The notes under the pieces were generated by a model. That model saw only the letters and a list, made by a program, of their open reading frames with translations. It searched no databases and was not told the origin of the DNA. DNA of 41,507 nucleotides from a virus. Of the stretch, positions 1 to 41,507 are shown in pieces; positions within the stretch are counted from its first letter, which is position 1; the number at the start of each line of letters is the position of its first letter. A program made the translations under genes and the position numbers. Location: the IMG/VR virus record IMGVR_UViG_3300025889_018428, positions 1 through 41,507 of that record. One strand, given 5' to 3'.

Positions 1-1
1 A

Positions 2-916
2 GTAAGAACTCTTACAATAGGTTCTGCAGTAGGTGTAGATACTGGCGATGACGTAGAATTTTTGAATGGAGATGCAGCAGGTCAATCGGCAGAAGTCCAA
101 ACAGTTTCATCAGGAACTTCAGTAAGGTTACGTGCTCGCTCGTCTTCTACAATTGATGCAGGAACTACTACTACTTCCGTTTCTTTTCATAGAGATAGAA
201 GCATCTCAAATATTATTGGAACCGGAACTGTTACGGTAACTTCTACTAGGCATGGTTTTTTAACTGGGGAATATACAACTATTTCCGGTACTACAAACTA
301 TAACTCAGAATCTCAAGGTGGAATGCAGGTTACAAACGGCAGTGCAGTTATTACTCATGACGCTTCTAATCCAGTATCAACTCTTTTAAGTGATTTTTCT
401 CCAGGTGAATTTATTCAAATCGGAGAAGAATATTTCGAAATCTCTACCGTAGATTCAGATAGTCAAATTACTTTAACCACTACGGTAGATAATGAGGCTA
501 CAGGAACTTATACAATTACAAAAGCTTATTCTGTTACTTCTACAGGTGCAGATACGTTCACGTACTCAGCAACGGGAAATGCTTCTGCAGAAACTAGCGG
601 AACTGCGACTTCTCATGCAGTAAGAACTCTTTCTTCGATTGGTACAACCACAAGCTATCCGAAAGATTACTACACTCATATTCTTGCGGAAACTGGAAGC
701 GGGTGGGTAACAGGTACAGAGCAAATTGCCAATTTTGATACTTCTAGTGCTACGATTCAAGATGAAGTTCTTGGAATAGGGAAGATTAAAGGAACTCCTC
801 CAGCTTCTCCTGCTTGGACATTTATGTGGAGACCGTTGAAAGGATCTATTACAAGAGGCTCTGGAGAAACTCATAATCTAAAAATGTCTCTGCACTGGAA
901 AGAAAGGTTGCAGTAA
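2..916 (+). CDS. Virion/tail structural protein, 5' end outside the window
   Basis: The reading frame is open from base 2, so the gene starts upstream of the window; a TTG at 62 is merely the first possible internal start. The visible part is about 305 residues, rich in Ser, Thr and Gly, with many short alternating polar/hydrophobic stretches typical of beta-structured phage tail or decoration proteins. The C-terminus (a segment with PAWTFMWRPLKGS) is more globular. It sits directly before two further plus-strand genes of the same style, with a 1-bp gap to the next start codon. No enzymatic motif is visible. The role in the virion is inferred from composition, strand and neighbours, and a specific part of the tail cannot be named. 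Confidence 0.6.
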   Translation, partial: VRTLTIGSAVGVDTGDDVEFLNGDAAGQSAEVQTVSSGTSVRLRARSSSTIDAGTTTTSVSFHRDRSISNIIGTGTVTVTSTRHGFLTGEYTTISGTTNYNSESQGGMQVTNGSAVITHDASNPVSTLLSDFSPGEFIQIGEEYFEISTVDSDSQITLTTTVDNEATGTYTITKAYSVTSTGADTFTYSATGNASAETSGTATSHAVRTLSSIGTTTSYPKDYYTHILAETGSGWVTGTEQIANFDTSSATIQDEVLGIGKIKGTPPASPAWTFMWRPLKGSITRGSGETHNLKMSLHWKERLQ

Positions 917-917
917 A

Positions 918-1664
918 ATGTTAGCAACTTTTTATAATAATTACGAATATTGGAGACTTTATTCTAAAACTACTTTTGATGGTCCTAATAAAGTAATTTA
1001 TGTTAATGAACATGTTACTGAATTAAAAATTAAAGAAGATGTTTATTCAGAGTGGAAAGAGTGGGTAAAGTTAGAAAATTATTATAATGGGCAATATAGT
1101 TCAGCAATTCGTTCTATTGGAGGAGACCCTACGGTAGATGGCCAACAGGCAGGAGATATTTATTTCTTAACTAATGGCTGGAAGTTGTACATTGACTTAT
1201 CAAAAGTTAAAGTTACCGGTACTCTTTTTAGTGATGATTATAATTCTGCTTATTTTAACTATTCTGGAGTTTTGCAAAATCCCGTCCAAGTTACAAATAT
1301 TGTAAATATTGTAAAAACCAATGTAGGAGCCGAAGTTTCAGAGATATGGGATTATGCAACTCGTAGTCTTACTACAGATGCGGCCCCTAGTGCTGATACA
1401 GTGGCTTCTGCTGTTTGGGATAAGAATACTGCGGACCATAACACTACAGGCACTTTTGGGAAGGCTCTGGTAGATACAAATACTAATGTAGCCTCCACTC
1501 AAATAGCAATAGTAGCAAAAATTATAGAATTGTGGCAACTTGCAGGGTTAGACAGAGATGCTCAGGTAGATATTACAGATACGGGTATTTCTTTTGGAGG
1601 AATTACTATAGGAATTAATCAACCTAATGTTAATACTACTGCATTAAGGAGAGAGCTACCATGA
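918..1664 (+). CDS. Putative phage tail/virion protein
   Basis: A 248-residue protein that begins with a Tyr/Trp-rich head (MLATFYNNYEYWRLYS) followed by a beta-rich segment containing SEWKEWVKLE and GDIYFLTNGWKLYID. The C-terminal half has ASAVWD and SEIWDYATRSL segments and ends in a Gly/Ile-rich piece. Proteins of this pattern are, to my recollection, common in structural modules of marine tailed phages without an assigned function. It starts one base after the previous stop and overlaps the next gene by 4 bp (ATGA), which indicates one late structural operon. No catalytic motif or signal peptide is seen. Confidence 0.6.
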   Translation: MLATFYNNYEYWRLYSKTTFDGPNKVIYVNEHVTELKIKEDVYSEWKEWVKLENYYNGQYSSAIRSIGGDPTVDGQQAGDIYFLTNGWKLYIDLSKVKVTGTLFSDDYNSAYFNYSGVLQNPVQVTNIVNIVKTNVGAEVSEIWDYATRSLTTDAAPSADTVASAVWDKNTADHNTTGTFGKALVDTNTNVASTQIAIVAKIIELWQLAGLDRDAQVDITDTGISFGGITIGINQPNVNTTALRRELP

Positions 1665-1858
1665 GTTATAGAAGTCGCTTAGCTATTGCTACTATGGGGT
1701 ATAGAGGGGGGACTGGCGATGAAATTCGTTATATACAACAAACCCTTACTATAGAAGAACCTATTCAACTTCTAAACTATAGTAATACAATACAAGAAAT
1801 AACAACAGATACCTCAATACAGCAGTTGACGGCTGTTAGTGCAAGTATTGAGCAATGA
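1661..1858 (+). CDS. Small protein of the structural block, unknown function
   Basis: A 65-residue protein whose ATG overlaps the previous stop (ATGA) and whose own stop overlaps the next ATG, so it is translationally coupled on both sides. The start is preceded by AGGAGAGAGCTACC, a good ribosome binding site. The N-terminus is basic and Gly-rich; the rest is rich in Thr, Ile and Gln with no recognisable domain. I do not recognise the family. Its place suggests a minor virion or assembly protein. Confidence 0.5.
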   Translation: MSYRSRLAIATMGYRGGTGDEIRYIQQTLTIEEPIQLLNYSNTIQEITTDTSIQQLTAVSASIEQ

Positions 1859-2004
1859 TACTTCTAGAACTAGAAGCTGTGGTTTCTGAAACTATAGTTT
1901 CAGCAGTATTATCAAACCAGACTGTAACTGCACCTATTACAATAGATGCAGTACAGTCTACTTTATCTACACAAGAATTAACTCACGATATAGGATTTAC
2001 TTAA
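1855..2004 (+). CDS. Small ORF at the end of the structural block
   Basis: A 49-codon frame starts at an ATG that overlaps the previous TGA (ATGA) and ends with TAA at 2002-2004. The peptide begins MILLELEAVVSETIVSAVL and is rich in Thr, Val and Gln, like the preceding gene product, with which it may share ancestry (both have ITT/STQ-type stretches). It overlaps the end of the convergent nrdB gene by 8 bp, so the two opposing transcription units meet here without an intergenic terminator. No function can be assigned. Confidence 0.4.
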   Translation: MILLELEAVVSETIVSAVLSNQTVTAPITIDAVQSTLSTQELTHDIGFT

Positions 2005-2956
2005 AAATATCCTGCCAGTTACCCGTCGTACTAGCCCTCGCATACTCTGTAGCTCGATTCTCAAAGAAATTTGTATGCTCTACAGCATTAAGCATATAGT
2101 CAAGCCATGGTAAAGGATTTTCTTCACTTCCAAAAATCTTTTTCATACCAAGACCTAATAGTCTTCTATCCGCGATATATCGAATATACTCTTTTACTTC
2201 TTCTGGTGTCAGATCGGGCACTGTAGCATTCTCAAAACAAAGATCAATAAAAGCATCTTCTAGCTCTACTGTTCTTTCCGCTGCACAGTACACTTGATAT
2301 TTAAGATCATCATTCCATAATTCGGGATTCTCTTGAATAAAAGTTCGGAATAGTTGAGACATACCCTCTACATGTAGTGTTTCGTCTCGAATTGACCAAG
2401 TAACAATTTGCCCCATTCCTTTCATTAAATTATGACGAGGAAAATTTAGTAAGATTGCAAAACTACTAAAAAGCTGCACTCCCTCTGTAAATCCTGAGTA
2501 AATTGCCATAGTCTTTGCAATATCCATTTTAGTATCCATACCAAAATTAGATAAATGCTCATGTTTATCAAGCATTTCTTTATGTTCAAAAAACTTCTGA
2601 TATTCATCGTCCCCAAATCCTAGAGTTTCTAGTAATAATGAATATGCTTCTTGATGTACTGCTTCCATTGCGGCAAAAGCAGAAAGCATCATTCGTATTT
2701 CAGGCTGTTTAAATGTAGGCAAGTAGTGTTTTGCATACCCACAACAAACATCTACATCTGCCTGTGTAAAAAATCTAAAAATTTGATTAATAAGTCTACG
2801 ATTTTCTGGGGTAAGTTTTTCACGATAATCTTTTAAGTCATCTGCAAGGTTTACTTCATCAGGCAACCAGTGCATATGTTGTTGTGTCTTATAATGTTTA
2901 AATGCCCAAGGGTAATTAAAAGGCTTATAATAATCTCTTTCAGTTAGCAAGTTCAT
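1997..2956 (-). CDS. nrdB: Ribonucleotide reductase class I, beta (radical) subunit
   Basis: The small subunit holds the diiron-tyrosyl radical that NrdA uses to reduce ribonucleoside diphosphates to deoxyribonucleotides. Metal-ligand signatures are in family order: an acidic site in FTQADVD, EAVH with the likely radical Tyr in EAVHQEAY, then FTEGVQ and RDETLHVEG. I place the start at the ATG at 2956 (MNLLTERDYYKPF) because AAGAG lies a good distance upstream; the frame stays open to 2992, but that would overlap the upstream gene by 53 bp. With this start the protein has 319 residues, close to but somewhat shorter than cellular NrdB. It follows nrdA with one small gene between them, so both are likely co-transcribed and supply dNTPs for phage replication. 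Confidence 0.95.
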   Translation of the reverse strand: MNLLTERDYYKPFNYPWAFKHYKTQQHMHWLPDEVNLADDLKDYREKLTPENRRLINQIFRFFTQADVDVCCGYAKHYLPTFKQPEIRMMLSAFAAMEAVHQEAYSLLLETLGFGDDEYQKFFEHKEMLDKHEHLSNFGMDTKMDIAKTMAIYSGFTEGVQLFSSFAILLNFPRHNLMKGMGQIVTWSIRDETLHVEGMSQLFRTFIQENPELWNDDLKYQVYCAAERTVELEDAFIDLCFENATVPDLTPEEVKEYIRYIADRRLLGLGMKKIFGSEENPLPWLDYMLNAVEHTNFFENRATEYARASTTGNWQDIFK

Positions 2957-3152
2957 ATTTATTCTCTTCGAGCCACTCGTCTTCCCCAACATAGTGAGGC
3001 GCTTCTTTTAATCCTTTATTTACTATAGATTGTAATCTATAAAGTAATTTCTTTCGATCAAATCCCACAAATCCATCCATTCGTGGATCATGCATATCCA
3101 TAATCCATTCAGATACTCTATCTTCTACTAAGTTTCTATGATTAACCTTCAC
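2940..3152 (-). CDS. Small protein between nrdA and nrdB, unknown
   Basis: The frame encodes about 70 residues. It is open to an ATG at 3173, but that start lacks a ribosome binding site and lies 32 bp inside nrdA; a GTG at 3152 has AAGGA 10 bases upstream and is preferred. The product has an acidic, helical C-terminus and the motif HDPRMDGFVGFDRKK. I do not recognise the family, though its fixed place between the two reductase subunits would fit an accessory role. It overlaps the start of nrdB by 17 bp, suggesting coupled translation. Confidence 0.5.
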   Translation of the reverse strand: MKVNHRNLVEDRVSEWIMDMHDPRMDGFVGFDRKKLLYRLQSIVNKGLKEAPHYVGEDEWLEENKYELAN

Positions 3153-4923
3153 AAGCCAAACATCCTTCTTCATCTATTGCGTCAAAAATTCTTTGTCGAA
3201 GAGCTGCGTCTGATACATTCTCCGCTCTTTTATATGCTTCACTTCTTAAGTAGTAAAGTGTTTTTACTTTTCTCTTCCATGCCATCATATGTACTGCATG
3301 AAGCTCCATTTTAGATACATTCGAAGGGAAAAATACATTTAAAGACTGACTTTGGCAGATAAACTCTTGTCTATCCGCTGCCATTTCAATAACCCATCGT
3401 TGATCAATTTCTACAGCAGTTTTAAATACGTCTTTTGTATAGTCATCTAGAAAATCTAAATGCTGAACAGAGCCTCCGTTAGTAATAATACTTTTCCATA
3501 CTTCTGGAGTATCTTGTCCTATCTCTTGTAGAGCATGTTCTAAATATTCATTTTTTTGCAGTGAAGAACCGCTTTTAGTTTTTTGAGTATAAGCATTTGC
3601 TCTGTAAGGTTCAATACTTGGAGAAGTATTTCCACAAATAATACTACTACTCGCATTGGGAGCAATAGCAAGAAGATGAGCATTTCTTACTCTTCCCGTA
3701 GAATCATCAGGACAGTTACCCCTTTCTTGGGCTAGTTTTTCGGTTGCTTTTTCCGCTTCTCTTTTAATTCGAGAAAACATTTGCATATTCTTACTCTTCG
3801 CCATTACTCCTTCAAAAGCAATATTATGACGCTGTAGATAGGCATGAAACCCCATAGCACCGAGACCTATAGATCTTTCTTGAGTAGCACTATGAACCGC
3901 TCTCCATAGCTCAGGGGGAGCATTATCAATAAAATAAGTCAATACATTATCCAACATCTCTACTAGATCTGGTATAAAGTTATCATCATTGCACCACTCA
4001 TCATACTCCTCTAAATTTACAGATGATAAACAGCATACTGCGGTTCTGTCTTTAGAAGTTGGAAGAGTGATTTCTGAACACAAGTTAGAGTGATGAACTT
4101 CCAGACCTCTTTTCTTTTGAAAATCTGGCAAACCTTCTTGTACTGTGTCCTTAAACATAATATAAGGCTCTCCAGTTTCTACTCTATTTTGTATAAGCTT
4201 TACCCACAGAGTTTTTGCAGAAACTGTTTTAGTTACTCTATTTGTATGCGGATCAATTAAATCCCATGAATCATCAAAGCCCTCTACTAAAGTTGCCTGC
4301 TCAATAATTTGCATAAATTTATCTGATATAATAACACCGTGGTGTAAATTTACAGATTTTCTGTTTATGTCTCCTCCAGTAGGCTTTCGCATATCCAGAT
4401 ATTCTTCGATTTCAGGATGAGAAATATCCAAATAAGCTGCGTAACTTCCTCTACGAGTAACGCCCTGAGAAAACGCAAGCATTTCAGCATCTACTACTTT
4501 CAGAAAGGGAATAACTCCTGTACTTTCGGAGCCATTGCTCGTTTTCGAGCCGACACTCCTGACCCCGTTCCAACAGCCTCCTATTCCCCCGCCTACTGAT
4601 GAAAGATAAGCATTTTCAGTGTAATGATTTGTAATTCCTTCTCTACTGTCATCTACATAGTTTAGAAAACAACTAATAGGCAACCCTCTTTTTGTTCCAC
4701 CGTTAGAAAGAACGGGAGTAGAGAACATAAACCATAGTTTGCTAGCATAGTCATACAGTCTTTGGGCGTGTTCTTTGTTGGAAGCAAATGCTTTTGCAGC
4801 CCTAGCAAAAGCATCTTGAGGGGATACTTCCCCATCAATTAGATATCTATCCTCTAAAGTTTTCTTACTAAACTCCGATAAATAATTATCTCTTCTATAA
4901 TCGATTTTAATGTCAAAGGACAT
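3142..4923 (-). CDS. nrdA: Ribonucleotide reductase class I, alpha (catalytic) subunit
   Basis: The catalytic subunit reduces NDPs to dNDPs with NrdB. In the 593 residues I see Cys85 in PISCF and Cys298 in VCCLSSVNL, the two likely active-site cysteines that are oxidised in catalysis. Asn280, Cys282 and Glu284 in SNLCSEITLP form the thiyl radical site, Tyr557-Tyr558 in TLYYLRSEA lie on the radical-transfer path, and the C-terminal pair Cys588/Cys591 (CLAC) passes electrons from thioredoxin or glutaredoxin. The protein is short for the family because the N-terminal ATP-cone is missing, which should remove dATP feedback inhibition of overall activity. It ends inside the next small gene and starts 11 bp inside the flap exonuclease gene. 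Confidence 0.96.
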   Translation of the reverse strand: MSFDIKIDYRRDNYLSEFSKKTLEDRYLIDGEVSPQDAFARAAKAFASNKEHAQRLYDYASKLWFMFSTPVLSNGGTKRGLPISCFLNYVDDSREGITNHYTENAYLSSVGGGIGGCWNGVRSVGSKTSNGSESTGVIPFLKVVDAEMLAFSQGVTRRGSYAAYLDISHPEIEEYLDMRKPTGGDINRKSVNLHHGVIISDKFMQIIEQATLVEGFDDSWDLIDPHTNRVTKTVSAKTLWVKLIQNRVETGEPYIMFKDTVQEGLPDFQKKRGLEVHHSNLCSEITLPTSKDRTAVCCLSSVNLEEYDEWCNDDNFIPDLVEMLDNVLTYFIDNAPPELWRAVHSATQERSIGLGAMGFHAYLQRHNIAFEGVMAKSKNMQMFSRIKREAEKATEKLAQERGNCPDDSTGRVRNAHLLAIAPNASSSIICGNTSPSIEPYRANAYTQKTKSGSSLQKNEYLEHALQEIGQDTPEVWKSIITNGGSVQHLDFLDDYTKDVFKTAVEIDQRWVIEMAADRQEFICQSQSLNVFFPSNVSKMELHAVHMMAWKRKVKTLYYLRSEAYKRAENVSDAALRQRIFDAIDEEGCLACEG

Positions 4924-5755
4924 TTAAAATTCTCCCTTCAATATCTGATAAATTATCAGACCCGATTGCATCATCACAATATGTTATTAAATCCATTAAT
5001 TCGTAATTTAAGAGTATTTTATCTGGATTTTCATTTAATTCAGACATAAACTTATAATTACTGGGTATAGGCAATATCTCGTATAGATCCAACGCACTTC
5101 CATATTCTTTTATTAAAGTTTGCGCGCGCTTTGGTCCTACACCCGAGAACCCTATAATATTATCTCCCTTATCTCCTGTGAGACATTTTAGAGATATATA
5201 CTCTTCTTGAGTTACATCGTAATGTTCGTTCCAATTTTCTAGCGTAACTTCCTTCCTCGTCACATAAGAAAATCTTCCGACATTTTCTTGAATCAACAAA
5301 TCCCAGTCTCTATCGCTTGAGATTAGCCAAATTTTATTAAGGCCATATTTTTTCTTTTCCTTAACTAGGTGAGCTGCAATATCATCTGCTTCTACACCTT
5401 TATATCTAAGTATGACCCAATCCTCTGAGAGGAGTTGAAGAGTTGATTCGTATTCTTCAAAGAACTCTTCAAAGGCAATTCTTTCTTCTTCGGACTGTTC
5501 CGCAAATTTATCTTTTCTATTCTGTTTATACTCTGGGTGTAGGGCCTTTCTATAGCTGGACGAACCCCAATCTGCTGTGATAATGACACGTTTACAATCA
5601 TAAGACTTTGCTAAACTCTCAACTGTTCTTTGATAATCATATCTAAAATCTGTTCTTCCCTGATGTTTCCATCTAAAAGCCAGATTTAAAGAATCTACTA
5701 CTAGAACAGAATCATCTCTAGGTTCTAGTATTTTTTCATTAAATTTAAATGTCAC
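4913..5755 (-). CDS. 5'-3' flap exonuclease (T4 RNase H / FEN-1 type)
   Basis: A 280-residue nuclease of the PIN/FEN superfamily that removes RNA primers and 5' flaps during lagging-strand synthesis. Acidic metal-binding motifs occur in order: VVDSLNLAFRW, the arginine/lysine arch segment HPEYKQNRKDK, GVEADDIAA, ISSDRDWDLL, and the helix-hairpin-helix region TGDKGDNIIGFSGVGPKRA. The length matches stand-alone phage exonucleases. PolA in this phage lacks a 5' nuclease domain, so this protein plausibly supplies it in trans. It overlaps nrdA and the upstream methyltransferase gene by about 11 bp each, a typical operon arrangement. Confidence 0.92.
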   Translation of the reverse strand: MTFKFNEKILEPRDDSVLVVDSLNLAFRWKHQGRTDFRYDYQRTVESLAKSYDCKRVIITADWGSSSYRKALHPEYKQNRKDKFAEQSEEERIAFEEFFEEYESTLQLLSEDWVILRYKGVEADDIAAHLVKEKKKYGLNKIWLISSDRDWDLLIQENVGRFSYVTRKEVTLENWNEHYDVTQEEYISLKCLTGDKGDNIIGFSGVGPKRAQTLIKEYGSALDLYEILPIPSNYKFMSELNENPDKILLNYELMDLITYCDDAIGSDNLSDIEGRILNVL

Positions 5756-6413
5756 TATTTTTCCTTAAAGCTATTGTTGTTGTTGACGGGTGTTTTTCTG
5801 CACTCCCATCATATATATGAACTACTTCAACTGACGCTGGGCCCCAATGAGGCATAACTATTCCAGCTGTTCCTGAATAAAATTTTACTGCATCTGGACT
5901 ATCTTCTATAATATATAGGCCCCCATCATTTAATCGAGGCATTAATATATCAAAAGATGCTACTATATCCTCCAAGCCGTGACTGCCATCATCAATTACT
6001 ACGTCTAATTTTCCTAAACCTCTATAAGTATCCGCATCTGTAGCATCTCCGTATATTATAGTGCATCCTTGAAAATTATCATAAAATTTTTTAGGATCTA
6101 TCGAAGTTAGACCATACCACGATTGTGCTTGGCGTAAAGGGCCGTAAGATCCATCGGTAGCATGATGATTTGATCTATACGGGAAAGAATTATACGCGTC
6201 TAACTCGACCCCAATAATTGTTGCCTTTGTAAAGTACTCTCTCCAAACACCTAGAGAATATCCGTAATTTACCCCTATTTCTAGTAAACAAATAGGGTTG
6301 TTTTTTAAGCCTCTTAGTAGAGGTTCATAAGTATTATTATAGTAGTCGTGCCTCCACTCCTTGTCGGATATAAAGGGATGTTTTGACTTAGCTATTTCAC
6401 TCATCGTACTCAT
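5745..6413 (-). CDS. Class I SAM-dependent methyltransferase-like protein
   Basis: A 222-residue protein with a Rossmann methyltransferase core: motif I in LLEIGVNYGYSLGVW, an acidic residue ending strand 2 in IIGVELD, then IIYGDATD, and the strand 4 motif DVVIDDGSHG followed by GGLYIIED. The GDATD and DDGSHG pattern resembles sugar O-methyltransferases of the macrocin/MycE type, which act on glycosides. The natural substrate is unknown. It lies inside the recombination/replication operon rather than with the glycosyltransferases, so its position gives little functional hint. The start may be the ATG at 6413 or 6404; neither has a strong ribosome binding site. Confidence 0.7.
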   Translation of the reverse strand: MSTMSEIAKSKHPFISDKEWRHDYYNNTYEPLLRGLKNNPICLLEIGVNYGYSLGVWREYFTKATIIGVELDAYNSFPYRSNHHATDGSYGPLRQAQSWYGLTSIDPKKFYDNFQGCTIIYGDATDADTYRGLGKLDVVIDDGSHGLEDIVASFDILMPRLNDGGLYIIEDSPDAVKFYSGTAGIVMPHWGPASVEVVHIYDGSAEKHPSTTTIALRKNSDI

Positions 6414-6849
6414 AAGTAAAACTAATTTCCTCCTTAGATAGCCATTCCTCTGCTAGAAGAATGTAACAATTTAAAAATTTAATATACAACCAATTATCAG
6501 TCCATTCTGGAACAATATCTGTTACTACATATATAGGGCTTCTATTATACTTAAAAAATAATAGAGGTTTTTGTTTTCCCCCTTCAGATTGTTCAAGTAG
6601 TTTCTTCCACCATTTTATTAAATTATTTGTTTTCTTTTGAGTAAAAATTTTATCAGAAAGAGGGCTTTCTTCATAATTTTTTACTTCAATACAAAATCTA
6701 TTTTTAACATGAGGAACGTAAAGATCCCCTTTTAAGTAGTTTAGTGCTCCACTTAGAGGGATTCTCTCGAACTGTAAGTTTGTACGCTCTCTTAATAAAT
6801 CCCTTACTAAGTACTCACCACGAGCACCTTTTGCTCTTGAATCAACCAT
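6397..6849 (-). CDS. Hjc-like Holliday junction resolvase
   Basis: A 150-residue PD-(D/E)XK nuclease. The N-terminus SRAKGARGEYLVRDLLRE carries the conserved glutamate helix, LKGDLYVP the metal-binding aspartate and FCIEVKNYEE the E-x-K catalytic pair, in the order and spacing seen in archaeal-type Hjc resolvases. Such enzymes cut four-way junctions that arise in recombination-dependent replication, and the flanking gp46/gp47 and flap-exonuclease genes support that role. The C-terminus ends in an acidic tail and overlaps the next gene by 17 bp. A different PD-(D/E)XK nuclease activity cannot be excluded from sequence alone. Confidence 0.75.
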   Translation of the reverse strand: MVDSRAKGARGEYLVRDLLRERTNLQFERIPLSGALNYLKGDLYVPHVKNRFCIEVKNYEESPLSDKIFTQKKTNNLIKWWKKLLEQSEGGKQKPLLFFKYNRSPIYVVTDIVPEWTDNWLYIKFLNCYILLAEEWLSKEEISFTYEYDE

Positions 6850-6852
6850 AAA

Positions 6853-7065
6853 TTAAAAATTATTTAGAACATCTAATTTTTCTGTATACTCCGCAATTTT
6901 TGATATTTCTTCTTCTATAGCTTGAAGCACATCAGGATGTTCTCCTATCCCTGCGGGATTGTGTAAATAGATCTCTACGTTTGCTTCGTGATACTGGATT
7001 TTTCCTCTAAAAGTTTCGCGTAAAGCATCGAGAATTTTTTCTCTTAAAATTTCTTTTTTACTCAT
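6853..7065 (-). CDS. Small conserved phage protein (GIGEHPDVLQAIE family), unknown
   Basis: A 70-residue, mostly helical protein with the central motif LHNPAGIGEHPDVLQAIEEE. I recall proteins with the same core from marine phage genomes, often in replication or recombination regions, without an assigned function. The ATG at 7065 overlaps the stop of the gp46-like gene (ATGA), so translation is coupled to it; AGGT lies a few bases upstream. Ends three bases before the resolvase start region. An accessory role to the gp46/47 complex is only a guess. Confidence 0.6.
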   Translation of the reverse strand: MSKKEILREKILDALRETFRGKIQYHEANVEIYLHNPAGIGEHPDVLQAIEEEISKIAEYTEKLDVLNNF

Positions 7066-8858
7066 AAATCTAACCTACTTATATTTTCCTCTTTTAATAC
7101 CTCTATTTTACTTAGAAGGGGATGAGACCAGCCATGACTTACTATATAAGTATTTAGTTCTTCCTTTAAAAGAACCTCTACAAGTCTTTCTCTTCCTACT
7201 TCATCCAATACGTTTATAACTTCGTCTAAGAAAAGAATATTAATTTTAGACTTAGAAATACTACTCATTAATTTGCGAATTGCAAGCAATGTAGCTGTAT
7301 TTACTCTTGCCAGCTCTCCTGAAGAGAGTGCAAGAATATCTATTATATTCCCTGAGTCTGTGACTTCTACGTTTAACTTATCATTAGAAATTACAAATTC
7401 AAGAGTAAATCTACCGTCGGACAGTTCTCCTAAATAGTGATTTACCATTTCTTCTAACTCTTTTACAAGATTTTCAATTTTATAAGCGACTAGCCCATTG
7501 GTACTGAAAGTCTTTTTTAGAACTTCTAAATTTGAAAGAGTAACCTCAGAAGATACGAGAGACGCAGATAATTCTTCTAATTCTTCCTTATAAGATTCTG
7601 TTTGCTCTTGAATTAGTTTAATTCGAGTATTATGCTCAAATCTTTTAGAGTTTTCTTCTTCTAACTTTTTTATTTCTTCTTTTGCTTTTTTAACCCTTAA
7701 AGCTATTTCTTTTAAGTCCGCTTTTAGTTTATCCTCATTCAAAAGCTCAGAAGGAAGACTCTGATCTATAGAATTATATAAGTCTTTCCACTCTCTTTCA
7801 ATTTTATTTCTGTAATCTATTCGAGTATTAGTCTCTCTTGTAGTTTGTACAAATTCTTGTAATTCTCTTCCTCTTACTCTTAGCTCTGCTAACTCTCCCT
7901 CTGTCTGTTCAATAAGAGAGGATTTAAAAGAGGAAGGGATTTCCTGCTCACAAGTAGGACATTGATCTCCTAAATTATTTATTTTCTCTAAAAACTTTTT
8001 TAACCCCGTTACCGCCCCTGATAAAGATCCTAACTCTTTTTGTTCTTCATCATAGGATTTTTTATCTGTTTCTACTATCTTTTGAGCTTCCTCTAAAGGA
8101 ACCCTTTTTAGCATTTCTTTATAAGAATTATTTTTAGAAATTTTTTTATTTTTTGAAGAAATATTTTCAATTTCTGTCGTAATTCTGTGGAACTCTTTCT
8201 CTTCTTCTTCCGTAGAAATTTCTATTTCTAACAGAGGCACTATGGTAGTATCTGTCAGATTATTATTTTTTAACCATTTTTCTATTGTACTTACTTTGGC
8301 AGAAGTTCCAGCTACTTCTAGGCTTAATTCTTTACTTTTCTCTTTAAAAATATCGAATAGACTGACATAATTATCTAATTGAAGCAACTCTATTAAAAAC
8401 TTTTTTCGGTTAGTATCAGTAGCAGTTAAGAACTGTAAACTTGCTGTTGTACTTTGATATACAAGTTGAGAAAAAGTTTTAAAATCTAAGCCAATAATAT
8501 CTTGTATTGTTTTAAAGGTTTCGGTAGCAGTATGACTACTTATATCTTCGTCATTTTTTAAAACAGTGGCTTTTACCCCGCTCTTTCTATCAATAATTAT
8601 AATATAGTCATCGTTGTCTTTAGTTAGCTCTAAGGTTATATTATAACCTTTTCCAAGAAATCTATTTGGTATATCTGCTTTTTTTATTCCTTTCGAATTC
8701 TTATTAAATAAAGCCTCCTCTATAATAAGAGGAATAGAAGACTTACCGGTTCCGTTAGTACCTATAATCTGAGTAACAGAATCTGTAGTTAAATCTAAAA
8801 AATTATCTGCACCGTAACTAAAACAGTTGTTCCAGTATAGTGTTTTTAATATAATCAT
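7062..8858 (-). CDS. Recombination nuclease ATPase subunit (T4 gp46 / SbcC / Rad50-like)
   Basis: An SMC-type ATPase of 598 residues that with the gp47-like nuclease resects DNA ends for recombination. Walker A is GTNGTGKSS (from Gly33, Lys39), coiled coils run from about 170 to 295 and 305 to 450, and the zinc hook CPTC is at 300-303 between them. The signature ALSSGELARVNTA and Walker B INILFLDEVINVLD close the C-terminal lobe. It is near T4 gp46 in size and much shorter than cellular SbcC. In this operon an oxygenase gene separates it from the nuclease subunit, and the small gene 6853-7065 overlaps its stop by four bases. Confidence 0.93.
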   Translation of the reverse strand: MIILKTLYWNNCFSYGADNFLDLTTDSVTQIIGTNGTGKSSIPLIIEEALFNKNSKGIKKADIPNRFLGKGYNITLELTKDNDDYIIIIDRKSGVKATVLKNDEDISSHTATETFKTIQDIIGLDFKTFSQLVYQSTTASLQFLTATDTNRKKFLIELLQLDNYVSLFDIFKEKSKELSLEVAGTSAKVSTIEKWLKNNNLTDTTIVPLLEIEISTEEEEKEFHRITTEIENISSKNKKISKNNSYKEMLKRVPLEEAQKIVETDKKSYDEEQKELGSLSGAVTGLKKFLEKINNLGDQCPTCEQEIPSSFKSSLIEQTEGELAELRVRGRELQEFVQTTRETNTRIDYRNKIEREWKDLYNSIDQSLPSELLNEDKLKADLKEIALRVKKAKEEIKKLEEENSKRFEHNTRIKLIQEQTESYKEELEELSASLVSSEVTLSNLEVLKKTFSTNGLVAYKIENLVKELEEMVNHYLGELSDGRFTLEFVISNDKLNVEVTDSGNIIDILALSSGELARVNTATLLAIRKLMSSISKSKINILFLDEVINVLDEVGRERLVEVLLKEELNTYIVSHGWSHPLLSKIEVLKEENISRLDL

Positions 8859-8861
8859 TAA

Positions 8862-9380
8862 TTAGTCCCAAGGACTTCTTTTAGTCCAAATTGTTAAACT
8901 ATACTTTACTCCGAATAGTAAATCTAAACATTCATGAGGATGAGTAACTTGAGCAGGCCAGAATATAAGATCCCCCGTATTACATATAGAATTAAAAAAA
9001 TTTTGTCGAGGAAACGATAAAGCTCCTCCAACATATTCATTATTTAGTTTTATGCTTCCACTAACAAGAGAGTGATCGTTATGTAAGGGTAGATTTTTTT
9101 GTCCTTCCACAGAATATTTTATTAAAAAAGAGTCTCTTAGGCCAAAGAGTTCCGTAGGGGGCCATATTATTTTAGTCTGTTCTGCTATGTATTTGTATAT
9201 ATCTATAACTATATTTTGCGTATAGTCTGTGAGTAGATTTGTTCTTATTTCTTGACCGGGGTAGTTGTCATTCTTTGCAGACTCCCAGTTTCCAAAGCTC
9301 TCAGCATCTTCTATAATTTTAGAGCACTGCTCTCTAGATAAAAAGTTAGGTATATAATGTATATCAGCTGCTATTTCCAT
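8862..9380 (-). CDS. 2-oxoglutarate/Fe(II)-dependent oxygenase, P4H-like
   Basis: The C-terminal core shows the double-stranded beta-helix iron site: H-x-D in LPLHNDHSLVSG, GGALSFP, then GDLIFWPAQVTHPHE with the distal His, and a basic residue in GVKYSLTIWT that would hold 2-oxoglutarate. This matches prolyl-4-hydroxylase-like phage oxygenases. The frame is open to 9419, but that start is a TTG in the gp47 end and another ATG at 9407 lacks a ribosome binding site. The ATG at 9380 (MEIAADIHYIPNF) leaves a clean 4-bp gap to gp47 and has GGA 10 bases upstream. The substrate is unknown. Its position between the two recombination nuclease subunits is unusual. Confidence 0.8.
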   Translation of the reverse strand: MEIAADIHYIPNFLSREQCSKIIEDAESFGNWESAKNDNYPGQEIRTNLLTDYTQNIVIDIYKYIAEQTKIIWPPTELFGLRDSFLIKYSVEGQKNLPLHNDHSLVSGSIKLNNEYVGGALSFPRQNFFNSICNTGDLIFWPAQVTHPHECLDLLFGVKYSLTIWTKRSPWD

Positions 9381-9384
9381 TATA

Positions 9385-10335
9385 TTAATATCCAGTGGAA
9401 TACTCATTAAAAGTGTCAAGAATACTACTTATTTTTTCTTCTTCTAACTCTAAAATATACATTAAATACTCTTTTATCTCTTCTTGTATAGTCATTTCTT
9501 TTTCAATTATAAGAGTCGTTTCTGTAGCTCTTTTTACAACTTTCTTGTCTAATAGCTCAGAGTTTTTAACATTTGCTAAATCTTTAAGATCTCCCTCCAA
9601 CTCATATATTGTATGATCAAAACTTGTAGCTATCATTTCTTCTTGGGAGCTTACGGTTTTTCTTATAAGCTGTGGTAGATTAAATGGAGCCCATAACCAA
9701 TTCCAGTCATTTTCATTTATTAATATATACCCTGTTTCTACTTTAGTTCTATGAAATGAAGTTGTCATAGGACTCCCTGGATATACTATATTTTTTTGAG
9801 TATTTGTATGTGAATGCAAGTCCCCCGCAAAAACTACAGGAAATCTTTCAAACCTATTTAAGTCTACTTCTGGCTTTACATGAGGAGGAATCTCTCCTCT
9901 TACATGAGTAAAGACTGGTTTATTATAATCCAGAGCTTCTATACTATTAGGCAAATGAAGCTCTCTGTATGGCAGTATAGAAAATCCTATGTCAGTATCT
10001 TCCCAGGAGATATCAACAACATGTACTAAGGGGTTAATATCTCTACTTACTTGTTTAAGCTGAGAAAAGAAGGTTCTTCCCTTTTTAGTAGCCTCATGGT
10101 TACCATCATAAATAATAGTAGGAATTTTAACTCTACGAATAAAAGAGAAATATAGTTCTAATTCTTCCATGTTAGGAAGGCGATCAAAGAGATCGCCCCC
10201 TATAATGTGCATATTACACTCTGACTCTAATGCTATAATCTCATCGAAGAATAGCCGATATCTACCTAAAGACCATTCTCTTGGAACATTTTTTTGCCCC
10301 AGCTTTAAATGCCAATCGGCTGTAAATAAAATCAT
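9385..10335 (-). CDS. Recombination nuclease subunit (T4 gp47 / SbcD / Mre11-like)
   Basis: A 316-residue calcineurin-type metallophosphoesterase that forms the nuclease partner of the gp46-like ATPase. Its five metal motifs are in order: FTADWHL, GGDLFDR, YDGNHE, FTHVRGE (a variant of the usual GH site) and AGDLHSHT. The remaining 120 residues form the helical cap that contacts the ATPase. It overlaps the SSB-like gene by 4 bp (ATGA) and is followed by the oxygenase and gp46 genes, so the complex is probably made from one mRNA. I am confident of the family; the exact end-processing polarity is taken from T4 and Mre11 homologues. Confidence 0.92.
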   Translation of the reverse strand: MILFTADWHLKLGQKNVPREWSLGRYRLFFDEIIALESECNMHIIGGDLFDRLPNMEELELYFSFIRRVKIPTIIYDGNHEATKKGRTFFSQLKQVSRDINPLVHVVDISWEDTDIGFSILPYRELHLPNSIEALDYNKPVFTHVRGEIPPHVKPEVDLNRFERFPVVFAGDLHSHTNTQKNIVYPGSPMTTSFHRTKVETGYILINENDWNWLWAPFNLPQLIRKTVSSQEEMIATSFDHTIYELEGDLKDLANVKNSELLDKKVVKRATETTLIIEKEMTIQEEIKEYLMYILELEEEKISSILDTFNEYSTGY

Positions 10336-10967
10336 GCGATGTTAAACTCTTCTTCAATACTTTCATCAATATCATCAGAGGAATCAGATGGACCAGCTCG
10401 TAGCCTATCTAATAGTTCTTTTTGAGCATCTGGGGTAGGACGAGGCATTACATCATCCATAGACTTCAGATCAGAAATTGCTGCAACTTCTGCCTCAGAA
10501 AGAGCGCGCGGCTTACACTTCAATACCTGAAGTTGATACTCTACATTGTACGGAAGAGGACCAGTTTTTACACGCTTAAATTTAACGTCCCAACCACTCT
10601 CAGGATCAGTAGGATCCCCTAAGTCTTCGGCAGCAGTAAGAATCTGTTCAAACAGCTTCTTTTTCAAGTTAATAACTTTTACTTCACCTGCGTCAAGACA
10701 CTGCATAGCATAGCTCCAAGTACATTTTAAATCTGGATGATACTCTCGTACCCAGTCTTTTTCCAAATTATTGAAGCGCTCTTCATTTCTATCAAATGAC
10801 AAGCACTCAAAAGGAATATCTTTATTATTTTCACCAGGAATCCAGTAAACGTATCTAGCTAATACATCACCAACTAGACGAACTTCATTGTCGCCTTCTC
10901 GATATGCGTAAGATACGATATTACCTTTTTGTGCTGCGCCTTTTGTTTTATTAAATCCAATAGCCAT
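10332..10967 (-). CDS. Putative single-stranded DNA-binding protein
   Basis: A 211-residue protein with a basic N-terminus, a beta-rich core (VRLVGDVLARYVYWIPG, IPFECLSFDRN, CTWSYAMQCLD, LQVLKCKPRALSE) and a strongly acidic tail (DDIDESIEEEFNIA). An OB-like core with an acidic C-terminal tail that recruits partners is the hallmark of phage SSBs such as T4 gp32 and T7 gp2.5. Its place between the recombination nuclease genes and the helicase genes supports the role, and the ribosome binding site AAGGAG is strong, as expected for an abundant protein. The assignment comes from architecture and position, since no short diagnostic motif exists for these proteins. Confidence 0.7.
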   Translation of the reverse strand: MAIGFNKTKGAAQKGNIVSYAYREGDNEVRLVGDVLARYVYWIPGENNKDIPFECLSFDRNEERFNNLEKDWVREYHPDLKCTWSYAMQCLDAGEVKVINLKKKLFEQILTAAEDLGDPTDPESGWDVKFKRVKTGPLPYNVEYQLQVLKCKPRALSEAEVAAISDLKSMDDVMPRPTPDAQKELLDRLRAGPSDSSDDIDESIEEEFNIA

Positions 10968-11317
10968 TAGTGTGTGTTCTCCTTTATAACTTCTTCATAC
11001 AGAAAATAAATATATTCATCGTCTGAATAAAGTAGTCTGTTTTCTATTAAATGTTCGTTTGGATCCGAAAGAGGACAATGCTCTAAGGATAAACGTGTAT
11101 CGCCCGTTAATTTAAAATCCATAAGATTTCTTGCGGAAGCTAGGGCCAAATATACTCCCATTTCTCTATAACTGTACTTGTAGCTGTTATACACTAACAT
11201 TTCAGGATGCGCTAAAAAACTTATGCCAGAGAAATCCACATCCATATATTTATATAGAGGGTCTCGTTTGTTTTTAGGCACTTCATTATTAGTTAGCATC
11301 TTTATGATTAGGAACAT
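10967..11317 (-). CDS. Conserved hypothetical protein behind a strong promoter
   Basis: The frame is open to 11404, but its first codon would be the TTG of a promoter -35 box and the ATG at 11374 lies at the -10 box, so both are upstream of the transcript. The ATG at 11317 follows GAGAGGG by 12 bases and is the likely start, giving 116 residues. The product contains LTNNEVPKNKRDPLYKYMDV, GVYLALASARNLMDF and an acidic C-terminus (SDDEYIYFLYEEV). I do not recognise a family. It heads the operon that runs into SSB, gp47, oxygenase and gp46, and its stop overlaps the SSB start (TAATG). Confidence 0.6.
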   Translation of the reverse strand: MFLIIKMLTNNEVPKNKRDPLYKYMDVDFSGISFLAHPEMLVYNSYKYSYREMGVYLALASARNLMDFKLTGDTRLSLEHCPLSDPNEHLIENRLLYSDDEYIYFLYEEVIKENTH

Positions 11318-11375
11318 CTGTTTAGTGTTCCCTCTCGTTAGAGTAAAGATTTTTGGCCAGTTATAAAGAATCATT

Positions 11376-11404
11376 ATTATACTAAATTTTAAAATTAATG
11401 TCAA
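11376..11404 (-). promoter_or_regulatory. Sigma70-type promoter for the SSB-gp47-gp46 operon
   Basis: On the minus strand TTGACA (11399-11404) and TATAAT (11376-11381) are separated by 17 bp, a perfect match to the housekeeping consensus. It is preceded by TC of the TCTTGAC context shared with the other promoters of this window. Transcription would start near 11369, inside the previously open frame, and drive the operon to the left. Confidence 0.85.
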
Positions 11405-11413
11405 GATTTATTT

Positions 11414-12700
11414 TTATAGTTGGTGTATATTCCAACCTTGTTTAATATAATATCCCATCCTATTAGATGCTTGTCGTTTTGCAGTATTTCCTAATAGGTG
11501 AATATCTACTATTTTAGGTGTCTTTTTATTTTCGTACTCCCGAATGACTCTTCCTATAAGCTGAGTTAATAGAGGTTCATTATTTATAGGAGTTCCTAAA
11601 ATAAGACAACTTAGATTATTCACAGAGATTCCCTCTGAGAAAATCGCTTGAGTACCAAAAAGTATATCTTTTCTATTATTACGAATATCTTCTAGTAAGT
11701 CTTCGCGCTCTTCATGTCCTACTTCTCCTGTTACGCAGATTGCATTATCTCCTACTAATTCTGCGCAGGCTTTTAAGAAGTGTACTCTATCACTTACTAC
11801 TAATACTTTATGACCTCTTGCTGCATACGTTGCAGCCATTAAAGCAATAGAGTGACGATATTCTTCATTATTAGCTAATGCCGTCACTCTATTAGCCCAA
11901 GGTATTCTAGCTCCGTCCATAAATCTTATTTGGCTCTTGTAAATATCAATTTCAGGAACCATAAAATTTTCCGCTGGAGGCTTGAATATAGTGTTACTAA
12001 AATAGTCTCTAAAAACTATATGTTTTCCGTCTTTTCTCTCTATTGTCCCAGAAAGACCTATTTTATATCTAGCATAGCTTTTATCTATAATCCTAGAAAA
12101 CGTTGGACTCGAGACATGATGCATTTCATCCAAAATAACAGTTCCGAAAACACGAGAAACGGATTCCAAATTACGGTAAAGAGTTTGTACATTCCCCACA
12201 ACCACAGGGGAATCAATATCAAACTTCCCGCTACCAATAATACCTGGTTGTATTCCATATACTTTCTCCACTTCTTTTGCCCACTGATTCCTTAAAGGAA
12301 TAGTATGGGTAACTACTAGAGTTTTTTGTTTCAACTTTCCTGCTATCGCGAGACCTGTAAAGGTTTTTCCCCAACTTACCCACGCGTTGATGATGGCATT
12401 GTCATCGAGCGCGTCGTAGACGGCTTGTTGGCTATCTCGCAACTTATACTTAAAATCAGGAAAAGACTCAACAGGACAACTAACCCTTTTTTCAATAATT
12501 TCATAATTCTCCGGTATTAAATCTGTTCTGCCAATAGGTATACTAATAAGGTTTCCTCGTATCCTATTCATATTTTTTATGACTTGAGGTCTATCATTAG
12601 GGGTTCTTGCAGGCACAGTATAAGTAAGAGCAGCTCCTATCTCTTCTTTTAATTCTGGACTAGCATCGACATATATTCTATTACTGAGAACTGCTTTCAC
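11414..12700 (-). CDS. SF2 DNA helicase, UvsW-like
   Basis: A 428-residue superfamily 2 helicase. The Q-like motif LRDSQQAVYDAL precedes motif I AWVSWGKTFTG (Lys112), motif II is ILDEMHH, motif III GLSGT, and motif VI QLIGRVIRE. The order and compact size match T4 UvsW and related phage helicases, which unwind recombination intermediates, regress forks and remove R-loops to switch origin use. It starts with GTG at 12700 inside the end of the upstream small gene (20-bp overlap). Neighbouring PhoH, SSB and gp46/47 genes suit a recombination and replication-restart role. Confidence 0.9.
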   Translation of the reverse strand: MKAVLSNRIYVDASPELKEEIGAALTYTVPARTPNDRPQVIKNMNRIRGNLISIPIGRTDLIPENYEIIEKRVSCPVESFPDFKYKLRDSQQAVYDALDDNAIINAWVSWGKTFTGLAIAGKLKQKTLVVTHTIPLRNQWAKEVEKVYGIQPGIIGSGKFDIDSPVVVGNVQTLYRNLESVSRVFGTVILDEMHHVSSPTFSRIIDKSYARYKIGLSGTIERKDGKHIVFRDYFSNTIFKPPAENFMVPEIDIYKSQIRFMDGARIPWANRVTALANNEEYRHSIALMAATYAARGHKVLVVSDRVHFLKACAELVGDNAICVTGEVGHEEREDLLEDIRNNRKDILFGTQAIFSEGISVNNLSCLILGTPINNEPLLTQLIGRVIREYENKKTPKIVDIHLLGNTAKRQASNRMGYYIKQGWNIHQL

Positions 12701-12917
12701 TATTACTATCTTCTTTAAGTACTAAATAAACTTCTTCTAGGATATCGGTAAGTCTAACGCCGTTGTCCTCACAGTATGTAACAAGAGAGATAACAGATTC
12801 ATACAAGTTACTATACTCTCTTTTTGTATTATTTTTTCGGAGAAGTATTTGAATCCTAGAGAATATAACATCTGCACATCCTCTTGCTTCTCCATCCCAT
12901 TTATCTACCTTTTTCAC
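12681..12917 (-). CDS. Small helical protein, unknown
   Basis: A 78-residue protein starting with GTG at 12917; this GTG overlaps the TGA of the upstream small membrane protein (GTGA), which supports both genes. The sequence has a basic N-terminal half (SRIQILLRKNNTKREYS) and an acidic helical end (LTDILEEVYLVLKEDSN). No known motif is visible. Its stop lies 20 bp inside the UvsW-like helicase gene, so it is part of the PhoH-to-helicase operon. Confidence 0.55.
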   Translation of the reverse strand: MKKVDKWDGEARGCADVIFSRIQILLRKNNTKREYSNLYESVISLVTYCEDNGVRLTDILEEVYLVLKEDSNSESSSQ

Positions 12918-13075
12918 CAGTTATGCACCACGTTTGCCATTATAAAAAAACAAGTTAGAAAATTAACGCCTACAATGACAGTACGCAGAAGCGCAACATA
13001 ATTATCATAAGGTTCCGTTTTATCGTCTGAGAAACCGCCTAATGCGTATTTCCATATTGTCCATAGTTTAATCAT
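12914..13075 (-). CDS. Small single-pass membrane protein downstream of phoH
   Basis: A 53-residue frame whose ATG overlaps the phoH stop (ATGA) and whose TGA overlaps the next GTG. The N-terminus is MIKLWTIWKYALGGFSDD, followed by a polar stretch and one hydrophobic segment of about 20 residues (VIVGVNFLTCFFIMANVV) that should span the inner membrane. I recall small proteins with a similar KYALGGFSDDKT start from marine phages, without a known role. The double coupling makes it a confident gene despite its size. Confidence 0.65.
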   Translation of the reverse strand: MIKLWTIWKYALGGFSDDKTEPYDNYVALLRTVIVGVNFLTCFFIMANVVHNW

Positions 13076-13737
13076 AGCCCTAAATCATGCTTTGCGGTTA
13101 TATAATCTTTTACAAAGCCGCTTCTAACAATATCGGCAATTTCAAAATCTACCATATCAAAACTATCCATTGCTTTGAAAATTCTTAAAATATCCTTTAA
13201 CCCATTTCTCTGAAGATCTGCTTGACGAAAATCTCCGCATAGAATAACTCTACAATTTTCACCTATTCGAGTTATAATAGAATCTAACTCATGAAAGGTC
13301 ATATTCTGACATTCATCTATAAGAACAACAGAATTTTTTAGTGTTATGCCTCTTATAAAAGAGGTAGTCATAAAATGCACTATATTTTTTGATTTAAGGA
13401 TTTCATAAGCATCTCCTCTATCAAATAACTCTACTGCTATATTTTTATAAGGCTCTTCGTATACCCCTGCTTTTTCCTTCTCGGTGCCAGGGAGAAACCC
13501 TATATCTCTGGTAGGTACCGCACTTCTAATTATAACTAACTGTTGATACTGGTCTTTGTCTATATCATCAAAAGCTAAGTAACAAGAAATAAAAGTTTTT
13601 CCTGTTCCTGCGACTCCGTGTAATACAAGATTCTTTTCGCTTTCAAAAGCTATAACTTGATTTCTAGTTAAGGGGTCTACTGGTGTTAATAATAAATTGG
13701 TGTCTCTTAAGGTTTTTATTCTACGTTTTTGTCCCAT
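13072..13737 (-). CDS. phoH: PhoH-like P-loop ATPase
   Basis: A 221-residue P-loop ATPase of the PhoH family. Walker A is HGVAGTGKTF, the PhoH segment VIIRSAVPTRDIGFLPGT follows, and Walker B is VVLIDECQNM, with CGDFRQAD as the downstream sensor motif. PhoH genes are widespread in marine phages and are often used as a phage marker; their role is unsettled, with links to phosphate stress and RNA metabolism. Here it stands between PolA and the UvsW-like helicase, which suggests a part in nucleic-acid metabolism. No Pho-box was sought successfully near it. Confidence 0.9.
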   Translation of the reverse strand: MGQKRRIKTLRDTNLLLTPVDPLTRNQVIAFESEKNLVLHGVAGTGKTFISCYLAFDDIDKDQYQQLVIIRSAVPTRDIGFLPGTEKEKAGVYEEPYKNIAVELFDRGDAYEILKSKNIVHFMTTSFIRGITLKNSVVLIDECQNMTFHELDSIITRIGENCRVILCGDFRQADLQRNGLKDILRIFKAMDSFDMVDFEIADIVRSGFVKDYITAKHDLGL

Positions 13738-13739
13738 TC

Positions 13740-14264
13740 TTAGATCTTAATACGCCTCGCCTTATTCTTTTCCACAGAATAGCTGTGGATTTTCCAGGGC
13801 AGATTATCTATTACTAATAAATTTGCCCATTTATACTCAGGTAGAGGGGTTCTTGGTACTATAATTTTATTATTTAACTTATATACATGAATAGCTGTAT
13901 AAGTTTCATTAAGTATAACTTCTTTTATTTTAAAAGACTCTATTCTTACAAACTTAGTTTTCTCATAATAAAATATAGTACCAGCATTATCTATGTAGTA
14001 TTGTCCGGTTTTACCCGAAATTAAACTAAGATAATCTCTGCCCATATTTTTAAGAGTATATAAACTCTTAAAAGGAGTCTGTAATCTTCTCTTACCTAAA
14101 GTTTCTCCTAATTGGTTTTTATCATCTAAAACCAAGTCATCTAAATATACTAGACCATCGGTGACTTCTAAGTTATCACTATGAATAGGGAAAACTGGAA
14201 ACTTTATTAAATGTATAGATCGATAAGTTCTTCGGATCAATCTCAATTCCGTTGTATGTAACAT
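13740..14264 (-). CDS. Conserved phage protein next to polA, unknown
   Basis: A 174-residue protein, rich in beta-prone segments, with the acidic motif DGLVYLDDLVLDDKNQLGE and a basic C-terminus (VEKNKARRIKI). It lies two bases upstream of phoH and 8 bp downstream of polA, within the replication operon. I cannot assign a family. The basic tail and position could fit a DNA-binding accessory factor, but this is only an inference. Confidence 0.5.
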   Translation of the reverse strand: MLHTTELRLIRRTYRSIHLIKFPVFPIHSDNLEVTDGLVYLDDLVLDDKNQLGETLGKRRLQTPFKSLYTLKNMGRDYLSLISGKTGQYYIDNAGTIFYYEKTKFVRIESFKIKEVILNETYTAIHVYKLNNKIIVPRTPLPEYKWANLLVIDNLPWKIHSYSVEKNKARRIKI

Positions 14265-14272
14265 AAGTAATA

Positions 14273-16552
14273 CTATACATATTGTTCCATGAACTTTTCG
14301 TATTTACCATTTGAATAGTCATCGTGTACTACCTCAAAATTACATCCGATAGGACTTCCTGGGATAGTTAATCCTCTATCCATTTGTACAAATTTAGTAA
14401 GGTTCTTTTTATACTTTTCTATCTCATCTTCTGGCACTTCCGCTAGTATAGAGTCATGTACCAATGCAAAAATACGAGACTTCATTCCAGAAGTTTTTAT
14501 GTATTGATTCATGTCTATAGCACCTAGAAGGTTAATATCGCTAGCAACAGACTGAACCAGAAAGTTAAGACCAGAACGAATGCTATGCGACTGGACACCC
14601 TTATCGGTAGATGAGACATTAGGTAATCTTCTTTTTCTTCCGAAGAAGGAGTATATAAACCCATTATCCGCAATAAACTTTTGATTATCATCAATCCATT
14701 TCCTTAATTTATGAAAAGTCTTAAAGTAATCATTAATTACTTCAGTTGCTTCACTCTTGGAGAAGAACCTGCCACTATCTTTTGTTACTTGTTCACTGAT
14801 TTTTGCTGGCCCAGCTCCATACATAATACCAAAAGTAACAGCTTTAGCGGCTTGTCTTCTATCTGAATATAATTCCTCTACCTCAGATACTTCACAGGGT
14901 AGTTTAAATACTGTTTTAGCAATTGTACTATGAAAATTGCCCCCGCTTCGGAATACGTCCATTAAGGCTTCGTCTTTTGCAAGAACTGCGGCTACATAGA
15001 CTTCCGCAGTAGTTAAGTCCATAGCTACAATTTTATTACCCTCTTTGGCACGAATACAGCCTTTAACCGTAGGGTTATCCCTAGGTAGCTGCTGCATATT
15101 TAATTTACCACTAGAAGATAACCTGCCAGAAGTAGTACCGTGAAGATTAAAATTCGTCCTAAGTCTTTTATCCCTATCCAACTGAGGAAGGATTTTATCC
15201 AAATATGTATTCTTGATCTTAGACTTTTGCCGTATATCAAGTATGAGCCGGGGAATATCCGACTGTTCTGCCAATTTTTCCAAAACTTCCGCATCTGTAG
15301 AATTTGCCCCCGTTCCTGTTTTCTTCCCTGTAGGCTCTAAACCTAGAAAATCAAAAAGAAGACTTCTAAGCTGAACTGTTGAATTTGGATTAAACTCTTT
15401 CTGATTGATAGCCTCAAACTTCTTAACGGCTTCATTTTTAGCAAGAACCTCTACTGCCTTATCAATGTCATCCTGAAGAACTGACTGAGCTCTTAACAAT
15501 CTTTGAGGGTCAAAAGGAACGCCATTGTCTTGAATATCCATTAAGAATCTACAGCCAGGAAGTAGGATATTTTCATAAACCTTTTTAAGGTTACGGTTTT
15601 GTAAAATTTTTACAAATTTTTCATATAGAAGAAAGGTACAAACAGCGTCCATTGCCGCATATGTTTTCATTACGTCAAAAGGAATCATATCCCAAGTGAA
15701 GCTTGAATTATCGTGCCCTGTCTGTTTTTTATACTCCGCAATCCAATCATACATAGGCTTCTCATAATCACCATAGGGTGTGAATTTAAGAGATAGAGTC
15801 TTGAGTCCATGATTTCCTGGGTTCTCATCTATTAGATAGTGAAGGAGCATAGTATCATCAAAGTCAGGAAACTTAAAACCAAAATGGTATTCAAAGAATG
15901 CCATATCAAACTTTGCATTATGAAAAATTACCTTTTTATTGTAAAAAAGTTCCCCCAAAAGTCTTTCAGTATCCATATCAAAACAATCAGTGTCAATATA
16001 GACCCCGCTACGACCGTCATAACTAAGGCTAATACCCAGCATATGGCCGTCACGAGGATAAAGCCCAGTAGTTTCGCTATCGAGAGCAACATATTTGCCT
16101 GGGTGCGCAATAGCGTTTCGTATATACTCATTAGCCTCTTCCGTGTCTTGAATACCTCTGGCAATAGACTCGTCTATAACTACATCCTCTATTTCTCCTC
16201 TTATATAAGAAATAATATTAGACTTTGAACTTTCCCACGTAGGCCGGGCTTCTGGTTTAAAAGCAAGCATGGAGGGATTAATAACAGGTAAAAACTTCTC
16301 TTCTACTTTTTTACCAGAGTATTCTGTAACTGAATTAATTTTTGTGTAATATTTTAAAGCATCAGAGCCTACCAGGATTACCCAATCATAGGCATCAATA
16401 TCGATATTGATATCCACATCTCGCTTTAAAACTTTTTTAATAGCAGGATCTGAGCATAACTGGTACTGATCAAACTCAAAAGCATTGTCAAACTCAGATT
16501 TAAAATTTGTTCTTGAAATTTTGGTTTCTATTAGAGCAACCTTTGGGCTCAT
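14273..16552 (-). CDS. polA: DNA polymerase, family A, with 3'-5' exonuclease
   Basis: The 759-residue replicative polymerase. The proofreading domain has ALDSETTG (Asp158, Glu160), HNAKFDMAFF (Asn212, Asp216) and YAAMD (Tyr298, Asp302). The polymerase domain has motif A VAMDLTTAEVYVAA (Asp512, Glu517), the O-helix RRQAAKAVTFGIMYGAG (Lys570, Phe574, Tyr578) and motif C LVHDSILAEV (Asp700). The site equal to E. coli Pol I Phe762 is Phe. Two positions differ from the usual family: the glutamate after the motif C aspartate is Ser701, and motif A reads DLTTAEVY rather than DYSQIELR. There is no 5' nuclease domain. The first 120 residues form a separate domain with VILVGSDALKYY and LPVINPSML, possibly related to uracil-DNA-glycosylase folds. 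AGGAG precedes the ATG. Confidence 0.95.
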   Translation of the reverse strand: MSPKVALIETKISRTNFKSEFDNAFEFDQYQLCSDPAIKKVLKRDVDINIDIDAYDWVILVGSDALKYYTKINSVTEYSGKKVEEKFLPVINPSMLAFKPEARPTWESSKSNIISYIRGEIEDVVIDESIARGIQDTEEANEYIRNAIAHPGKYVALDSETTGLYPRDGHMLGISLSYDGRSGVYIDTDCFDMDTERLLGELFYNKKVIFHNAKFDMAFFEYHFGFKFPDFDDTMLLHYLIDENPGNHGLKTLSLKFTPYGDYEKPMYDWIAEYKKQTGHDNSSFTWDMIPFDVMKTYAAMDAVCTFLLYEKFVKILQNRNLKKVYENILLPGCRFLMDIQDNGVPFDPQRLLRAQSVLQDDIDKAVEVLAKNEAVKKFEAINQKEFNPNSTVQLRSLLFDFLGLEPTGKKTGTGANSTDAEVLEKLAEQSDIPRLILDIRQKSKIKNTYLDKILPQLDRDKRLRTNFNLHGTTSGRLSSSGKLNMQQLPRDNPTVKGCIRAKEGNKIVAMDLTTAEVYVAAVLAKDEALMDVFRSGGNFHSTIAKTVFKLPCEVSEVEELYSDRRQAAKAVTFGIMYGAGPAKISEQVTKDSGRFFSKSEATEVINDYFKTFHKLRKWIDDNQKFIADNGFIYSFFGRKRRLPNVSSTDKGVQSHSIRSGLNFLVQSVASDINLLGAIDMNQYIKTSGMKSRIFALVHDSILAEVPEDEIEKYKKNLTKFVQMDRGLTIPGSPIGCNFEVVHDDYSNGKYEKFMEQYV

Positions 16553-16560
16553 ATTTACTC

Positions 16561-17397
16561 CTAAGTATAATTATATAGTTGTTTTCCTAATTTATGTACT
16601 TGCTCTAAAGAAAGATCTCCAGGGTCTCTCCCATCTAGATTAATATTTCTAGTGTATAACCCTACTTCTTCAGCAAGTACTTTAACTTCTGCAGCGGCCT
16701 TCTGTCCTGCCTCATCTCCATCAAAAAATATGTCTACTCTGTATATTCCTCGAAGTTTCATTATTCCTAACTTATCTTTTGATACGTTTTTTGTACCAAA
16801 AGAACATATTGCATTTGTTAAACCTTTATCATGTAGATTTAACATATCAAATAAACCTTCTACTAAAATACAGGTGCCCCGTATAGGCACGCAATAACTA
16901 GGATAAAAAGGAAGCTTTGCCTTAGGAGGCGAAATATAATATTTTGGTATTCCATTTGTTGTATGTCTTCCGTTAAAAGCTACTATTCTTCCTGTTAGAT
17001 CTCTTATTGGAAATACTATTCTTCCTATATGCTCTTTATCATGGTGCTGAAACGCCTCAAACATTTTGTAAGTCTCAGGCCGTATGCCTCTCCAGTCTCC
17101 AATATATGGAGTGTATGAAGTGGGAAAAGATAGGCCAACGCTGTCTGCGCGCTTTTCACCAATTTTTCTTTTAAGGAGTTCACGCCTTAGCTGTAATTGA
17201 CCTATCTTTTCCCCATAAAGAGCAAATATATTTCCTTTATATCCACAAGAAAAACAATTATAAATTCCTGTAGTCCTGTCTATTCTCATAGAGGGGTTAC
17301 TGTCATCATGCTCAGGATTTAAACATCGTACTAAAAAATCCTTACCCTTAGCAAGGTATTCTATTCCTTTGGACTGTAATAGCTCTTGTACTGTCAT
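16561..17397 (-). CDS. DnaG-type DNA primase
   Basis: A 278-residue primase that makes RNA primers for the lagging strand. From the ATG at 17397 the zinc ribbon ligands are Cys25, His30, Cys48 and Cys51 (RCLNPEHDDSNPSM and YNCFSCGYKGN), and the TOPRIM catalytic centre is ILVEGLFDML and FFDGDEAGQKAA. It lacks a helicase domain; the DnaB-type helicase is separate. The frame is open to 17439, but the ATG at 17397 overlaps the upstream stop (ATGA) and follows GGGAG, so it is preferred. It lies directly before polA, as in many lytic phages. Confidence 0.92.
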   Translation of the reverse strand: MTVQELLQSKGIEYLAKGKDFLVRCLNPEHDDSNPSMRIDRTTGIYNCFSCGYKGNIFALYGEKIGQLQLRRELLKRKIGEKRADSVGLSFPTSYTPYIGDWRGIRPETYKMFEAFQHHDKEHIGRIVFPIRDLTGRIVAFNGRHTTNGIPKYYISPPKAKLPFYPSYCVPIRGTCILVEGLFDMLNLHDKGLTNAICSFGTKNVSKDKLGIMKLRGIYRVDIFFDGDEAGQKAAAEVKVLAEEVGLYTRNINLDGRDPGDLSLEQVHKLGKQLYNYT

Positions 17398-17597
17398 ACC
17401 TCCCAAAGTCTCCCTTCTTCTACCGCTTCCTGAGCACATTGAAAGTAATCTCTTTGCTCATCATTCATGTGTGCAAAATAAACAGACAAAGTAGATAAAA
17501 GAGGTTCCGCTCTATCATATGAGTTAGATTCCATATGCATTTGTAAAATATCTAAAAGACTTTCTATAGTCCTATAGGTTCGTTTATGGTTTGTCAT
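17394..17597 (-). CDS. Small helical protein upstream of primase, unknown
   Basis: A 67-residue, largely helical protein (RTIESLLDILQMHMESNSYD, then a Gln/Glu-rich C-terminal helix). Its TGA overlaps the primase ATG, so the two are translationally coupled. The pattern of amphipathic helices could fit a small helicase- or primase-binding adaptor, but no family is recognised. AAGGAAACCA lies just upstream of its ATG as a ribosome binding site. Confidence 0.55.
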   Translation of the reverse strand: MTNHKRTYRTIESLLDILQMHMESNSYDRAEPLLSTLSVYFAHMNDEQRDYFQCAQEAVEEGRLWEV

Positions 17598-17673
17598 TGG
17601 TTTCCTTTAAGAAGGGATAAATACATCCACAAATACCTACTAATAGAAAGAATAAAATTCCTAATAATTCCAT
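17584..17673 (-). CDS. 29-residue membrane peptide
   Basis: The frame starts at an ATG that overlaps the previous stop (TAATG) and ends 14 bp inside the next gene. It encodes MELLGILFFLLVGICGC followed by a short polar tail, that is, one transmembrane segment near the N-terminus with two cysteines. Function unknown. Support comes from the tight overlaps and the typical membrane composition, without any homology. Confidence 0.45.
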   Translation of the reverse strand: MELLGILFFLLVGICGCIYPFLKETNDKP

Positions 17674-17984
17674 TACTTTGCCATCCTAGATATTTCTTTA
17701 GCATATTTTTGATTTGTTACTGGCACTGCGTTTGATTTGTGTAAGGTTGCAATTCCAATAATGTAGTCTCCTGTGTATCTTGGAGAGTCTTTGCTATCTC
17801 CTCTCGCCTTTGCTGGAGAAGCCATGCACGATTGGTAGCGTTTTGTCTCATCCGCTCTTTCTTGAGCATAGCTCTTGCTCGGTTTGTATTCGATAAACGG
17901 CGATTTTTTAACATTTTTTCTCCTTAAAGGCTTTCTTTTACGACCGTTAGGTGTATAATTTACTGAACCATAAATAAGTGACAT
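17673..17984 (-). CDS. Small basic conserved phage protein (SPRYTGD motif)
   Basis: A 103-residue, very basic protein with an arginine/lysine-rich N-terminus (GRKRKPLRRKNVKK) and the central motif SPRYTGDYIIGIATLHKSN followed by AVPV. I recall the same core from small proteins of marine phages; their role is unknown. The charge suggests nucleic-acid binding. It is the first gene after the promoter at 18009-18037 and leads the primase/polA operon. Confidence 0.6.
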   Translation of the reverse strand: MSLIYGSVNYTPNGRKRKPLRRKNVKKSPFIEYKPSKSYAQERADETKRYQSCMASPAKARGDSKDSPRYTGDYIIGIATLHKSNAVPVTNQKYAKEISRMAK

Positions 17985-18008
17985 AAACGCTCCCTAATAC
18001 AATCCTAT

Positions 18009-18037
18009 ATTATATCAAATTATTAAACTATTGTCAA
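18009..18037 (-). promoter_or_regulatory. Sigma70-type promoter for the primase-polA operon
   Basis: Minus-strand TTGACA (18032-18037) and TATAAT (18009-18014) are 17 bp apart, preceded by AAAATAATTC as in the sister promoters. The expected start near 18002 leaves an 18-base leader before the ATG at 17984. The leader ends in AGGGAGCGTTT, a good ribosome binding site. Confidence 0.88.
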
Positions 18038-18057
18038 GAATTATTTTCGGTCAGTTG

Positions 18058-19434
18058 TTAAATATCGTTTATTTCTTCGCCAGTTTTACTAGATTCCGAT
18101 TCTTTGGGATTAAGAGCTGTATCCGGTCCTATCTTCAAAGTTTCCCAATCCATAAAAGAGGTAAAATCTTGCATTCTACCACTTCTCATTTTTGAACACT
18201 CAAAGGTTATACACTGATCTTCGTTTGTCCAAGCGTTTATTGTAAAAGCGGCGTCAGCAGCGTCAAGAATTCCCTTTGCAAATCTAGCCTCTCCGCTACT
18301 ATCAATCTGATAAGGAGATACTATAGGTGCGTTGAATTCTTGCGCCATTGACTTTAGTGCCTTACTTACTTCAATTTGCTCCGTCCAATCATACTGACCC
18401 GCACGACTAGGTATATTAGATCTTTTAACTTGATTTATATAATCTACTATAATAACGCCTACATCCATGGAAGACTTAACTTTTTTATCTAACTCTGCCC
18501 TTATTTTAGACAAAGTTAATGTAGGATCATACACAACATCAAGTTGTTTTACAGGATCTAGTTCGCACGTAGTTCTAAGGTTATAATGAAAGTCATCAAA
18601 ATTCCTATGAACTAAATAAGACCTATACAACTCTTCTCCTCCCGTAAATCGAGAAGCCCACCAGGAGGCTACCTTTTCCCATTCAACTACACTAAGGTTT
18701 CTTGAGCGTAATCGTCCATGAGGAACTCCTGTAGCTATAGCACATAAGCGTTGTAACGTCGATCTGCTATCCATCTCAATAGTAAAATAGATAGCTGATT
18801 TTCCTGATTGGTAAACATTGTTCGCAATATTGGCACAGGTTATAGACTTACCTCCCCCTCTACGGCCTCCGATAAGAATTAAGTCTCGGGGAGAAAACTG
18901 AAAACTCTCATCATATAGGGTGTTGAGACCAAGGGGGAGGTAGCCTTCAACCTCTTCATCAGAATCAAAAAGAGAAATACTCTGCATAGATTCCTCTGGA
19001 GATTCTAATTCTACTTTATCCTCTAATCCCATTACGAGTTCGTGTAAGTGATCAACAGTCTCTCTAGCACTCTCGAAAGCAATAGAACTATCTATATACT
19101 TTTCTAGCTGAGAAAAGACTTCTGTCTGTACATAATCGTTTTTTAAATATTCAAGAAGCATGCCCGCGTCGGCTTCTACTTCTACACTAGAAATAGCTAA
19201 TACCTTTTCACGAGTAGCCCCATCACGGATGCTATAGTTTAGATCTTCAAAAGTAGGAAGGGTATGATAAGTCTCGACGTGTTTGTGCACGACGGACCAA
19301 ATTGATTGATATTCGGAAGGTAGGTAGTGCTTGCGTAGTTGAGTCCAGGTATCAAAATCCTGTAACTCAATTATTTGTTTCAGCAACGCACTAGATAAAT
19401 TCAAAAGATTCCCCGAGTATGAAAAAGCAACCAT
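18058..19434 (-). CDS. Replicative DNA helicase, DnaB/RecA-fold
   Basis: A 458-residue hexameric helicase of the DnaB type that unwinds DNA ahead of PolA and works with the separate primase. Residues 1-170 form a helical N-terminal domain. The RecA-like motor follows with Walker A IGGRRGGGKSITCA, the FTIEMD segment, and Walker B GVIIVDYINQV, then VSPYQIDSSGEAR as the H3-like sensor region. The C-terminus is acidic. The start codon lies in one arm of a 9-bp hairpin that is followed by TTTTT (19427-19454). No ribosome binding site of normal spacing is visible upstream, so the translation start may be regulated or lie a little downstream. Confidence 0.9.
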   Translation of the reverse strand: MVAFSYSGNLLNLSSALLKQIIELQDFDTWTQLRKHYLPSEYQSIWSVVHKHVETYHTLPTFEDLNYSIRDGATREKVLAISSVEVEADAGMLLEYLKNDYVQTEVFSQLEKYIDSSIAFESARETVDHLHELVMGLEDKVELESPEESMQSISLFDSDEEVEGYLPLGLNTLYDESFQFSPRDLILIGGRRGGGKSITCANIANNVYQSGKSAIYFTIEMDSRSTLQRLCAIATGVPHGRLRSRNLSVVEWEKVASWWASRFTGGEELYRSYLVHRNFDDFHYNLRTTCELDPVKQLDVVYDPTLTLSKIRAELDKKVKSSMDVGVIIVDYINQVKRSNIPSRAGQYDWTEQIEVSKALKSMAQEFNAPIVSPYQIDSSGEARFAKGILDAADAAFTINAWTNEDQCITFECSKMRSGRMQDFTSFMDWETLKIGPDTALNPKESESSKTGEEINDI

Positions 19435-19454
19435 GATCCGCAGACCATGGTTGC
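19427..19454 (-). promoter_or_regulatory. Terminator-like hairpin over the helicase start codon
   Basis: On the minus strand GCAACCATG (19446-19454) and CATGGTTGC (19427-19435) form a perfect 9-bp stem with a 10-base loop. TTTTT follows immediately, as in an intrinsic terminator. The helicase ATG is in the 3' arm, and a second ATG out of frame is in the 5' arm. The element could attenuate read-through from the upstream HTH gene and hide the start codon. Confidence 0.6.
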
Positions 19455-19481
19455 CCTAGTTAGAAAGATAGTGCTGTTGTT

Positions 19482-20213
19482 TTATTCAGCAGCTTTTTCT
19501 TTCTTGGCTGCTCCATCATAATCTGCGGCAGTGAGACCACGACGAGTGAGCATAGTCTTGACTCCTCGGGGAGTTTTGCCGATTTCTTCTGCAATTTCTT
19601 CAACAGTCATATCTGACAAGTTATCAGCGATTGCAGCGAGAGGATCTTCTTTAGATCCGCCTTTAGTCGTTTCTTGACGCGGAATCGCATCAATAGAACC
19701 TGAACGAAGGAGGCTAAGAGCCTTACCACGAACAGAGTTTACAGAACGATCTAAAGCCTCAGCGATCTGCTCTACAAAGGCACCGTCGTTTACCATGGCA
19801 ATAAACTTGGCTTCTTCGTCTTCGCTGTACGTGCGTACAGTTTCTGGCTTAGGAGCAGGCTTAACATGAGAAGTCAATTCCATAGACAAGATTTTGCCCT
19901 GGATAGTCTTAGCAGTAAAAGCGCCGCCTTCAAAATGCTCAGCAATTTGAGCATAGGTGTATTGTCCGCTGTTGTCTTGTACAAAAGCTGACAAAGTAGC
20001 TTCTTGAGACTCACTGAAGGCACGGCCTCCACGAGCTGAAGCAAGCTCTACCTCAAAACCCATCTTTCGCAGTTTGCTAGAAACGGATCGGGTAGAAGTT
20101 TCAAGACGCTCAGCAGCTTGCGCTACAGTGTCTTGAGATACAGGAGATTCATTACCAACAAAAGAGGTAAGCTCTGCTGTACGTTCATCGGTCCACTTAG
20201 GAAGTGTTGACAT
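19482..20213 (-). CDS. Tandem helix-turn-helix DNA-binding protein
   Basis: A 243-residue protein built of about four repeated HTH-like modules. Each has a SANT/Myb-like lead-in (KWTDERTAEL, AFSESQEATL, TYSEDEEAKF) or the core IAEEIGKTPRGVKTMLTRRG, and the motif AQAAERL or EQIAEALDRSVNSVRGKA. The C-terminus is Lys/Glu/Ala-rich. The ribosome binding site AGAGGA with 6-base spacing is strong and the gene is followed by a terminator-like hairpin, so the product may be abundant. It is probably a phage regulator or genome-organising protein. The last module resembles the HTH of the gene at 22728-23090. Confidence 0.6.
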   Translation of the reverse strand: MSTLPKWTDERTAELTSFVGNESPVSQDTVAQAAERLETSTRSVSSKLRKMGFEVELASARGGRAFSESQEATLSAFVQDNSGQYTYAQIAEHFEGGAFTAKTIQGKILSMELTSHVKPAPKPETVRTYSEDEEAKFIAMVNDGAFVEQIAEALDRSVNSVRGKALSLLRSGSIDAIPRQETTKGGSKEDPLAAIADNLSDMTVEEIAEEIGKTPRGVKTMLTRRGLTAADYDGAAKKEKAAE

Positions 20214-20215
20214 AT

Positions 20216-20971
20216 CTATTCCTCTAAAAATTCTTTTAGGTTATCAATTATTATTACACCAGAATTTCTGGCTTTTTCCGTTTTTGCAGTTTCTATACCA
20301 CTTTCGTTTACTAGATGCGTAACATCTTTAGTAACACTAGATTTTACTTGATAGCCAGCGTTTTCTAAGCTGACAGTGGCTTCTGCTTTATTTTTAAAAC
20401 TCTTGAGCTTTCCACTAATACAAACCACTCCATTAGTTATGGAGGATTTAACATTACCACTGAATTTAAAATTCATCGGCAAAAAATGCTCTATATTTAC
20501 AAACTCGTTTTTAATCCAAGAAAGTAAATTATCAGTAGCTTTAGGCCCTAAGCCAGCCTCTTTGCAAGTATGCTCATCTATTTGATAAATGTCTTTACAT
20601 ACTGAGCTTAACTTGTTAGCTGCTGTTTTGCCTATAAGCGGAATACTGAAAGAAGGCAACACTAATTCTAGTGGGGCTTTTTTTGAGTTTTCAATTTCTG
20701 TAATAAGTTTTGCTGCAATCTTCTCAGAAGAAAGAGCATCCGCAAACTCTTCCTCAGTTATCTCGTAGATAGTAGGAAGATCTTGAATCCGCAATTTTTG
20801 TATTGTTGCAGGCCCAAGTCCTTTGATTTTTAAAGTTTTTGCGAAATGCTCAATCTTCTTTGAAGTCTGTGCGCCACAAAGCGAGTTGCGGCAATACAGC
20901 AAGGGACTGAGCCATTCCAGAGGAGACTCGCAGCTAGGGCAAGTATCAGGTCTTTGGATGGGTCTCAGCAA
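20216..20971 (-). CDS. NAD-dependent DNA ligase, C-terminal half (Zn, HhH, BRCT)
   Basis: The frame is open to 21061, but the promoter at 20999-21027 lies inside that extension, so the mRNA starts near 20992. A TTG at 20971 preceded by GAGAGAACTAAA is the best start. The product, about 251 residues, has the ligase zinc finger (CPSCESPL and CRNSLCG), helix-hairpin-helix repeats (IKGLGPATIQKL, IGKTAANKL, GLGPKATDNLL) and a BRCT domain (GVVCISGKL to the end). It lacks the adenylation domain, which is the next upstream gene. Phage T5 is a known case of a ligase made as two subunits. The two parts should form one active enzyme that seals Okazaki nicks. Confidence 0.85.
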   Translation of the reverse strand: MLRPIQRPDTCPSCESPLEWLSPLLYCRNSLCGAQTSKKIEHFAKTLKIKGLGPATIQKLRIQDLPTIYEITEEEFADALSSEKIAAKLITEIENSKKAPLELVLPSFSIPLIGKTAANKLSSVCKDIYQIDEHTCKEAGLGPKATDNLLSWIKNEFVNIEHFLPMNFKFSGNVKSSITNGVVCISGKLKSFKNKAEATVSLENAGYQVKSSVTKDVTHLVNESGIETAKTEKARNSGVIIIDNLKEFLEE

Positions 20972-20998
20972 TTTAGTTCTCTCAGAAAATGAAAATAT

Positions 20999-21027
20999 AT
21001 TATACGAAAAATTTAGGTTTTTGTCAA
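20999..21027 (-). promoter_or_regulatory. Sigma70-type promoter between the two ligase halves
   Basis: Minus-strand TTGACA (21022-21027) and TATAAT (20999-21004) with a 17-bp spacer, preceded by AAAATAATTC. It lies just downstream of the N-terminal ligase stop codon and separately transcribes the C-terminal half and the HTH gene. Confidence 0.88.
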
Positions 21028-21047
21028 GAATTATTTTTAGCAAGGTG

Positions 21048-21974
21048 CTAAGAATATACACGTTTTAAAATACGAGGTATAATTTCACCACTACGAATTA
21101 CCTCTACTTGGCAACCTATTTCTAGATCTAAAGCGTTTATATATTCCATGTTATGCAAGGTAGCTCTCGAAACAGCAGCATCTCCAATTTTAATAGGATC
21201 TAGTATTGCTACAGGACTAACAACCCCTGATTTGCCGACCTGCCAAGTCACATCCAATAATGTAGTGACTATACCTTTTTGCTGCTGCTTGAGAGCAAAG
21301 GCACCTCTAGGATGATGAGCAGTGTATCCCATACTTTTAAATAGGGCATTGTTCTCTAGCCTAAAGACCTCGCCATCGGTAGGGTACTCTGACGCATTAA
21401 AAGTTGTTACTATATTAAAGCCTTGAGATTCAAGATAAGTCAACCCTTCAGTGAAGTAAGAAAACAAGTCATGCTCTGCTTGAATATCGTAAGCAACAAA
21501 CGTCAGAGGCCTACTGAGGAACTCACTTTCGTCCTTGAGATTCAAGGAACCGGAAGCAAGATTTCTTGAGTTAGAGATATTAGAAGGACAGACTACTTCT
21601 CCTGTTACTTGAATAATTTCTTTTTTATCCAAGGTATTGGGTACTAGGTGCTTAACCTTATCAGTAATATCTCTTCCCAATTTTCCGTCGCCTCTTGTTA
21701 GTCCGAGAACTAACTGTCCCGATACATATAGTATAGAGATAGCAGCTCCGTCTAGCTTAGGCGTGCGGGTGTATTTATGAAGATCTGAATAATGATCTAA
21801 AGTAAATACCTTCTGTAGTGAGTACATTTGGAACCAGTGAGCAGTACCGTCTGTAATTGTATGACCTACGGAGTCGCTTCCGTATTCTGCCCAAAGAATG
21901 TCAAACTCAACATCTGAAATAATCGGATGTCCGTTGTAATAACATTCACTACAATAGTTAAGAAAGTCTTTCAC
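21048..21974 (-). CDS. NAD-dependent DNA ligase, N-terminal half (adenylation, OB)
   Basis: A 308-residue protein with a short domain Ia (CYYNGHPIISDVEFDIL), which binds NAD, the nucleotidyltransferase domain with catalytic Lys73 in TPKLDGAAIS, TRGDGKLGRDIT, TGEVVCP and WQVGKSGVVSPVA, and an OB-fold ending at RSGEIIPRILKRV. The order is that of bacterial LigA, truncated exactly before the zinc finger. The start is GTG at 21974 with GAGAGAACCAA upstream, very like the leader of the other ligase half. The protein alone could self-adenylate, but nick sealing would need the C-terminal partner. Confidence 0.88.
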   Translation of the reverse strand: MKDFLNYCSECYYNGHPIISDVEFDILWAEYGSDSVGHTITDGTAHWFQMYSLQKVFTLDHYSDLHKYTRTPKLDGAAISILYVSGQLVLGLTRGDGKLGRDITDKVKHLVPNTLDKKEIIQVTGEVVCPSNISNSRNLASGSLNLKDESEFLSRPLTFVAYDIQAEHDLFSYFTEGLTYLESQGFNIVTTFNASEYPTDGEVFRLENNALFKSMGYTAHHPRGAFALKQQQKGIVTTLLDVTWQVGKSGVVSPVAILDPIKIGDAAVSRATLHNMEYINALDLEIGCQVEVIRSGEIIPRILKRVYS

Positions 21975-22000
21975 TTGGTTCTCTCACTTACAGAAACATT

Positions 22001-22029
22001 ATTATAGTATAATAAGGAGAAAAAGTCAA
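22001..22029 (-). promoter_or_regulatory. Sigma70-type promoter for the N-terminal ligase gene
   Basis: Minus-strand TTGACT (22024-22029) and TATAAT (22001-22006), 17-bp spacer, preceded by AAAATAGTTC. The predicted start near 21994 gives a 20-base leader that ends in GAGAGAACCAA before the GTG at 21974. Confidence 0.86.
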
Positions 22030-22032
22030 GAA

Positions 22033-22335
22033 CTATTTTTGATACATGTCGTCTAATATATCTGAAAAGTACTCTTCAAGTATGCCCTTACTTTCTGCTA
22101 AAGAAAGTATTTCTATCAAGCCTGCAAATAGCTCCTTTGAATTTTCAAAAGATAACGGCATAGCAACCCCTTCATTACTAGGTTTCCATTCTTCTGTAAA
22201 ATCCAAATAATATTTTCGTAAGTGAAGATATTCAGTTCCTCTAAACTCACTTACTACGAGTCTTACTTGTATTTCTTTTTCTGTATCGTAATGTACTACT
22301 CTTTCATACATTTCCGGAGCTTGATATAACTCCAT
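22033..22335 (-). CDS. PC4-like single-stranded DNA-binding protein
   Basis: A 100-residue protein whose core matches the PC4/Sub1 fold: VRLVVSEFRGTEYLHLRKYY, the PSNEGVAMPLSF strand pair and a C-terminal helix (ELFAGLIEILSLAE). PC4-type proteins dimerise and bind melted or single-stranded DNA; phage T5 has one that is linked to recombination-dependent replication. It is placed immediately upstream of the ligase promoter and in the same block as the ligase, as an accessory replication protein or transcription cofactor. The start at 22335 is one base from the upstream stop. Confidence 0.7.
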   Translation of the reverse strand: MELYQAPEMYERVVHYDTEKEIQVRLVVSEFRGTEYLHLRKYYLDFTEEWKPSNEGVAMPLSFENSKELFAGLIEILSLAESKGILEEYFSDILDDMYQK

Positions 22336-22336
22336 A

Positions 22337-22603
22337 CTAGTCCCCGTTCTTTAGTACCGCAGATAAGGGCACTATAGTAGTTACGTTTTTCGGCTTCAGG
22401 AGTCTATAAGAGTCAGTGTCCCAGCAAAATAACAGAAGTGTATCTTCTGACTCTTTTGCTCTGTTTCTCTTTTCCTGAATGTAAGGGGTAGAAAAGTCTA
22501 GCGTGCATACATTATATTTTAACTTATTAGAATTTTCACTTCTATAAGTAATTACTGCATCGCCATACTCTTTTACTAAGTCTGCTAGTTCTTCCTTTCT
22601 CAT
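22337..22603 (-). CDS. Small protein with probable SH3-like beta-barrel (WYL_2-like)
   Basis: An 88-residue protein with alternating beta strands: AVITYRSENSNKLKYNVCTL, LLLFCWDTDSYRLLKP and NVTTIVPLSAVL. The pattern resembles the small Sm/SH3-like WYL_2 proteins found in many phages, which have no settled function. The ribosome binding site AAGGAG with a 4-base spacing before ATG at 22603 is strong. It is translated with the PC4-like gene, one base separating them. Confidence 0.55.
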   Translation of the reverse strand: MRKEELADLVKEYGDAVITYRSENSNKLKYNVCTLDFSTPYIQEKRNRAKESEDTLLLFCWDTDSYRLLKPKNVTTIVPLSAVLKNGD

Positions 22604-22680
22604 AGTTCTCCTTAGTACTGCAGGTGAGTAAAATTTTTTACGACTCTGACCTCTAAGGTTATTTCTTTAGGACGAACTAA

Positions 22681-22705
22681 ACCACGGAAGGAAACCTCCC
22701 GTGGT
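22681..22705 (-). terminator. Hairpin downstream of the 22728-23090 gene, possible terminator
   Basis: ACCACGG (22681-22687) and CCGTGGT (22699-22705) form a 7-bp stem extended by AGG/CCT past one mismatch. On the minus strand it follows the stop of the gene at 22728 and is followed by TTTAGTT, a weak U-tract. It probably ends or attenuates that transcript before the SH3-like gene. Confidence 0.5.
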
Positions 22706-22727
22706 CAGTTACTTTTTTAATGTAAAG

Positions 22728-23090
22728 TTAGTTTTGGTTAATAGCTGCCAATACACCCGCAAAATACATTGCTGCTTTTCCGGTAAGTTTATTGACAATC
22801 TCTTCGTCCACCTCTTGGCCTGCATCGTTAAGAGCTGCCGTAAGGCTTTCGATAGCCGCTGCTTTTGATACACGACTACCACCGGTGCTGCCAGAAGATT
22901 TGGCTGCGCCAGTTGCAGGAGACTTCTTTACATATACTCCTGCTTTCGTCAGAATCATACGAACACCGTTTGGGGATTCGTTTAATTCATCTGCAATTTC
23001 TTTTACAATTTCCATTGAGTTTTCGGGAGTAGGCTCTGCCTCTGTATACATTTCCACTGCTTGTGCCTTCTTATCGTCATCCCATGCCAT
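22728..23090 (-). CDS. HTH-containing conserved phage protein
   Basis: A 120-residue protein beginning MAWDDDKKAQAVEMYTEAEP with an HTH segment VKEIADELNESPNGVRMILT, a Gly/Ser linker and a helical C-terminus. The HTH resembles the last module of the 19482-20213 protein. The ATG at 23090 has only a weak AAAAGAA ribosome binding site. A well-initiated 23-codon frame in the same phase ends 15 bases upstream (23103-23174), so the natural gene may be longer with a stop codon in it, or translation may be coupled. Likely a DNA-binding regulator. Confidence 0.6.
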   Translation of the reverse strand: MAWDDDKKAQAVEMYTEAEPTPENSMEIVKEIADELNESPNGVRMILTKAGVYVKKSPATGAAKSSGSTGGSRVSKAAAIESLTAALNDAGQEVDEEIVNKLTGKAAMYFAGVLAAINQN

Positions 23091-23102
23091 GCGTCTATTC
23101 TT

Positions 23103-23174
23103 TTAGGGTTTGCCATAATACCCTGGGCAAGTACCCAGGCGTTCAAGTTGTTGTTGGTAAAATCGGTCGCCCAT
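23103..23174 (-). CDS. 23-codon leader ORF in frame with the next gene
   Basis: The ATG at 23174 has AAGGA with 5-base spacing and lies about 18 bases after the expected start of the promoter at 23199. It encodes a hydrophilic peptide starting MGDRFYQQQLERLG and ends at TAA (23103-23105). The following ATG of the 120-residue gene is in the same frame, five codons after this stop. A 6-bp hairpin (CCTGGG/CCCAGG, 23122-23139) lies within it. It could be a regulatory leader peptide or the original N-terminus of the next gene cut off by a nonsense mutation. Confidence 0.5.
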   Translation of the reverse strand: MGDRFYQQQLERLGTCPGYYGKP

Positions 23175-23198
23175 TTGCTTCCTTAATTTTGAAATACT

Positions 23199-23227
23199 AT
23201 TATATGAAAAATATAAATAGTTGTCAA
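23199..23227 (-). promoter_or_regulatory. Sigma70-type promoter for the leader ORF/HTH gene
   Basis: Minus-strand TTGACA (23222-23227) and TATAAT (23199-23204) with a 17-bp spacer and an AAAATAATTC upstream block. The stop codon of the upstream small membrane gene (TGA at 23224-23226) lies inside its -35 box. Confidence 0.88.
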
Positions 23228-23337
23228 GAATTATTTTTCCAAAGGAGGTATTTTTCTTTTAAATTTGCTGCCTTTTCGATCAGAAAGAATAGGATTAAAA
23301 TCAAAGCAACCGTACTAGCCCGTCCCAGGGTCTCCAT
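23224..23337 (-). CDS. 37-residue membrane protein
   Basis: An ATG at 23337 with AAGG six bases upstream opens a 37-codon frame that overlaps the end of the previous gene in another phase. The product has the hydrophobic segment STVALILILFFLI flanked by charged ends (METLGRA and EKAANLKEKYLLWK), consistent with a single membrane span. Its stop lies in the -35 box of the next promoter, so it ends the operon. Function unknown. Confidence 0.5.
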   Translation of the reverse strand: METLGRASTVALILILFFLIEKAANLKEKYLLWKNNS

Positions 23338-23506
23338 TGAGTGCCTTAAGTATATCGATCCACTGCTCATCTGTGATCTTGCGACCATTATAATGTAGAG
23401 GCGCAATGCTTTCAGTCTCGTCTTCGCCCTCTCTACCTCTGCCTTCATTTCCATCTGCATTTAACTCTGTCTGTGCACGTTGCCATGCTCTATAATCTTT
23501 GCTCAT
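23315..23506 (-). CDS. Small hydrophilic protein, unknown
   Basis: A 63-residue protein with a Gln/Arg-rich start (MSKDYRAWQRAQTELN), a Gly/Glu/Arg linker and the C-terminal piece ITDEQWIDILKALNG. The ATG at 23506 overlaps the stop of the upstream gene (ATGA). No domain is recognised. A competing frame at 23224-23460 is rejected except for its last 37 codons, which form the separate membrane-protein gene. Confidence 0.5.
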   Translation of the reverse strand: MSKDYRAWQRAQTELNADGNEGRGREGEDETESIAPLHYNGRKITDEQWIDILKALNGDPGTG

Positions 23507-24201
23507 AGCTTTGATAAGTCCACGCCATACTCTTTCAAATGTTCCAGACTTCCTAGCTCACAAGCCAAGGAGTACCCGTTAAAGCCCCCTGTAGAGGTCC
23601 CTAAAAAGAACTCTTGCTCTTGTTTTACTTCTTGAAACACATAGATTGAATAGCACTTTGAAGAATACTTCTTCTCATAATTTATATCTTCAAACCCGAG
23701 TAGTTCTGCTTGGTAGTCTACGCTCACCTCGTCTTTAACGACAGCGGGCGCTTGATACTTTGCAGACCAAACTCTCTGTCCTCTCGAAAAAGTATCAGAC
23801 ACACACTCATCCGGAAGGTAACAGTATGAAGACTTGTCTACTTGAGGAACGCCTACTCTTTCTATTATTGCTTTTACAAATCCTGGGGATCTGAATAAGC
23901 CTTTAGCGATAGAAGATATGTTGTCTCCCTGCAAGTATTCGGTTACTACTTGTTGTATCTCTGCGTTTGTTGCTGCTTTGCCTCTATTCTGAGATTTTCT
24001 TTTAGCGACAAAAGCTTGCTGGTCTTTATATTCTTCAATAATTCTATTGAGTCTTGTAGTATTATAAGCAATATTTAAAATATCACAGGCTTCTTTTTTA
24101 GAAATAGGCTGCCCTTTTTCTGGCTCAAGAAGAGACATAACATGACTAATATTAGCTGAAGAAAGCTTTTCATGGTCTTTTTTCTTAATTCTTCTAACCA
24201 C
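23503..24201 (-). CDS. Conserved phage protein with HTH-like N-terminus, unknown
   Basis: A 232-residue protein starting with GTG at 24201 after an ideal AGGAGG ribosome binding site. The N-terminal half is helical and basic with EACDILNIAYNTTRLNRII and ISSIAKGLFRSPGFVKAII, both shaped like HTH modules. The C-terminal half is beta-rich (CYSIYVFQEVKQEQEFFLG). It may be a DNA-binding regulator with a sensing or oligomerisation domain, but I do not recognise the family. It overlaps the upstream gene by 8 bp. Confidence 0.55.
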   Translation of the reverse strand: MVRRIKKKDHEKLSSANISHVMSLLEPEKGQPISKKEACDILNIAYNTTRLNRIIEEYKDQQAFVAKRKSQNRGKAATNAEIQQVVTEYLQGDNISSIAKGLFRSPGFVKAIIERVGVPQVDKSSYCYLPDECVSDTFSRGQRVWSAKYQAPAVVKDEVSVDYQAELLGFEDINYEKKYSSKCYSIYVFQEVKQEQEFFLGTSTGGFNGYSLACELGSLEHLKEYGVDLSKL

Positions 24202-24391
24202 TAAAACCTCCTATACTAAGTACCCAATTTTCTGCTGCATTTTCTGCATATAGCTCACTTTTAGCATGACACTGTACACTTGCGGCTAATTCTCCGTTTT
24301 GGTACATGTCTACCCAAAAGTCTCCATCATTATAATACACTATTGCTTTACGATCATAATGGAAATACTCTGATAAAGGGGTCTTATCCAT
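24194..24391 (-). CDS. Small protein downstream of thyX, unknown
   Basis: A 65-residue protein starting at ATG 24391, eight bases inside the end of thyX, and ending eight bases inside the next gene. It has Tyr- and Asp-rich beta segments (FHYDRKAIVYYNDGDFWVDMY) and an Ala/Glu-rich helix. No family is recognised. The coupling on both sides supports it as a real gene. Confidence 0.5.
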   Translation of the reverse strand: MDKTPLSEYFHYDRKAIVYYNDGDFWVDMYQNGELAASVQCHAKSELYAENAAENWVLSIGGFSG

Positions 24392-25061
24392 TTAAAGACT
24401 CCACTGCATTTACTACATCAGGAAAATGAACACTAAGAATATCCCAACACTTGTCTGCAACTTCAATGTGTTCTGCTTGGGTACCATGTCCTCGTCGTAA
24501 CTCACAATAGTGAATCCACGATCTAAGTGTTCCACTCATATAGAGTGTGGTTTCTGTCAGACCTTCGGGCAATAGTGCCCTTGCCTGTTCTTTTGCGATA
24601 CCGGTATTCAATGCCATCTCATAATGATCCTTTGCGACACGTGCAACCTCTGCTTGCAACTCGTTAAAAACTTCTTGAGCTTTGGCTTGCCTAATAGGAT
24701 CTTCATCTACTGAGCTTAATTGCCTATTGGTCGGATGTTGTTTTCTAGCTTGTCTTTTAACCGAAAAATTTTCAGCTTCAGCATACCGTTGAGAAAATTC
24801 TTGAAACGAAAAAGATCGGTGACGAATAATCTGTCGTGAAATATCACGAGTTGTTTTAATCTCCATCGTTACAGATACCATTTCAAAAGGAGACCAGTGC
24901 CCTTCTTTAATGAGGTATTTTAACAACTTAGAAGCTGTTTTAGTATTGTTTTGATTTGTTGGATTACTAACTCTTGCTGCATATGCAATTAATTCATTTG
25001 CTGTATGACACCCTGTTGTTGCGCTGGGCATGGTCATACCCACAAGGCTTACTTCTGCCAT
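24384..25061 (-). CDS. thyX: Flavin-dependent thymidylate synthase
   Basis: The 225-residue enzyme makes dTMP from dUMP with FAD and methylene-tetrahydrofolate. The diagnostic ThyX motif RHRSFSFQEFSQRY is intact, the substrate-binding segment ALLPEGLTETTLYMSG and LRRGHGTQAEHIEVA follow, and length matches the family. Two ATG codons occur in tandem; the second (25061) has GGAGG with a better 6-base spacing. It is the last-but-several gene of an operon of small coupled genes and complements NrdA/B and the MazG-like enzymes in dNTP supply. Confidence 0.95.
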   Translation of the reverse strand: MAEVSLVGMTMPSATTGCHTANELIAYAARVSNPTNQNNTKTASKLLKYLIKEGHWSPFEMVSVTMEIKTTRDISRQIIRHRSFSFQEFSQRYAEAENFSVKRQARKQHPTNRQLSSVDEDPIRQAKAQEVFNELQAEVARVAKDHYEMALNTGIAKEQARALLPEGLTETTLYMSGTLRSWIHYCELRRGHGTQAEHIEVADKCWDILSVHFPDVVNAVESLNG

Positions 25062-25086
25062 CATCTGCCTCCTACAATAAATTCCA

Positions 25087-25218
25087 TTATCTATTATTCT
25101 CTCTTACTTTTCTAATTAATAAAATAAACAGCTTTCTTAATCTTTCATCTGAAAGTGTGAATACACTTACTTGTCTTTGAATAACTTGATTTAGTAGCAT
25201 TTCTTCTTCATTCATCAT
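25087..25218 (-). CDS. 43-residue protein upstream of thyX
   Basis: ATG at 25218 (or 25215) with GGAG four bases upstream overlaps the stop of the previous membrane peptide (ATGA), and the TAA lies 23 bases from thyX. The product is acidic at the start (MMNEEEMLLNQVIQRQ) and basic and helical at the end (ERLRKLFILLIRKVRENN). Unknown function; the charge pattern suggests a protein- or nucleic-acid-binding helix. Confidence 0.5.
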   Translation of the reverse strand: MMNEEEMLLNQVIQRQVSVFTLSDERLRKLFILLIRKVRENNR

Positions 25219-25316
25219 ATTACTCCGTCAAGAATTACTTTTAGTGCTTTTATTACTAAAAAGACAATTATCCACCATACTATGATTACTTTAAAATACC
25301 AGAATAAAGTTTTCAT
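25215..25316 (-). CDS. 33-residue membrane peptide
   Basis: ATG at 25316 overlaps the stop of the upstream gene (ATGA) and the TGA overlaps the next ATG (ATGATG). The peptide starts MKTLFWYFKVIIVWWIIVFL, one transmembrane helix followed by a short basic/hydrophobic tail. Its -35-like TTGACG near 25228 has no fitting -10, so it is probably read from the promoter at 25901. Function unknown. Confidence 0.5.
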   Translation of the reverse strand: MKTLFWYFKVIIVWWIIVFLVIKALKVILDGVI

Positions 25317-25894
25317 CTACTTATTCTTTTTTCGTAATCTGCAATTTCATCGTCCCACCACCACGGTTTGCCACGGACTTTCCATGTGGCACCCTTACCA
25401 ATAGCGGCTTTGTCTTTCATGTAAAACATTCGATAAGACTCTACTGCGTCGTCGCTCTTGAGTTCTTCTGGCATGGCTTGGGCAAATGGGGTAAGTCCCG
25501 TTGCTGGTAAATGTACCATGTCTGGCAAGCAACGGATAACTTCTTCGAAGGATTTGTGATTGGCACCACCTCTGTAGATGTGCTCTTGGTTGAGAGCGTG
25601 GGCATAGCAGAAGAGCCACTCGTAGTTTTCGAGAGACTCTCTGGCCCAGATAGTACAAGGATGGTTGTACATAGTAGGAAGATAAGGAAAATCCCTAACT
25701 GGATTCTTCTTAGCTTCCGCAAGTACAGCCCATTCCTCACTTGTAAGTTTTCTTGGTACATATCCTAAGTATTTATCCACCCAATGATTTGTGCAAAGCA
25801 TTTGCGCAGCTTCGAGCTGCATTTTACCCGAGTGTGGGTCTATGTGGTACTGTGCACATAAGTCAATATTATGGTCGAGAACAAATATATTCAT
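25313..25894 (-). CDS. Conserved phage protein with Cys/His-rich N-terminus, unknown
   Basis: A 193-residue protein that starts MNIFVLDHNIDLCAQYHID and continues with HSGKMQLEAAQMLCTNHW; this C..H.D.H..KM.LE..QML pattern recurs, as I recall, in many phage proteins of unknown function and may bind metal or nucleic acid. The C-terminus has a Trp-rich WWWDDEI segment. The ATG lies exactly seven bases from the -10 box, so the mRNA may be leaderless. It is the first gene of the thyX operon. Confidence 0.6.
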   Translation of the reverse strand: MNIFVLDHNIDLCAQYHIDPHSGKMQLEAAQMLCTNHWVDKYLGYVPRKLTSEEWAVLAEAKKNPVRDFPYLPTMYNHPCTIWARESLENYEWLFCYAHALNQEHIYRGGANHKSFEEVIRCLPDMVHLPATGLTPFAQAMPEELKSDDAVESYRMFYMKDKAAIGKGATWKVRGKPWWWDDEIADYEKRISR

Positions 25895-25900
25895 GACGCT

Positions 25901-25929
25901 ATTATACTAAATTTAGCAATATTTGTCAA
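25901..25929 (-). promoter_or_regulatory. Sigma70-type promoter for the thyX operon, possibly leaderless
   Basis: Minus-strand TTGACA (25924-25929) and TATAAT (25901-25906), spacer 17 bp. The predicted +1 (25894) coincides with the A of the ATG of the first gene. Confidence 0.88.
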
Positions 25930-25936
25930 GAAATAT

Positions 25937-26185
25937 TTATGAATAATCGGGGCGATCCATCTTTGCTAGACGTTTTTGCACGGCATCTTCAATTTTGCCC
26001 TGGTCAATATTATATGCTTTTGCCAGCACAGCAATCATCGCCTTGACATCGCCCATTTCGTCGATTAGATTATTCAGATACTTGGGATCTTCAACCCCAT
26101 GTCTCATGACTTTGGAGCAAGCGCGAATAAGCTCTCCGCACTCCTCCATTGTGATTACGAGCTTATTAATTTTAGTTAGATCCAT
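25937..26185 (-). CDS. MazG-like nucleotide pyrophosphohydrolase
   Basis: An 82-residue all-alpha NTP pyrophosphohydrolase. The magnesium-binding pattern is complete: Glu14, Glu15 and Glu18 in MEECGEL, then Glu43 and Asp46 in DEMGDVKAMI. It is half the length of cellular MazG and equals the single-domain phage forms, which hydrolyse dNTPs or alarmones; its substrate cannot be told from sequence. The ATG overlaps the peroxiredoxin stop (TAATG), and the next promoter follows its stop. Confidence 0.82.
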   Translation of the reverse strand: MDLTKINKLVITMEECGELIRACSKVMRHGVEDPKYLNNLIDEMGDVKAMIAVLAKAYNIDQGKIEDAVQKRLAKMDRPDYS

Positions 26186-26763
26186 TAGAGAGTATCCAAT
26201 ATAAAAGCAGGAATTGTGTATTCATATGGATCTTCCTTACAATTACTTTCTTTACCTTTTTCTACAAAGAAAGATTCAATCAGACCATTGTTGACAACCA
26301 TTGCATAACGCCAAGAACGGATTCCGAAGCCCAGATTTTCTTTTTGTACATCCATATTCATACCTTGTGTAAACTCTGCATTCCCATCGCAGATCATTTT
26401 TACATCTTGAATATTCTGATCAATTGCCCACTTGTTCATGACAAAAGCATCATTCACAGAAATACAATAGATTTCATCAATTCCTCGATTTTTGAAAGTG
26501 GGATATAGCTCTTCAAACCCAGGAAGCTGATAGGTTGAGCAGGTTGGCGTAAAAGCGCCTGGCAGGGAGAATACAACTACTCTTTTACCTGCAAAGTAGT
26601 CATAAGTAGTTTTCTGCTCCCATCTATAGGGATTTGGACCATCAATAGTTTCATCTCGTACTCTCGTATGAAATATTACTGAGGGCACTATAATAGGAAC
26701 AGCTCTCCAATAGCTATTCTCTGCGTACTGTTCATGCTCACTTGGGTGACAATAAATTTTCAT
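26185..26763 (-). CDS. Peroxiredoxin (AhpC/Prx5-type)
   Basis: A 192-residue thiol peroxidase. The catalytic motif PGAFTPTCSTYQLPGFE with peroxidatic Cys75 is preceded by the GKRVVVFSL strand and followed by IYCISVNDAFVMNKW, as in Prx5-like redoxins. It reduces peroxides with electrons from thioredoxin or glutaredoxin. It begins with ATGA overlapping the stop of a 43-codon gene and is coupled to the MazG-like gene. A phage copy could protect the Fe- and radical-dependent enzymes of this phage (NrdB, 2OG oxygenases) during infection. Confidence 0.85.
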   Translation of the reverse strand: MKIYCHPSEHEQYAENSYWRAVPIIVPSVIFHTRVRDETIDGPNPYRWEQKTTYDYFAGKRVVVFSLPGAFTPTCSTYQLPGFEELYPTFKNRGIDEIYCISVNDAFVMNKWAIDQNIQDVKMICDGNAEFTQGMNMDVQKENLGFGIRSWRYAMVVNNGLIESFFVEKGKESNCKEDPYEYTIPAFILDTL

Positions 26764-26891
26764 AACTTTTTATTCCTATACCAATTAATATAATCCGGCC
26801 AAGCAAAAAAATCTTGCCGAAACCAACACCAGAACTGCCCATCATAGGGGCTTTCTAGCTTTACATTTAGATCTAACTCTGTTTGTGTCAT
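26760..26891 (-). CDS. 43-residue protein upstream of peroxiredoxin
   Basis: The ATG at 26891 overlaps the stop of the upstream 59-residue gene (ATGA) and the TGA overlaps the peroxiredoxin ATG. The product is aromatic-rich with DGQFWCWFRQDFFAWPDYINW. Coupling on both ends and this distinct composition support the gene; function unknown. Confidence 0.5.
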   Translation of the reverse strand: MTQTELDLNVKLESPYDGQFWCWFRQDFFAWPDYINWYRNKKL

Positions 26892-27067
26892 ACGTCGTAA
26901 ACTACCTCTTCTGTTTCTGTCTCTATAATATATACAGGTAAATAGCCTTGATCGGCTTTTTTGTCTGCAAAACGCTTAGCTTGTTCTAAATCCCCCATAA
27001 AATATTCAAATTTCATAGGATTATTAGAGATTTCGTGATATACTATGGCGTATTTTTTAGTGGGCAT
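26888..27067 (-). CDS. 59-residue protein, unknown
   Basis: ATG at 27067, 25 bases inside the previous gene, opens a 59-codon frame that ends with the ATGA overlap to the next. The sequence has a helix with EQAKRFADKKADQGYLP and a beta end (VYIIETETEEVVYDV), like a small alpha/beta protein. No family recognised. Confidence 0.5.
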   Translation of the reverse strand: MPTKKYAIVYHEISNNPMKFEYFMGDLEQAKRFADKKADQGYLPVYIIETETEEVVYDV

Positions 27068-27261
27068 CCGTCTATACTCAATATGGTTTCTTTTATTATA
27101 TCCTCATAGCACCCTTTACTTTTCAGCACTACTATTCTGTCAGACTTGGAGTTATTCAATGTAGTAGGAACTTCTCCCTCTACTGTTAAAACTTCTCCTG
27201 TTTTCCAATGTTTAAATGTAATTTTATGTCTTTTTCCAGGCTGTATACTCCAATTACTCAT
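27043..27261 (-). CDS. Small protein downstream of the spanins, unknown
   Basis: The frame is open to 27297, but the ATG at 27261 overlaps the o-spanin stop by 8 bp and is the likely start, giving 72 residues. The N-terminus MSNWSIQPGKRHKITFKHW is basic and the rest is beta-rich with two Cys. Function unknown. Confidence 0.5.
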   Translation of the reverse strand: MSNWSIQPGKRHKITFKHWKTGEVLTVEGEVPTTLNNSKSDRIVVLKSKGCYEDIIKETILSIDGCPLKNTP

Positions 27262-27676
27262 TATTCTCAAGCCAGTCTTCAGCTGTAGTACCTTCACTCT
27301 CTGTAGTAGCTTCGCGATAGTACAAGATTAATTCCTTCTGTTGGCGCACGTACCGGCGCACTTCTTGAAAGTTTTCAGCCATCTTCTCATACCCGTCTGG
27401 AGTTAGTGCAAACACTACAAACTGACCATCAAGCATCTTCTCGATAATCTTCACTTGCTCGTCAAGATTCTCTTCCGTAATGACAAAAAAATTGATGTCT
27501 AAGAGATCAATTTCCTGCGGCAGAGGAGGTTGGTAGATCCGAAGGGGTACTTTCTCCGTTACTGTTATTATTTTCGGTTCCGGAGGTATCGGAGCTTCCG
27601 GAAACTTCGGGAGCCACTGGCAACCCTGAAGTAGCAGGCTCGTCGTCATCAGCATCCATAAGTTCTTTTGTGTCAT
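27254..27676 (-). CDS. Outer-membrane spanin-like lipoprotein (Rz1-like)
   Basis: A 140-residue protein with a lipoprotein signal (MTTSLLLQGC lipobox, Cys19 lipidated) and a proline-rich stretch after it (PEAPIPPEPK, PPLPQE), both typical of Rz1-type o-spanins. It starts inside the i-spanin gene in another frame (170-bp overlap), the classic Rz/Rz1 arrangement, and would join the i-spanin across the periplasm to fuse the membranes at lysis. It is longer than usual: about 90 extra residues form a helical domain with IIEKMLDGQFVVFALTPDGYEKM, absent from textbook Rz1 proteins. Confidence 0.78.
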   Translation of the reverse strand: MTQKNLWMLMTTSLLLQGCQWLPKFPEAPIPPEPKIITVTEKVPLRIYQPPLPQEIDLLDINFFVITEENLDEQVKIIEKMLDGQFVVFALTPDGYEKMAENFQEVRRYVRQQKELILYYREATTESEGTTAEDWLENNE

Positions 27677-28052
27677 TTTCTAGTGCCCTAAATACTTTTG
27701 CAGTTCCGCCGTTAATTCTTTTTTCAATTAGACCAGGCTTTGCTCGTGCAAGACGAGTAAGATTATGGTCTTTGAATACTTTAAGGTAGTTCTGCTTTTC
27801 TTTGTTCAGCTCATTATTTCTTGCTGTGAGGTTGGACATTGCTGCTTCTGCTTTTTTTGCATTCTCTTCTGCATCTTTGAGTGCTTTTTGAGAAGTCTTG
27901 ACTGCAATTTCCATCTGAACTTGGTTTTCTTTGAGGGTTCTGTTGTTTGCTTCAAGTTGAACTACTGTACTTTCTAATTTTGAAACGGTAGTTGTGTGAT
28001 AAGCATAACCACCGCCCGCTGCCATTAAAAAGGCTAAAATCAGCCAAGGCAT
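27507..28052 (-). CDS. Inner-membrane spanin-like protein (Rz-like)
   Basis: A 181-residue type II membrane protein: a hydrophobic N-terminus (WLILAFLMAAGGGYAY), a long coiled coil from about 25 to 95 (KLESTVVQLEANNRTLKENQ and following), and a Ser/Thr/Pro/Gly-rich end. That is the layout of Rz i-spanins. It follows the lysozyme gene with a one-base overlap (TAATG) and contains the start of the o-spanin gene. The two act in the last step of lysis of a Gram-negative host. The C-terminal low-complexity tail probably reflects the overlapping o-spanin frame. Confidence 0.82.
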   Translation of the reverse strand: MPWLILAFLMAAGGGYAYHTTTVSKLESTVVQLEANNRTLKENQVQMEIAVKTSQKALKDAEENAKKAEAAMSNLTARNNELNKEKQNYLKVFKDHNLTRLARAKPGLIEKRINGGTAKVFRALENDTKELMDADDDEPATSGLPVAPEVSGSSDTSGTENNNSNGESTPSDLPTSSAAGN

Positions 28053-28498
28053 TATACAGCCTCTAATCTACTCATAAGCCTTTCTGCACGATTTGTTACT
28101 TGCTTATGCCAACGAGAATCTCGCCCCTCTACTGCAGCAGTTGCCCAATCACCGGCTTCAAGTGCAGCGTTAAATTTTTTAAATTGAGATAAGCGAGGTC
28201 TGCCCATATTAAACATCATATTGACCACAACTTGTTGAACTTCCTCGGGGAATCCTTCAAACGTTTCCTCGCCGTAAAGTACATGACACTCTGAGATAGA
28301 AGTGTCAAGATCTTTCTCAAAACATTCCCATACACGCTCTTCTGATACAGGCGTACCGAATTCAGCGCCCCATTCTTTGTCTTCTTGTACTATAAGATGA
28401 CCAACACCAAACGTGTGAAGCCCAAGATGGTCTGCGTAAACTTCGTACACTACTCCCTCATCTACTTTAAGGGTCTCGAATACTTCTTTTCTATTCAT
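28052..28498 (-). CDS. T4-type lysozyme (endolysin, GH24)
   Basis: A 148-residue muramidase that cleaves the peptidoglycan glycan strand. The catalytic triad is Glu14, Asp23 and Thr29 in DEGVVYEVYADHLGLHTFGVGH, with the same spacing as Glu11, Asp20 and Thr26 of T4 lysozyme; the C-terminal lobe has the NMMFNMGRPRLSQF and DSRWHKQVTNRAERL helices. No signal peptide is seen, so it needs a holin to reach the wall. AAGGA lies seven bases before the ATG, and an 11-bp hairpin lies just upstream. Confidence 0.93.
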   Translation of the reverse strand: MNRKEVFETLKVDEGVVYEVYADHLGLHTFGVGHLIVQEDKEWGAEFGTPVSEERVWECFEKDLDTSISECHVLYGEETFEGFPEEVQQVVVNMMFNMGRPRLSQFKKFNAALEAGDWATAAVEGRDSRWHKQVTNRAERLMSRLEAV

Positions 28499-28514
28499 TT
28501 GAAATTCCTTTATA

Positions 28515-28540
28515 TATATAGGGGCCTAAGCCCCTATATA
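28515..28540. repeat. 11-bp inverted repeat before the lysozyme gene
   Basis: TATATAGGGGC (28515-28525) and GCCCCTATATA (28530-28540) form a perfect 11-bp stem with a 4-base loop. Neither side has a run of T longer than four, so it is a weak terminator at best. It stands about ten bases before the lysozyme ribosome binding site and could delay or modulate lysis gene expression. Confidence 0.65.
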
Positions 28541-28544
28541 GCTT

Positions 28545-28655
28545 TTACATGATAGGCAATAAAAATATAGCTGTAACTATTGCTGACCCAATTAACATTA
28601 CAAAATCAAAATTATTTCCTAAAAAGTTTGTCGTTTTCCTAATAGCTCTACTCAA
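28545..28655 (-). CDS. Possible 36-residue membrane protein (holin candidate)
   Basis: A frame starting with TTG at 28655, overlapping the hsp20 stop by 8 bp, encodes a basic N-terminus (RAIRKTTNF) and one hydrophobic segment (FVMLIGSAIVTAIFLLPIM). No good ribosome binding site is visible. Its place between hsp20 and lysozyme makes a small holin or pinholin possible, but with only one transmembrane helix and no other evidence this is tentative. Confidence 0.35.
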   Translation of the reverse strand: MSRAIRKTTNFLGNNFDFVMLIGSAIVTAIFLLPIM

Positions 28656-29061
28656 TGGTGATAGACTTAGGCTTATCTTCTTCGGGTACGTGTTCCGCAA
28701 TCCAAATTTTGAGCAAGCCATCGGTCAGAGTAGCATTCTCAACTTTAAGATTTTCGCCTACATGGAAGGTTTTAGAAAAACCTTTACCACTAATTCCTTT
28801 GTGAAGATACTTAGAAACGTCAGTGCCGTTTAAAGCCTCTCCTTTTACGATCAAACTTTGTTTTTCTACAGTGACGGACACTGTATTCTTTGACCTGCCG
28901 GGTACAGCTACTTCTACTCTATACCCTCCGTCTTCTTTAACAATATTGTACCTCGGATACTGCTGGGAAAGTTCTCCAGGCCCCCACAAAAGTCTATCTG
29001 TGTCTAGCCTATCAAATCCCAACATTACTTTGGAAAGATCATTAAATGCAATTTTAGTCAT
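28648..29061 (-). CDS. Small heat-shock protein (Hsp20/alpha-crystallin)
   Basis: A 137-residue ATP-independent chaperone with the alpha-crystallin domain: YRVEVAVPGRSKNTVSVTVEKQ, the loop KGISGKGFSKTFHV, the conserved ATLTDGLLKIWI and a C-terminal KSITIE anchor. Such genes occur in many marine phages, where they may stabilise structural proteins during assembly. AGGAGA lies six bases before the ATG. The C-terminal I-x-I motif (ITI) used for oligomerisation is present. Confidence 0.9.
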   Translation of the reverse strand: MTKIAFNDLSKVMLGFDRLDTDRLLWGPGELSQQYPRYNIVKEDGGYRVEVAVPGRSKNTVSVTVEKQSLIVKGEALNGTDVSKYLHKGISGKGFSKTFHVGENLKVENATLTDGLLKIWIAEHVPEEDKPKSITIE

Positions 29062-29164
29062 GTGTTTTCTCCTGCGCCCTCTCGGTACGCTCTATGCACT
29101 TCTTTCGATAGTGCTGTATGTAGGTTCTGTGTCTTAGTTCACTCTTATGTTGACTCCAGAGCAC
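29054..29164 (-). CDS. 36-residue basic protein upstream of hsp20
   Basis: A GTG at 29164 with AGGA four bases upstream opens a frame overlapping the hsp20 start by 8 bp. The product is strongly basic (SQHKSELRHRTYIQHYRKK), His- and Arg-rich, like small nucleic-acid-binding phage proteins. The overlap style matches its neighbours. Function unknown. Confidence 0.4.
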   Translation of the reverse strand: MLWSQHKSELRHRTYIQHYRKKCIERTERAQEKTHD

Positions 29165-29170
29165 TCGGTC

Positions 29171-29731
29171 CTACGGTCTAACCCAACTGGGTCTTTGTTT
29201 AATTGTCATCCACGTCGGATAACGGCTCCAGGCATTAGTCTCTACTATGCCCGTTAAATATATTTCGTCAATTTGATGCTTAGCACAAAAAGTATTTACT
29301 GCCTCATAAACTAAAGGCCATTTTCTTTTATCGTAATCATCTCCTGCAAACATGCCCCCTACTTTGAGTTTAGGCCACCAGTCATAAAGAGTCTGTCCGT
29401 TTTCCTCTCCAGTATGAGCATACCCATCTACATATATAAAATCAAAACAATTATCAGGAAATAGATCTAGTGCTTCATCGAAACGCATCTTTAGTAAAGA
29501 ATATCCAGATAAAACACCAACAGCTGTTAGTGCTTTTTTGTATTGTTGTAGATTATGCCCTCTATCAGCATACATATCAACCCCAATATATCTTAAAAAC
29601 TTACCACTACGAATCGCCCTGCTAGAATACAGTCCTTCTGCAACGCCTAGCTCTATACCTATATTAGAGTTTCCAGGTAGTTTTTGTAATATATCGTGTC
29701 GGTGAAAATTCTTTAATAAAGTTACTTTCAT
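29171..29731 (-). CDS. Class I SAM methyltransferase-like protein
   Basis: A 186-residue Rossmann protein: motif I in IGIELGVAEGLYSSRAI, acidic loop in YIGVDMYADR, the core FDFIYVDGYAHTGEENGQ and GGMFAGDDYD. The DxxH/DGxH style is that of the Methyltransf_24-like family acting on small or glycan substrates. It differs from the methyltransferase at 5745-6413. The ATG follows the tmRNA gene by about ten bases and has no visible ribosome binding site, so translation may depend on processing of the tmRNA transcript. Confidence 0.7.
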   Translation of the reverse strand: MKVTLLKNFHRHDILQKLPGNSNIGIELGVAEGLYSSRAIRSGKFLRYIGVDMYADRGHNLQQYKKALTAVGVLSGYSLLKMRFDEALDLFPDNCFDFIYVDGYAHTGEENGQTLYDWWPKLKVGGMFAGDDYDKRKWPLVYEAVNTFCAKHQIDEIYLTGIVETNAWSRYPTWMTIKQRPSWVRP

Positions 29732-29740
29732 AAAATAAAT

Positions 29741-30026
29741 ATGGGCCGGAACTTGGCTAACAAGGCGTCCGGCAAACCCCGTCTAGCTTTAAGCAGCTAG
29801 AGAGTAAATGTCATCATTGGCATTTATATTTATTAAGTTTTTACGTCTACTCTGACGAATCCTAAAAAATACTTTCAATAGCCCGTCGAAACCTGTCAGC
29901 CCCCTCATAAACACACCCTGCGTAGTCTTCTACGGTAATCCGTTGGGAACCTTACTGCGCCTTACGGATGTGCTTATGGTGGAGCTGGGCGTATTGAAAC
30001 GCCGTCCGATCCATCTAGTTATATTT
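29741..30026 (-). ncRNA. ssrA: Circularly permuted (two-piece) tmRNA
   Basis: tmRNA rescues stalled ribosomes and tags the unfinished protein for proteolysis. In permuted order along the minus strand, the acceptor piece comes first: CGGACG, a T-arm GGCGT/ACGCC around TTCAAT, and CCAGCTCCACCA ending at 29977. A 73-base spacer to be removed follows (two hairpins, one CGTAG/CTACG at 29921-29934). The coding piece then begins at 29903 with GGGGCTGACAGGTTTCGACG. GGGGCTG pairs with CAGCTCC and includes the G3-U70 pair for alanyl-tRNA synthetase. The tag frame, 29821 to 29789, reads ANDDIYSLAA then TAA, and this stop lies in the loop of a 7-bp stem TCTAGCT/AGCTAGA. A UATTTTT/AAAAATA pairing joins the pieces. 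A GCCGGA/TCCGGC hairpin (29745-29773) closes the 3' side. Ends are approximate. Confidence 0.93.
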
Positions 30027-30443
30027 TTATAACGGGATTTGTAGTTCTTCAAAAACTTTCTTTTTTATAAGTCTAGGAGAGTGTACTTCTGCGTGACAAT
30101 TTTGACAAAGTATGGCACATTTTTCAAGTTCATCCTTAAGTGTCTTTACAGTAGCGTGCCTTCTCTTTGAAATTTCAAAAGACTTTGTAGAAGGCTCTAT
30201 GTGATGAAATGCTATTGCTCCCAAGTTCTCATCATATCCACAAAGTTCACATTCCCAATGTCTATTTAATTCTGTTATCGCCTGAGTAAGTCTAGTATAA
30301 TATTGGTGGAACTCCTGTTTACTAGAGCAGGTCTTACAGAAAGGTTTATGTTTTTGTTTTCCATTAGGCTGAGTCCCGTTCTTCTGAAACTCAGATATTG
30401 GTTGCTCTATATTACAAACATTACAAGTTTTGCTTTCACTCAT
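30027..30443 (-). CDS. HNH endonuclease with N-terminal zinc finger
   Basis: A 138-residue nuclease with two parts: an N-terminal Cys4 module (CNVCNIEQPI and CKTCSSKQ) and a C-terminal HNH domain (CELCGYDENLGAIAFHHIEPS, then CAILCQNCHAEVH). The catalytic HH pair, the central Glu/Lys region and the CxxC zinc knuckles are intact. The start at 30443 is supported by the ATGA overlap with the Bfd-like gene; the frame is open to 30509. The stop lies at the edge of the tmRNA acceptor piece. It may be a homing-type endonuclease linked to the tmRNA locus or a nuclease acting on host DNA. Confidence 0.82.
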   Translation of the reverse strand: MSESKTCNVCNIEQPISEFQKNGTQPNGKQKHKPFCKTCSSKQEFHQYYTRLTQAITELNRHWECELCGYDENLGAIAFHHIEPSTKSFEISKRRHATVKTLKDELEKCAILCQNCHAEVHSPRLIKKKVFEELQIPL

Positions 30444-30598
30444 GTTTCTTTTCTGTCTTCTGTTAGATAAGTTATCTTCTCTACTTTTACCGACCCTTCT
30501 TCTGAGCATTTACCGCACTTAGATCCCAAAAGATGGTAATAGTAGTCATTCTCTTCTAGCATTTTCTCTGTAATTGCATTACAAATACAAACGTACAC
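30440..30598 (-). CDS. Bfd-like [2Fe-2S] ferredoxin
   Basis: A 52-residue protein beginning MYVCICNAITEKMLEE and containing SKCGKCSEEGS. The Cys-x-Cys near the N-terminus and Cys-x2-Cys about 25 residues later are the four cluster ligands of bacterioferritin-associated ferredoxins, which reduce the bacterioferritin core to release iron. The GTG start overlaps the previous TAG by one base and follows GAGGA; the stop overlaps the HNH gene (ATGA). It could mobilise host iron for the phage Fe enzymes (NrdB and the oxygenases). The fold assignment is by motif only. Confidence 0.75.
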   Translation of the reverse strand: MYVCICNAITEKMLEENDYYYHLLGSKCGKCSEEGSVKVEKITYLTEDRKET

Positions 30599-30750
30599 TA
30601 TTCTTCCTCAGAATCTAATTCTAATACTCCTTGGTCGATTAGATGATCTATAACACTTTCCATCCCTTCTCTTCTTCCTAGAACAAAAGAAGAAGAAGCC
30701 ACACCTATCATACAGAAAACAAAAATAGCTATTAACTCAGGACTAAGCAT
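30598..30750 (-). CDS. 50-residue membrane protein, first gene of the tmRNA operon
   Basis: ATG at 30750 with GGAG six bases upstream. The N-terminal MLSPELIAIFVFCMIGVASS is a membrane segment, followed by a short basic linker and an acidic helix (MESVIDHLIDQGVLELD). I recall similar TM-plus-acidic-helix proteins from marine phages, function unknown. It is the first gene after the promoter at 30796-30824. Confidence 0.6.
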   Translation of the reverse strand: MLSPELIAIFVFCMIGVASSSFVLGRREGMESVIDHLIDQGVLELDSEEE

Positions 30751-30795
30751 AAAAATCTCCGTTTAAATTTTTGATTTTAAATTTAATCATTGCAT

Positions 30796-30824
30796 ATTAT
30801 ACTTCATCCGCACCACTTTGTCAA
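30796..30824 (-). promoter_or_regulatory. Sigma70-type promoter for the Bfd/HNH/tmRNA operon
   Basis: Minus-strand TTGACA (30819-30824) and TATAAT (30796-30801), spacer 17 bp. No other promoter is visible before the tmRNA, so tmRNA is probably cut from this transcript. Confidence 0.86.
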
Positions 30825-30846
30825 GAAATTTTTTTGAGTAACACAT

Positions 30847-30880
30847 AAAAAAACCTCGGTGAAAATATATTTCACCGAGG
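30847..30880 (-). terminator. Strong intrinsic terminator
   Basis: CCTCGGTGAAA (30854-30864) and TTTCACCGAGG (30870-30880) form a perfect 11-bp stem with loop ATATA. On the minus strand it is followed by seven T (30847-30853). It ends the transcript that carries the small membrane gene at 30998-31150 and lies just upstream of the next promoter. Confidence 0.92.
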
Positions 30881-30882
30881 CT

Positions 30883-30966
30883 TTAGTAGAGCTTTTGTCC
30901 TAGGTACAAGCTCCGAGAACCCAAGCCTAGATCGTTTTTGAGAAAACGGGCAAGAAACTCGCGCAT
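30883..30966 (-). CDS. Possible 27-residue peptide before the terminator
   Basis: An ATG at 30966 opens a 27-codon frame ending at TAA (30883-30885), directly before the terminator. The peptide starts MREFLARFLKNDLGLGSRS and looks like an amphipathic basic helix. No clear ribosome binding site is seen, so this is a low-confidence gene. Confidence 0.3.
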   Translation of the reverse strand: MREFLARFLKNDLGLGSRSLYLGQKLY

Positions 30967-30997
30967 TTAAAGTCTACCGTTGACTTAAAACTACTTC

Positions 30998-31150
30998 TTA
31001 CTTCTCGTTAATGTAGTAGTTTCTACACTCTTGAACGCTTTCTGCAATGCCTTGTTCGACTTCAGCCTTGCATTTTTCGTTCAGAGCCTTGTTGCTGCTC
31101 GGTATGATTAACAGAGCTACAACGATCAATGCAATGGTTACACCATCCAT
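30998..31150 (-). CDS. 50-residue membrane protein of a stand-alone unit
   Basis: ATG at 31150 with AGGAG six bases upstream. It has an N-terminal hydrophobic segment (VTIALIVVALLIIPSS) and an acidic/polar domain with two cysteines (KCKAEVEQGIAESVQECRNYY), perhaps outside the cytoplasm and disulfide-bonded. The promoter at 31645 and terminator at 30847 make it the main gene of its own transcript with a leader of about 490 bases. Function unknown; an early host-takeover or superinfection factor would fit. Confidence 0.6.
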   Translation of the reverse strand: MDGVTIALIVVALLIIPSSNKALNEKCKAEVEQGIAESVQECRNYYINEK

Positions 31151-31527
31151 GATCTTCTCCTTTTATATAGAGTGAAACGATTACCTACCTACTTTCGTTT
31201 CGACGTGCTACTCACTAGATGGCTAAGATAGCACCCCTGGCGAGAACCCGTGGTTATGGTTATGAATAGGCTCCTCGCTGTAACTAACCCCATAACATTA
31301 TTAGTAATTTTCGTGGTTAGTTGTTTCTTTCTATTTCCTTTTAGCGTCAGGCTTTGAAAGATTTCGGACGGGTTATGTTTCTTAACGGAGTAATAACCAA
31401 CTACGGCTATGCACAATAAGCCTGCATACTGGCCTTCCTCTTTTAGCCTAAGAGGAAAAATTTGGCAGAAATTGGAGCTTCGGTAGGGCTGGTACTTTCA
31501 CCGAAATCTTTACTGCCTTATCAGCAC
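31151..31527 (-). other. Gene-poor, hairpin-rich leader region
   Basis: About 375 bases between the 30998-31150 gene and the tandem repeats without a convincing gene. One 75-codon frame (31189-31416) begins with TTG and lacks a ribosome binding site. The stretch holds several inverted repeats: AACTAACC/GGTTAGTT (31282-31289, 31315-31322), TTCCTCTT/AAGAGGAA (31435-31442, 31450-31457) and TTCGGT/ACCGAA (31479-31484, 31500-31505). It would be transcribed as a long structured leader or contain a small RNA. Confidence 0.45.
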
Positions 31528-31612
31528 CTGTATCAAGTACAAAACTGTATCAAGTACAAAACTGTATCAAGTACAAAACTGTATCAAGTACAAAACTGTA
31601 TCAAGTACAGAA
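31528..31612. repeat. Five tandem 17-bp repeats
   Basis: The unit CTGTATCAAGTACAAAA occurs five times head to tail; the fifth copy has one A-to-G change, and a four-base partial copy follows. Each unit contains the short palindrome TGTA-TCAAG-TACA. The array lies just downstream of the minus-strand promoter at 31645 and near the plus-strand promoter at 31714, so it could be an operator array, a replication iteron set or a repeat RNA. Confidence 0.95.
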
Positions 31613-31644
31613 CTGTCCCTGGCTTCTCTCAATTTCTGAATACT

Positions 31645-31673
31645 ATTATATAGAAATAACCAGAAAAAGTCAA
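31645..31673 (-). promoter_or_regulatory. Sigma70-type promoter reading into the tandem repeats
   Basis: Minus-strand TTGACT (31668-31673) and TATAAT (31645-31650), spacer 17 bp, preceded by AAAATAGTTC. Transcription starts near 31638, about 25 bases before the repeat array. Confidence 0.86.
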
Positions 31674-31713
31674 GAACTATTTTTTTGAATGTTACCCCTT
31701 GCAAAAATAATAC

Positions 31714-31742
31714 TTGACATGAACGCACTTTTATCATATAAT
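31714..31742 (+). promoter_or_regulatory. Sigma70-type promoter of the plus-strand operon, possibly leaderless
   Basis: TTGACA (31714-31719) and TATAAT (31737-31742) with a 17-bp spacer. It is divergent from the promoter at 31645-31673, with about 40 bp between their -35 boxes. The predicted +1 (31749) is the A of the ATG of the first gene. Confidence 0.86.
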
Positions 31743-31748
31743 ATACGG

Positions 31749-31925
31749 ATGAAAAATTATAGAAAAAAGCCATGGAGCTATAAAGAACGCATGCTTTTAA
31801 GGGACCACTACTATTTTGTAGGAGGAGAAGAGATGGAAAAAATTCTTCCAGGTAGAACTCATAATTCTATAATTAAACAAGTGGCATATTTAAAAGCGAG
31901 AGGATGGTGGTTTAAAAAACCGTGA
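31749..31925 (+). CDS. Small Myb/SANT-like DNA-binding protein
   Basis: A 58-residue protein with a Myb/HTH layout: KKPWSYKERMLLRDHYYFVG, then EEMEKILPGRTHNSIIKQVAYLKARGWW. The PGRT turn before the recognition helix is typical of Myb-like repeats. If transcription starts seven bases after the -10, the ATG is at the 5' end of the mRNA (leaderless). A strong internal site (GGAGGAGAAGAG before ATG at 31833) would give only the recognition half. It is placed to act as a regulator of the divergent promoters beside it. Confidence 0.65.
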   Translation: MKNYRKKPWSYKERMLLRDHYYFVGGEEMEKILPGRTHNSIIKQVAYLKARGWWFKKP

Positions 31926-32596
31926 AAGAATACGACCATAGACTAAGTAAAACCGTAAAAGCTATATTTCCAAGCATATCAGGGTGGCTGACAGGATCTT
32001 TATCTGCTCAATTTTACAACTTCTTAGTTACAGAAATAGTTGATAAACAAGGACCAAACGGTAAAAAACATGGAGAATATTTAGCAGGAGTCTTAAATGA
32101 GGAACTAGCTCTAGATAATCTTTTAGTTACATCCCAGATAGAAAACTTCTGTTTATTATGTGCAGAACAGTATGCGGAAACCTGGGGATGGCGTATCGTT
32201 GAAGAATTATGGAAAAGAATCGCCACTGACCGCGAATACAAAAGTTTTGAGTTAAGTTTATCCAGCAGTTGGGTTAACTGGATGAAAAAGTATGAATACA
32301 ACCCTCTACATAATCATAGTGGGTTGTTTTCTTTTGTAATTTGGCTTAAAGTTCCGTACACTATGGAAGACGAGTATACTTATTTCCCTTATAAAGATAA
32401 AGAGAAACTAAAAAACGGGGCTTTTTCTATAGTTAACTCTTGTAATGTAATTAATGAAGATTTAATATTTCCCGAAGAGGGTAAGTTTGCATTTTTTCCT
32501 GCAGAGTTAATACATCAAGTTTATCCATTTTTTAGTTCGGATGACTATAGAGTCAGTATTTCAGGAAATGTAAAAGTAGACTTTAAGGAGGAATAA
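31922..32596 (+). CDS. Putative 2OG-Fe(II) oxygenase-like protein
   Basis: A 224-residue protein with the segment NPLHNHSGLFSFVIWLKVP, later KFAFFPAELIHQVYPFF and YRVSISGNV. This matches phage oxygenases of the TIGR02466-like type with His (HNH), distal His (IHQVYPF) and Arg (YRVS) positions of the double-stranded beta-helix; the usual aspartate of H-x-D is replaced here, so activity is uncertain. It starts with GTG overlapping the previous stop (GTGA). Substrate unknown. Confidence 0.7.
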   Translation: MKEYDHRLSKTVKAIFPSISGWLTGSLSAQFYNFLVTEIVDKQGPNGKKHGEYLAGVLNEELALDNLLVTSQIENFCLLCAEQYAETWGWRIVEELWKRIATDREYKSFELSLSSSWVNWMKKYEYNPLHNHSGLFSFVIWLKVPYTMEDEYTYFPYKDKEKLKNGAFSIVNSCNVINEDLIFPEEGKFAFFPAELIHQVYPFFSSDDYRVSISGNVKVDFKEE

Positions 32597-32766
32597 TGGC
32601 AAAAATTAAGGAAGTGGTAATGTTTGTAGAGGGGTTATTCTACTCTGATTTTAGCAGGGAAGAAATAGCTAAGATGGGAAGTCGAGAGTTTAATATATCA
32701 GAAAATTATATTAAAAAAGTGTATGATGACTTCGTGTGGGAAAATAAATATAAAGTATGGACATAA
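32596..32766 (+). CDS. 56-residue protein upstream of rpsU, unknown
   Basis: ATG at 32596 overlaps the previous TAA (TAATG) and follows AAGGAGGAAT, a very strong ribosome binding site. The sequence is charged and helical with MGSREFNISENYIKKVYDDF. It overlaps the bS21 gene by 10 bp. No family recognised. Confidence 0.6.
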   Translation: MAKIKEVVMFVEGLFYSDFSREEIAKMGSREFNISENYIKKVYDDFVWENKYKVWT

Positions 32767-32942
32767 AAGTAAAAAACGGAAATGTAGAGAAAGCTCTTAG
32801 AATTTTAAAAAGAAGATCTTTGGAAAAACTTTTTGAAGTACGTGAGAGACAATACTACTTAAAGCCTTCAGAGGCAAGACAGAAGAGAAAAAAAGCAGCA
32901 AAATTAAGAGAGCTTAGGAGGGTTCGTGCTGAGAAACAATAA
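32757..32942 (+). CDS. rpsU: Ribosomal protein bS21
   Basis: A 61-residue homologue of small-subunit protein S21. It has the N-terminal strand DIKVKNGNVEKALRILKRR, the conserved EVRERQYYLKPSEARQKRKK and a basic C-terminal helix (AAKLRELRRVRAEK), matching cellular bS21 from end to end. S21 is the last protein to join the 30S subunit near the anti-Shine-Dalgarno region; phages of SAR11 and others are known to carry it. Here it may bias host ribosomes toward phage mRNA. It overlaps the 32596 gene and ends inside the dehydratase start. Confidence 0.92.
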   Translation: MDIKVKNGNVEKALRILKRRSLEKLFEVRERQYYLKPSEARQKRKKAAKLRELRRVRAEKQ

Positions 32943-33957
32943 ACGTATTTTAATTACTGGTGGAGCAGGATTCATAGCACACCATGTAGTAGAGAAAATA
33001 CTAAGAGAAACTGATTGGGATATCGTAACATTAGATAGATTAGACTTCAGTGGAAATCTAAATAGACTTTCCGAGGTAGTTAATCAATTTAATCAAGAAG
33101 ATAGAAAAAGAGTAAAAATAGTACATCACGATTTAAAAGCTGCTCTTAATGACCAAATTTCTTCCGCTATTGGAGAGATAGACTTTATTGCTCACATGGC
33201 GGCAGGATCTCATGTAGACAGGTCTATTGATTATCCTATGGAATTTGTACTGGATAATGTGGTAGGAACTGTAAATCTTCTCGACTATGCTAGAACAGTG
33301 CCAAATCTTGAGCTATTTGTGTACTTTTCTACAGATGAAGTGTTTGGTCCCGCCCCTGGCAATGTTAAATATAAGGAAACAGATAGATATAACTCCACAA
33401 ATCCCTACTCTGCTAGTAAAGCAGGAGGAGAGGAGTTCGTAGTTGCATATCAAAATACTTATGGGCTGCCTGCAATTATTACACATACTATGAATGTCTT
33501 TGGAGAACGTCAACATCCGGAGAAATATATTCCAATGTGTATAAAGCGTATCAGGGATGAAGAGACTGTTACTGTTCACTCTAATCCTGAAAAAACTAAA
33601 GCAGGCTCTAGACATTATATACATGCAGAGGATGTAGCAGATGCTTTACTTTTCTTATTGAGAACTGATCTATCCATAGCCCCTAGACTTTATAATGAGC
33701 CAAAGTGTCAAAAGTTTAATATTGTAGGGTCTGAGGAGTTGGATAATTTAGAGGTAGCTCAAATTATAGCAGAATTTCAAAATAAAGAATGCAAATATAG
33801 AATGGTTGATTTTCATTCTCAACGTCCAGGCCATGATCTTCGATATGCTCTCGATGGGAGTAAAATGGCAGAGATGGGCTGGAAGCCTAGACCGATTCGA
33901 GATAGATTGAATCAAGTAATTAAATGGAGTTTGGAGAACTCAAGATGGCTAATGTAG
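32926..33957 (+). CDS. NAD-dependent sugar-nucleotide epimerase/dehydratase (RmlB-like)
   Basis: A 343-residue extended short-chain dehydrogenase. The NAD site is ITGGAGFIAHHVV, followed by the HMAAGSHVDRSI loop, the catalytic STDEVFG and Tyr/Lys pair in YSASKAGGEE, and the RHYIHAEDVADAL segment. This is the layout of dTDP-glucose 4,6-dehydratase and related UDP/GDP-sugar enzymes. The GTG start follows AGGAGG by four bases. It probably makes an activated sugar for the glycosyltransferases encoded at 35487-39265. Confidence 0.88.
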   Translation: MLRNNKRILITGGAGFIAHHVVEKILRETDWDIVTLDRLDFSGNLNRLSEVVNQFNQEDRKRVKIVHHDLKAALNDQISSAIGEIDFIAHMAAGSHVDRSIDYPMEFVLDNVVGTVNLLDYARTVPNLELFVYFSTDEVFGPAPGNVKYKETDRYNSTNPYSASKAGGEEFVVAYQNTYGLPAIITHTMNVFGERQHPEKYIPMCIKRIRDEETVTVHSNPEKTKAGSRHYIHAEDVADALLFLLRTDLSIAPRLYNEPKCQKFNIVGSEELDNLEVAQIIAEFQNKECKYRMVDFHSQRPGHDLRYALDGSKMAEMGWKPRPIRDRLNQVIKWSLENSRWLM

Positions 33958-34349
33958 TATGGGAAGGTACTAACTTTGAGTTAGTAGGTGATTTTATGGA
34001 GGCTTTTGGTCAAGAGGTTCATTTAGAACCTCACTGGCCCGATTTCTCTACTCGAGAACTTAGAGTAGACTTAATTGAGGAAGAGCTAGAGGAATTAAAA
34101 GTAGCTATTGCTAATGAAGATCCTGTGGAGGTAGCAGATGCGCTCACTGATTTACTATATGTTGTGTACGGAGCAGGCCACGCCTTTGGCCTTGATCTTG
34201 ATACTTGTTTCAATGAAGTTCATGCAAGTAATATGAGTAAACTAGGCGAAGACGGAAAGCCTGTCTATAGAGAAGATGGCAAAGTACTAAAAGGGCCTAA
34301 CTTTTTTAAACCAAATCTGAGAAGAGCCTTATGGATGGAAACACTCTAA
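33945..34349 (+). CDS. MazG/HisE-like nucleotide pyrophosphohydrolase
   Basis: A 134-residue all-alpha pyrophosphohydrolase with the metal-binding helices VDLIEEELEELK and VEVADALTDLLYVVYG. The tail KLGEDGKPVYREDGKVLKGP is typical of phosphoribosyl-ATP pyrophosphohydrolase-like phage proteins. ATG at 33945 has GGAG eight bases upstream; the frame is open from 33924. This is one of three enzymes in the window with a pyrophosphohydrolase-like fold, which would trim the nucleotide pool. The exact substrate is unknown. Confidence 0.8.
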   Translation: MANVVWEGTNFELVGDFMEAFGQEVHLEPHWPDFSTRELRVDLIEEELEELKVAIANEDPVEVADALTDLLYVVYGAGHAFGLDLDTCFNEVHASNMSKLGEDGKPVYREDGKVLKGPNFFKPNLRRALWMETL

Positions 34350-35497
34350 AAGCGTATGTAGTTGGCTATGGTTCTATAGATGCTTTAGGAAATAACCCTT
34401 ATGAAAGTTTTCAGAATTCTTTAAATAATACTGACTACTCTTCTATAATTGAACCACTTAAAGAATACCCTATTAATACGGGGTATCAAGTTGAAGACTC
34501 TAGATTATTATACCCTAAGGGATTTCGACCCAAAGGTATGTCAAGAGCACAGAAATTTGTAATGCATGCGACAAATCTTGCCTTACTACACGCAAATATT
34601 CGCCACTCTTCTAATGTGGCTGTAATAATATCTTCTACTTTATCTGAAGGCGAGATGTCTTCAAAAAATATTCCAAAATTTTTATCAAACTCTAAAGTCT
34701 CTCCGCGAGAGAATGTTAATACTATTACTGATATGTGTACATATCATGTAGCTGAGCACTGGAAATTTCAGGGAATGTCTACTTCTGTAGCCGCCGCTTG
34801 CGCTACTGGATTAGTTAGTATTGATTATGCTATGCGGATATTGCACAGATATGACTATGTAATAGTCGGAGGTGCTGACGCTGGCTGCTATGAAACAGCG
34901 ATTAAGGGATTCCATCAAATTGGTGCAATTTCAAACAACAATAGTCCATTTGATAATAACAGAACTGGTTTTGTTATGGGAGAAGGTGCTGGAGTACTAA
35001 TTCTTCAAAATGCATATAATGTAGAAAAGTATGGCAGCAAAGTACACGCAATTTTACATGAACCTGGGCACGCATCCGAAGGCTTAAGTATTACTAGCCC
35101 TGCCGAAGACGGTAGAGGGGCAATACAAGCAATGCGACAAGCTTTAAGATATGCAGAAATTGTCCCAAATACTGTTTGTGCTCATGGTACTTCAACACCT
35201 ATAGGAGATGTCATAGAGTATACAGCAATTCAAAAAGTACTACCTAATACACCTATTTGGGCTCCTAAGAGTAAAATAGGGCATACAGTTGGAGCGGCAG
35301 GAATTTTAGAAACAATACATTGTATTGAAGCAGGAAAACAAAATATAGTACCTCATATACATAACCTAAATAAGTGTGATTTTGATACTAGCAATAGTTT
35401 ATGCCGAGAAAACACTCCCTGCGAAAAAGTTTTTATGAACAATTCTTTTGGCTTTGGAGGTAAAAATATGGCTCAGGTCTTAGAGGTTATATCCTAA
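34331..35497 (+). CDS. Beta-ketoacyl-ACP synthase (FabF-like)
   Basis: A 388-residue thiolase-fold condensing enzyme. The active site is complete: Cys157 in VAAACATGLVS, His285 in CAHGTSTPIGD, Lys313 and His318 in PKSKIGHTVGAAG, and the closing motif NSFGFGGKNMAQVL. These are the residues of KAS I/II enzymes (FabB/FabF) that elongate acyl-ACP by malonyl-ACP condensation. The N-terminal region is divergent, so a specialised acyl or polyketide product is possible. ATG at 34331 overlaps the pyrophosphohydrolase gene. The gene ends the plus-strand operon and overlaps the opposing glycosyltransferase by 11 bp. A phage copy of this enzyme is unusual. Confidence 0.92.
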   Translation: MDGNTLKAYVVGYGSIDALGNNPYESFQNSLNNTDYSSIIEPLKEYPINTGYQVEDSRLLYPKGFRPKGMSRAQKFVMHATNLALLHANIRHSSNVAVIISSTLSEGEMSSKNIPKFLSNSKVSPRENVNTITDMCTYHVAEHWKFQGMSTSVAAACATGLVSIDYAMRILHRYDYVIVGGADAGCYETAIKGFHQIGAISNNNSPFDNNRTGFVMGEGAGVLILQNAYNVEKYGSKVHAILHEPGHASEGLSITSPAEDGRGAIQAMRQALRYAEIVPNTVCAHGTSTPIGDVIEYTAIQKVLPNTPIWAPKSKIGHTVGAAGILETIHCIEAGKQNIVPHIHNLNKCDFDTSNSLCRENTPCEKVFMNNSFGFGGKNMAQVLEVIS

Positions 35498-36833
35498 TAG
35501 GACCTGGGAACCTCTCTCCATTGGGATCTTTTAAAGCAATCATACAAGCTCTAACAGCAAGATTTCCATTCTCATCAGGAACATTCCAGACCCCATAACT
35601 TTGAAATCTTATATCTTCTGTATAAGATTCTTTAGCCTTAGTTATATCGGTGTAGTGATAAAAAGAGTCATAATTCCAAAAACTTCTATGTATAGGATTA
35701 GAAAAAGCAGCCTTGCCTTCTGTGGAAGGTACTTGTAAAACAAGCCAGCCCCCATGAACTAAAACTCTCCAGCACTCTCTCATTATAAAAACAGGATCAT
35801 CTAGTAGATGTAGGATATTCCAAGCTCTTATAATCCCTACTGAATTATCCGCCACCTGAATTCCATTATTTAAATCGTCTCTGACATCTCCCCAGTGTAG
35901 ATCATAATTTCTTAAGCCGAAAGTCGAAATTTCTCCTCCTCCTAGTTCTATCCTATCTCCTAAGACAGCGCCCTCTATAACGGCTATTTCTGAACAGCGA
36001 TCTCTCCAGAGCTCTTTAGTTTTTACTTGTATGCTCTCGTTTCTCTGAATAGAAGTATTTGCTGTCCCCGTAAGTCTATAAAAATATAAAGGTTCTGGTA
36101 TATGAACAAATTTAGTATGATGTATATAAAGACGCTGTATCCAATCAATATCATCTCCTGTACTTAATTCAGGGTCATAACTGTTTAAAGTAGTATTTAA
36201 AGACCTTTTCCAGCTTCTTACATGATCGGGAGCATACCAGACATACGAGAAAGCCTTAGCAGTAGGTTGCCAAGTATTATTCACCGTACCAACTTCACCA
36301 GAATGTGGCCAAACATAGCTATAGTCTGTCCAACCATGCTCTTTACTAAAGCCATGCCAAGGCCCATAATCTTCTTCAACAAAATACATACAGTTAGAGT
36401 AAACAAATCCTGCGTCAGGATCGTTCTCATATACTTCGTTTAATTTTTCTAAACAATCGTACCTAAGTTTATCATCATGATCTACCTCTACTATTATATC
36501 GCCTGTAGCTAGTGAAAAAGCGGCATTTTTTATATCTCCAATAGAATTCTCGGGTTGATGCTCCCGTATTTGGGTATGCCATTTAACTCTATCGTCTGAA
36601 ATTGATAACTGGGTTTTTAGTACTTCTGGGCTAACCTCGCCATTACAATATACTACCCACTCCCAGTTGGTATAGGTTTGATTAATAATACTATCCCATA
36701 ATTGCGCTAAATTATGTATATTTAAATAAGTATGTTCCGGTGTTACAATACTAAATTTTAAGCTAGTAGGAGCTTCCTCGACGGCTGCGTTAAGCTCTTC
36801 TGACAAAAACAAGGGTTTTAATTTTAGTTCCAT
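35487..36833 (-). CDS. Glycosyltransferase fused to a methyltransferase-like domain
   Basis: A 448-residue two-domain protein. Residues 25-260 form a family 2 glycosyltransferase: SIVTPEHTYLNI nucleotide site, DIIVEVDHDD metal-binding DxD, and TGDDIDWIQRL at the acceptor side. Residues 285-430 resemble a SAM methyltransferase: GGEISTFG, ADNSVGIIRAWNILHLLDD and MRECWRVLVHGGWLVLQVPS. The domain order suggests transfer of a sugar and its methylation in one protein. It lies five bases after the 808-residue gene and should work with the RmlB-like dehydratase. Confidence 0.82.
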   Translation of the reverse strand: MELKLKPLFLSEELNAAVEEAPTSLKFSIVTPEHTYLNIHNLAQLWDSIINQTYTNWEWVVYCNGEVSPEVLKTQLSISDDRVKWHTQIREHQPENSIGDIKNAAFSLATGDIIVEVDHDDKLRYDCLEKLNEVYENDPDAGFVYSNCMYFVEEDYGPWHGFSKEHGWTDYSYVWPHSGEVGTVNNTWQPTAKAFSYVWYAPDHVRSWKRSLNTTLNSYDPELSTGDDIDWIQRLYIHHTKFVHIPEPLYFYRLTGTANTSIQRNESIQVKTKELWRDRCSEIAVIEGAVLGDRIELGGGEISTFGLRNYDLHWGDVRDDLNNGIQVADNSVGIIRAWNILHLLDDPVFIMRECWRVLVHGGWLVLQVPSTEGKAAFSNPIHRSFWNYDSFYHYTDITKAKESYTEDIRFQSYGVWNVPDENGNLAVRACMIALKDPNGERFPGPIRI

Positions 36834-36838
36834 AAAAG

Positions 36839-39265
36839 TTACTCAAAGAAAAATAATTGTACTAATCTTCCTGTTTCTTTGGAATTACCAAAGTAAGGCC
36901 CTGCAGAATGTATATGATGCCCATTAAAAATTACACATCTGTTATATACATTATGACATTCTGCTATTGTTGGAAATAGGCTTTCATTGAAAAAGCCTTG
37001 AGAAAAAGCTTTACTTATTTCTGGGGAAGCATTTGTTGTGGCAGTGGTAAAAACCGAAGAATGCAACCTTGTTCCAGAAGAAGTAGGAGCGTTCGGAGTT
37101 AAAAATACTACTGCGCCCCATTTTTGATTATCGCAGTGAAAGACTTGAGGATCTTTCTCTGTTGTTATTTGAAAACAGCCGGAGGGGGATTGTTCTTCTA
37201 AGTCCCTGTCTAACCGTACATTTAGTATTTTTTCAAACTTTGTTTTTAATCCTTTGGGTATAAATGTTTGTGAGGACCTCAGCCCTTTGTAGTTTTCTAA
37301 ATTTTCTACATACTCTAATCCCAAGGCCTTTTGTCTAACCTTGTCCGGATACTTATAAAAATTATCAATAATTATTAAATTAGTACTGGCATTATTTAAA
37401 GGCAAAGCTTCTTCAGTATCTAGCAAGGTTTGTTGATATTTCCTAGGGACTTGGCCTCCTCCTTCACACATATAGAATTGCTTGTCCAAGAAAACTTCAT
37501 ACCTATCATCCGGAAAGTTTTCAAAATACTGTATATTTTCATTGAAACAAGTTACAGCAGCTCTTCTATCTCCTAGCGATATATACATATCTATTAACGC
37601 TACTACAGCTTCTGTTCTGTCCGGAACGAAAGATTTACCTAAAAGATAGTACTTTTCTGCTTCGTCATATTCTTCTAGCCATGTGTACATATTACCTATA
37701 AATATGGCTGCCCACATATTTAATTCTATCCAATTCCAGCCCTGTTCTCTACCTACTTCAAGATAGTTTTTCCAAAGCTGTATTGCTCTTCTAGTATATT
37801 CTATGCGAAGAAATTCGGGGATTCCAGTCGCTGTAACAGCGTTATCGTAGTAAGACTTTGCTATATACCAAAAATGATAATGATTAGATAAAAAAGAGTC
37901 TTCCTCTAACATCTTCTTTTCAAGATTTAGAGCATCAATCGCATATTTTTTAGTATTGCTATAGCTTTCTCCGTCAAAAAAAGGCTCATGTCTAAAACTG
38001 TAGGGTAGCTTAACTGTGTCATAATTCGCTTCATAGTCAGGCTCTTCCGGAGCGAGAGAAGCTAGATATGTAGTTTCATGGGCTACATCGTCATGAAATC
38101 TCCAGTTGAGGTGTGAGTTCCAAAGCCAAGTTCTCCAATATACCATAGTTCCATTAAGACAAGGAATATCCCATGCTGGAACACTCAAGTCTCTTAAAAT
38201 TTCCCAGTCAAAATCGTCCTCTACTACTAAAGTTTCGTCGCAGTCCATTTTAGTGATCCAGTCACATAAATGGTTAGAGCTTTTAAATTTTTGTAGTACA
38301 TGATCTCTATTCCAGCCATAACCTCTCCATTCGTCTATTTTATAAACAAATCCTTTTAAGTTATTTTCTTTTAGAAAAGTTTCTGCAATAACATCAGTGC
38401 CGTCGGTACTGCCATTATCCTGGAGTACATAATAAGATATGTGACCTAAAGTAGAATCAAGCATTCGTTTAATTACTGAAGCCTCATTTCTAAACATGGC
38501 TATTAGGCCTATTTTCGGCCTGCTTGTCCACGTGTTCCATAAAGAATTATGATAAAGATCAACAGCCTGAGGTCTTCCTAGACATTTATAACTCAAATTT
38601 TGAGATTTTTGAGGATAAAAACTATTGAAAAGAAACTGTTCTCCTATCAATCGTTTGTAAAATCCTTTTCCTTCTTCCTCTTCAGGAAGATCTTCTTTCT
38701 GATTTGTCCAAATTCTCATATCCCAATTATCAAAAAAAGTTATATTAAGTCCTGCTAAATAGTCGTTTTTTGCCCAGAAAAAATTTCCTGCATAATGAGG
38801 AAAATAGCAAAACTCAGAATTAGTAACATGCTCATCTGTAGAAAAGCAGGTAAATCTAGTAAAGATCGGACCACAAGTACTGTAATTCTTTAAATAGTCC
38901 AAACAAGTATCTATTTCAAGACATTTATCCCACAAGAAATTACTCCAGTCTTTAGTAGAAGAGTTCGTTACTCCTTTTGAATGACAGTAGAACGTGACGC
39001 CCCCAATATCTTTTTGAGCATTAAATACTGTTGCAGCTAGCGTTTCATTTTCAGTATAAGGATCTTGGTTTCCGTAAATATGTCCTATCTTTTCGGGAGG
39101 AATAAAATGAGAAAACTCCGGTAGAGGATCATACGAAGCTAAGTTTATATGTATATTTAATGTATCAACTCTATCTATAATCTCGGACAATCTTTGCATA
39201 TCGGACAAGAAAATATCCTTCCATTCCACACCTATTTGCCCTAGATGGTAGAATACGGTTATCAT
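36839..39265 (-). CDS. Three-part protein: glycosyltransferase, TPR, 2OG oxygenase-like
   Basis: An 808-residue fusion. About 1-245 is an N-terminal domain of unknown type (HLGQIGVEWKDIFLSD). About 250-380 is a family 2 glycosyltransferase with IGLIAMFRNEASVIKRML, LQDNGSTDGTD and the metal-binding KMDCDE. About 470-610 has helical TPR-like repeats (WKNYLEVGREQG, AEKYYLLGKSFVPDRTEAV). The end from about 640 is an oxygenase-like domain with VFHCDNQKWGAVVFLTP and GHHIHSAGPYFG, then GRLVQLFFF. It may glycosylate and hydroxylate the same target. The ATG overlaps the upstream stop (ATGA). Confidence 0.8.
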   Translation of the reverse strand: MITVFYHLGQIGVEWKDIFLSDMQRLSEIIDRVDTLNIHINLASYDPLPEFSHFIPPEKIGHIYGNQDPYTENETLAATVFNAQKDIGGVTFYCHSKGVTNSSTKDWSNFLWDKCLEIDTCLDYLKNYSTCGPIFTRFTCFSTDEHVTNSEFCYFPHYAGNFFWAKNDYLAGLNITFFDNWDMRIWTNQKEDLPEEEEGKGFYKRLIGEQFLFNSFYPQKSQNLSYKCLGRPQAVDLYHNSLWNTWTSRPKIGLIAMFRNEASVIKRMLDSTLGHISYYVLQDNGSTDGTDVIAETFLKENNLKGFVYKIDEWRGYGWNRDHVLQKFKSSNHLCDWITKMDCDETLVVEDDFDWEILRDLSVPAWDIPCLNGTMVYWRTWLWNSHLNWRFHDDVAHETTYLASLAPEEPDYEANYDTVKLPYSFRHEPFFDGESYSNTKKYAIDALNLEKKMLEEDSFLSNHYHFWYIAKSYYDNAVTATGIPEFLRIEYTRRAIQLWKNYLEVGREQGWNWIELNMWAAIFIGNMYTWLEEYDEAEKYYLLGKSFVPDRTEAVVALIDMYISLGDRRAAVTCFNENIQYFENFPDDRYEVFLDKQFYMCEGGGQVPRKYQQTLLDTEEALPLNNASTNLIIIDNFYKYPDKVRQKALGLEYVENLENYKGLRSSQTFIPKGLKTKFEKILNVRLDRDLEEQSPSGCFQITTEKDPQVFHCDNQKWGAVVFLTPNAPTSSGTRLHSSVFTTATTNASPEISKAFSQGFFNESLFPTIAECHNVYNRCVIFNGHHIHSAGPYFGNSKETGRLVQLFFFE

Positions 39266-39966
39266 GAGGATCTCTCTTGTATAAATCTATCTGTCTCCGG
39301 ATCACCTGTAGGAGCAAACTTGGCACGTTTTCTACTTGGATCTGCCGAACTGCTCGGAGGCGCTAGATAATACAAAGCAATACTCTTTCTTAATTCTTTC
39401 TCTGGGCACACGATCGGATCATTGAATCCATGCCAAGAGTTGCTAGAAGTATCAAACAATACTGCTCTGTTGAACAAACAATCAATAGAGCGAGCCTTTC
39501 TTGTAGGTTCCTTACTATCTCCCTCCCAGAAGTCTAAGGCTCCGCCCCATTCAGGCTTCCATCCTTCTGAAAGATAAACAATCAGATTGTATTTTCTTTC
39601 TAAGCCATTATCTGGATGAAGGCTATAGTCAAGATGAGTACGAAGCATTCCTCCCTTTGCATGATAGTGGAGCCCCGCTCCATGGAGAGTTGTATCGGGA
39701 ACTAAATCTGGCTCTCCCGTAGTTCTCTGCAACCAGTTTACAAATTGGTCTCCCATCAGATTATTAAAGACTTCCTGAAATACTGGAGGAAACTTTGAAA
39801 GATTTCTATCTGCAAACTTCTCTTCCACACTATTAGAATAATGATGCCACATTTCGCCAGGAACAGGAAACTCTGTCGAAAGAGCTTTTGCTCTTCGAGG
39901 GGAGAAAAAATCATCAAAGATCCAATGTTTAAAAGGATATTCAAAATACTGTCGTCTTAAAGACAT
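39262..39966 (-). CDS. 2OG-Fe(II) oxygenase (P4H-like)
   Basis: A 234-residue oxygenase with an intact iron site: H-x-D in RTHLDYSLHP, the strand pair YNLIVYLSEGWKPEWGG, the distal His in NSWHGFNDP, and Arg in LRKSIALYYLA for 2-oxoglutarate. This is the family of prolyl-4-hydroxylase-like and sugar or peptide hydroxylases. It overlaps the 36839 gene by 4 bp and the 39957 gene by 10 bp. With the fused oxygenase next door it suggests a hydroxylation step in this modification cluster. Confidence 0.87.
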   Translation of the reverse strand: MSLRRQYFEYPFKHWIFDDFFSPRRAKALSTEFPVPGEMWHHYSNSVEEKFADRNLSKFPPVFQEVFNNLMGDQFVNWLQRTTGEPDLVPDTTLHGAGLHYHAKGGMLRTHLDYSLHPDNGLERKYNLIVYLSEGWKPEWGGALDFWEGDSKEPTRKARSIDCLFNRAVLFDTSSNSWHGFNDPIVCPEKELRKSIALYYLAPPSSSADPSRKRAKFAPTGDPETDRFIQERSS

Positions 39967-40364
39967 TTTATAAACTCGCCCCTCTCTAAATAGGTTATCT
40001 CAAAACTGCCTTCAAAGACGGGACACGTTCTTCCGCCTGAGATATAGCTTCCGTCGCTCATTTCTATTTTATCTTTTAGAGAGGTACTATATCTATAATT
40101 TTCATTTTCATCTTTTACCATTATAAAAGCAAAGTCTTCTATATGGTCCATTGCATGAACCTCTAAACTTAGTTCTCCGTCCTTTTCTAGCAGAGCTACT
40201 CCGTGGTATGTATCGCCATAATAGATATCCCATACTATCTCTTCTCTTCCAATCGCAGAAGAACATACATAGCGTACATTTTCTTTTGTCCACTGAGTTA
40301 CATAGTTTCTTGCTTGCTCTTCTGGAAGAACTGGTGTATGAAATATATTAGTAAAAGGTTTCAT
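39957..40364 (-). CDS. Conserved hypothetical protein
   Basis: A 135-residue protein with a helical N-terminal stretch (PEEQARNYVTQW) and several beta segments (GVALLEKDGELSLEVHAMDH, FEGSFEITYLERGEF). I do not recognise the family. Its overlap with both neighbours places it in the oxygenase/sulfotransferase operon. Confidence 0.5.
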   Translation of the reverse strand: MKPFTNIFHTPVLPEEQARNYVTQWTKENVRYVCSSAIGREEIVWDIYYGDTYHGVALLEKDGELSLEVHAMDHIEDFAFIMVKDENENYRYSTSLKDKIEMSDGSYISGGRTCPVFEGSFEITYLERGEFIKCL

Positions 40365-40917
40365 AATCTTTTTTATACTTTTCTCTTATGTACGCTACTT
40401 CACCTTTAGATAAGGTTACCTGTCTTGCTGGAGATTTCTGCTCATGAGGAAGAACTACTGATCTTTCAAATAACTGTGACAGCTTTTCTTCGAGCTTTTT
40501 TAACTCTTCAAAACGAAATACATCTGTTACTTTACATACTCCATTTGTGTAAAGATAATCATACTGGGACATAGTTCTATAACTTTTCTCTGCAAATAAT
40601 TTTTCTGGAGTTATTGCTCGAAATTTACATTCGCTTTTAAATCTTTCTACTGGGTCTCTTACTATTGAAAAAGAGTAATTTACCTGATTTAGGTATTCTT
40701 CCGCTTCTCGAACATTCCAGTGATGAATAGGAAACTTTTTTGCATTTCTTCCCATGTGGTATTCTTCGTGAAGATCATTATATATCTGCACATGACCTTG
40801 CCCTAGTTGTATAGGTATGCCAAGGTCCCTGATAAAGAAGAACTCTACTGAAGTTCCTCCTGTCTTAGGAATGTGGATAAAATAACTGTTGTACTTCTTT
40901 ATATACAAGGAGTTCAT
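40348..40917 (-). CDS. Sulfotransferase family protein
   Basis: About 189 residues. The N-terminal FIHIPKTGGTSVE matches the 5'-phosphosulfate-binding loop of PAPS sulfotransferases (carbohydrate type) and FSIVRDPVERFKSE the 3'-phosphate-binding motif. Such enzymes transfer sulfate to glycans or proteins. The ATG at 40917 sits directly after GGAGG, which is too close, so the TTG at 40908 is an equal candidate; the frame is open to 40950 inside the upstream gene. It likely modifies a sugar built by the neighbouring enzymes. Confidence 0.83.
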   Translation of the reverse strand: MNSLYIKKYNSYFIHIPKTGGTSVEFFFIRDLGIPIQLGQGHVQIYNDLHEEYHMGRNAKKFPIHHWNVREAEEYLNQVNYSFSIVRDPVERFKSECKFRAITPEKLFAEKSYRTMSQYDYLYTNGVCKVTDVFRFEELKKLEEKLSQLFERSVVLPHEQKSPARQVTLSKGEVAYIREKYKKDYETFY

Positions 40918-41194
40918 CCTCCAACTTAAATAAAAGGCAGCACATAGCATGAGCTAGATGAGAGAGTCCTGTCTCTTCATCATTCTTTTCGCCTGCCATA
41001 TGAGCAAGAAGATGTCTCAGCGCCGCAGAAGTATAGCGTTCTTGAAGGTTCTCGAGTTTTCTCCAGTTGTGAGCATCATACTTTTTTGCTCCATAAGTAA
41101 GCACCTTTCCAACCTCTAAAGTAGCAAGAGGAGGTAGAAGATACATCTCAGGCTTTTCGTCGTCAAACTTGAGTCCATCCAATTTCTCTGCCAT
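40865..41194 (-). CDS. MazZ-like dATP/dGTP pyrophosphohydrolase (DUF5664-type)
   Basis: A 109-residue protein with KPEMYLLPPLATLEVGKVLTYGAKKYDAHNWRK and AALRHLLAHMAGEKNDEETGLSHLAHAMCCLLF, the layout of the DUF5664/dATP-dGTP diphosphohydrolase family that includes MazZ of 2-aminoadenine phages. It would convert dATP or dGTP to monophosphates. No PurZ is present in the window, so a Z genome cannot be claimed. GGAG with 6-base spacing precedes the ATG. It is the first gene of the leftward operon from the promoter at 41220. Confidence 0.75.
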   Translation of the reverse strand: MAEKLDGLKFDDEKPEMYLLPPLATLEVGKVLTYGAKKYDAHNWRKLENLQERYTSAALRHLLAHMAGEKNDEETGLSHLAHAMCCLLFKLEDELLVYKEVQQLFYPHS

Positions 41195-41219
41195 TTACTT
41201 CTCCATTTATGTACTTCAT

Positions 41220-41248
41220 ATTATACTTCAAAAGGTTGGAAAAGTCAA
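41220..41248 (-). promoter_or_regulatory. Sigma70-type promoter for the modification operon
   Basis: Minus-strand TTGACT (41243-41248) and TATAAT (41220-41225), spacer 17 bp, preceded by ATAATTC. The start near 41213 gives a short leader to the ATG at 41194. Confidence 0.86.
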
Positions 41249-41317
41249 GAATTATATTCCGCATCTTCGGAGAGGCTGGAAAAGAATCCATTGGTCAATA
41301 CCTGGGAAAAAAAGTTC

Positions 41318-41346
41318 TTTACTTATGCCAAAAAGTGTGGTACAAT
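41318..41346 (+). promoter_or_regulatory. Probable extended -10 promoter, plus strand
   Basis: TTTACT (41318-41323) and TACAAT (41341-41346) are 17 bp apart, and TGG directly before the -10 makes an extended TGn motif. It would transcribe rightward through the folded RNA at the window edge. Confidence 0.55.
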
Positions 41347-41398
41347 ATATCAAAATTGATAGACAATCAAGTCAATCAGTGATTTACTATAACCAGAA

Positions 41399-41504
41399 GT
41401 AAGATGCTGTGCATAGAGTATTTGTGCGCTTCTCTCTGATGCGACCTCCAAGGAGCATCAGTGGAGGAACCCACAAGATTACTCGTTGTTGCATAGTATC
41501 TTGC
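41399..41504 (+). ncRNA. Candidate structured RNA with pseudoknot
   Basis: GTAAGATGCTGTGCA (41399-41413) pairs over 15 bp, with G-U wobbles, with TGCATAGTATCTTGC (41490-41504). Inside are GAGTA/TACTC (41416-41420, 41480-41484) and TTGTG/CACAA (41422-41426, 41472-41476). Innermost, CTGATGC/GCATCAG (41436-41442, 41455-41461) has a loop CCTCC (41445-41449) able to pair with GGAGG (41463-41467), an H-type pseudoknot. I cannot match it to a known RNA class. It is the leader or part of an RNA from the promoter at 41318. Confidence 0.6.
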
Positions 41505-41507
41505 GAT

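Follow-up and report, generated by a model that had tools for sequence, protein, structure and literature searches.

A phage-encoded circularly permuted, two-piece tmRNA gene in a T5-like phage

The tmRNA genes of Bacillus phage G and mycobacteriophage Bxz1 are standard and unpermuted and yield one-piece molecules, unlike the gene considered here, which lies in an IMG/VR record of 41,507 bases (hereafter the window, meaning that whole stretch of DNA). Like the window gene, they represent ssrA carried by a phage (PMC4131195). In bacteria, permuted tmRNA has been described for Alphaproteobacteria, Betaproteobacteria, and Cyanobacteria (PMC9004378, PMC11915505). Two-piece tmRNA in phages is also of an already known kind: a study from 2022 found it in phage Melnitz, a phage of OM43 with an alphaproteobacterial-type tmRNA, and counted 133 unique phage tmRNA structures, of which 53 are two-piece, with marine or aquatic samples as the source of 50 of these (PMC9004378), and another study lists 79 phage tmRNA sequences (PMC11915505). 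Given the former count, the original prediction that permuted tmRNA is seldom described in phages is outdated. In the papers cited here, phage tmRNAs have been counted but hardly tested.

The window gene resembles those of Melnitz and other aquatic phages in being a complete permuted ssrA within a lytic phage genome; however, Melnitz is a T4-like myophage that combines its alphaproteobacterial-type tmRNA with a glutamine riboswitch (PMC9004378), whereas the window is T5-like and its tmRNA is beta-like, and no riboswitch in the window exceeded the Rfam cut-off. The betaproteobacterial permuted tmRNA (RF01850) shares the overall layout and the 3′ stem, but the window gene differs from it by a 6-nt T-loop, a 3-nt D-linker, and a 73-nt spacer, and it groups with phage copies instead of the sampled bacterial ones. 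Permuted genes are likewise carried by seven cultured phages, namely Pseudomonas SM1 and UF_RH6, Stenotrophomonas Menderavirus, Xanthomonas XacN1 and Rb1, Acinetobacter BUCT628, and Synechococcus BUCT-ZZ01, all of which except Rb1 match beta_tmRNA above the cut-off; in contrast to the window, they belong to other phage families and have the usual 7-nt T-loop where it could be parsed. What is added to this known kind is a sister phage that has the same flanking genes without the tmRNA, long tmRNA-bearing phage contigs without an SmpB gene, and the beta-like permuted form in cultured phages of Pseudomonas, Stenotrophomonas, Xanthomonas, and Acinetobacter. There is also evidence that the gene passes from phage to phage and does not correspond to the version that the host itself has.

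Architecture of the permuted gene

An intact circularly permuted (two-piece) tmRNA gene occupies the minus strand at approximately 30039-29745, as recognized by covariance models, ARAGORN, and direct reading (Table 1), which supports the original prediction of such a phage-encoded gene. Both searches proposed with that prediction returned hits. In the Rfam cmscan, RF04321 matched with 115.6 bits (E 5e-22, cut-off 47) and beta_tmRNA RF01850 with 101.8 bits (E 5e-30, cut-off 84), the latter being the best in its clan, where one other overlapping match above the cut-off scored lower; ARAGORN called a permuted tmRNA at 30068-29698 with the tag ANDDIYSLAA. The tRNA-like 3′ part precedes the 5′ part, the order by which permuted tmRNA is recognized, and the predicted layout was found as such: CGGACG, the T-arm, and CCAGCTCCACCA ending at 29977 are followed by the spacer and then by GGGGCTGACAGGTTTCGACG from 29903. 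The acceptor stem read from GGGGCTG and CAGCTCC forms all seven pairs between the two parts at the positions first given, G3-U70 included, with the CCA encoded. Similarly, the tag frame stands as proposed (29821-29789, stop UAA), with a C-terminus of the proteolysis type, and its stop falls in the loop of the P5-like hairpin CUAGCU/AGCUAG (29800-29783) according to ARAGORN and folding. Only the extent of the gene had to be amended: these elements are all inside the predicted interval of 29741-30026, but the gene reaches slightly beyond it, where the P2 strand AAUCC of the acceptor piece (30039-30035), the pairing partner of GGAUU in the coding piece, shares bases with the final codons of the upstream HNH reading frame (stop 30029-30027).

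Table 1. Positions of the tmRNA parts and neighbouring features in the window
Feature	Position	Strand	Content	Basis
HNH endonuclease ORF, directly upstream	30027..30509	-		phrog_2255, E 2e-32; L168 orthologue 62%
Acceptor (tRNA-like 3′) piece	29977..30039	-	P2 strand, T-arm (5-bp stem, 6-nt loop UUCAAU), CAGCTCC, encoded ACCA; 3′ end 29977	cmscan RF04321 alignment, ARAGORN, direct reading, parser; 5′ end approximate
Intervening sequence, 73 nt	29904..29976	-	Between encoded CCA and acceptor 5′ strand	
Coding (mRNA-like 5′) piece	29745..29903	-	GGGGCTG acceptor 5′ strand, D-like arm, P2, tag, stop hairpin, 3′ stem GCCGGA/UCCGGC	Direct reading, cmscan, folding; 3′ end approximate
Tag frame	29789..29821	-	ANDDIYSLAA and UAA; resume codon GCC	ARAGORN; covariance-model alignment stops at tag stop
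P5-like hairpin	29783..29800	-	CUAGCU-GCUUAA-AGCUAG, stop codon in loop	Folding; identical sequence in L209
Methyltransferase-like ORF, directly downstream	29171..29731	-		PF13578; L168 orthologue 74%, abutting HNH there
Candidate operon promoter	30796..30824	-	Perfect sigma-70 consensus TTGACA-17-TATAAT	Consensus match only
Terminator-like hairpin, just upstream of the promoter	30850..30884	-		Consensus match only

The folding of the parts agrees with this reading. A 68-nt stretch with the stop hairpin and the next stem gave a fold z of -2.95, with none of 200 shuffles as good, and the acceptor piece joined to the start of the coding piece folds together as expected (z = -2.28). The T-loop, UUCAAU, has 6 nt and the D-linker, ACA, has 3 nt, where 7 and 4 are usual; because both short forms recur in other phage tmRNAs, they are taken as true variants and not as errors, and this shortening by one base each relative to most tmRNAs could alter charging or SmpB binding. 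The exact short-T-loop pattern was matched 27 times in viruses, in 24 cases on a contig for which ARAGORN or Rfam calls a permuted tmRNA, and 18 times in bacteria, never in a permuted one. The 6-nt loop and the 3-nt linker occur together in 13 of 184 viral and 0 of 49 bacterial permuted tmRNAs sampled. The short T-loop by itself was considered as a phage-only trait and dropped, as a wider survey showed that, among 49 distinct bacterial permuted tmRNAs, 2 also have a 6-nt loop.

Conservation as RNA and proposed function

The tmRNA core of the window recurs unchanged in two related contigs, L123 and L104. In the nearest relative of the coding piece, L209, the tag reads ANDDVYSLAA from the alignment and the stop hairpin is identical, and three pairs of the tRNA-like domain differ from those of the window on both sides with pairing kept (C-G to G-C and U-A to C-G in the T-stem; C-G to G-C in the acceptor). 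Across viruses, N5 and N68, which sit in separate pieces and were both left free in the search pattern, pair in all 106 distinct viral permuted genes among the matches listed (GC 50, AU 40, CG 15, GU 1); even allowing for shared ancestry, this pairing argues strongly for selection as RNA. The tags are as expected of a working degradation tag, since 128 of the 133 distinct viral tags end in AA and 95 end in LAA.

The window gene is, in all likelihood, an intact permuted ssrA carried by a T5-like phage, the RNA of which would be processed and charged by the host and delivered by SmpB in order to tag and free stalled ribosomes. The tmRNA would be transcribed within its operon, with the perfect sigma-70 consensus at 30824-30796 as the probable promoter, and, by analogy with known two-piece tmRNAs, host tRNA-processing enzymes would cut out the 73-nt spacer. 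This would yield two pieces, an acceptor piece with CCA at its 3′ end and a coding piece that begins with GGGG, which the acceptor stem and P2 would keep associated. The host alanyl-tRNA synthetase could then charge the molecule through G3-U70, whereupon host SmpB would take it to stalled ribosomes, ANDDIYSLAA would be added, and the ribosome would be released. The phage may benefit in that ribosomes stay available even as infected cells are left with broken host messages. Neither the window nor 32 viral records, including approximately 20 tmRNA-bearing contigs of more than 75 kb, yielded an SmpB gene, so that the phage tmRNA would rely on the SmpB of the host.

The same finding would also suit a decoy that binds SmpB and dampens host trans-translation, in the manner of the mycobacteriophage DS6A tmRNA that consists of the tRNA-like domain only; a DS6A-like molecule is indeed an inhibitor of tmRNA (PMC4131195, PMC11915505), and the shortened T-loop and D-linker could be read in this way. 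Such a decoy is nevertheless improbable here, as it needs neither the tag frame nor the stop hairpin nor the LAA degron that the window gene keeps, and the AA ending is maintained in 128 of 133 viral genes. A different role, suggested in PMC9004378, is that the tag steers host or phage proteins to host proteases for the recycling of amino acids or the tuning of phage proteins, with rescue being secondary. The conservation of tag and degron across viral genes and a candidate promoter of the host sigma-70 type are in keeping with it, but the tag is of the ordinary bacterial type and indistinguishable from normal tagging, and this role is judged unlikely.

Phage context, gain or loss, and spread of the gene

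The window comes from a T5-like phage, as indicated by a D5-like regulator, a two-subunit NAD-dependent ligase, SbcC and SbcD, and a T5-type helicase and DNA polymerase, the last being close to the enzymes of T5-like Vibrio phages (45%); a primase, a ribonucleotide reductase, and a thymidylate synthase are also encoded. The 41,507-base record is taken as a fragment because T5-like phages exceed 100 kb, and no virion structural module was identified in it. The tmRNA region found no BLAST match among the isolates in INPHARED, and neither did an artificial consensus query. The assembly agrees with L170 at 100% over 11051-27404 and with L123 at 99.8% over 27818-38049, and for 27.4-27.8 kb its order finds support in the sister phage L168/L171. 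The spanin genes at 27257-27950 share 95-100% identity with their counterparts in L292, a different type of phage in which the adjacent genes have clearly diverged; this points to a recent exchange and to a spot at which assemblies break or misjoin.

The tmRNA lies in a tight same-strand operon in which the candidate promoter faces the HNH, tmRNA, and methyltransferase genes, and such a promoter would suit early transcription by the host RNA polymerase. A second perfect TTGACA-17-TATAAT promoter at 31714-31742 (+), on the strand opposite to 30824-30796 (-), leads into genes for a 2OG-Fe(II) oxygenase, a nucleotide-sugar epimerase, and a ketoacyl synthase. The sister phage L168/L171 is 73-79% identical to the window over most aligned blocks, with order conserved, and has no tmRNA between the HNH and methyltransferase genes, the HNH stop and the methyltransferase start overlapping there in GTGA. 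In the window, approximately 295 bases, just the tmRNA, separate the two genes, and P2 is formed in part by the final codons of HNH. Since the flanking genes abut without it, the tmRNA is a discrete accessory gene, and the comparison of the two phages shows its gain or loss at a clean site. Gain in the window would be no more likely than loss in L168, because a Bfd-like gene adjoins the tmRNA in several other phages and both the window and L168 have Bfd followed by HNH. Of the viral tmRNA loci, 13 have a gene for a small Bfd-like [2Fe-2S] protein, and in 9 of these (L104:841-1023, L214, L051, L085, L292, L293, L296, L299, and L300) it immediately precedes the permuted tmRNA; in the window, the Bfd-like reading frame is just upstream of HNH, which thus stands between it and the tmRNA.

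Different tmRNAs sit elsewhere in related contigs, and this patchy distribution, together with the absence from L168/L171 and a T-loop and D-linker that depart from the consensus, would fit a neutral passenger or decaying gene acquired from a bacterium, but this is very improbable in view of the compensatory pair changes relative to L209, a tag and a stop hairpin that are both intact, and the recurrence of the short T-loop with a compensated stem in several phages.

The original prediction also held that the phage copy should report the host lineage, a claim that is not supported, since cultured phages infecting gammaproteobacteria and Synechococcus elongatus have this beta-like permuted form as well. 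The gammaproteobacterial hosts of these phages have one-piece tmRNAs of their own. Permuted tmRNAs are carried by cultured phages of Pseudomonas aeruginosa, Stenotrophomonas maltophilia, Xanthomonas, Acinetobacter, and Synechococcus elongatus. Each of the five host groups is represented among those above the Rfam beta_tmRNA cut-off; Xanthomonas phage Rb1 and Stenotrophomonas phage BUCTxx99 match RF04321 only. The records of L442 and L443 (Pseudomonas phages SM1 and UF_RH6), L440 and L444 (Xanthomonas), L445 (Stenotrophomonas), L446 (Acinetobacter), and L441 (Synechococcus) lack a tmRNA annotation over the stretch concerned. Among 274 genomes from the class of a Serratia genome, one gave a strong permuted-tmRNA match and three gave marginal ones. 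Strong matches also occur in five bacterial genomes (L303 and L332-L335) from the order of one member of that class, where the spacers measure only 4-5 nt and the T-loops are alpha-like (GGCGGUA or GGCAGUA).

The nearest sequences to the window tmRNA are phage copies, in a comparison set that samples the beta lineage poorly. In a quick tree of 152 columns, which is indicative only given this sampling, the window tmRNA (as its identical copy L123) groups with the phage copy L033 at a support of 0.905; their clade (0.91) holds 141 metagenomic viral, 7 cultured-phage, and 4 bacterial sequences, and a separate clade is formed by 51 bacterial sequences. A tentative reading, which could readily prove wrong, is that the window gene belongs to a phage-borne two-piece tmRNA lineage that circulates independently of host lineage and works with the SmpB and processing enzymes of one-piece hosts; it would then be a portable gene for ribosome rescue that phages acquire and lose at individual sites. 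These results warn against predicting a host from a phage tmRNA. As phages of hosts outside the three permuted-tmRNA lineages carry the two-piece form, whether such a molecule is processed and used in a one-piece-tmRNA cell, and whether the phage needs it, become questions for the laboratory, where the cultured phages with unannotated permuted genes are usable models and the sister phage without tmRNA offers a natural with/without pair.

One contig, L104, has two different permuted tmRNAs, at 595-902 (-) with the tag ANDEVYDLAIAA, a spacer of approximately 13 nt, and the T-loop UGCAAGU, and at 6551-6918 (-) with the tag ANDDIYSLAA. It was rejected as an example of a phage with two permuted tmRNAs, being a mosaic in which chimera and recombinant are indistinguishable: it equals L292 up to approximately 4200 and the window thereafter, the join lying in a stretch of approximately 700 nt that is near-identical in both, and it may be an assembly chimera. 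A 91.8-kb relative carries one tmRNA.

Follow-up and report, generated by a model that had tools for sequence, protein, structure and literature searches.

The window, by which we mean the whole 41.5-kb virus record analysed here, belongs to a T5-like marine phage and contains, at 29698-30068 on the minus strand, a tmRNA gene that is complete and circularly permuted (two-piece). tmRNA is the RNA that frees stuck ribosomes and marks their unfinished proteins for destruction. The tag encoded by this gene, ANDDIYSLAA, is a new spelling, yet it lies one residue from known bacterial tags and is not exotic. Judged from its sequence, the gene probably specifies a working phage-encoded two-piece tmRNA with a conservative tag, which would deliver tagged proteins into the ordinary ClpXP pathway.

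Two-piece tmRNAs have been described in marine phages by Buchholz et al. (2022), who counted 53 two-piece tmRNAs in phage genomes, 50 being of marine or aquatic origin; the roles proposed for them were to keep the host machinery running or to recycle host proteins (PMC9004378). Phage sequences number 79 in the 2025 tmRNA database (PMC11915505). The two-piece tmRNAs of Melnitz and the pelagimyophages (PMC9004378) are, like the present one, phage-encoded and permuted. However, these phages are T4-like myophages with an alphaproteobacterial-type ssrA, accompanied in Melnitz by a glutamine riboswitch, whereas the window derives from a T5-like phage, its tmRNA scores as beta type, and an Rfam search of the window gave no riboswitch. 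With its new tag spelling and its variant T loop, the window gene adds to the known phage two-piece tmRNAs.

The signal of a tmRNA gene in the window is far above chance. ARAGORN called a single tmRNA, of the permuted type, with the tag ANDDIYSLAA*, the codons of which run from 29821 to 29789 on the minus strand (GCC AAT GAT GAC ATT TAC TCT CTA GCT GCT TAA). The earlier note had read from the letters a phage tmRNA with an LAA tag end, and the tag ANDDIYSLAA plus stop at 29789-29821; the ARAGORN call and the codon translation bear out both, with the coordinates exact and the strand minus. The gene matched the Rfam model tmRNA_permuted (RF04321) over its full length (model positions 1-213) with 115.6 bits and an E value of 5e-22 (cut-off 47), and beta_tmRNA (RF01850), again over the full length, with 101.8 bits (cut-off 84). 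The alpha_tmRNA model (RF01849) gave only 51.8 bits, below the beta model. The folding stability of the tmRNA strand corresponded to a z score of -5.0, and 0 of 100 shuffles were equally stable.

Table 1. Positions of the tmRNA gene, its parts and the neighbouring features in the window.
Feature	Position	Strand	Basis
Permuted two-piece tmRNA gene	29698..30068	-	ARAGORN; RF01850 match 29717-30084, RF04321 match 29789-30039
Tag frame: ANDDIYSLAA, stop codon TAA; resume codon GCC (29821-29819)	29789..29821	-	ARAGORN, translation
T arm GGCGU-UUCAAU-ACGCC, 5-bp stem, 6-nt loop	29988..30003	-	Rfam, sequence
Acceptor stem 3' strand CAGCUCC + encoded A-CCA, pairing with 29897-29903	29977..29987	-	sequence
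Acceptor stem 5' strand GGGGCUG	29897..29903	-	sequence, Rfam
Intervening segment, 73 nt, ends AAGCACA/UGUGUUU able to pair	29904..29976	-	sequence
Hairpin CUAGC-UGCUUAAA-GCUAG, tag stop codon in loop	29783..29800	-	folding, sequence
Downstream structured element GCCGGA..CGCCUUGUUAGCC..UCCGGC with beta-type CUUGUUA motif	29745..29773	-	Rfam, sequence
HNH endonuclease ORF, 160 aa; 3' end overlaps 5' part of tmRNA gene	30027..30509	-	
Methyltransferase-like ORF, 186 aa; ATG inside 3' end of tmRNA gene	29171..29731	-	
Promoter-like site TTGACA-17-TATAAT, sigma-70-like, 12/12	30796..30824	-	consensus match only
Terminator-like 15-bp hairpin, shortly upstream of promoter-like site	30850..30884	-	consensus match only

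The permuted order can be read directly in the gene, where ACCA (29977-29980) is followed by the 73-nt segment and then by GGGGCUG. The acceptor stem GGGGCUG/CAGCUCC contains G3-U70, the alanine identity pair (alanyl-tRNA synthetase), and the resume codon GCC stands directly after UAAAU. By analogy with known two-piece tmRNAs, the 73-nt intervening segment is expected to be lost in maturation. The gene shares with beta-type permuted tmRNAs (RF01850; general model RF04321) the permuted order, the acceptor and mRNA-like pieces, the CUUGUUA element and an 11-residue tag of the form AANDxx[YF]xLAA. It is unlike a typical beta-type tmRNA in being viral and AT-rich, in its 6-nt T loop, in its long branch and in its tag. 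The usual T loop has 7 nt, a length that is not strictly defining, and the RF04321 match is still full length. Such an unusual T arm would suit a decoy, sequestering SmpB or blocking trans-translation by the host, for which the tmRNA of mycobacteriophage DS6A, consisting of the tRNA-like domain only, provides a precedent (PMC4131195, PMC11915505). However, the resume codon, the tag frame, the stop hairpin and the downstream element are all intact, and a decoy would have no need of a conserved tag, which makes this explanation highly improbable.

The assignment to a T5-like phage follows from a T5-type DNA polymerase, closest (44-45%) to those of T5-like Vibrio and Aeromonas phages, together with genes for a D5-like regulator and a split NAD-dependent ligase. 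The promoter-like site listed in Table 1 is likely to be the start of a unit comprising the HNH gene and the tmRNA. A search of 12 phage records, the window among them, gave no SmpB. Host SmpB would therefore have to serve, unless the protein is encoded in the missing part of the genome, the window being a 41.5-kb fragment. A small heat-shock protein (HSP20) gene lies near the tmRNA at 28648-29061, and the two may perhaps belong to one protein quality-control set. The region 31922-40950 holds a cluster of metabolic and surface-modification genes, including those for 2OG-Fe(II) oxygenases, a GDP-mannose dehydratase-like epimerase, a beta-ketoacyl synthase, glycosyltransferases and a sulfotransferase.

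A degenerate pattern of the whole tag matched three viral contigs, L082, L083 and L084. L082 and L083 are the same phage as the window (99.1 and 99.8% identical, respectively) and have an identical tmRNA; the comparison thus offers no substitutions inside the tmRNA gene from which selection could be read. L084 was not accepted as a further phage bearing this tag, since its ACT (Thr) codon fits the loose Ser pattern and its tag is ANDDIYTLAA. At 31540-31616 the window has a 17-bp tandem repeat (TATCAAGTACAAAACTG), of which L083 has one unit fewer and L082 two fewer. L082 contains a second tmRNA (ANDEVYDLAIAA) at 579-877 besides the window-type gene at 6532-6902; it matches the window (99%) from about 4091, and the sequence before that point belongs to another relative and contains repeated homologous genes, the contig being either a real mosaic or a chimeric assembly.

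The exact tag was absent from 84,980 bacterial and archaeal species genomes scanned with the degenerate pattern. When the pattern was loosened at positions 6 and 8, the same genomes returned 114 stretches, of which 93 were true tmRNAs, indicating that the exact-tag scan of this collection works. All 93 were one-piece (ARAGORN, loci treated as linear); one gene that had appeared permuted was an artefact of circular locus handling and disappeared in the linear treatment. These gammaproteobacterial tmRNAs carry ANDDVYALAA (89), ANDDVYSLAA (3; Halothiobacillaceae, Chromatiales and an unclassified gammaproteobacterium) or ANDDIYALAA (1; Marithrix). Their tags have the same length as the phage tag and are one residue (ANDDVYSLAA, ANDDIYALAA) or two residues (ANDDVYALAA) apart from it, whereas the phage gene is permuted and theirs are one-piece. 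Among all that was searched, exact ANDDIYSLAA is thus restricted to one phage species, represented by the window, L082 and L083. The absence of the tag from the species genomes suggests that the host's tag is probably unlike it. This supports the view of the earlier note that the tag probably differs from that of the host, and an identical tag in a bacterial ssrA, which the note had named as the finding that would speak against it, occurred in 0 of the 84,980 genomes. The impression that the middle part, DDIYS, is foreign is not supported, as the bacterial ANDDVYSLAA and ANDDIYALAA are each one residue off.

Relatives of the gene were found among viruses. Permuted tmRNAs whose tags start with ANDD[IV]Y occur in three other T5-like contigs, the tags being ANDDIYALAA and ANDDVYSLAA (ARAGORN) and ANDDIYTTAIAA (L086, Rfam alignment). 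The 6-nt T loop is common to the window, L489, L485, L092, L200 and L441, the stems of which differ yet remain paired, and the closing pair of the loop covaries, being T-A in the window, L485 and L489 and C-G in L092 and L200. Degeneration as the cause of the short loop is disfavoured, since relatives share the loop with paired stems. A tree of 61 genes united the alphaproteobacterial genes sampled in one clade (100/99); in the best tree the window gene was sister to L489, its long branch lying with those of other viral genes (97/87, or 93/86 with the tag columns removed). We also considered whether ANDD[IV]Y tags arose convergently on scaffolds of the alpha and beta types, and dropped the idea, as the tag-free tree joins L085 with the ANDDVY group (98/97). 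Two permuted tmRNA genes (65-513 and 7114-7471) occur in L187 (IMGVR_UViG_3300047481_002797, 28 kb), with different tags, ANDSVYALAA and ANDEVYTLAA; both genes are above the Rfam cut-off, and an HNH-like ORF lies between them.

Phage uptake of ssrA fragments is known and has been discussed (PMC9004378), and the window gene could in principle be a host ssrA gene captured recently and left unmodified. AU tests gave p values of 0.12 and 0.29 when the gene was moved to the alphaproteobacterial set and 0.09 and 0.07 when it was moved to the betaproteobacterial set, so that neither placement was rejected. However, the lack of any species genome with the identical tag, the grouping with viral genes in the best tree, and the 6-nt T loop, which was present in 8 of 139 viral entries, a figure that includes three copies of the window gene, versus 0 of 79 bacterial permuted genes measured, render such a capture very unlikely.

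Including the charging alanine, the tag reads AANDDIYSLAA and is equal in length to AANDENYALAA of E. coli, from which it differs at positions 5 (E>D), 6 (N>I) and 8 (A>S); N3, D4, Y7 and LAA (9-11) are kept. The main side chains in the SspB-bound part of the tag are N3, D4 and Y7, as known from crystal-structure and mutational work. In the E. coli tag, SspB binds AANDENY and ClpX binds ALAA (PMC8512704, PMC13159725). The phage tag, which keeps N3, D4, an aromatic residue at 7 and LAA, appears to fit an SspB/ClpXP-compatible ssrA tag. To sample viral tags, tmRNAs were picked by a motif outside the tag, which yielded 70 distinct permuted genes, 30 of them with 10-aa tags. These 30 tags had N3 and D/E4 without exception (30/30 each), Y/F7 in 29/30, L9 in 28/30, A10 in 29/30 and A11 in 30/30, and varied chiefly at positions 5 and 6 and less at 8 (Ala in 26/30). 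DDIYS accordingly represents tolerated positions around a conserved tyrosine. With N3, D4, Y7 and LAA kept and the drift confined to positions 5, 6 and 8, the altered recognition by an SspB-like adaptor proposed in the earlier note is not supported.

By comparison with E. coli, only A8>S could shift the choice of protease, as Ala-8 is a reported E. coli ClpA determinant (PMC12493166). A specialised tag, by which phage-tagged proteins would reach adaptor and proteases at a rate unlike that of host-tagged ones, would thus mean in its live form weaker ClpAP recognition with SspB and ClpX recognition kept. The absence of the exact tag from the species genomes accords with this, as does the frequency of non-Ala residues at position 8 in the ANDD-hydrophobic-Y class, 22 of 42 distinct viral genes versus 3 of 93 bacterial genes, although these counts are not independent, many phages sharing ancestry. 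On the other hand, the SspB and ClpX determinants are intact, Ser-8 is also found in three bacteria, and Ala-8 persists in 38 of 41 viral tags of the ANDE type. We therefore consider specialisation of the tag unlikely.

Blastn of the window gene itself against cultured phages gave no match, nor did a 40-nt tag query; the tmRNAs of cultured phages were reached by blastn with related viral tmRNAs and then confirmed by Rfam. Permuted tmRNAs were present in Pseudomonas aeruginosa phages SM1 and UF_RH6 (tag ANDTSFDVRLAA), Xanthomonas phages XacN1 (tag ANANTFDYALAA), Rb1 (tag ANDDNFRPALRLAA) and X1, Stenotrophomonas phages Mendera, QDWS359 and DLP6, Acinetobacter phages BUCT628 and 3098, and also phages of Alcaligenes, Bordetella and alphaproteobacterial hosts. 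The loci in cultured phages with named hosts are L564, L565, L567, L570, L572, L573, L574-L578, L580-L583 and L585. These genes were mostly unannotated in the stretches read, and some relatives' records do annotate them. Those of SM1, XacN1, Rb1, BUCT628, DLP6 and others are permuted like the window gene, with an aromatic residue at 7, and differ from it in tag and phage family. A GOLLD RNA match of 151.4 bits (cut-off 150) lies beside the tmRNA of Ruegeria phage vB_RpoS-V10 (L568:843-1276), and a permuted tmRNA of 62 bits occurs in a Maribacter (Bacteroidota) phage (L579:740-1072), its tag call GKVMNVSFAPTVRQFA being doubtful.

Gammaproteobacteria such as Pseudomonas have a one-piece tmRNA. 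The SM1 tag ANDTSFDVRLAA differs from the published ANDDNYALAA of P. aeruginosa, and the Rb1 tag ANDDNFRPALRLAA from the published ANDDNYGSDFAIAA of X. campestris, indicating that a tag differing from the host's is ordinary for phage tmRNAs and no sign of a special function. An alphaproteobacterial host, at which the earlier note had hinted, finds no support: the scaffold scores higher as beta than as alpha type, 0 of 74 sampled alphaproteobacterial tags fit AN[DE]xx[YF]xLAA, and phages of Gammaproteobacteria commonly carry permuted tmRNAs. Such a host was likewise rejected as an inference from permutation alone, as phages of gamma- and betaproteobacteria also carry permuted tmRNAs. An aromatic residue 7 was found in 10 of 11 distinct phages of gamma- or betaproteobacterial hosts versus 1 of 5 of alphaproteobacterial hosts (Fisher p 0.013, the phages not being independent), which gives a weak hint only as to the host.

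Taken together, the full-length RF04321 and RF01850 matches, the fold stability, the intact acceptor stem with G3-U70 and ACCA, the covarying closing pair of the T loop, the ANDD[IV]Y tags of T5-like relatives and the conserved residues of viral tags argue for a working tmRNA; a T arm one base short and a gene on a long branch count against it. We infer its expression, processing, tagging, degradation of tagged proteins and benefit as follows. Processing of the transcript would yield separate acceptor and tag pieces; host alanyl-tRNA synthetase would add alanine via G3-U70, and the RNA would be loaded with host SmpB. Ribosomes stalled on broken mRNA during infection would then be freed, with A-ANDDIYSLAA added to their products. 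The tag departs only conservatively from the 11-residue gamma/betaproteobacterial design, with N3, D4 and Y7 for an SspB-type adaptor and LAA for ClpX, and since these residues are kept, tagged proteins should go to ordinary ClpXP. The likely role would be extra trans-translation capacity in infected cells via host ClpXP. Destruction of host DNA by T5-type phages, which would include the host ssrA template, may be why the phage carries a tmRNA.

We tentatively raise a further possibility, which we regard as rather doubtful, that phages maintain a two-piece lineage of their own, largely separate from the bacterial one and used in bacteria with one-piece tmRNAs. Its tags, unlike those of the host, would keep the adaptor contacts and partly leave the ClpA position 8, amounting to a phage-private stream of trans-translation.

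The tmRNAs of cultured phages temper the published picture in which two-piece tmRNAs belong chiefly to marine and aquatic phages (PMC9004378), and they show that gene permutation is no guide to the host. With the many unannotated tmRNAs in cultured phages of Pseudomonas, Xanthomonas, Stenotrophomonas and Acinetobacter, the benefit to a phage of having its own RNA for ribosome rescue could be studied in the laboratory. Phage tmRNAs also provide a natural test of tag residues, in which the adaptor and ClpX contacts stay and the remainder drifts, across unrelated phages.

Follow-up and report, generated by a model that had tools for sequence, protein, structure and literature searches.

A complete transcription unit with a long leader

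The window, i.e. the whole stretch of 41,507 nucleotides that was analysed (IMG/VR record IMGVR_UViG_3300025889_018428), is a 41.5-kb virus record with a DNA polymerase that shares about 44% identity with the polymerases of T5-like Vibrio phages. Its minus strand carries, from 31673 to 30850, a promoter, five 17-bp repeats, a leader of about 375 nt that extends from the repeats to the ATG at 31150, a 50-aa ORF and a terminator (Table 1), and all elements of the unit that a first-pass annotation had laid out from the sequence were recovered. Both the putative promoter and the putative terminator match their consensus strongly and are retained among relatives. The predicted transcription start lies close to 31638, where helix P0 has its base (see below), and a promoter of the type AAAAATA(A/G)TTCTTGAC...TATAAT is kept 18-30 nt upstream of the RNA core in most relatives in which the core comes first. 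Since a further consensus promoter lies right after the terminator, the unit seems insulated.

The leader had been noted as out of proportion to the small gene behind it, and it indeed harbours a conserved structured RNA. It had also been read as free of genes, and no hidden conserved protein came to light: comparison with relatives yielded no conserved protein-coding ORF within the leader, and a 75-aa ORF that runs across it from a TTG start (31189-31416) has no Shine-Dalgarno sequence, no Pfam match and no consistent counterpart in the relatives. The folding energy of the leader corresponds to z = -1.45, MFE z-scores being uninformative by themselves; structure is claimed here because of covariation, as energy alone is not decisive.

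Table 1. Features of the unit and its surroundings in the window (pair coordinates of the core were read by hand from the sequence)
Feature	Position	Strand	Remarks
Predicted sigma-70 promoter, TTGACT-17-TATAAT	31645..31673	-	11/12 consensus matches
5' RNA core, P0-P3 and pseudoknot	31466..31638	-	R1 match; covariation in 21 members
Helix P0	31638-31626 with 31477-31466	-	A31629 bulged
Helix P1	31623-31621 with 31517-31515	-	
Pseudoknot, P1/P2 internal loop to P3 loop	31619-31617 with 31488-31486	-	
Helix P2	31615-31613 with 31524-31522	-	
Five tandem 17-bp repeats within P2, unit TTTTGTACTTGATACAG	~31528-31614	-	identical or near-identical units
Conserved joiner AGUAAAGAU	31514-31506	-	
Helix P3	31504-31501 with 31483-31480	-	
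Hairpin D2a, loop with GGCUA	31435..31457	-	place matches L058/L036; both-sided stem changes
Hairpin D2b	31408..31428	-	comparison with L058 and L036
Hairpin D2c	31371..31398	-	comparison with L058 and L036
Hairpin D3, conserved ACGAAAAUUACUA..AAU.GUUAUGG	31284..31320	-	covarying stem
Hairpin D4, followed by CCAGGGG	31240..31278	-	
Hairpin D5, loop UAGCCAUCUNGUGA	31205..31234	-	
Hairpin D6, loop AAAGUAGGUAGGUAAU	31174..31201	-	
ORF for 50-aa membrane-type peptide	30998..31150	-	GGAGA Shine-Dalgarno at 31160-31156
Conserved noncoding block after the ORF, GUCAACGGUAGACU...	30890..30985	-	87-90% identity in L003/L007
Predicted intrinsic terminator, 15-bp stem and U-run	30850..30884	-	strong consensus match
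Next promoter, TTGACA	30824-30796		directly past the terminator; consensus match
Permuted two-piece tmRNA gene, tag ANDDIYSLAA	29698..30068	-	separate from the transcript

A pseudoknotted core shared by a family of viral contigs

A search with the 50-aa peptide matched seven contigs (a distant match, 41%, in L018 was discarded as lying on an unrelated contig). In the peptide-bearing relatives, with the exception of L001 and L002, which are nearly identical to the window, the upstream RNA is very unlike that of the window, and the block GAUAAGGNAGUAAAGAU...GGUGAAAGUA is what these divergent RNAs and the window have in common. The family was built by scanning viral contigs for this shared block, which yielded contigs without the peptide, and then for a shorter pattern, which yielded many more. 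The resulting core of about 100 nt is present in ~37 viral records and is composed of the helices P0, P1, P2 and P3 together with a loop pseudoknot.

The first-pass annotation had proposed a covariation analysis of relatives, and this bore out the structure. Among 21 members outside the window's own group, 16 of the 21 core pairs were changed on both sides, and the covariation score was matched by none of 500 shuffles (0/500); in the same members, 90.7% of the core cells were paired, versus 71.5% after shuffling and 28-46% after sliding. The pseudoknot covaries as well (GGG/CCC to GAG/CUC, AGG/CCU and CGG/CCG), and P0-P3 were predicted independently by RNAalifold. A covariance model of the core (R1), trained on these 21 members with the window's group left out, matched the window with 69.6 bits (E 3e-15) and matched its relatives without exception; the lowest-scoring member, truncated at the end of its locus, reached 50 bits and the top non-member 20 bits.

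Two unpaired blocks, GAUAAGG and AGUAAAGAU, are near-invariant. Such conserved joiners within a pseudoknotted fold could in principle form the active site of a catalytic RNA, i.e. a self-cleaving or splicing ribozyme or a remnant intron, but we consider this very improbable: no ribozyme or intron model of Rfam matches, even at E 10, and there is neither an interrupted gene nor an exon-like flank, the units spanning promoter to terminator.

Downstream hairpins and the 17-bp repeats

Downstream of the core we found at least seven hairpins in the leader, where three or more had been announced. In a comparison of the window with L058 and L036, the hairpins D2a-D6 hold their position while the stems vary, and several loops are conserved. 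Both sides were changed in 21 of 38 shared pairs relative to L058 and in 28 of 38 relative to L036, and the inner 2-bp step of D3 reads AC/GU, GC/GC, GU/AC or GG/CC among the relatives. When each member's own arms are combined, 233 of 233 pairs form, a figure that is partly given by construction because the arms were read by hand and selected for pairing, versus 46% when arms are swapped between members; the proposed structure of D2a-D6 therefore rests on the double changes and the swapped-arm control. At the sequence level, D3-D6 of the window were recovered by nhmmer in L058 (E 1.2e-18), L036 (6.5e-10), L038 (8.4e-7) and L130 (2e-4), some stems being misplaced in the MAFFT alignments of this part; for the predicted D2a-D2c the support comes from position and pairing, a sequence-level match being absent. 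Taken over the core and D2a-D6, compensatory changes exceed the column controls, which argues for a conserved structured RNA.

The repeats are confined to the window and two near-identical contigs, in which the unit occurs five (window), four (L009) and three times (L008); where the window has repeats, other members have an ordinary short stem-loop in P2. It had been suggested that the array is a sponge, i.e. that it titrates a protein or an RNA, and there are indeed five near-identical units, each of which can by eye be drawn as a small hairpin, (U/C)UGUA-CUUGA-UACAG with the loop CUUGA. In the minimum-energy fold of the array, however, the units pair with one another instead of forming hairpins of their own. 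Given that the repeats are absent elsewhere in the family and still vary in copy number (5/4/3), they represent one peripheral arm that has expanded recently and is still slipping, and not a conserved sponge, a role that we regard as extremely improbable.

The peptide gene is genuine and optional

The description of the ORF product as a membrane protein of 50 residues with two cysteines was accurate: the peptide has a single N-terminal hydrophobic segment and cysteines at positions 27 and 42 (C27, C42). Purifying selection (dN/dS 0.08-0.29 versus L003/L004/L006/L007) identifies the ORF as a real gene at the level of sequence comparison. A 51-aa homologue is encoded in L058/L076, and no match was found in Pfam, PHROGs or cultured phages.

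One might expect the leader to control this gene in cis, as a riboswitch, an attenuator or a stability element that governs translation of the membrane peptide. The arrangement would fit, as a small ORF follows the core or D6 in the window, L001/L009, L003-L007, L058/L076 and L077, and as the core of L003-L007 stops a few bases before the Shine-Dalgarno sequence. Yet more than 12 members lack such an ORF and stop at a terminator of their own, and the type of downstream gene is not constant, as would be expected of a riboswitch or other cis-acting leader, since many members simply end in a terminator. Moreover, between the window and L003 the peptide is 96% identical whereas the 5' RNA is almost wholly different, and L036 has an RNA of the window type without the ORF. 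A cis-acting leader thus appears unlikely. Complete units, with promoter, core, hairpins and terminator in the absence of the ORF, occur in L021, L024, L035, L036, L053, L132 and others; because of these many ORF-less members the constant product is the RNA, not the peptide, and the peptide gene is optional in the family.

Architecture and distribution

In most members the core comes first, 18-30 nt past the -10 box. In L003-L007, L050 and L121 it is found in the direction of the RNA's 3' end, 210-430 nt away from the promoter and preceded by a D3-like hairpin, and in L050/L121 it immediately precedes the terminator. The core is therefore a module that shifts between the ends of the RNA. As the 3' part also varies between subfamilies (L043/L089/L119/L122; L056/L129), no single whole-RNA fold fits all members.

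The usual position of the core close to the promoter, together with the sequestration of the 5' end by helix P0, would also suit a put- or EAR-like element for processive antitermination or RNA polymerase binding, or one that protects the 5' end, with the remaining RNA as filler. This is, in our view, quite improbable, as the transcripts soon stop at strong terminators that are followed by fresh consensus promoters, the core can lie far from the promoter or directly ahead of the terminator, as in the members just mentioned, and D3-D6 are likewise conserved and covarying.

Exactly one copy of the core was found in each of 26 records searched, and in the eight core records that contain a DNA polymerase, this protein is 62-87% identical to that of the window. 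Single copy and polymerase identity together are most simply explained by vertical retention within one phage lineage. The carriers form a group of phages that are uncultured and mostly aquatic. BLASTN of the RNAs of the window, L021, L020 and L004 and of the tmRNA against 50,697 phage records gave no true relative, and R1 gave no match above 12 bits in Vibrio phage Thalassa. A scan of genome contigs gave a lone chance match, inside a Rhodopirellula sequence that lacks the core fold.

Translation-related neighbours

The tmRNA of the window scores with the Rfam models for permuted (tmRNA_permuted) and betaproteobacterial tmRNA. Of 35 family records that were checked, many of their contigs being short fragments, 18 have a permuted tmRNA, often no more than a few kilobases away from the core. 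Among marine and aquatic phages, two-piece tmRNAs are known to be over-represented (PMC9004378). A tRNA-Trp gene is found near the RNA in L035, L036 and L132, and on the L033 contig. In the window, a gene for ribosomal protein bS21 (32757-32942, plus strand; Pfam PF01165, above cut-off) lies near the RNA.

Comparison with known RNAs

Few large ornate RNAs are known to us (GOLLD, ROOL and OLE), and their biochemical jobs are, to our knowledge, unsettled. No Rfam 15 family, GOLLD and ROOL included, matched the RNA at E <= 10 in positions 30600-31900 of the window, L021, L036 and L107, or at the gathering score in the other members; matches overall comprised tmRNA, tRNA and chance matches. Likenesses to a group I intron, an HDV-like ribozyme and a glutamine riboswitch that had been seen by eye were dropped, as no model matched. 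No description of the RNA was found in the accessible main-text literature on ornate or structured phage RNAs.

GOLLD and ROOL are nanocage-forming phage RNAs with no known job, encoded near tRNA islands; GOLLD is expressed during phage lysis (PMC12286853). Like the family RNA, GOLLD is a large multi-hairpin RNA of phages and prophages with its own transcription unit near tRNA genes, and it combines one universally conserved with one variable region (PMC12286853); the proximity to phage tRNA genes holds here in the form of tRNA-Trp and tmRNA. The family core is, however, usually 5' rather than 3' and differs in sequence, and the family RNA measures about 250-600 nt, less than the >800 nt of GOLLD. 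ROOL, too, is ornate, pseudoknotted, often near tRNA islands and without a known protein partner (PMC12286853); the family RNA is again shorter. GOLLD and ROOL are the closest in kind, but their covariance models do not match, and the likeness does not extend to membership. OLE resembles the family RNA in being large, ornate and strongly conserved, and bS21 reportedly belongs to the OLE RNA complex (PMC12054373), to which the nearby bS21 gene forms a parallel. OLE is, on the other hand, cellular (mostly Bacillota) and not phage-borne, and its Rfam model has no match here. The OM43 phage Melnitz is likewise an aquatic phage with a permuted two-piece tmRNA and a structured RNA nearby, but that RNA is a predicted glutamine riboswitch (PMC9004378), a match to which is absent from the RNAs described here.

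A proposed gene for a large ornate phage RNA

We propose, with a probability of roughly 70%, that the unit encodes a large ornate noncoding RNA in a lineage of T5-like phages, which often bring a tmRNA of their own. The best reading is that the ~480-nt 5' part of the transcript is a structured noncoding RNA and the main product, and that it represents a new class among the large ornate RNAs of phages, not homologous to GOLLD and ROOL. The earlier suggestion of a small RNA within the leader stands in so far as a functional RNA appears to be present; it is the whole 5' part and not a small fragment. Comparison of relatives supports the predicted core fold and hairpins, one copy per record and the lack of an obligatory ORF.

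Host RNA polymerase would initiate at the strong sigma-70 promoter, and the first ~170 nt would fold into the core, with helix P0 tying up the 5' end and the P3 loop engaged in the pseudoknot; the seven covarying hairpins with their conserved loops would follow, and the strong terminator would close the transcript. The 50-aa peptide would be a passenger, optional in the family and co-transcribed with the RNA in some of its members. Because there is no constant downstream gene, the RNA may act in trans, with a structural or scaffolding role during infection as proposed for GOLLD and ROOL, an analogy of function that we infer. As tmRNA, tRNA-Trp and bS21 are encoded nearby, its target could be the translation apparatus. 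More tentatively still, the ~100-nt pseudoknotted core may be a portable module that opens or closes the molecule in an RNA-only or RNA-protein particle, acting on the host translation machinery beside the phage tmRNA.

To the few large ornate RNAs these results add a phage class that has a compact, pseudoknotted core, is represented by dozens of natural variants, comes in minimal versions as short as about 250-330 nt and lies near tmRNA, so that the role of ornate phage RNAs becomes testable on smaller molecules. More generally, where a phage genome shows a long leader in front of a tiny gene, the leader can itself be an RNA gene and the peptide optional.

Other elements near the unit

Several further elements were observed in passing. 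A small protein encoded at 30440-30598 (minus strand; MYVCICNAITEK...) resembles a BFD-like [2Fe-2S] domain below the Pfam cut-off and is retained in several relatives. Directly ahead of the start of the MYxCICNAIT (BFD-like) gene lies a compact conserved element, GGGGGUG..UAGG..CUUAAAGC..GCGCCCCC.CCUA (L003 ~5300-5420, L004 ~5210-5310 and the left end of L008), which gave no Rfam match at the gathering score; it is apparently an H-type pseudoknot and possibly a separate cis-regulatory RNA. An HNH/His-Me-finger endonuclease-like ORF, below the Pfam cut-off, adjoins the tmRNA gene of the window with a slight overlap (30027-30509, minus strand). The 8.5-kb contig L008 carries two different permuted tmRNAs (579-877 and 6532-6902), with the tags ANDEVYDLAIAA and ANDDIYSLAA, and is either chimeric or derived from a phage with two tmRNAs. 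In L099 a tRNA-Met gene directly follows the core (~12059-11970, minus strand). Finally, the phage encodes at 34331-35497 (plus strand of the window) a protein that, judged by eye from its sequence, is beta-ketoacyl-synthase-like.
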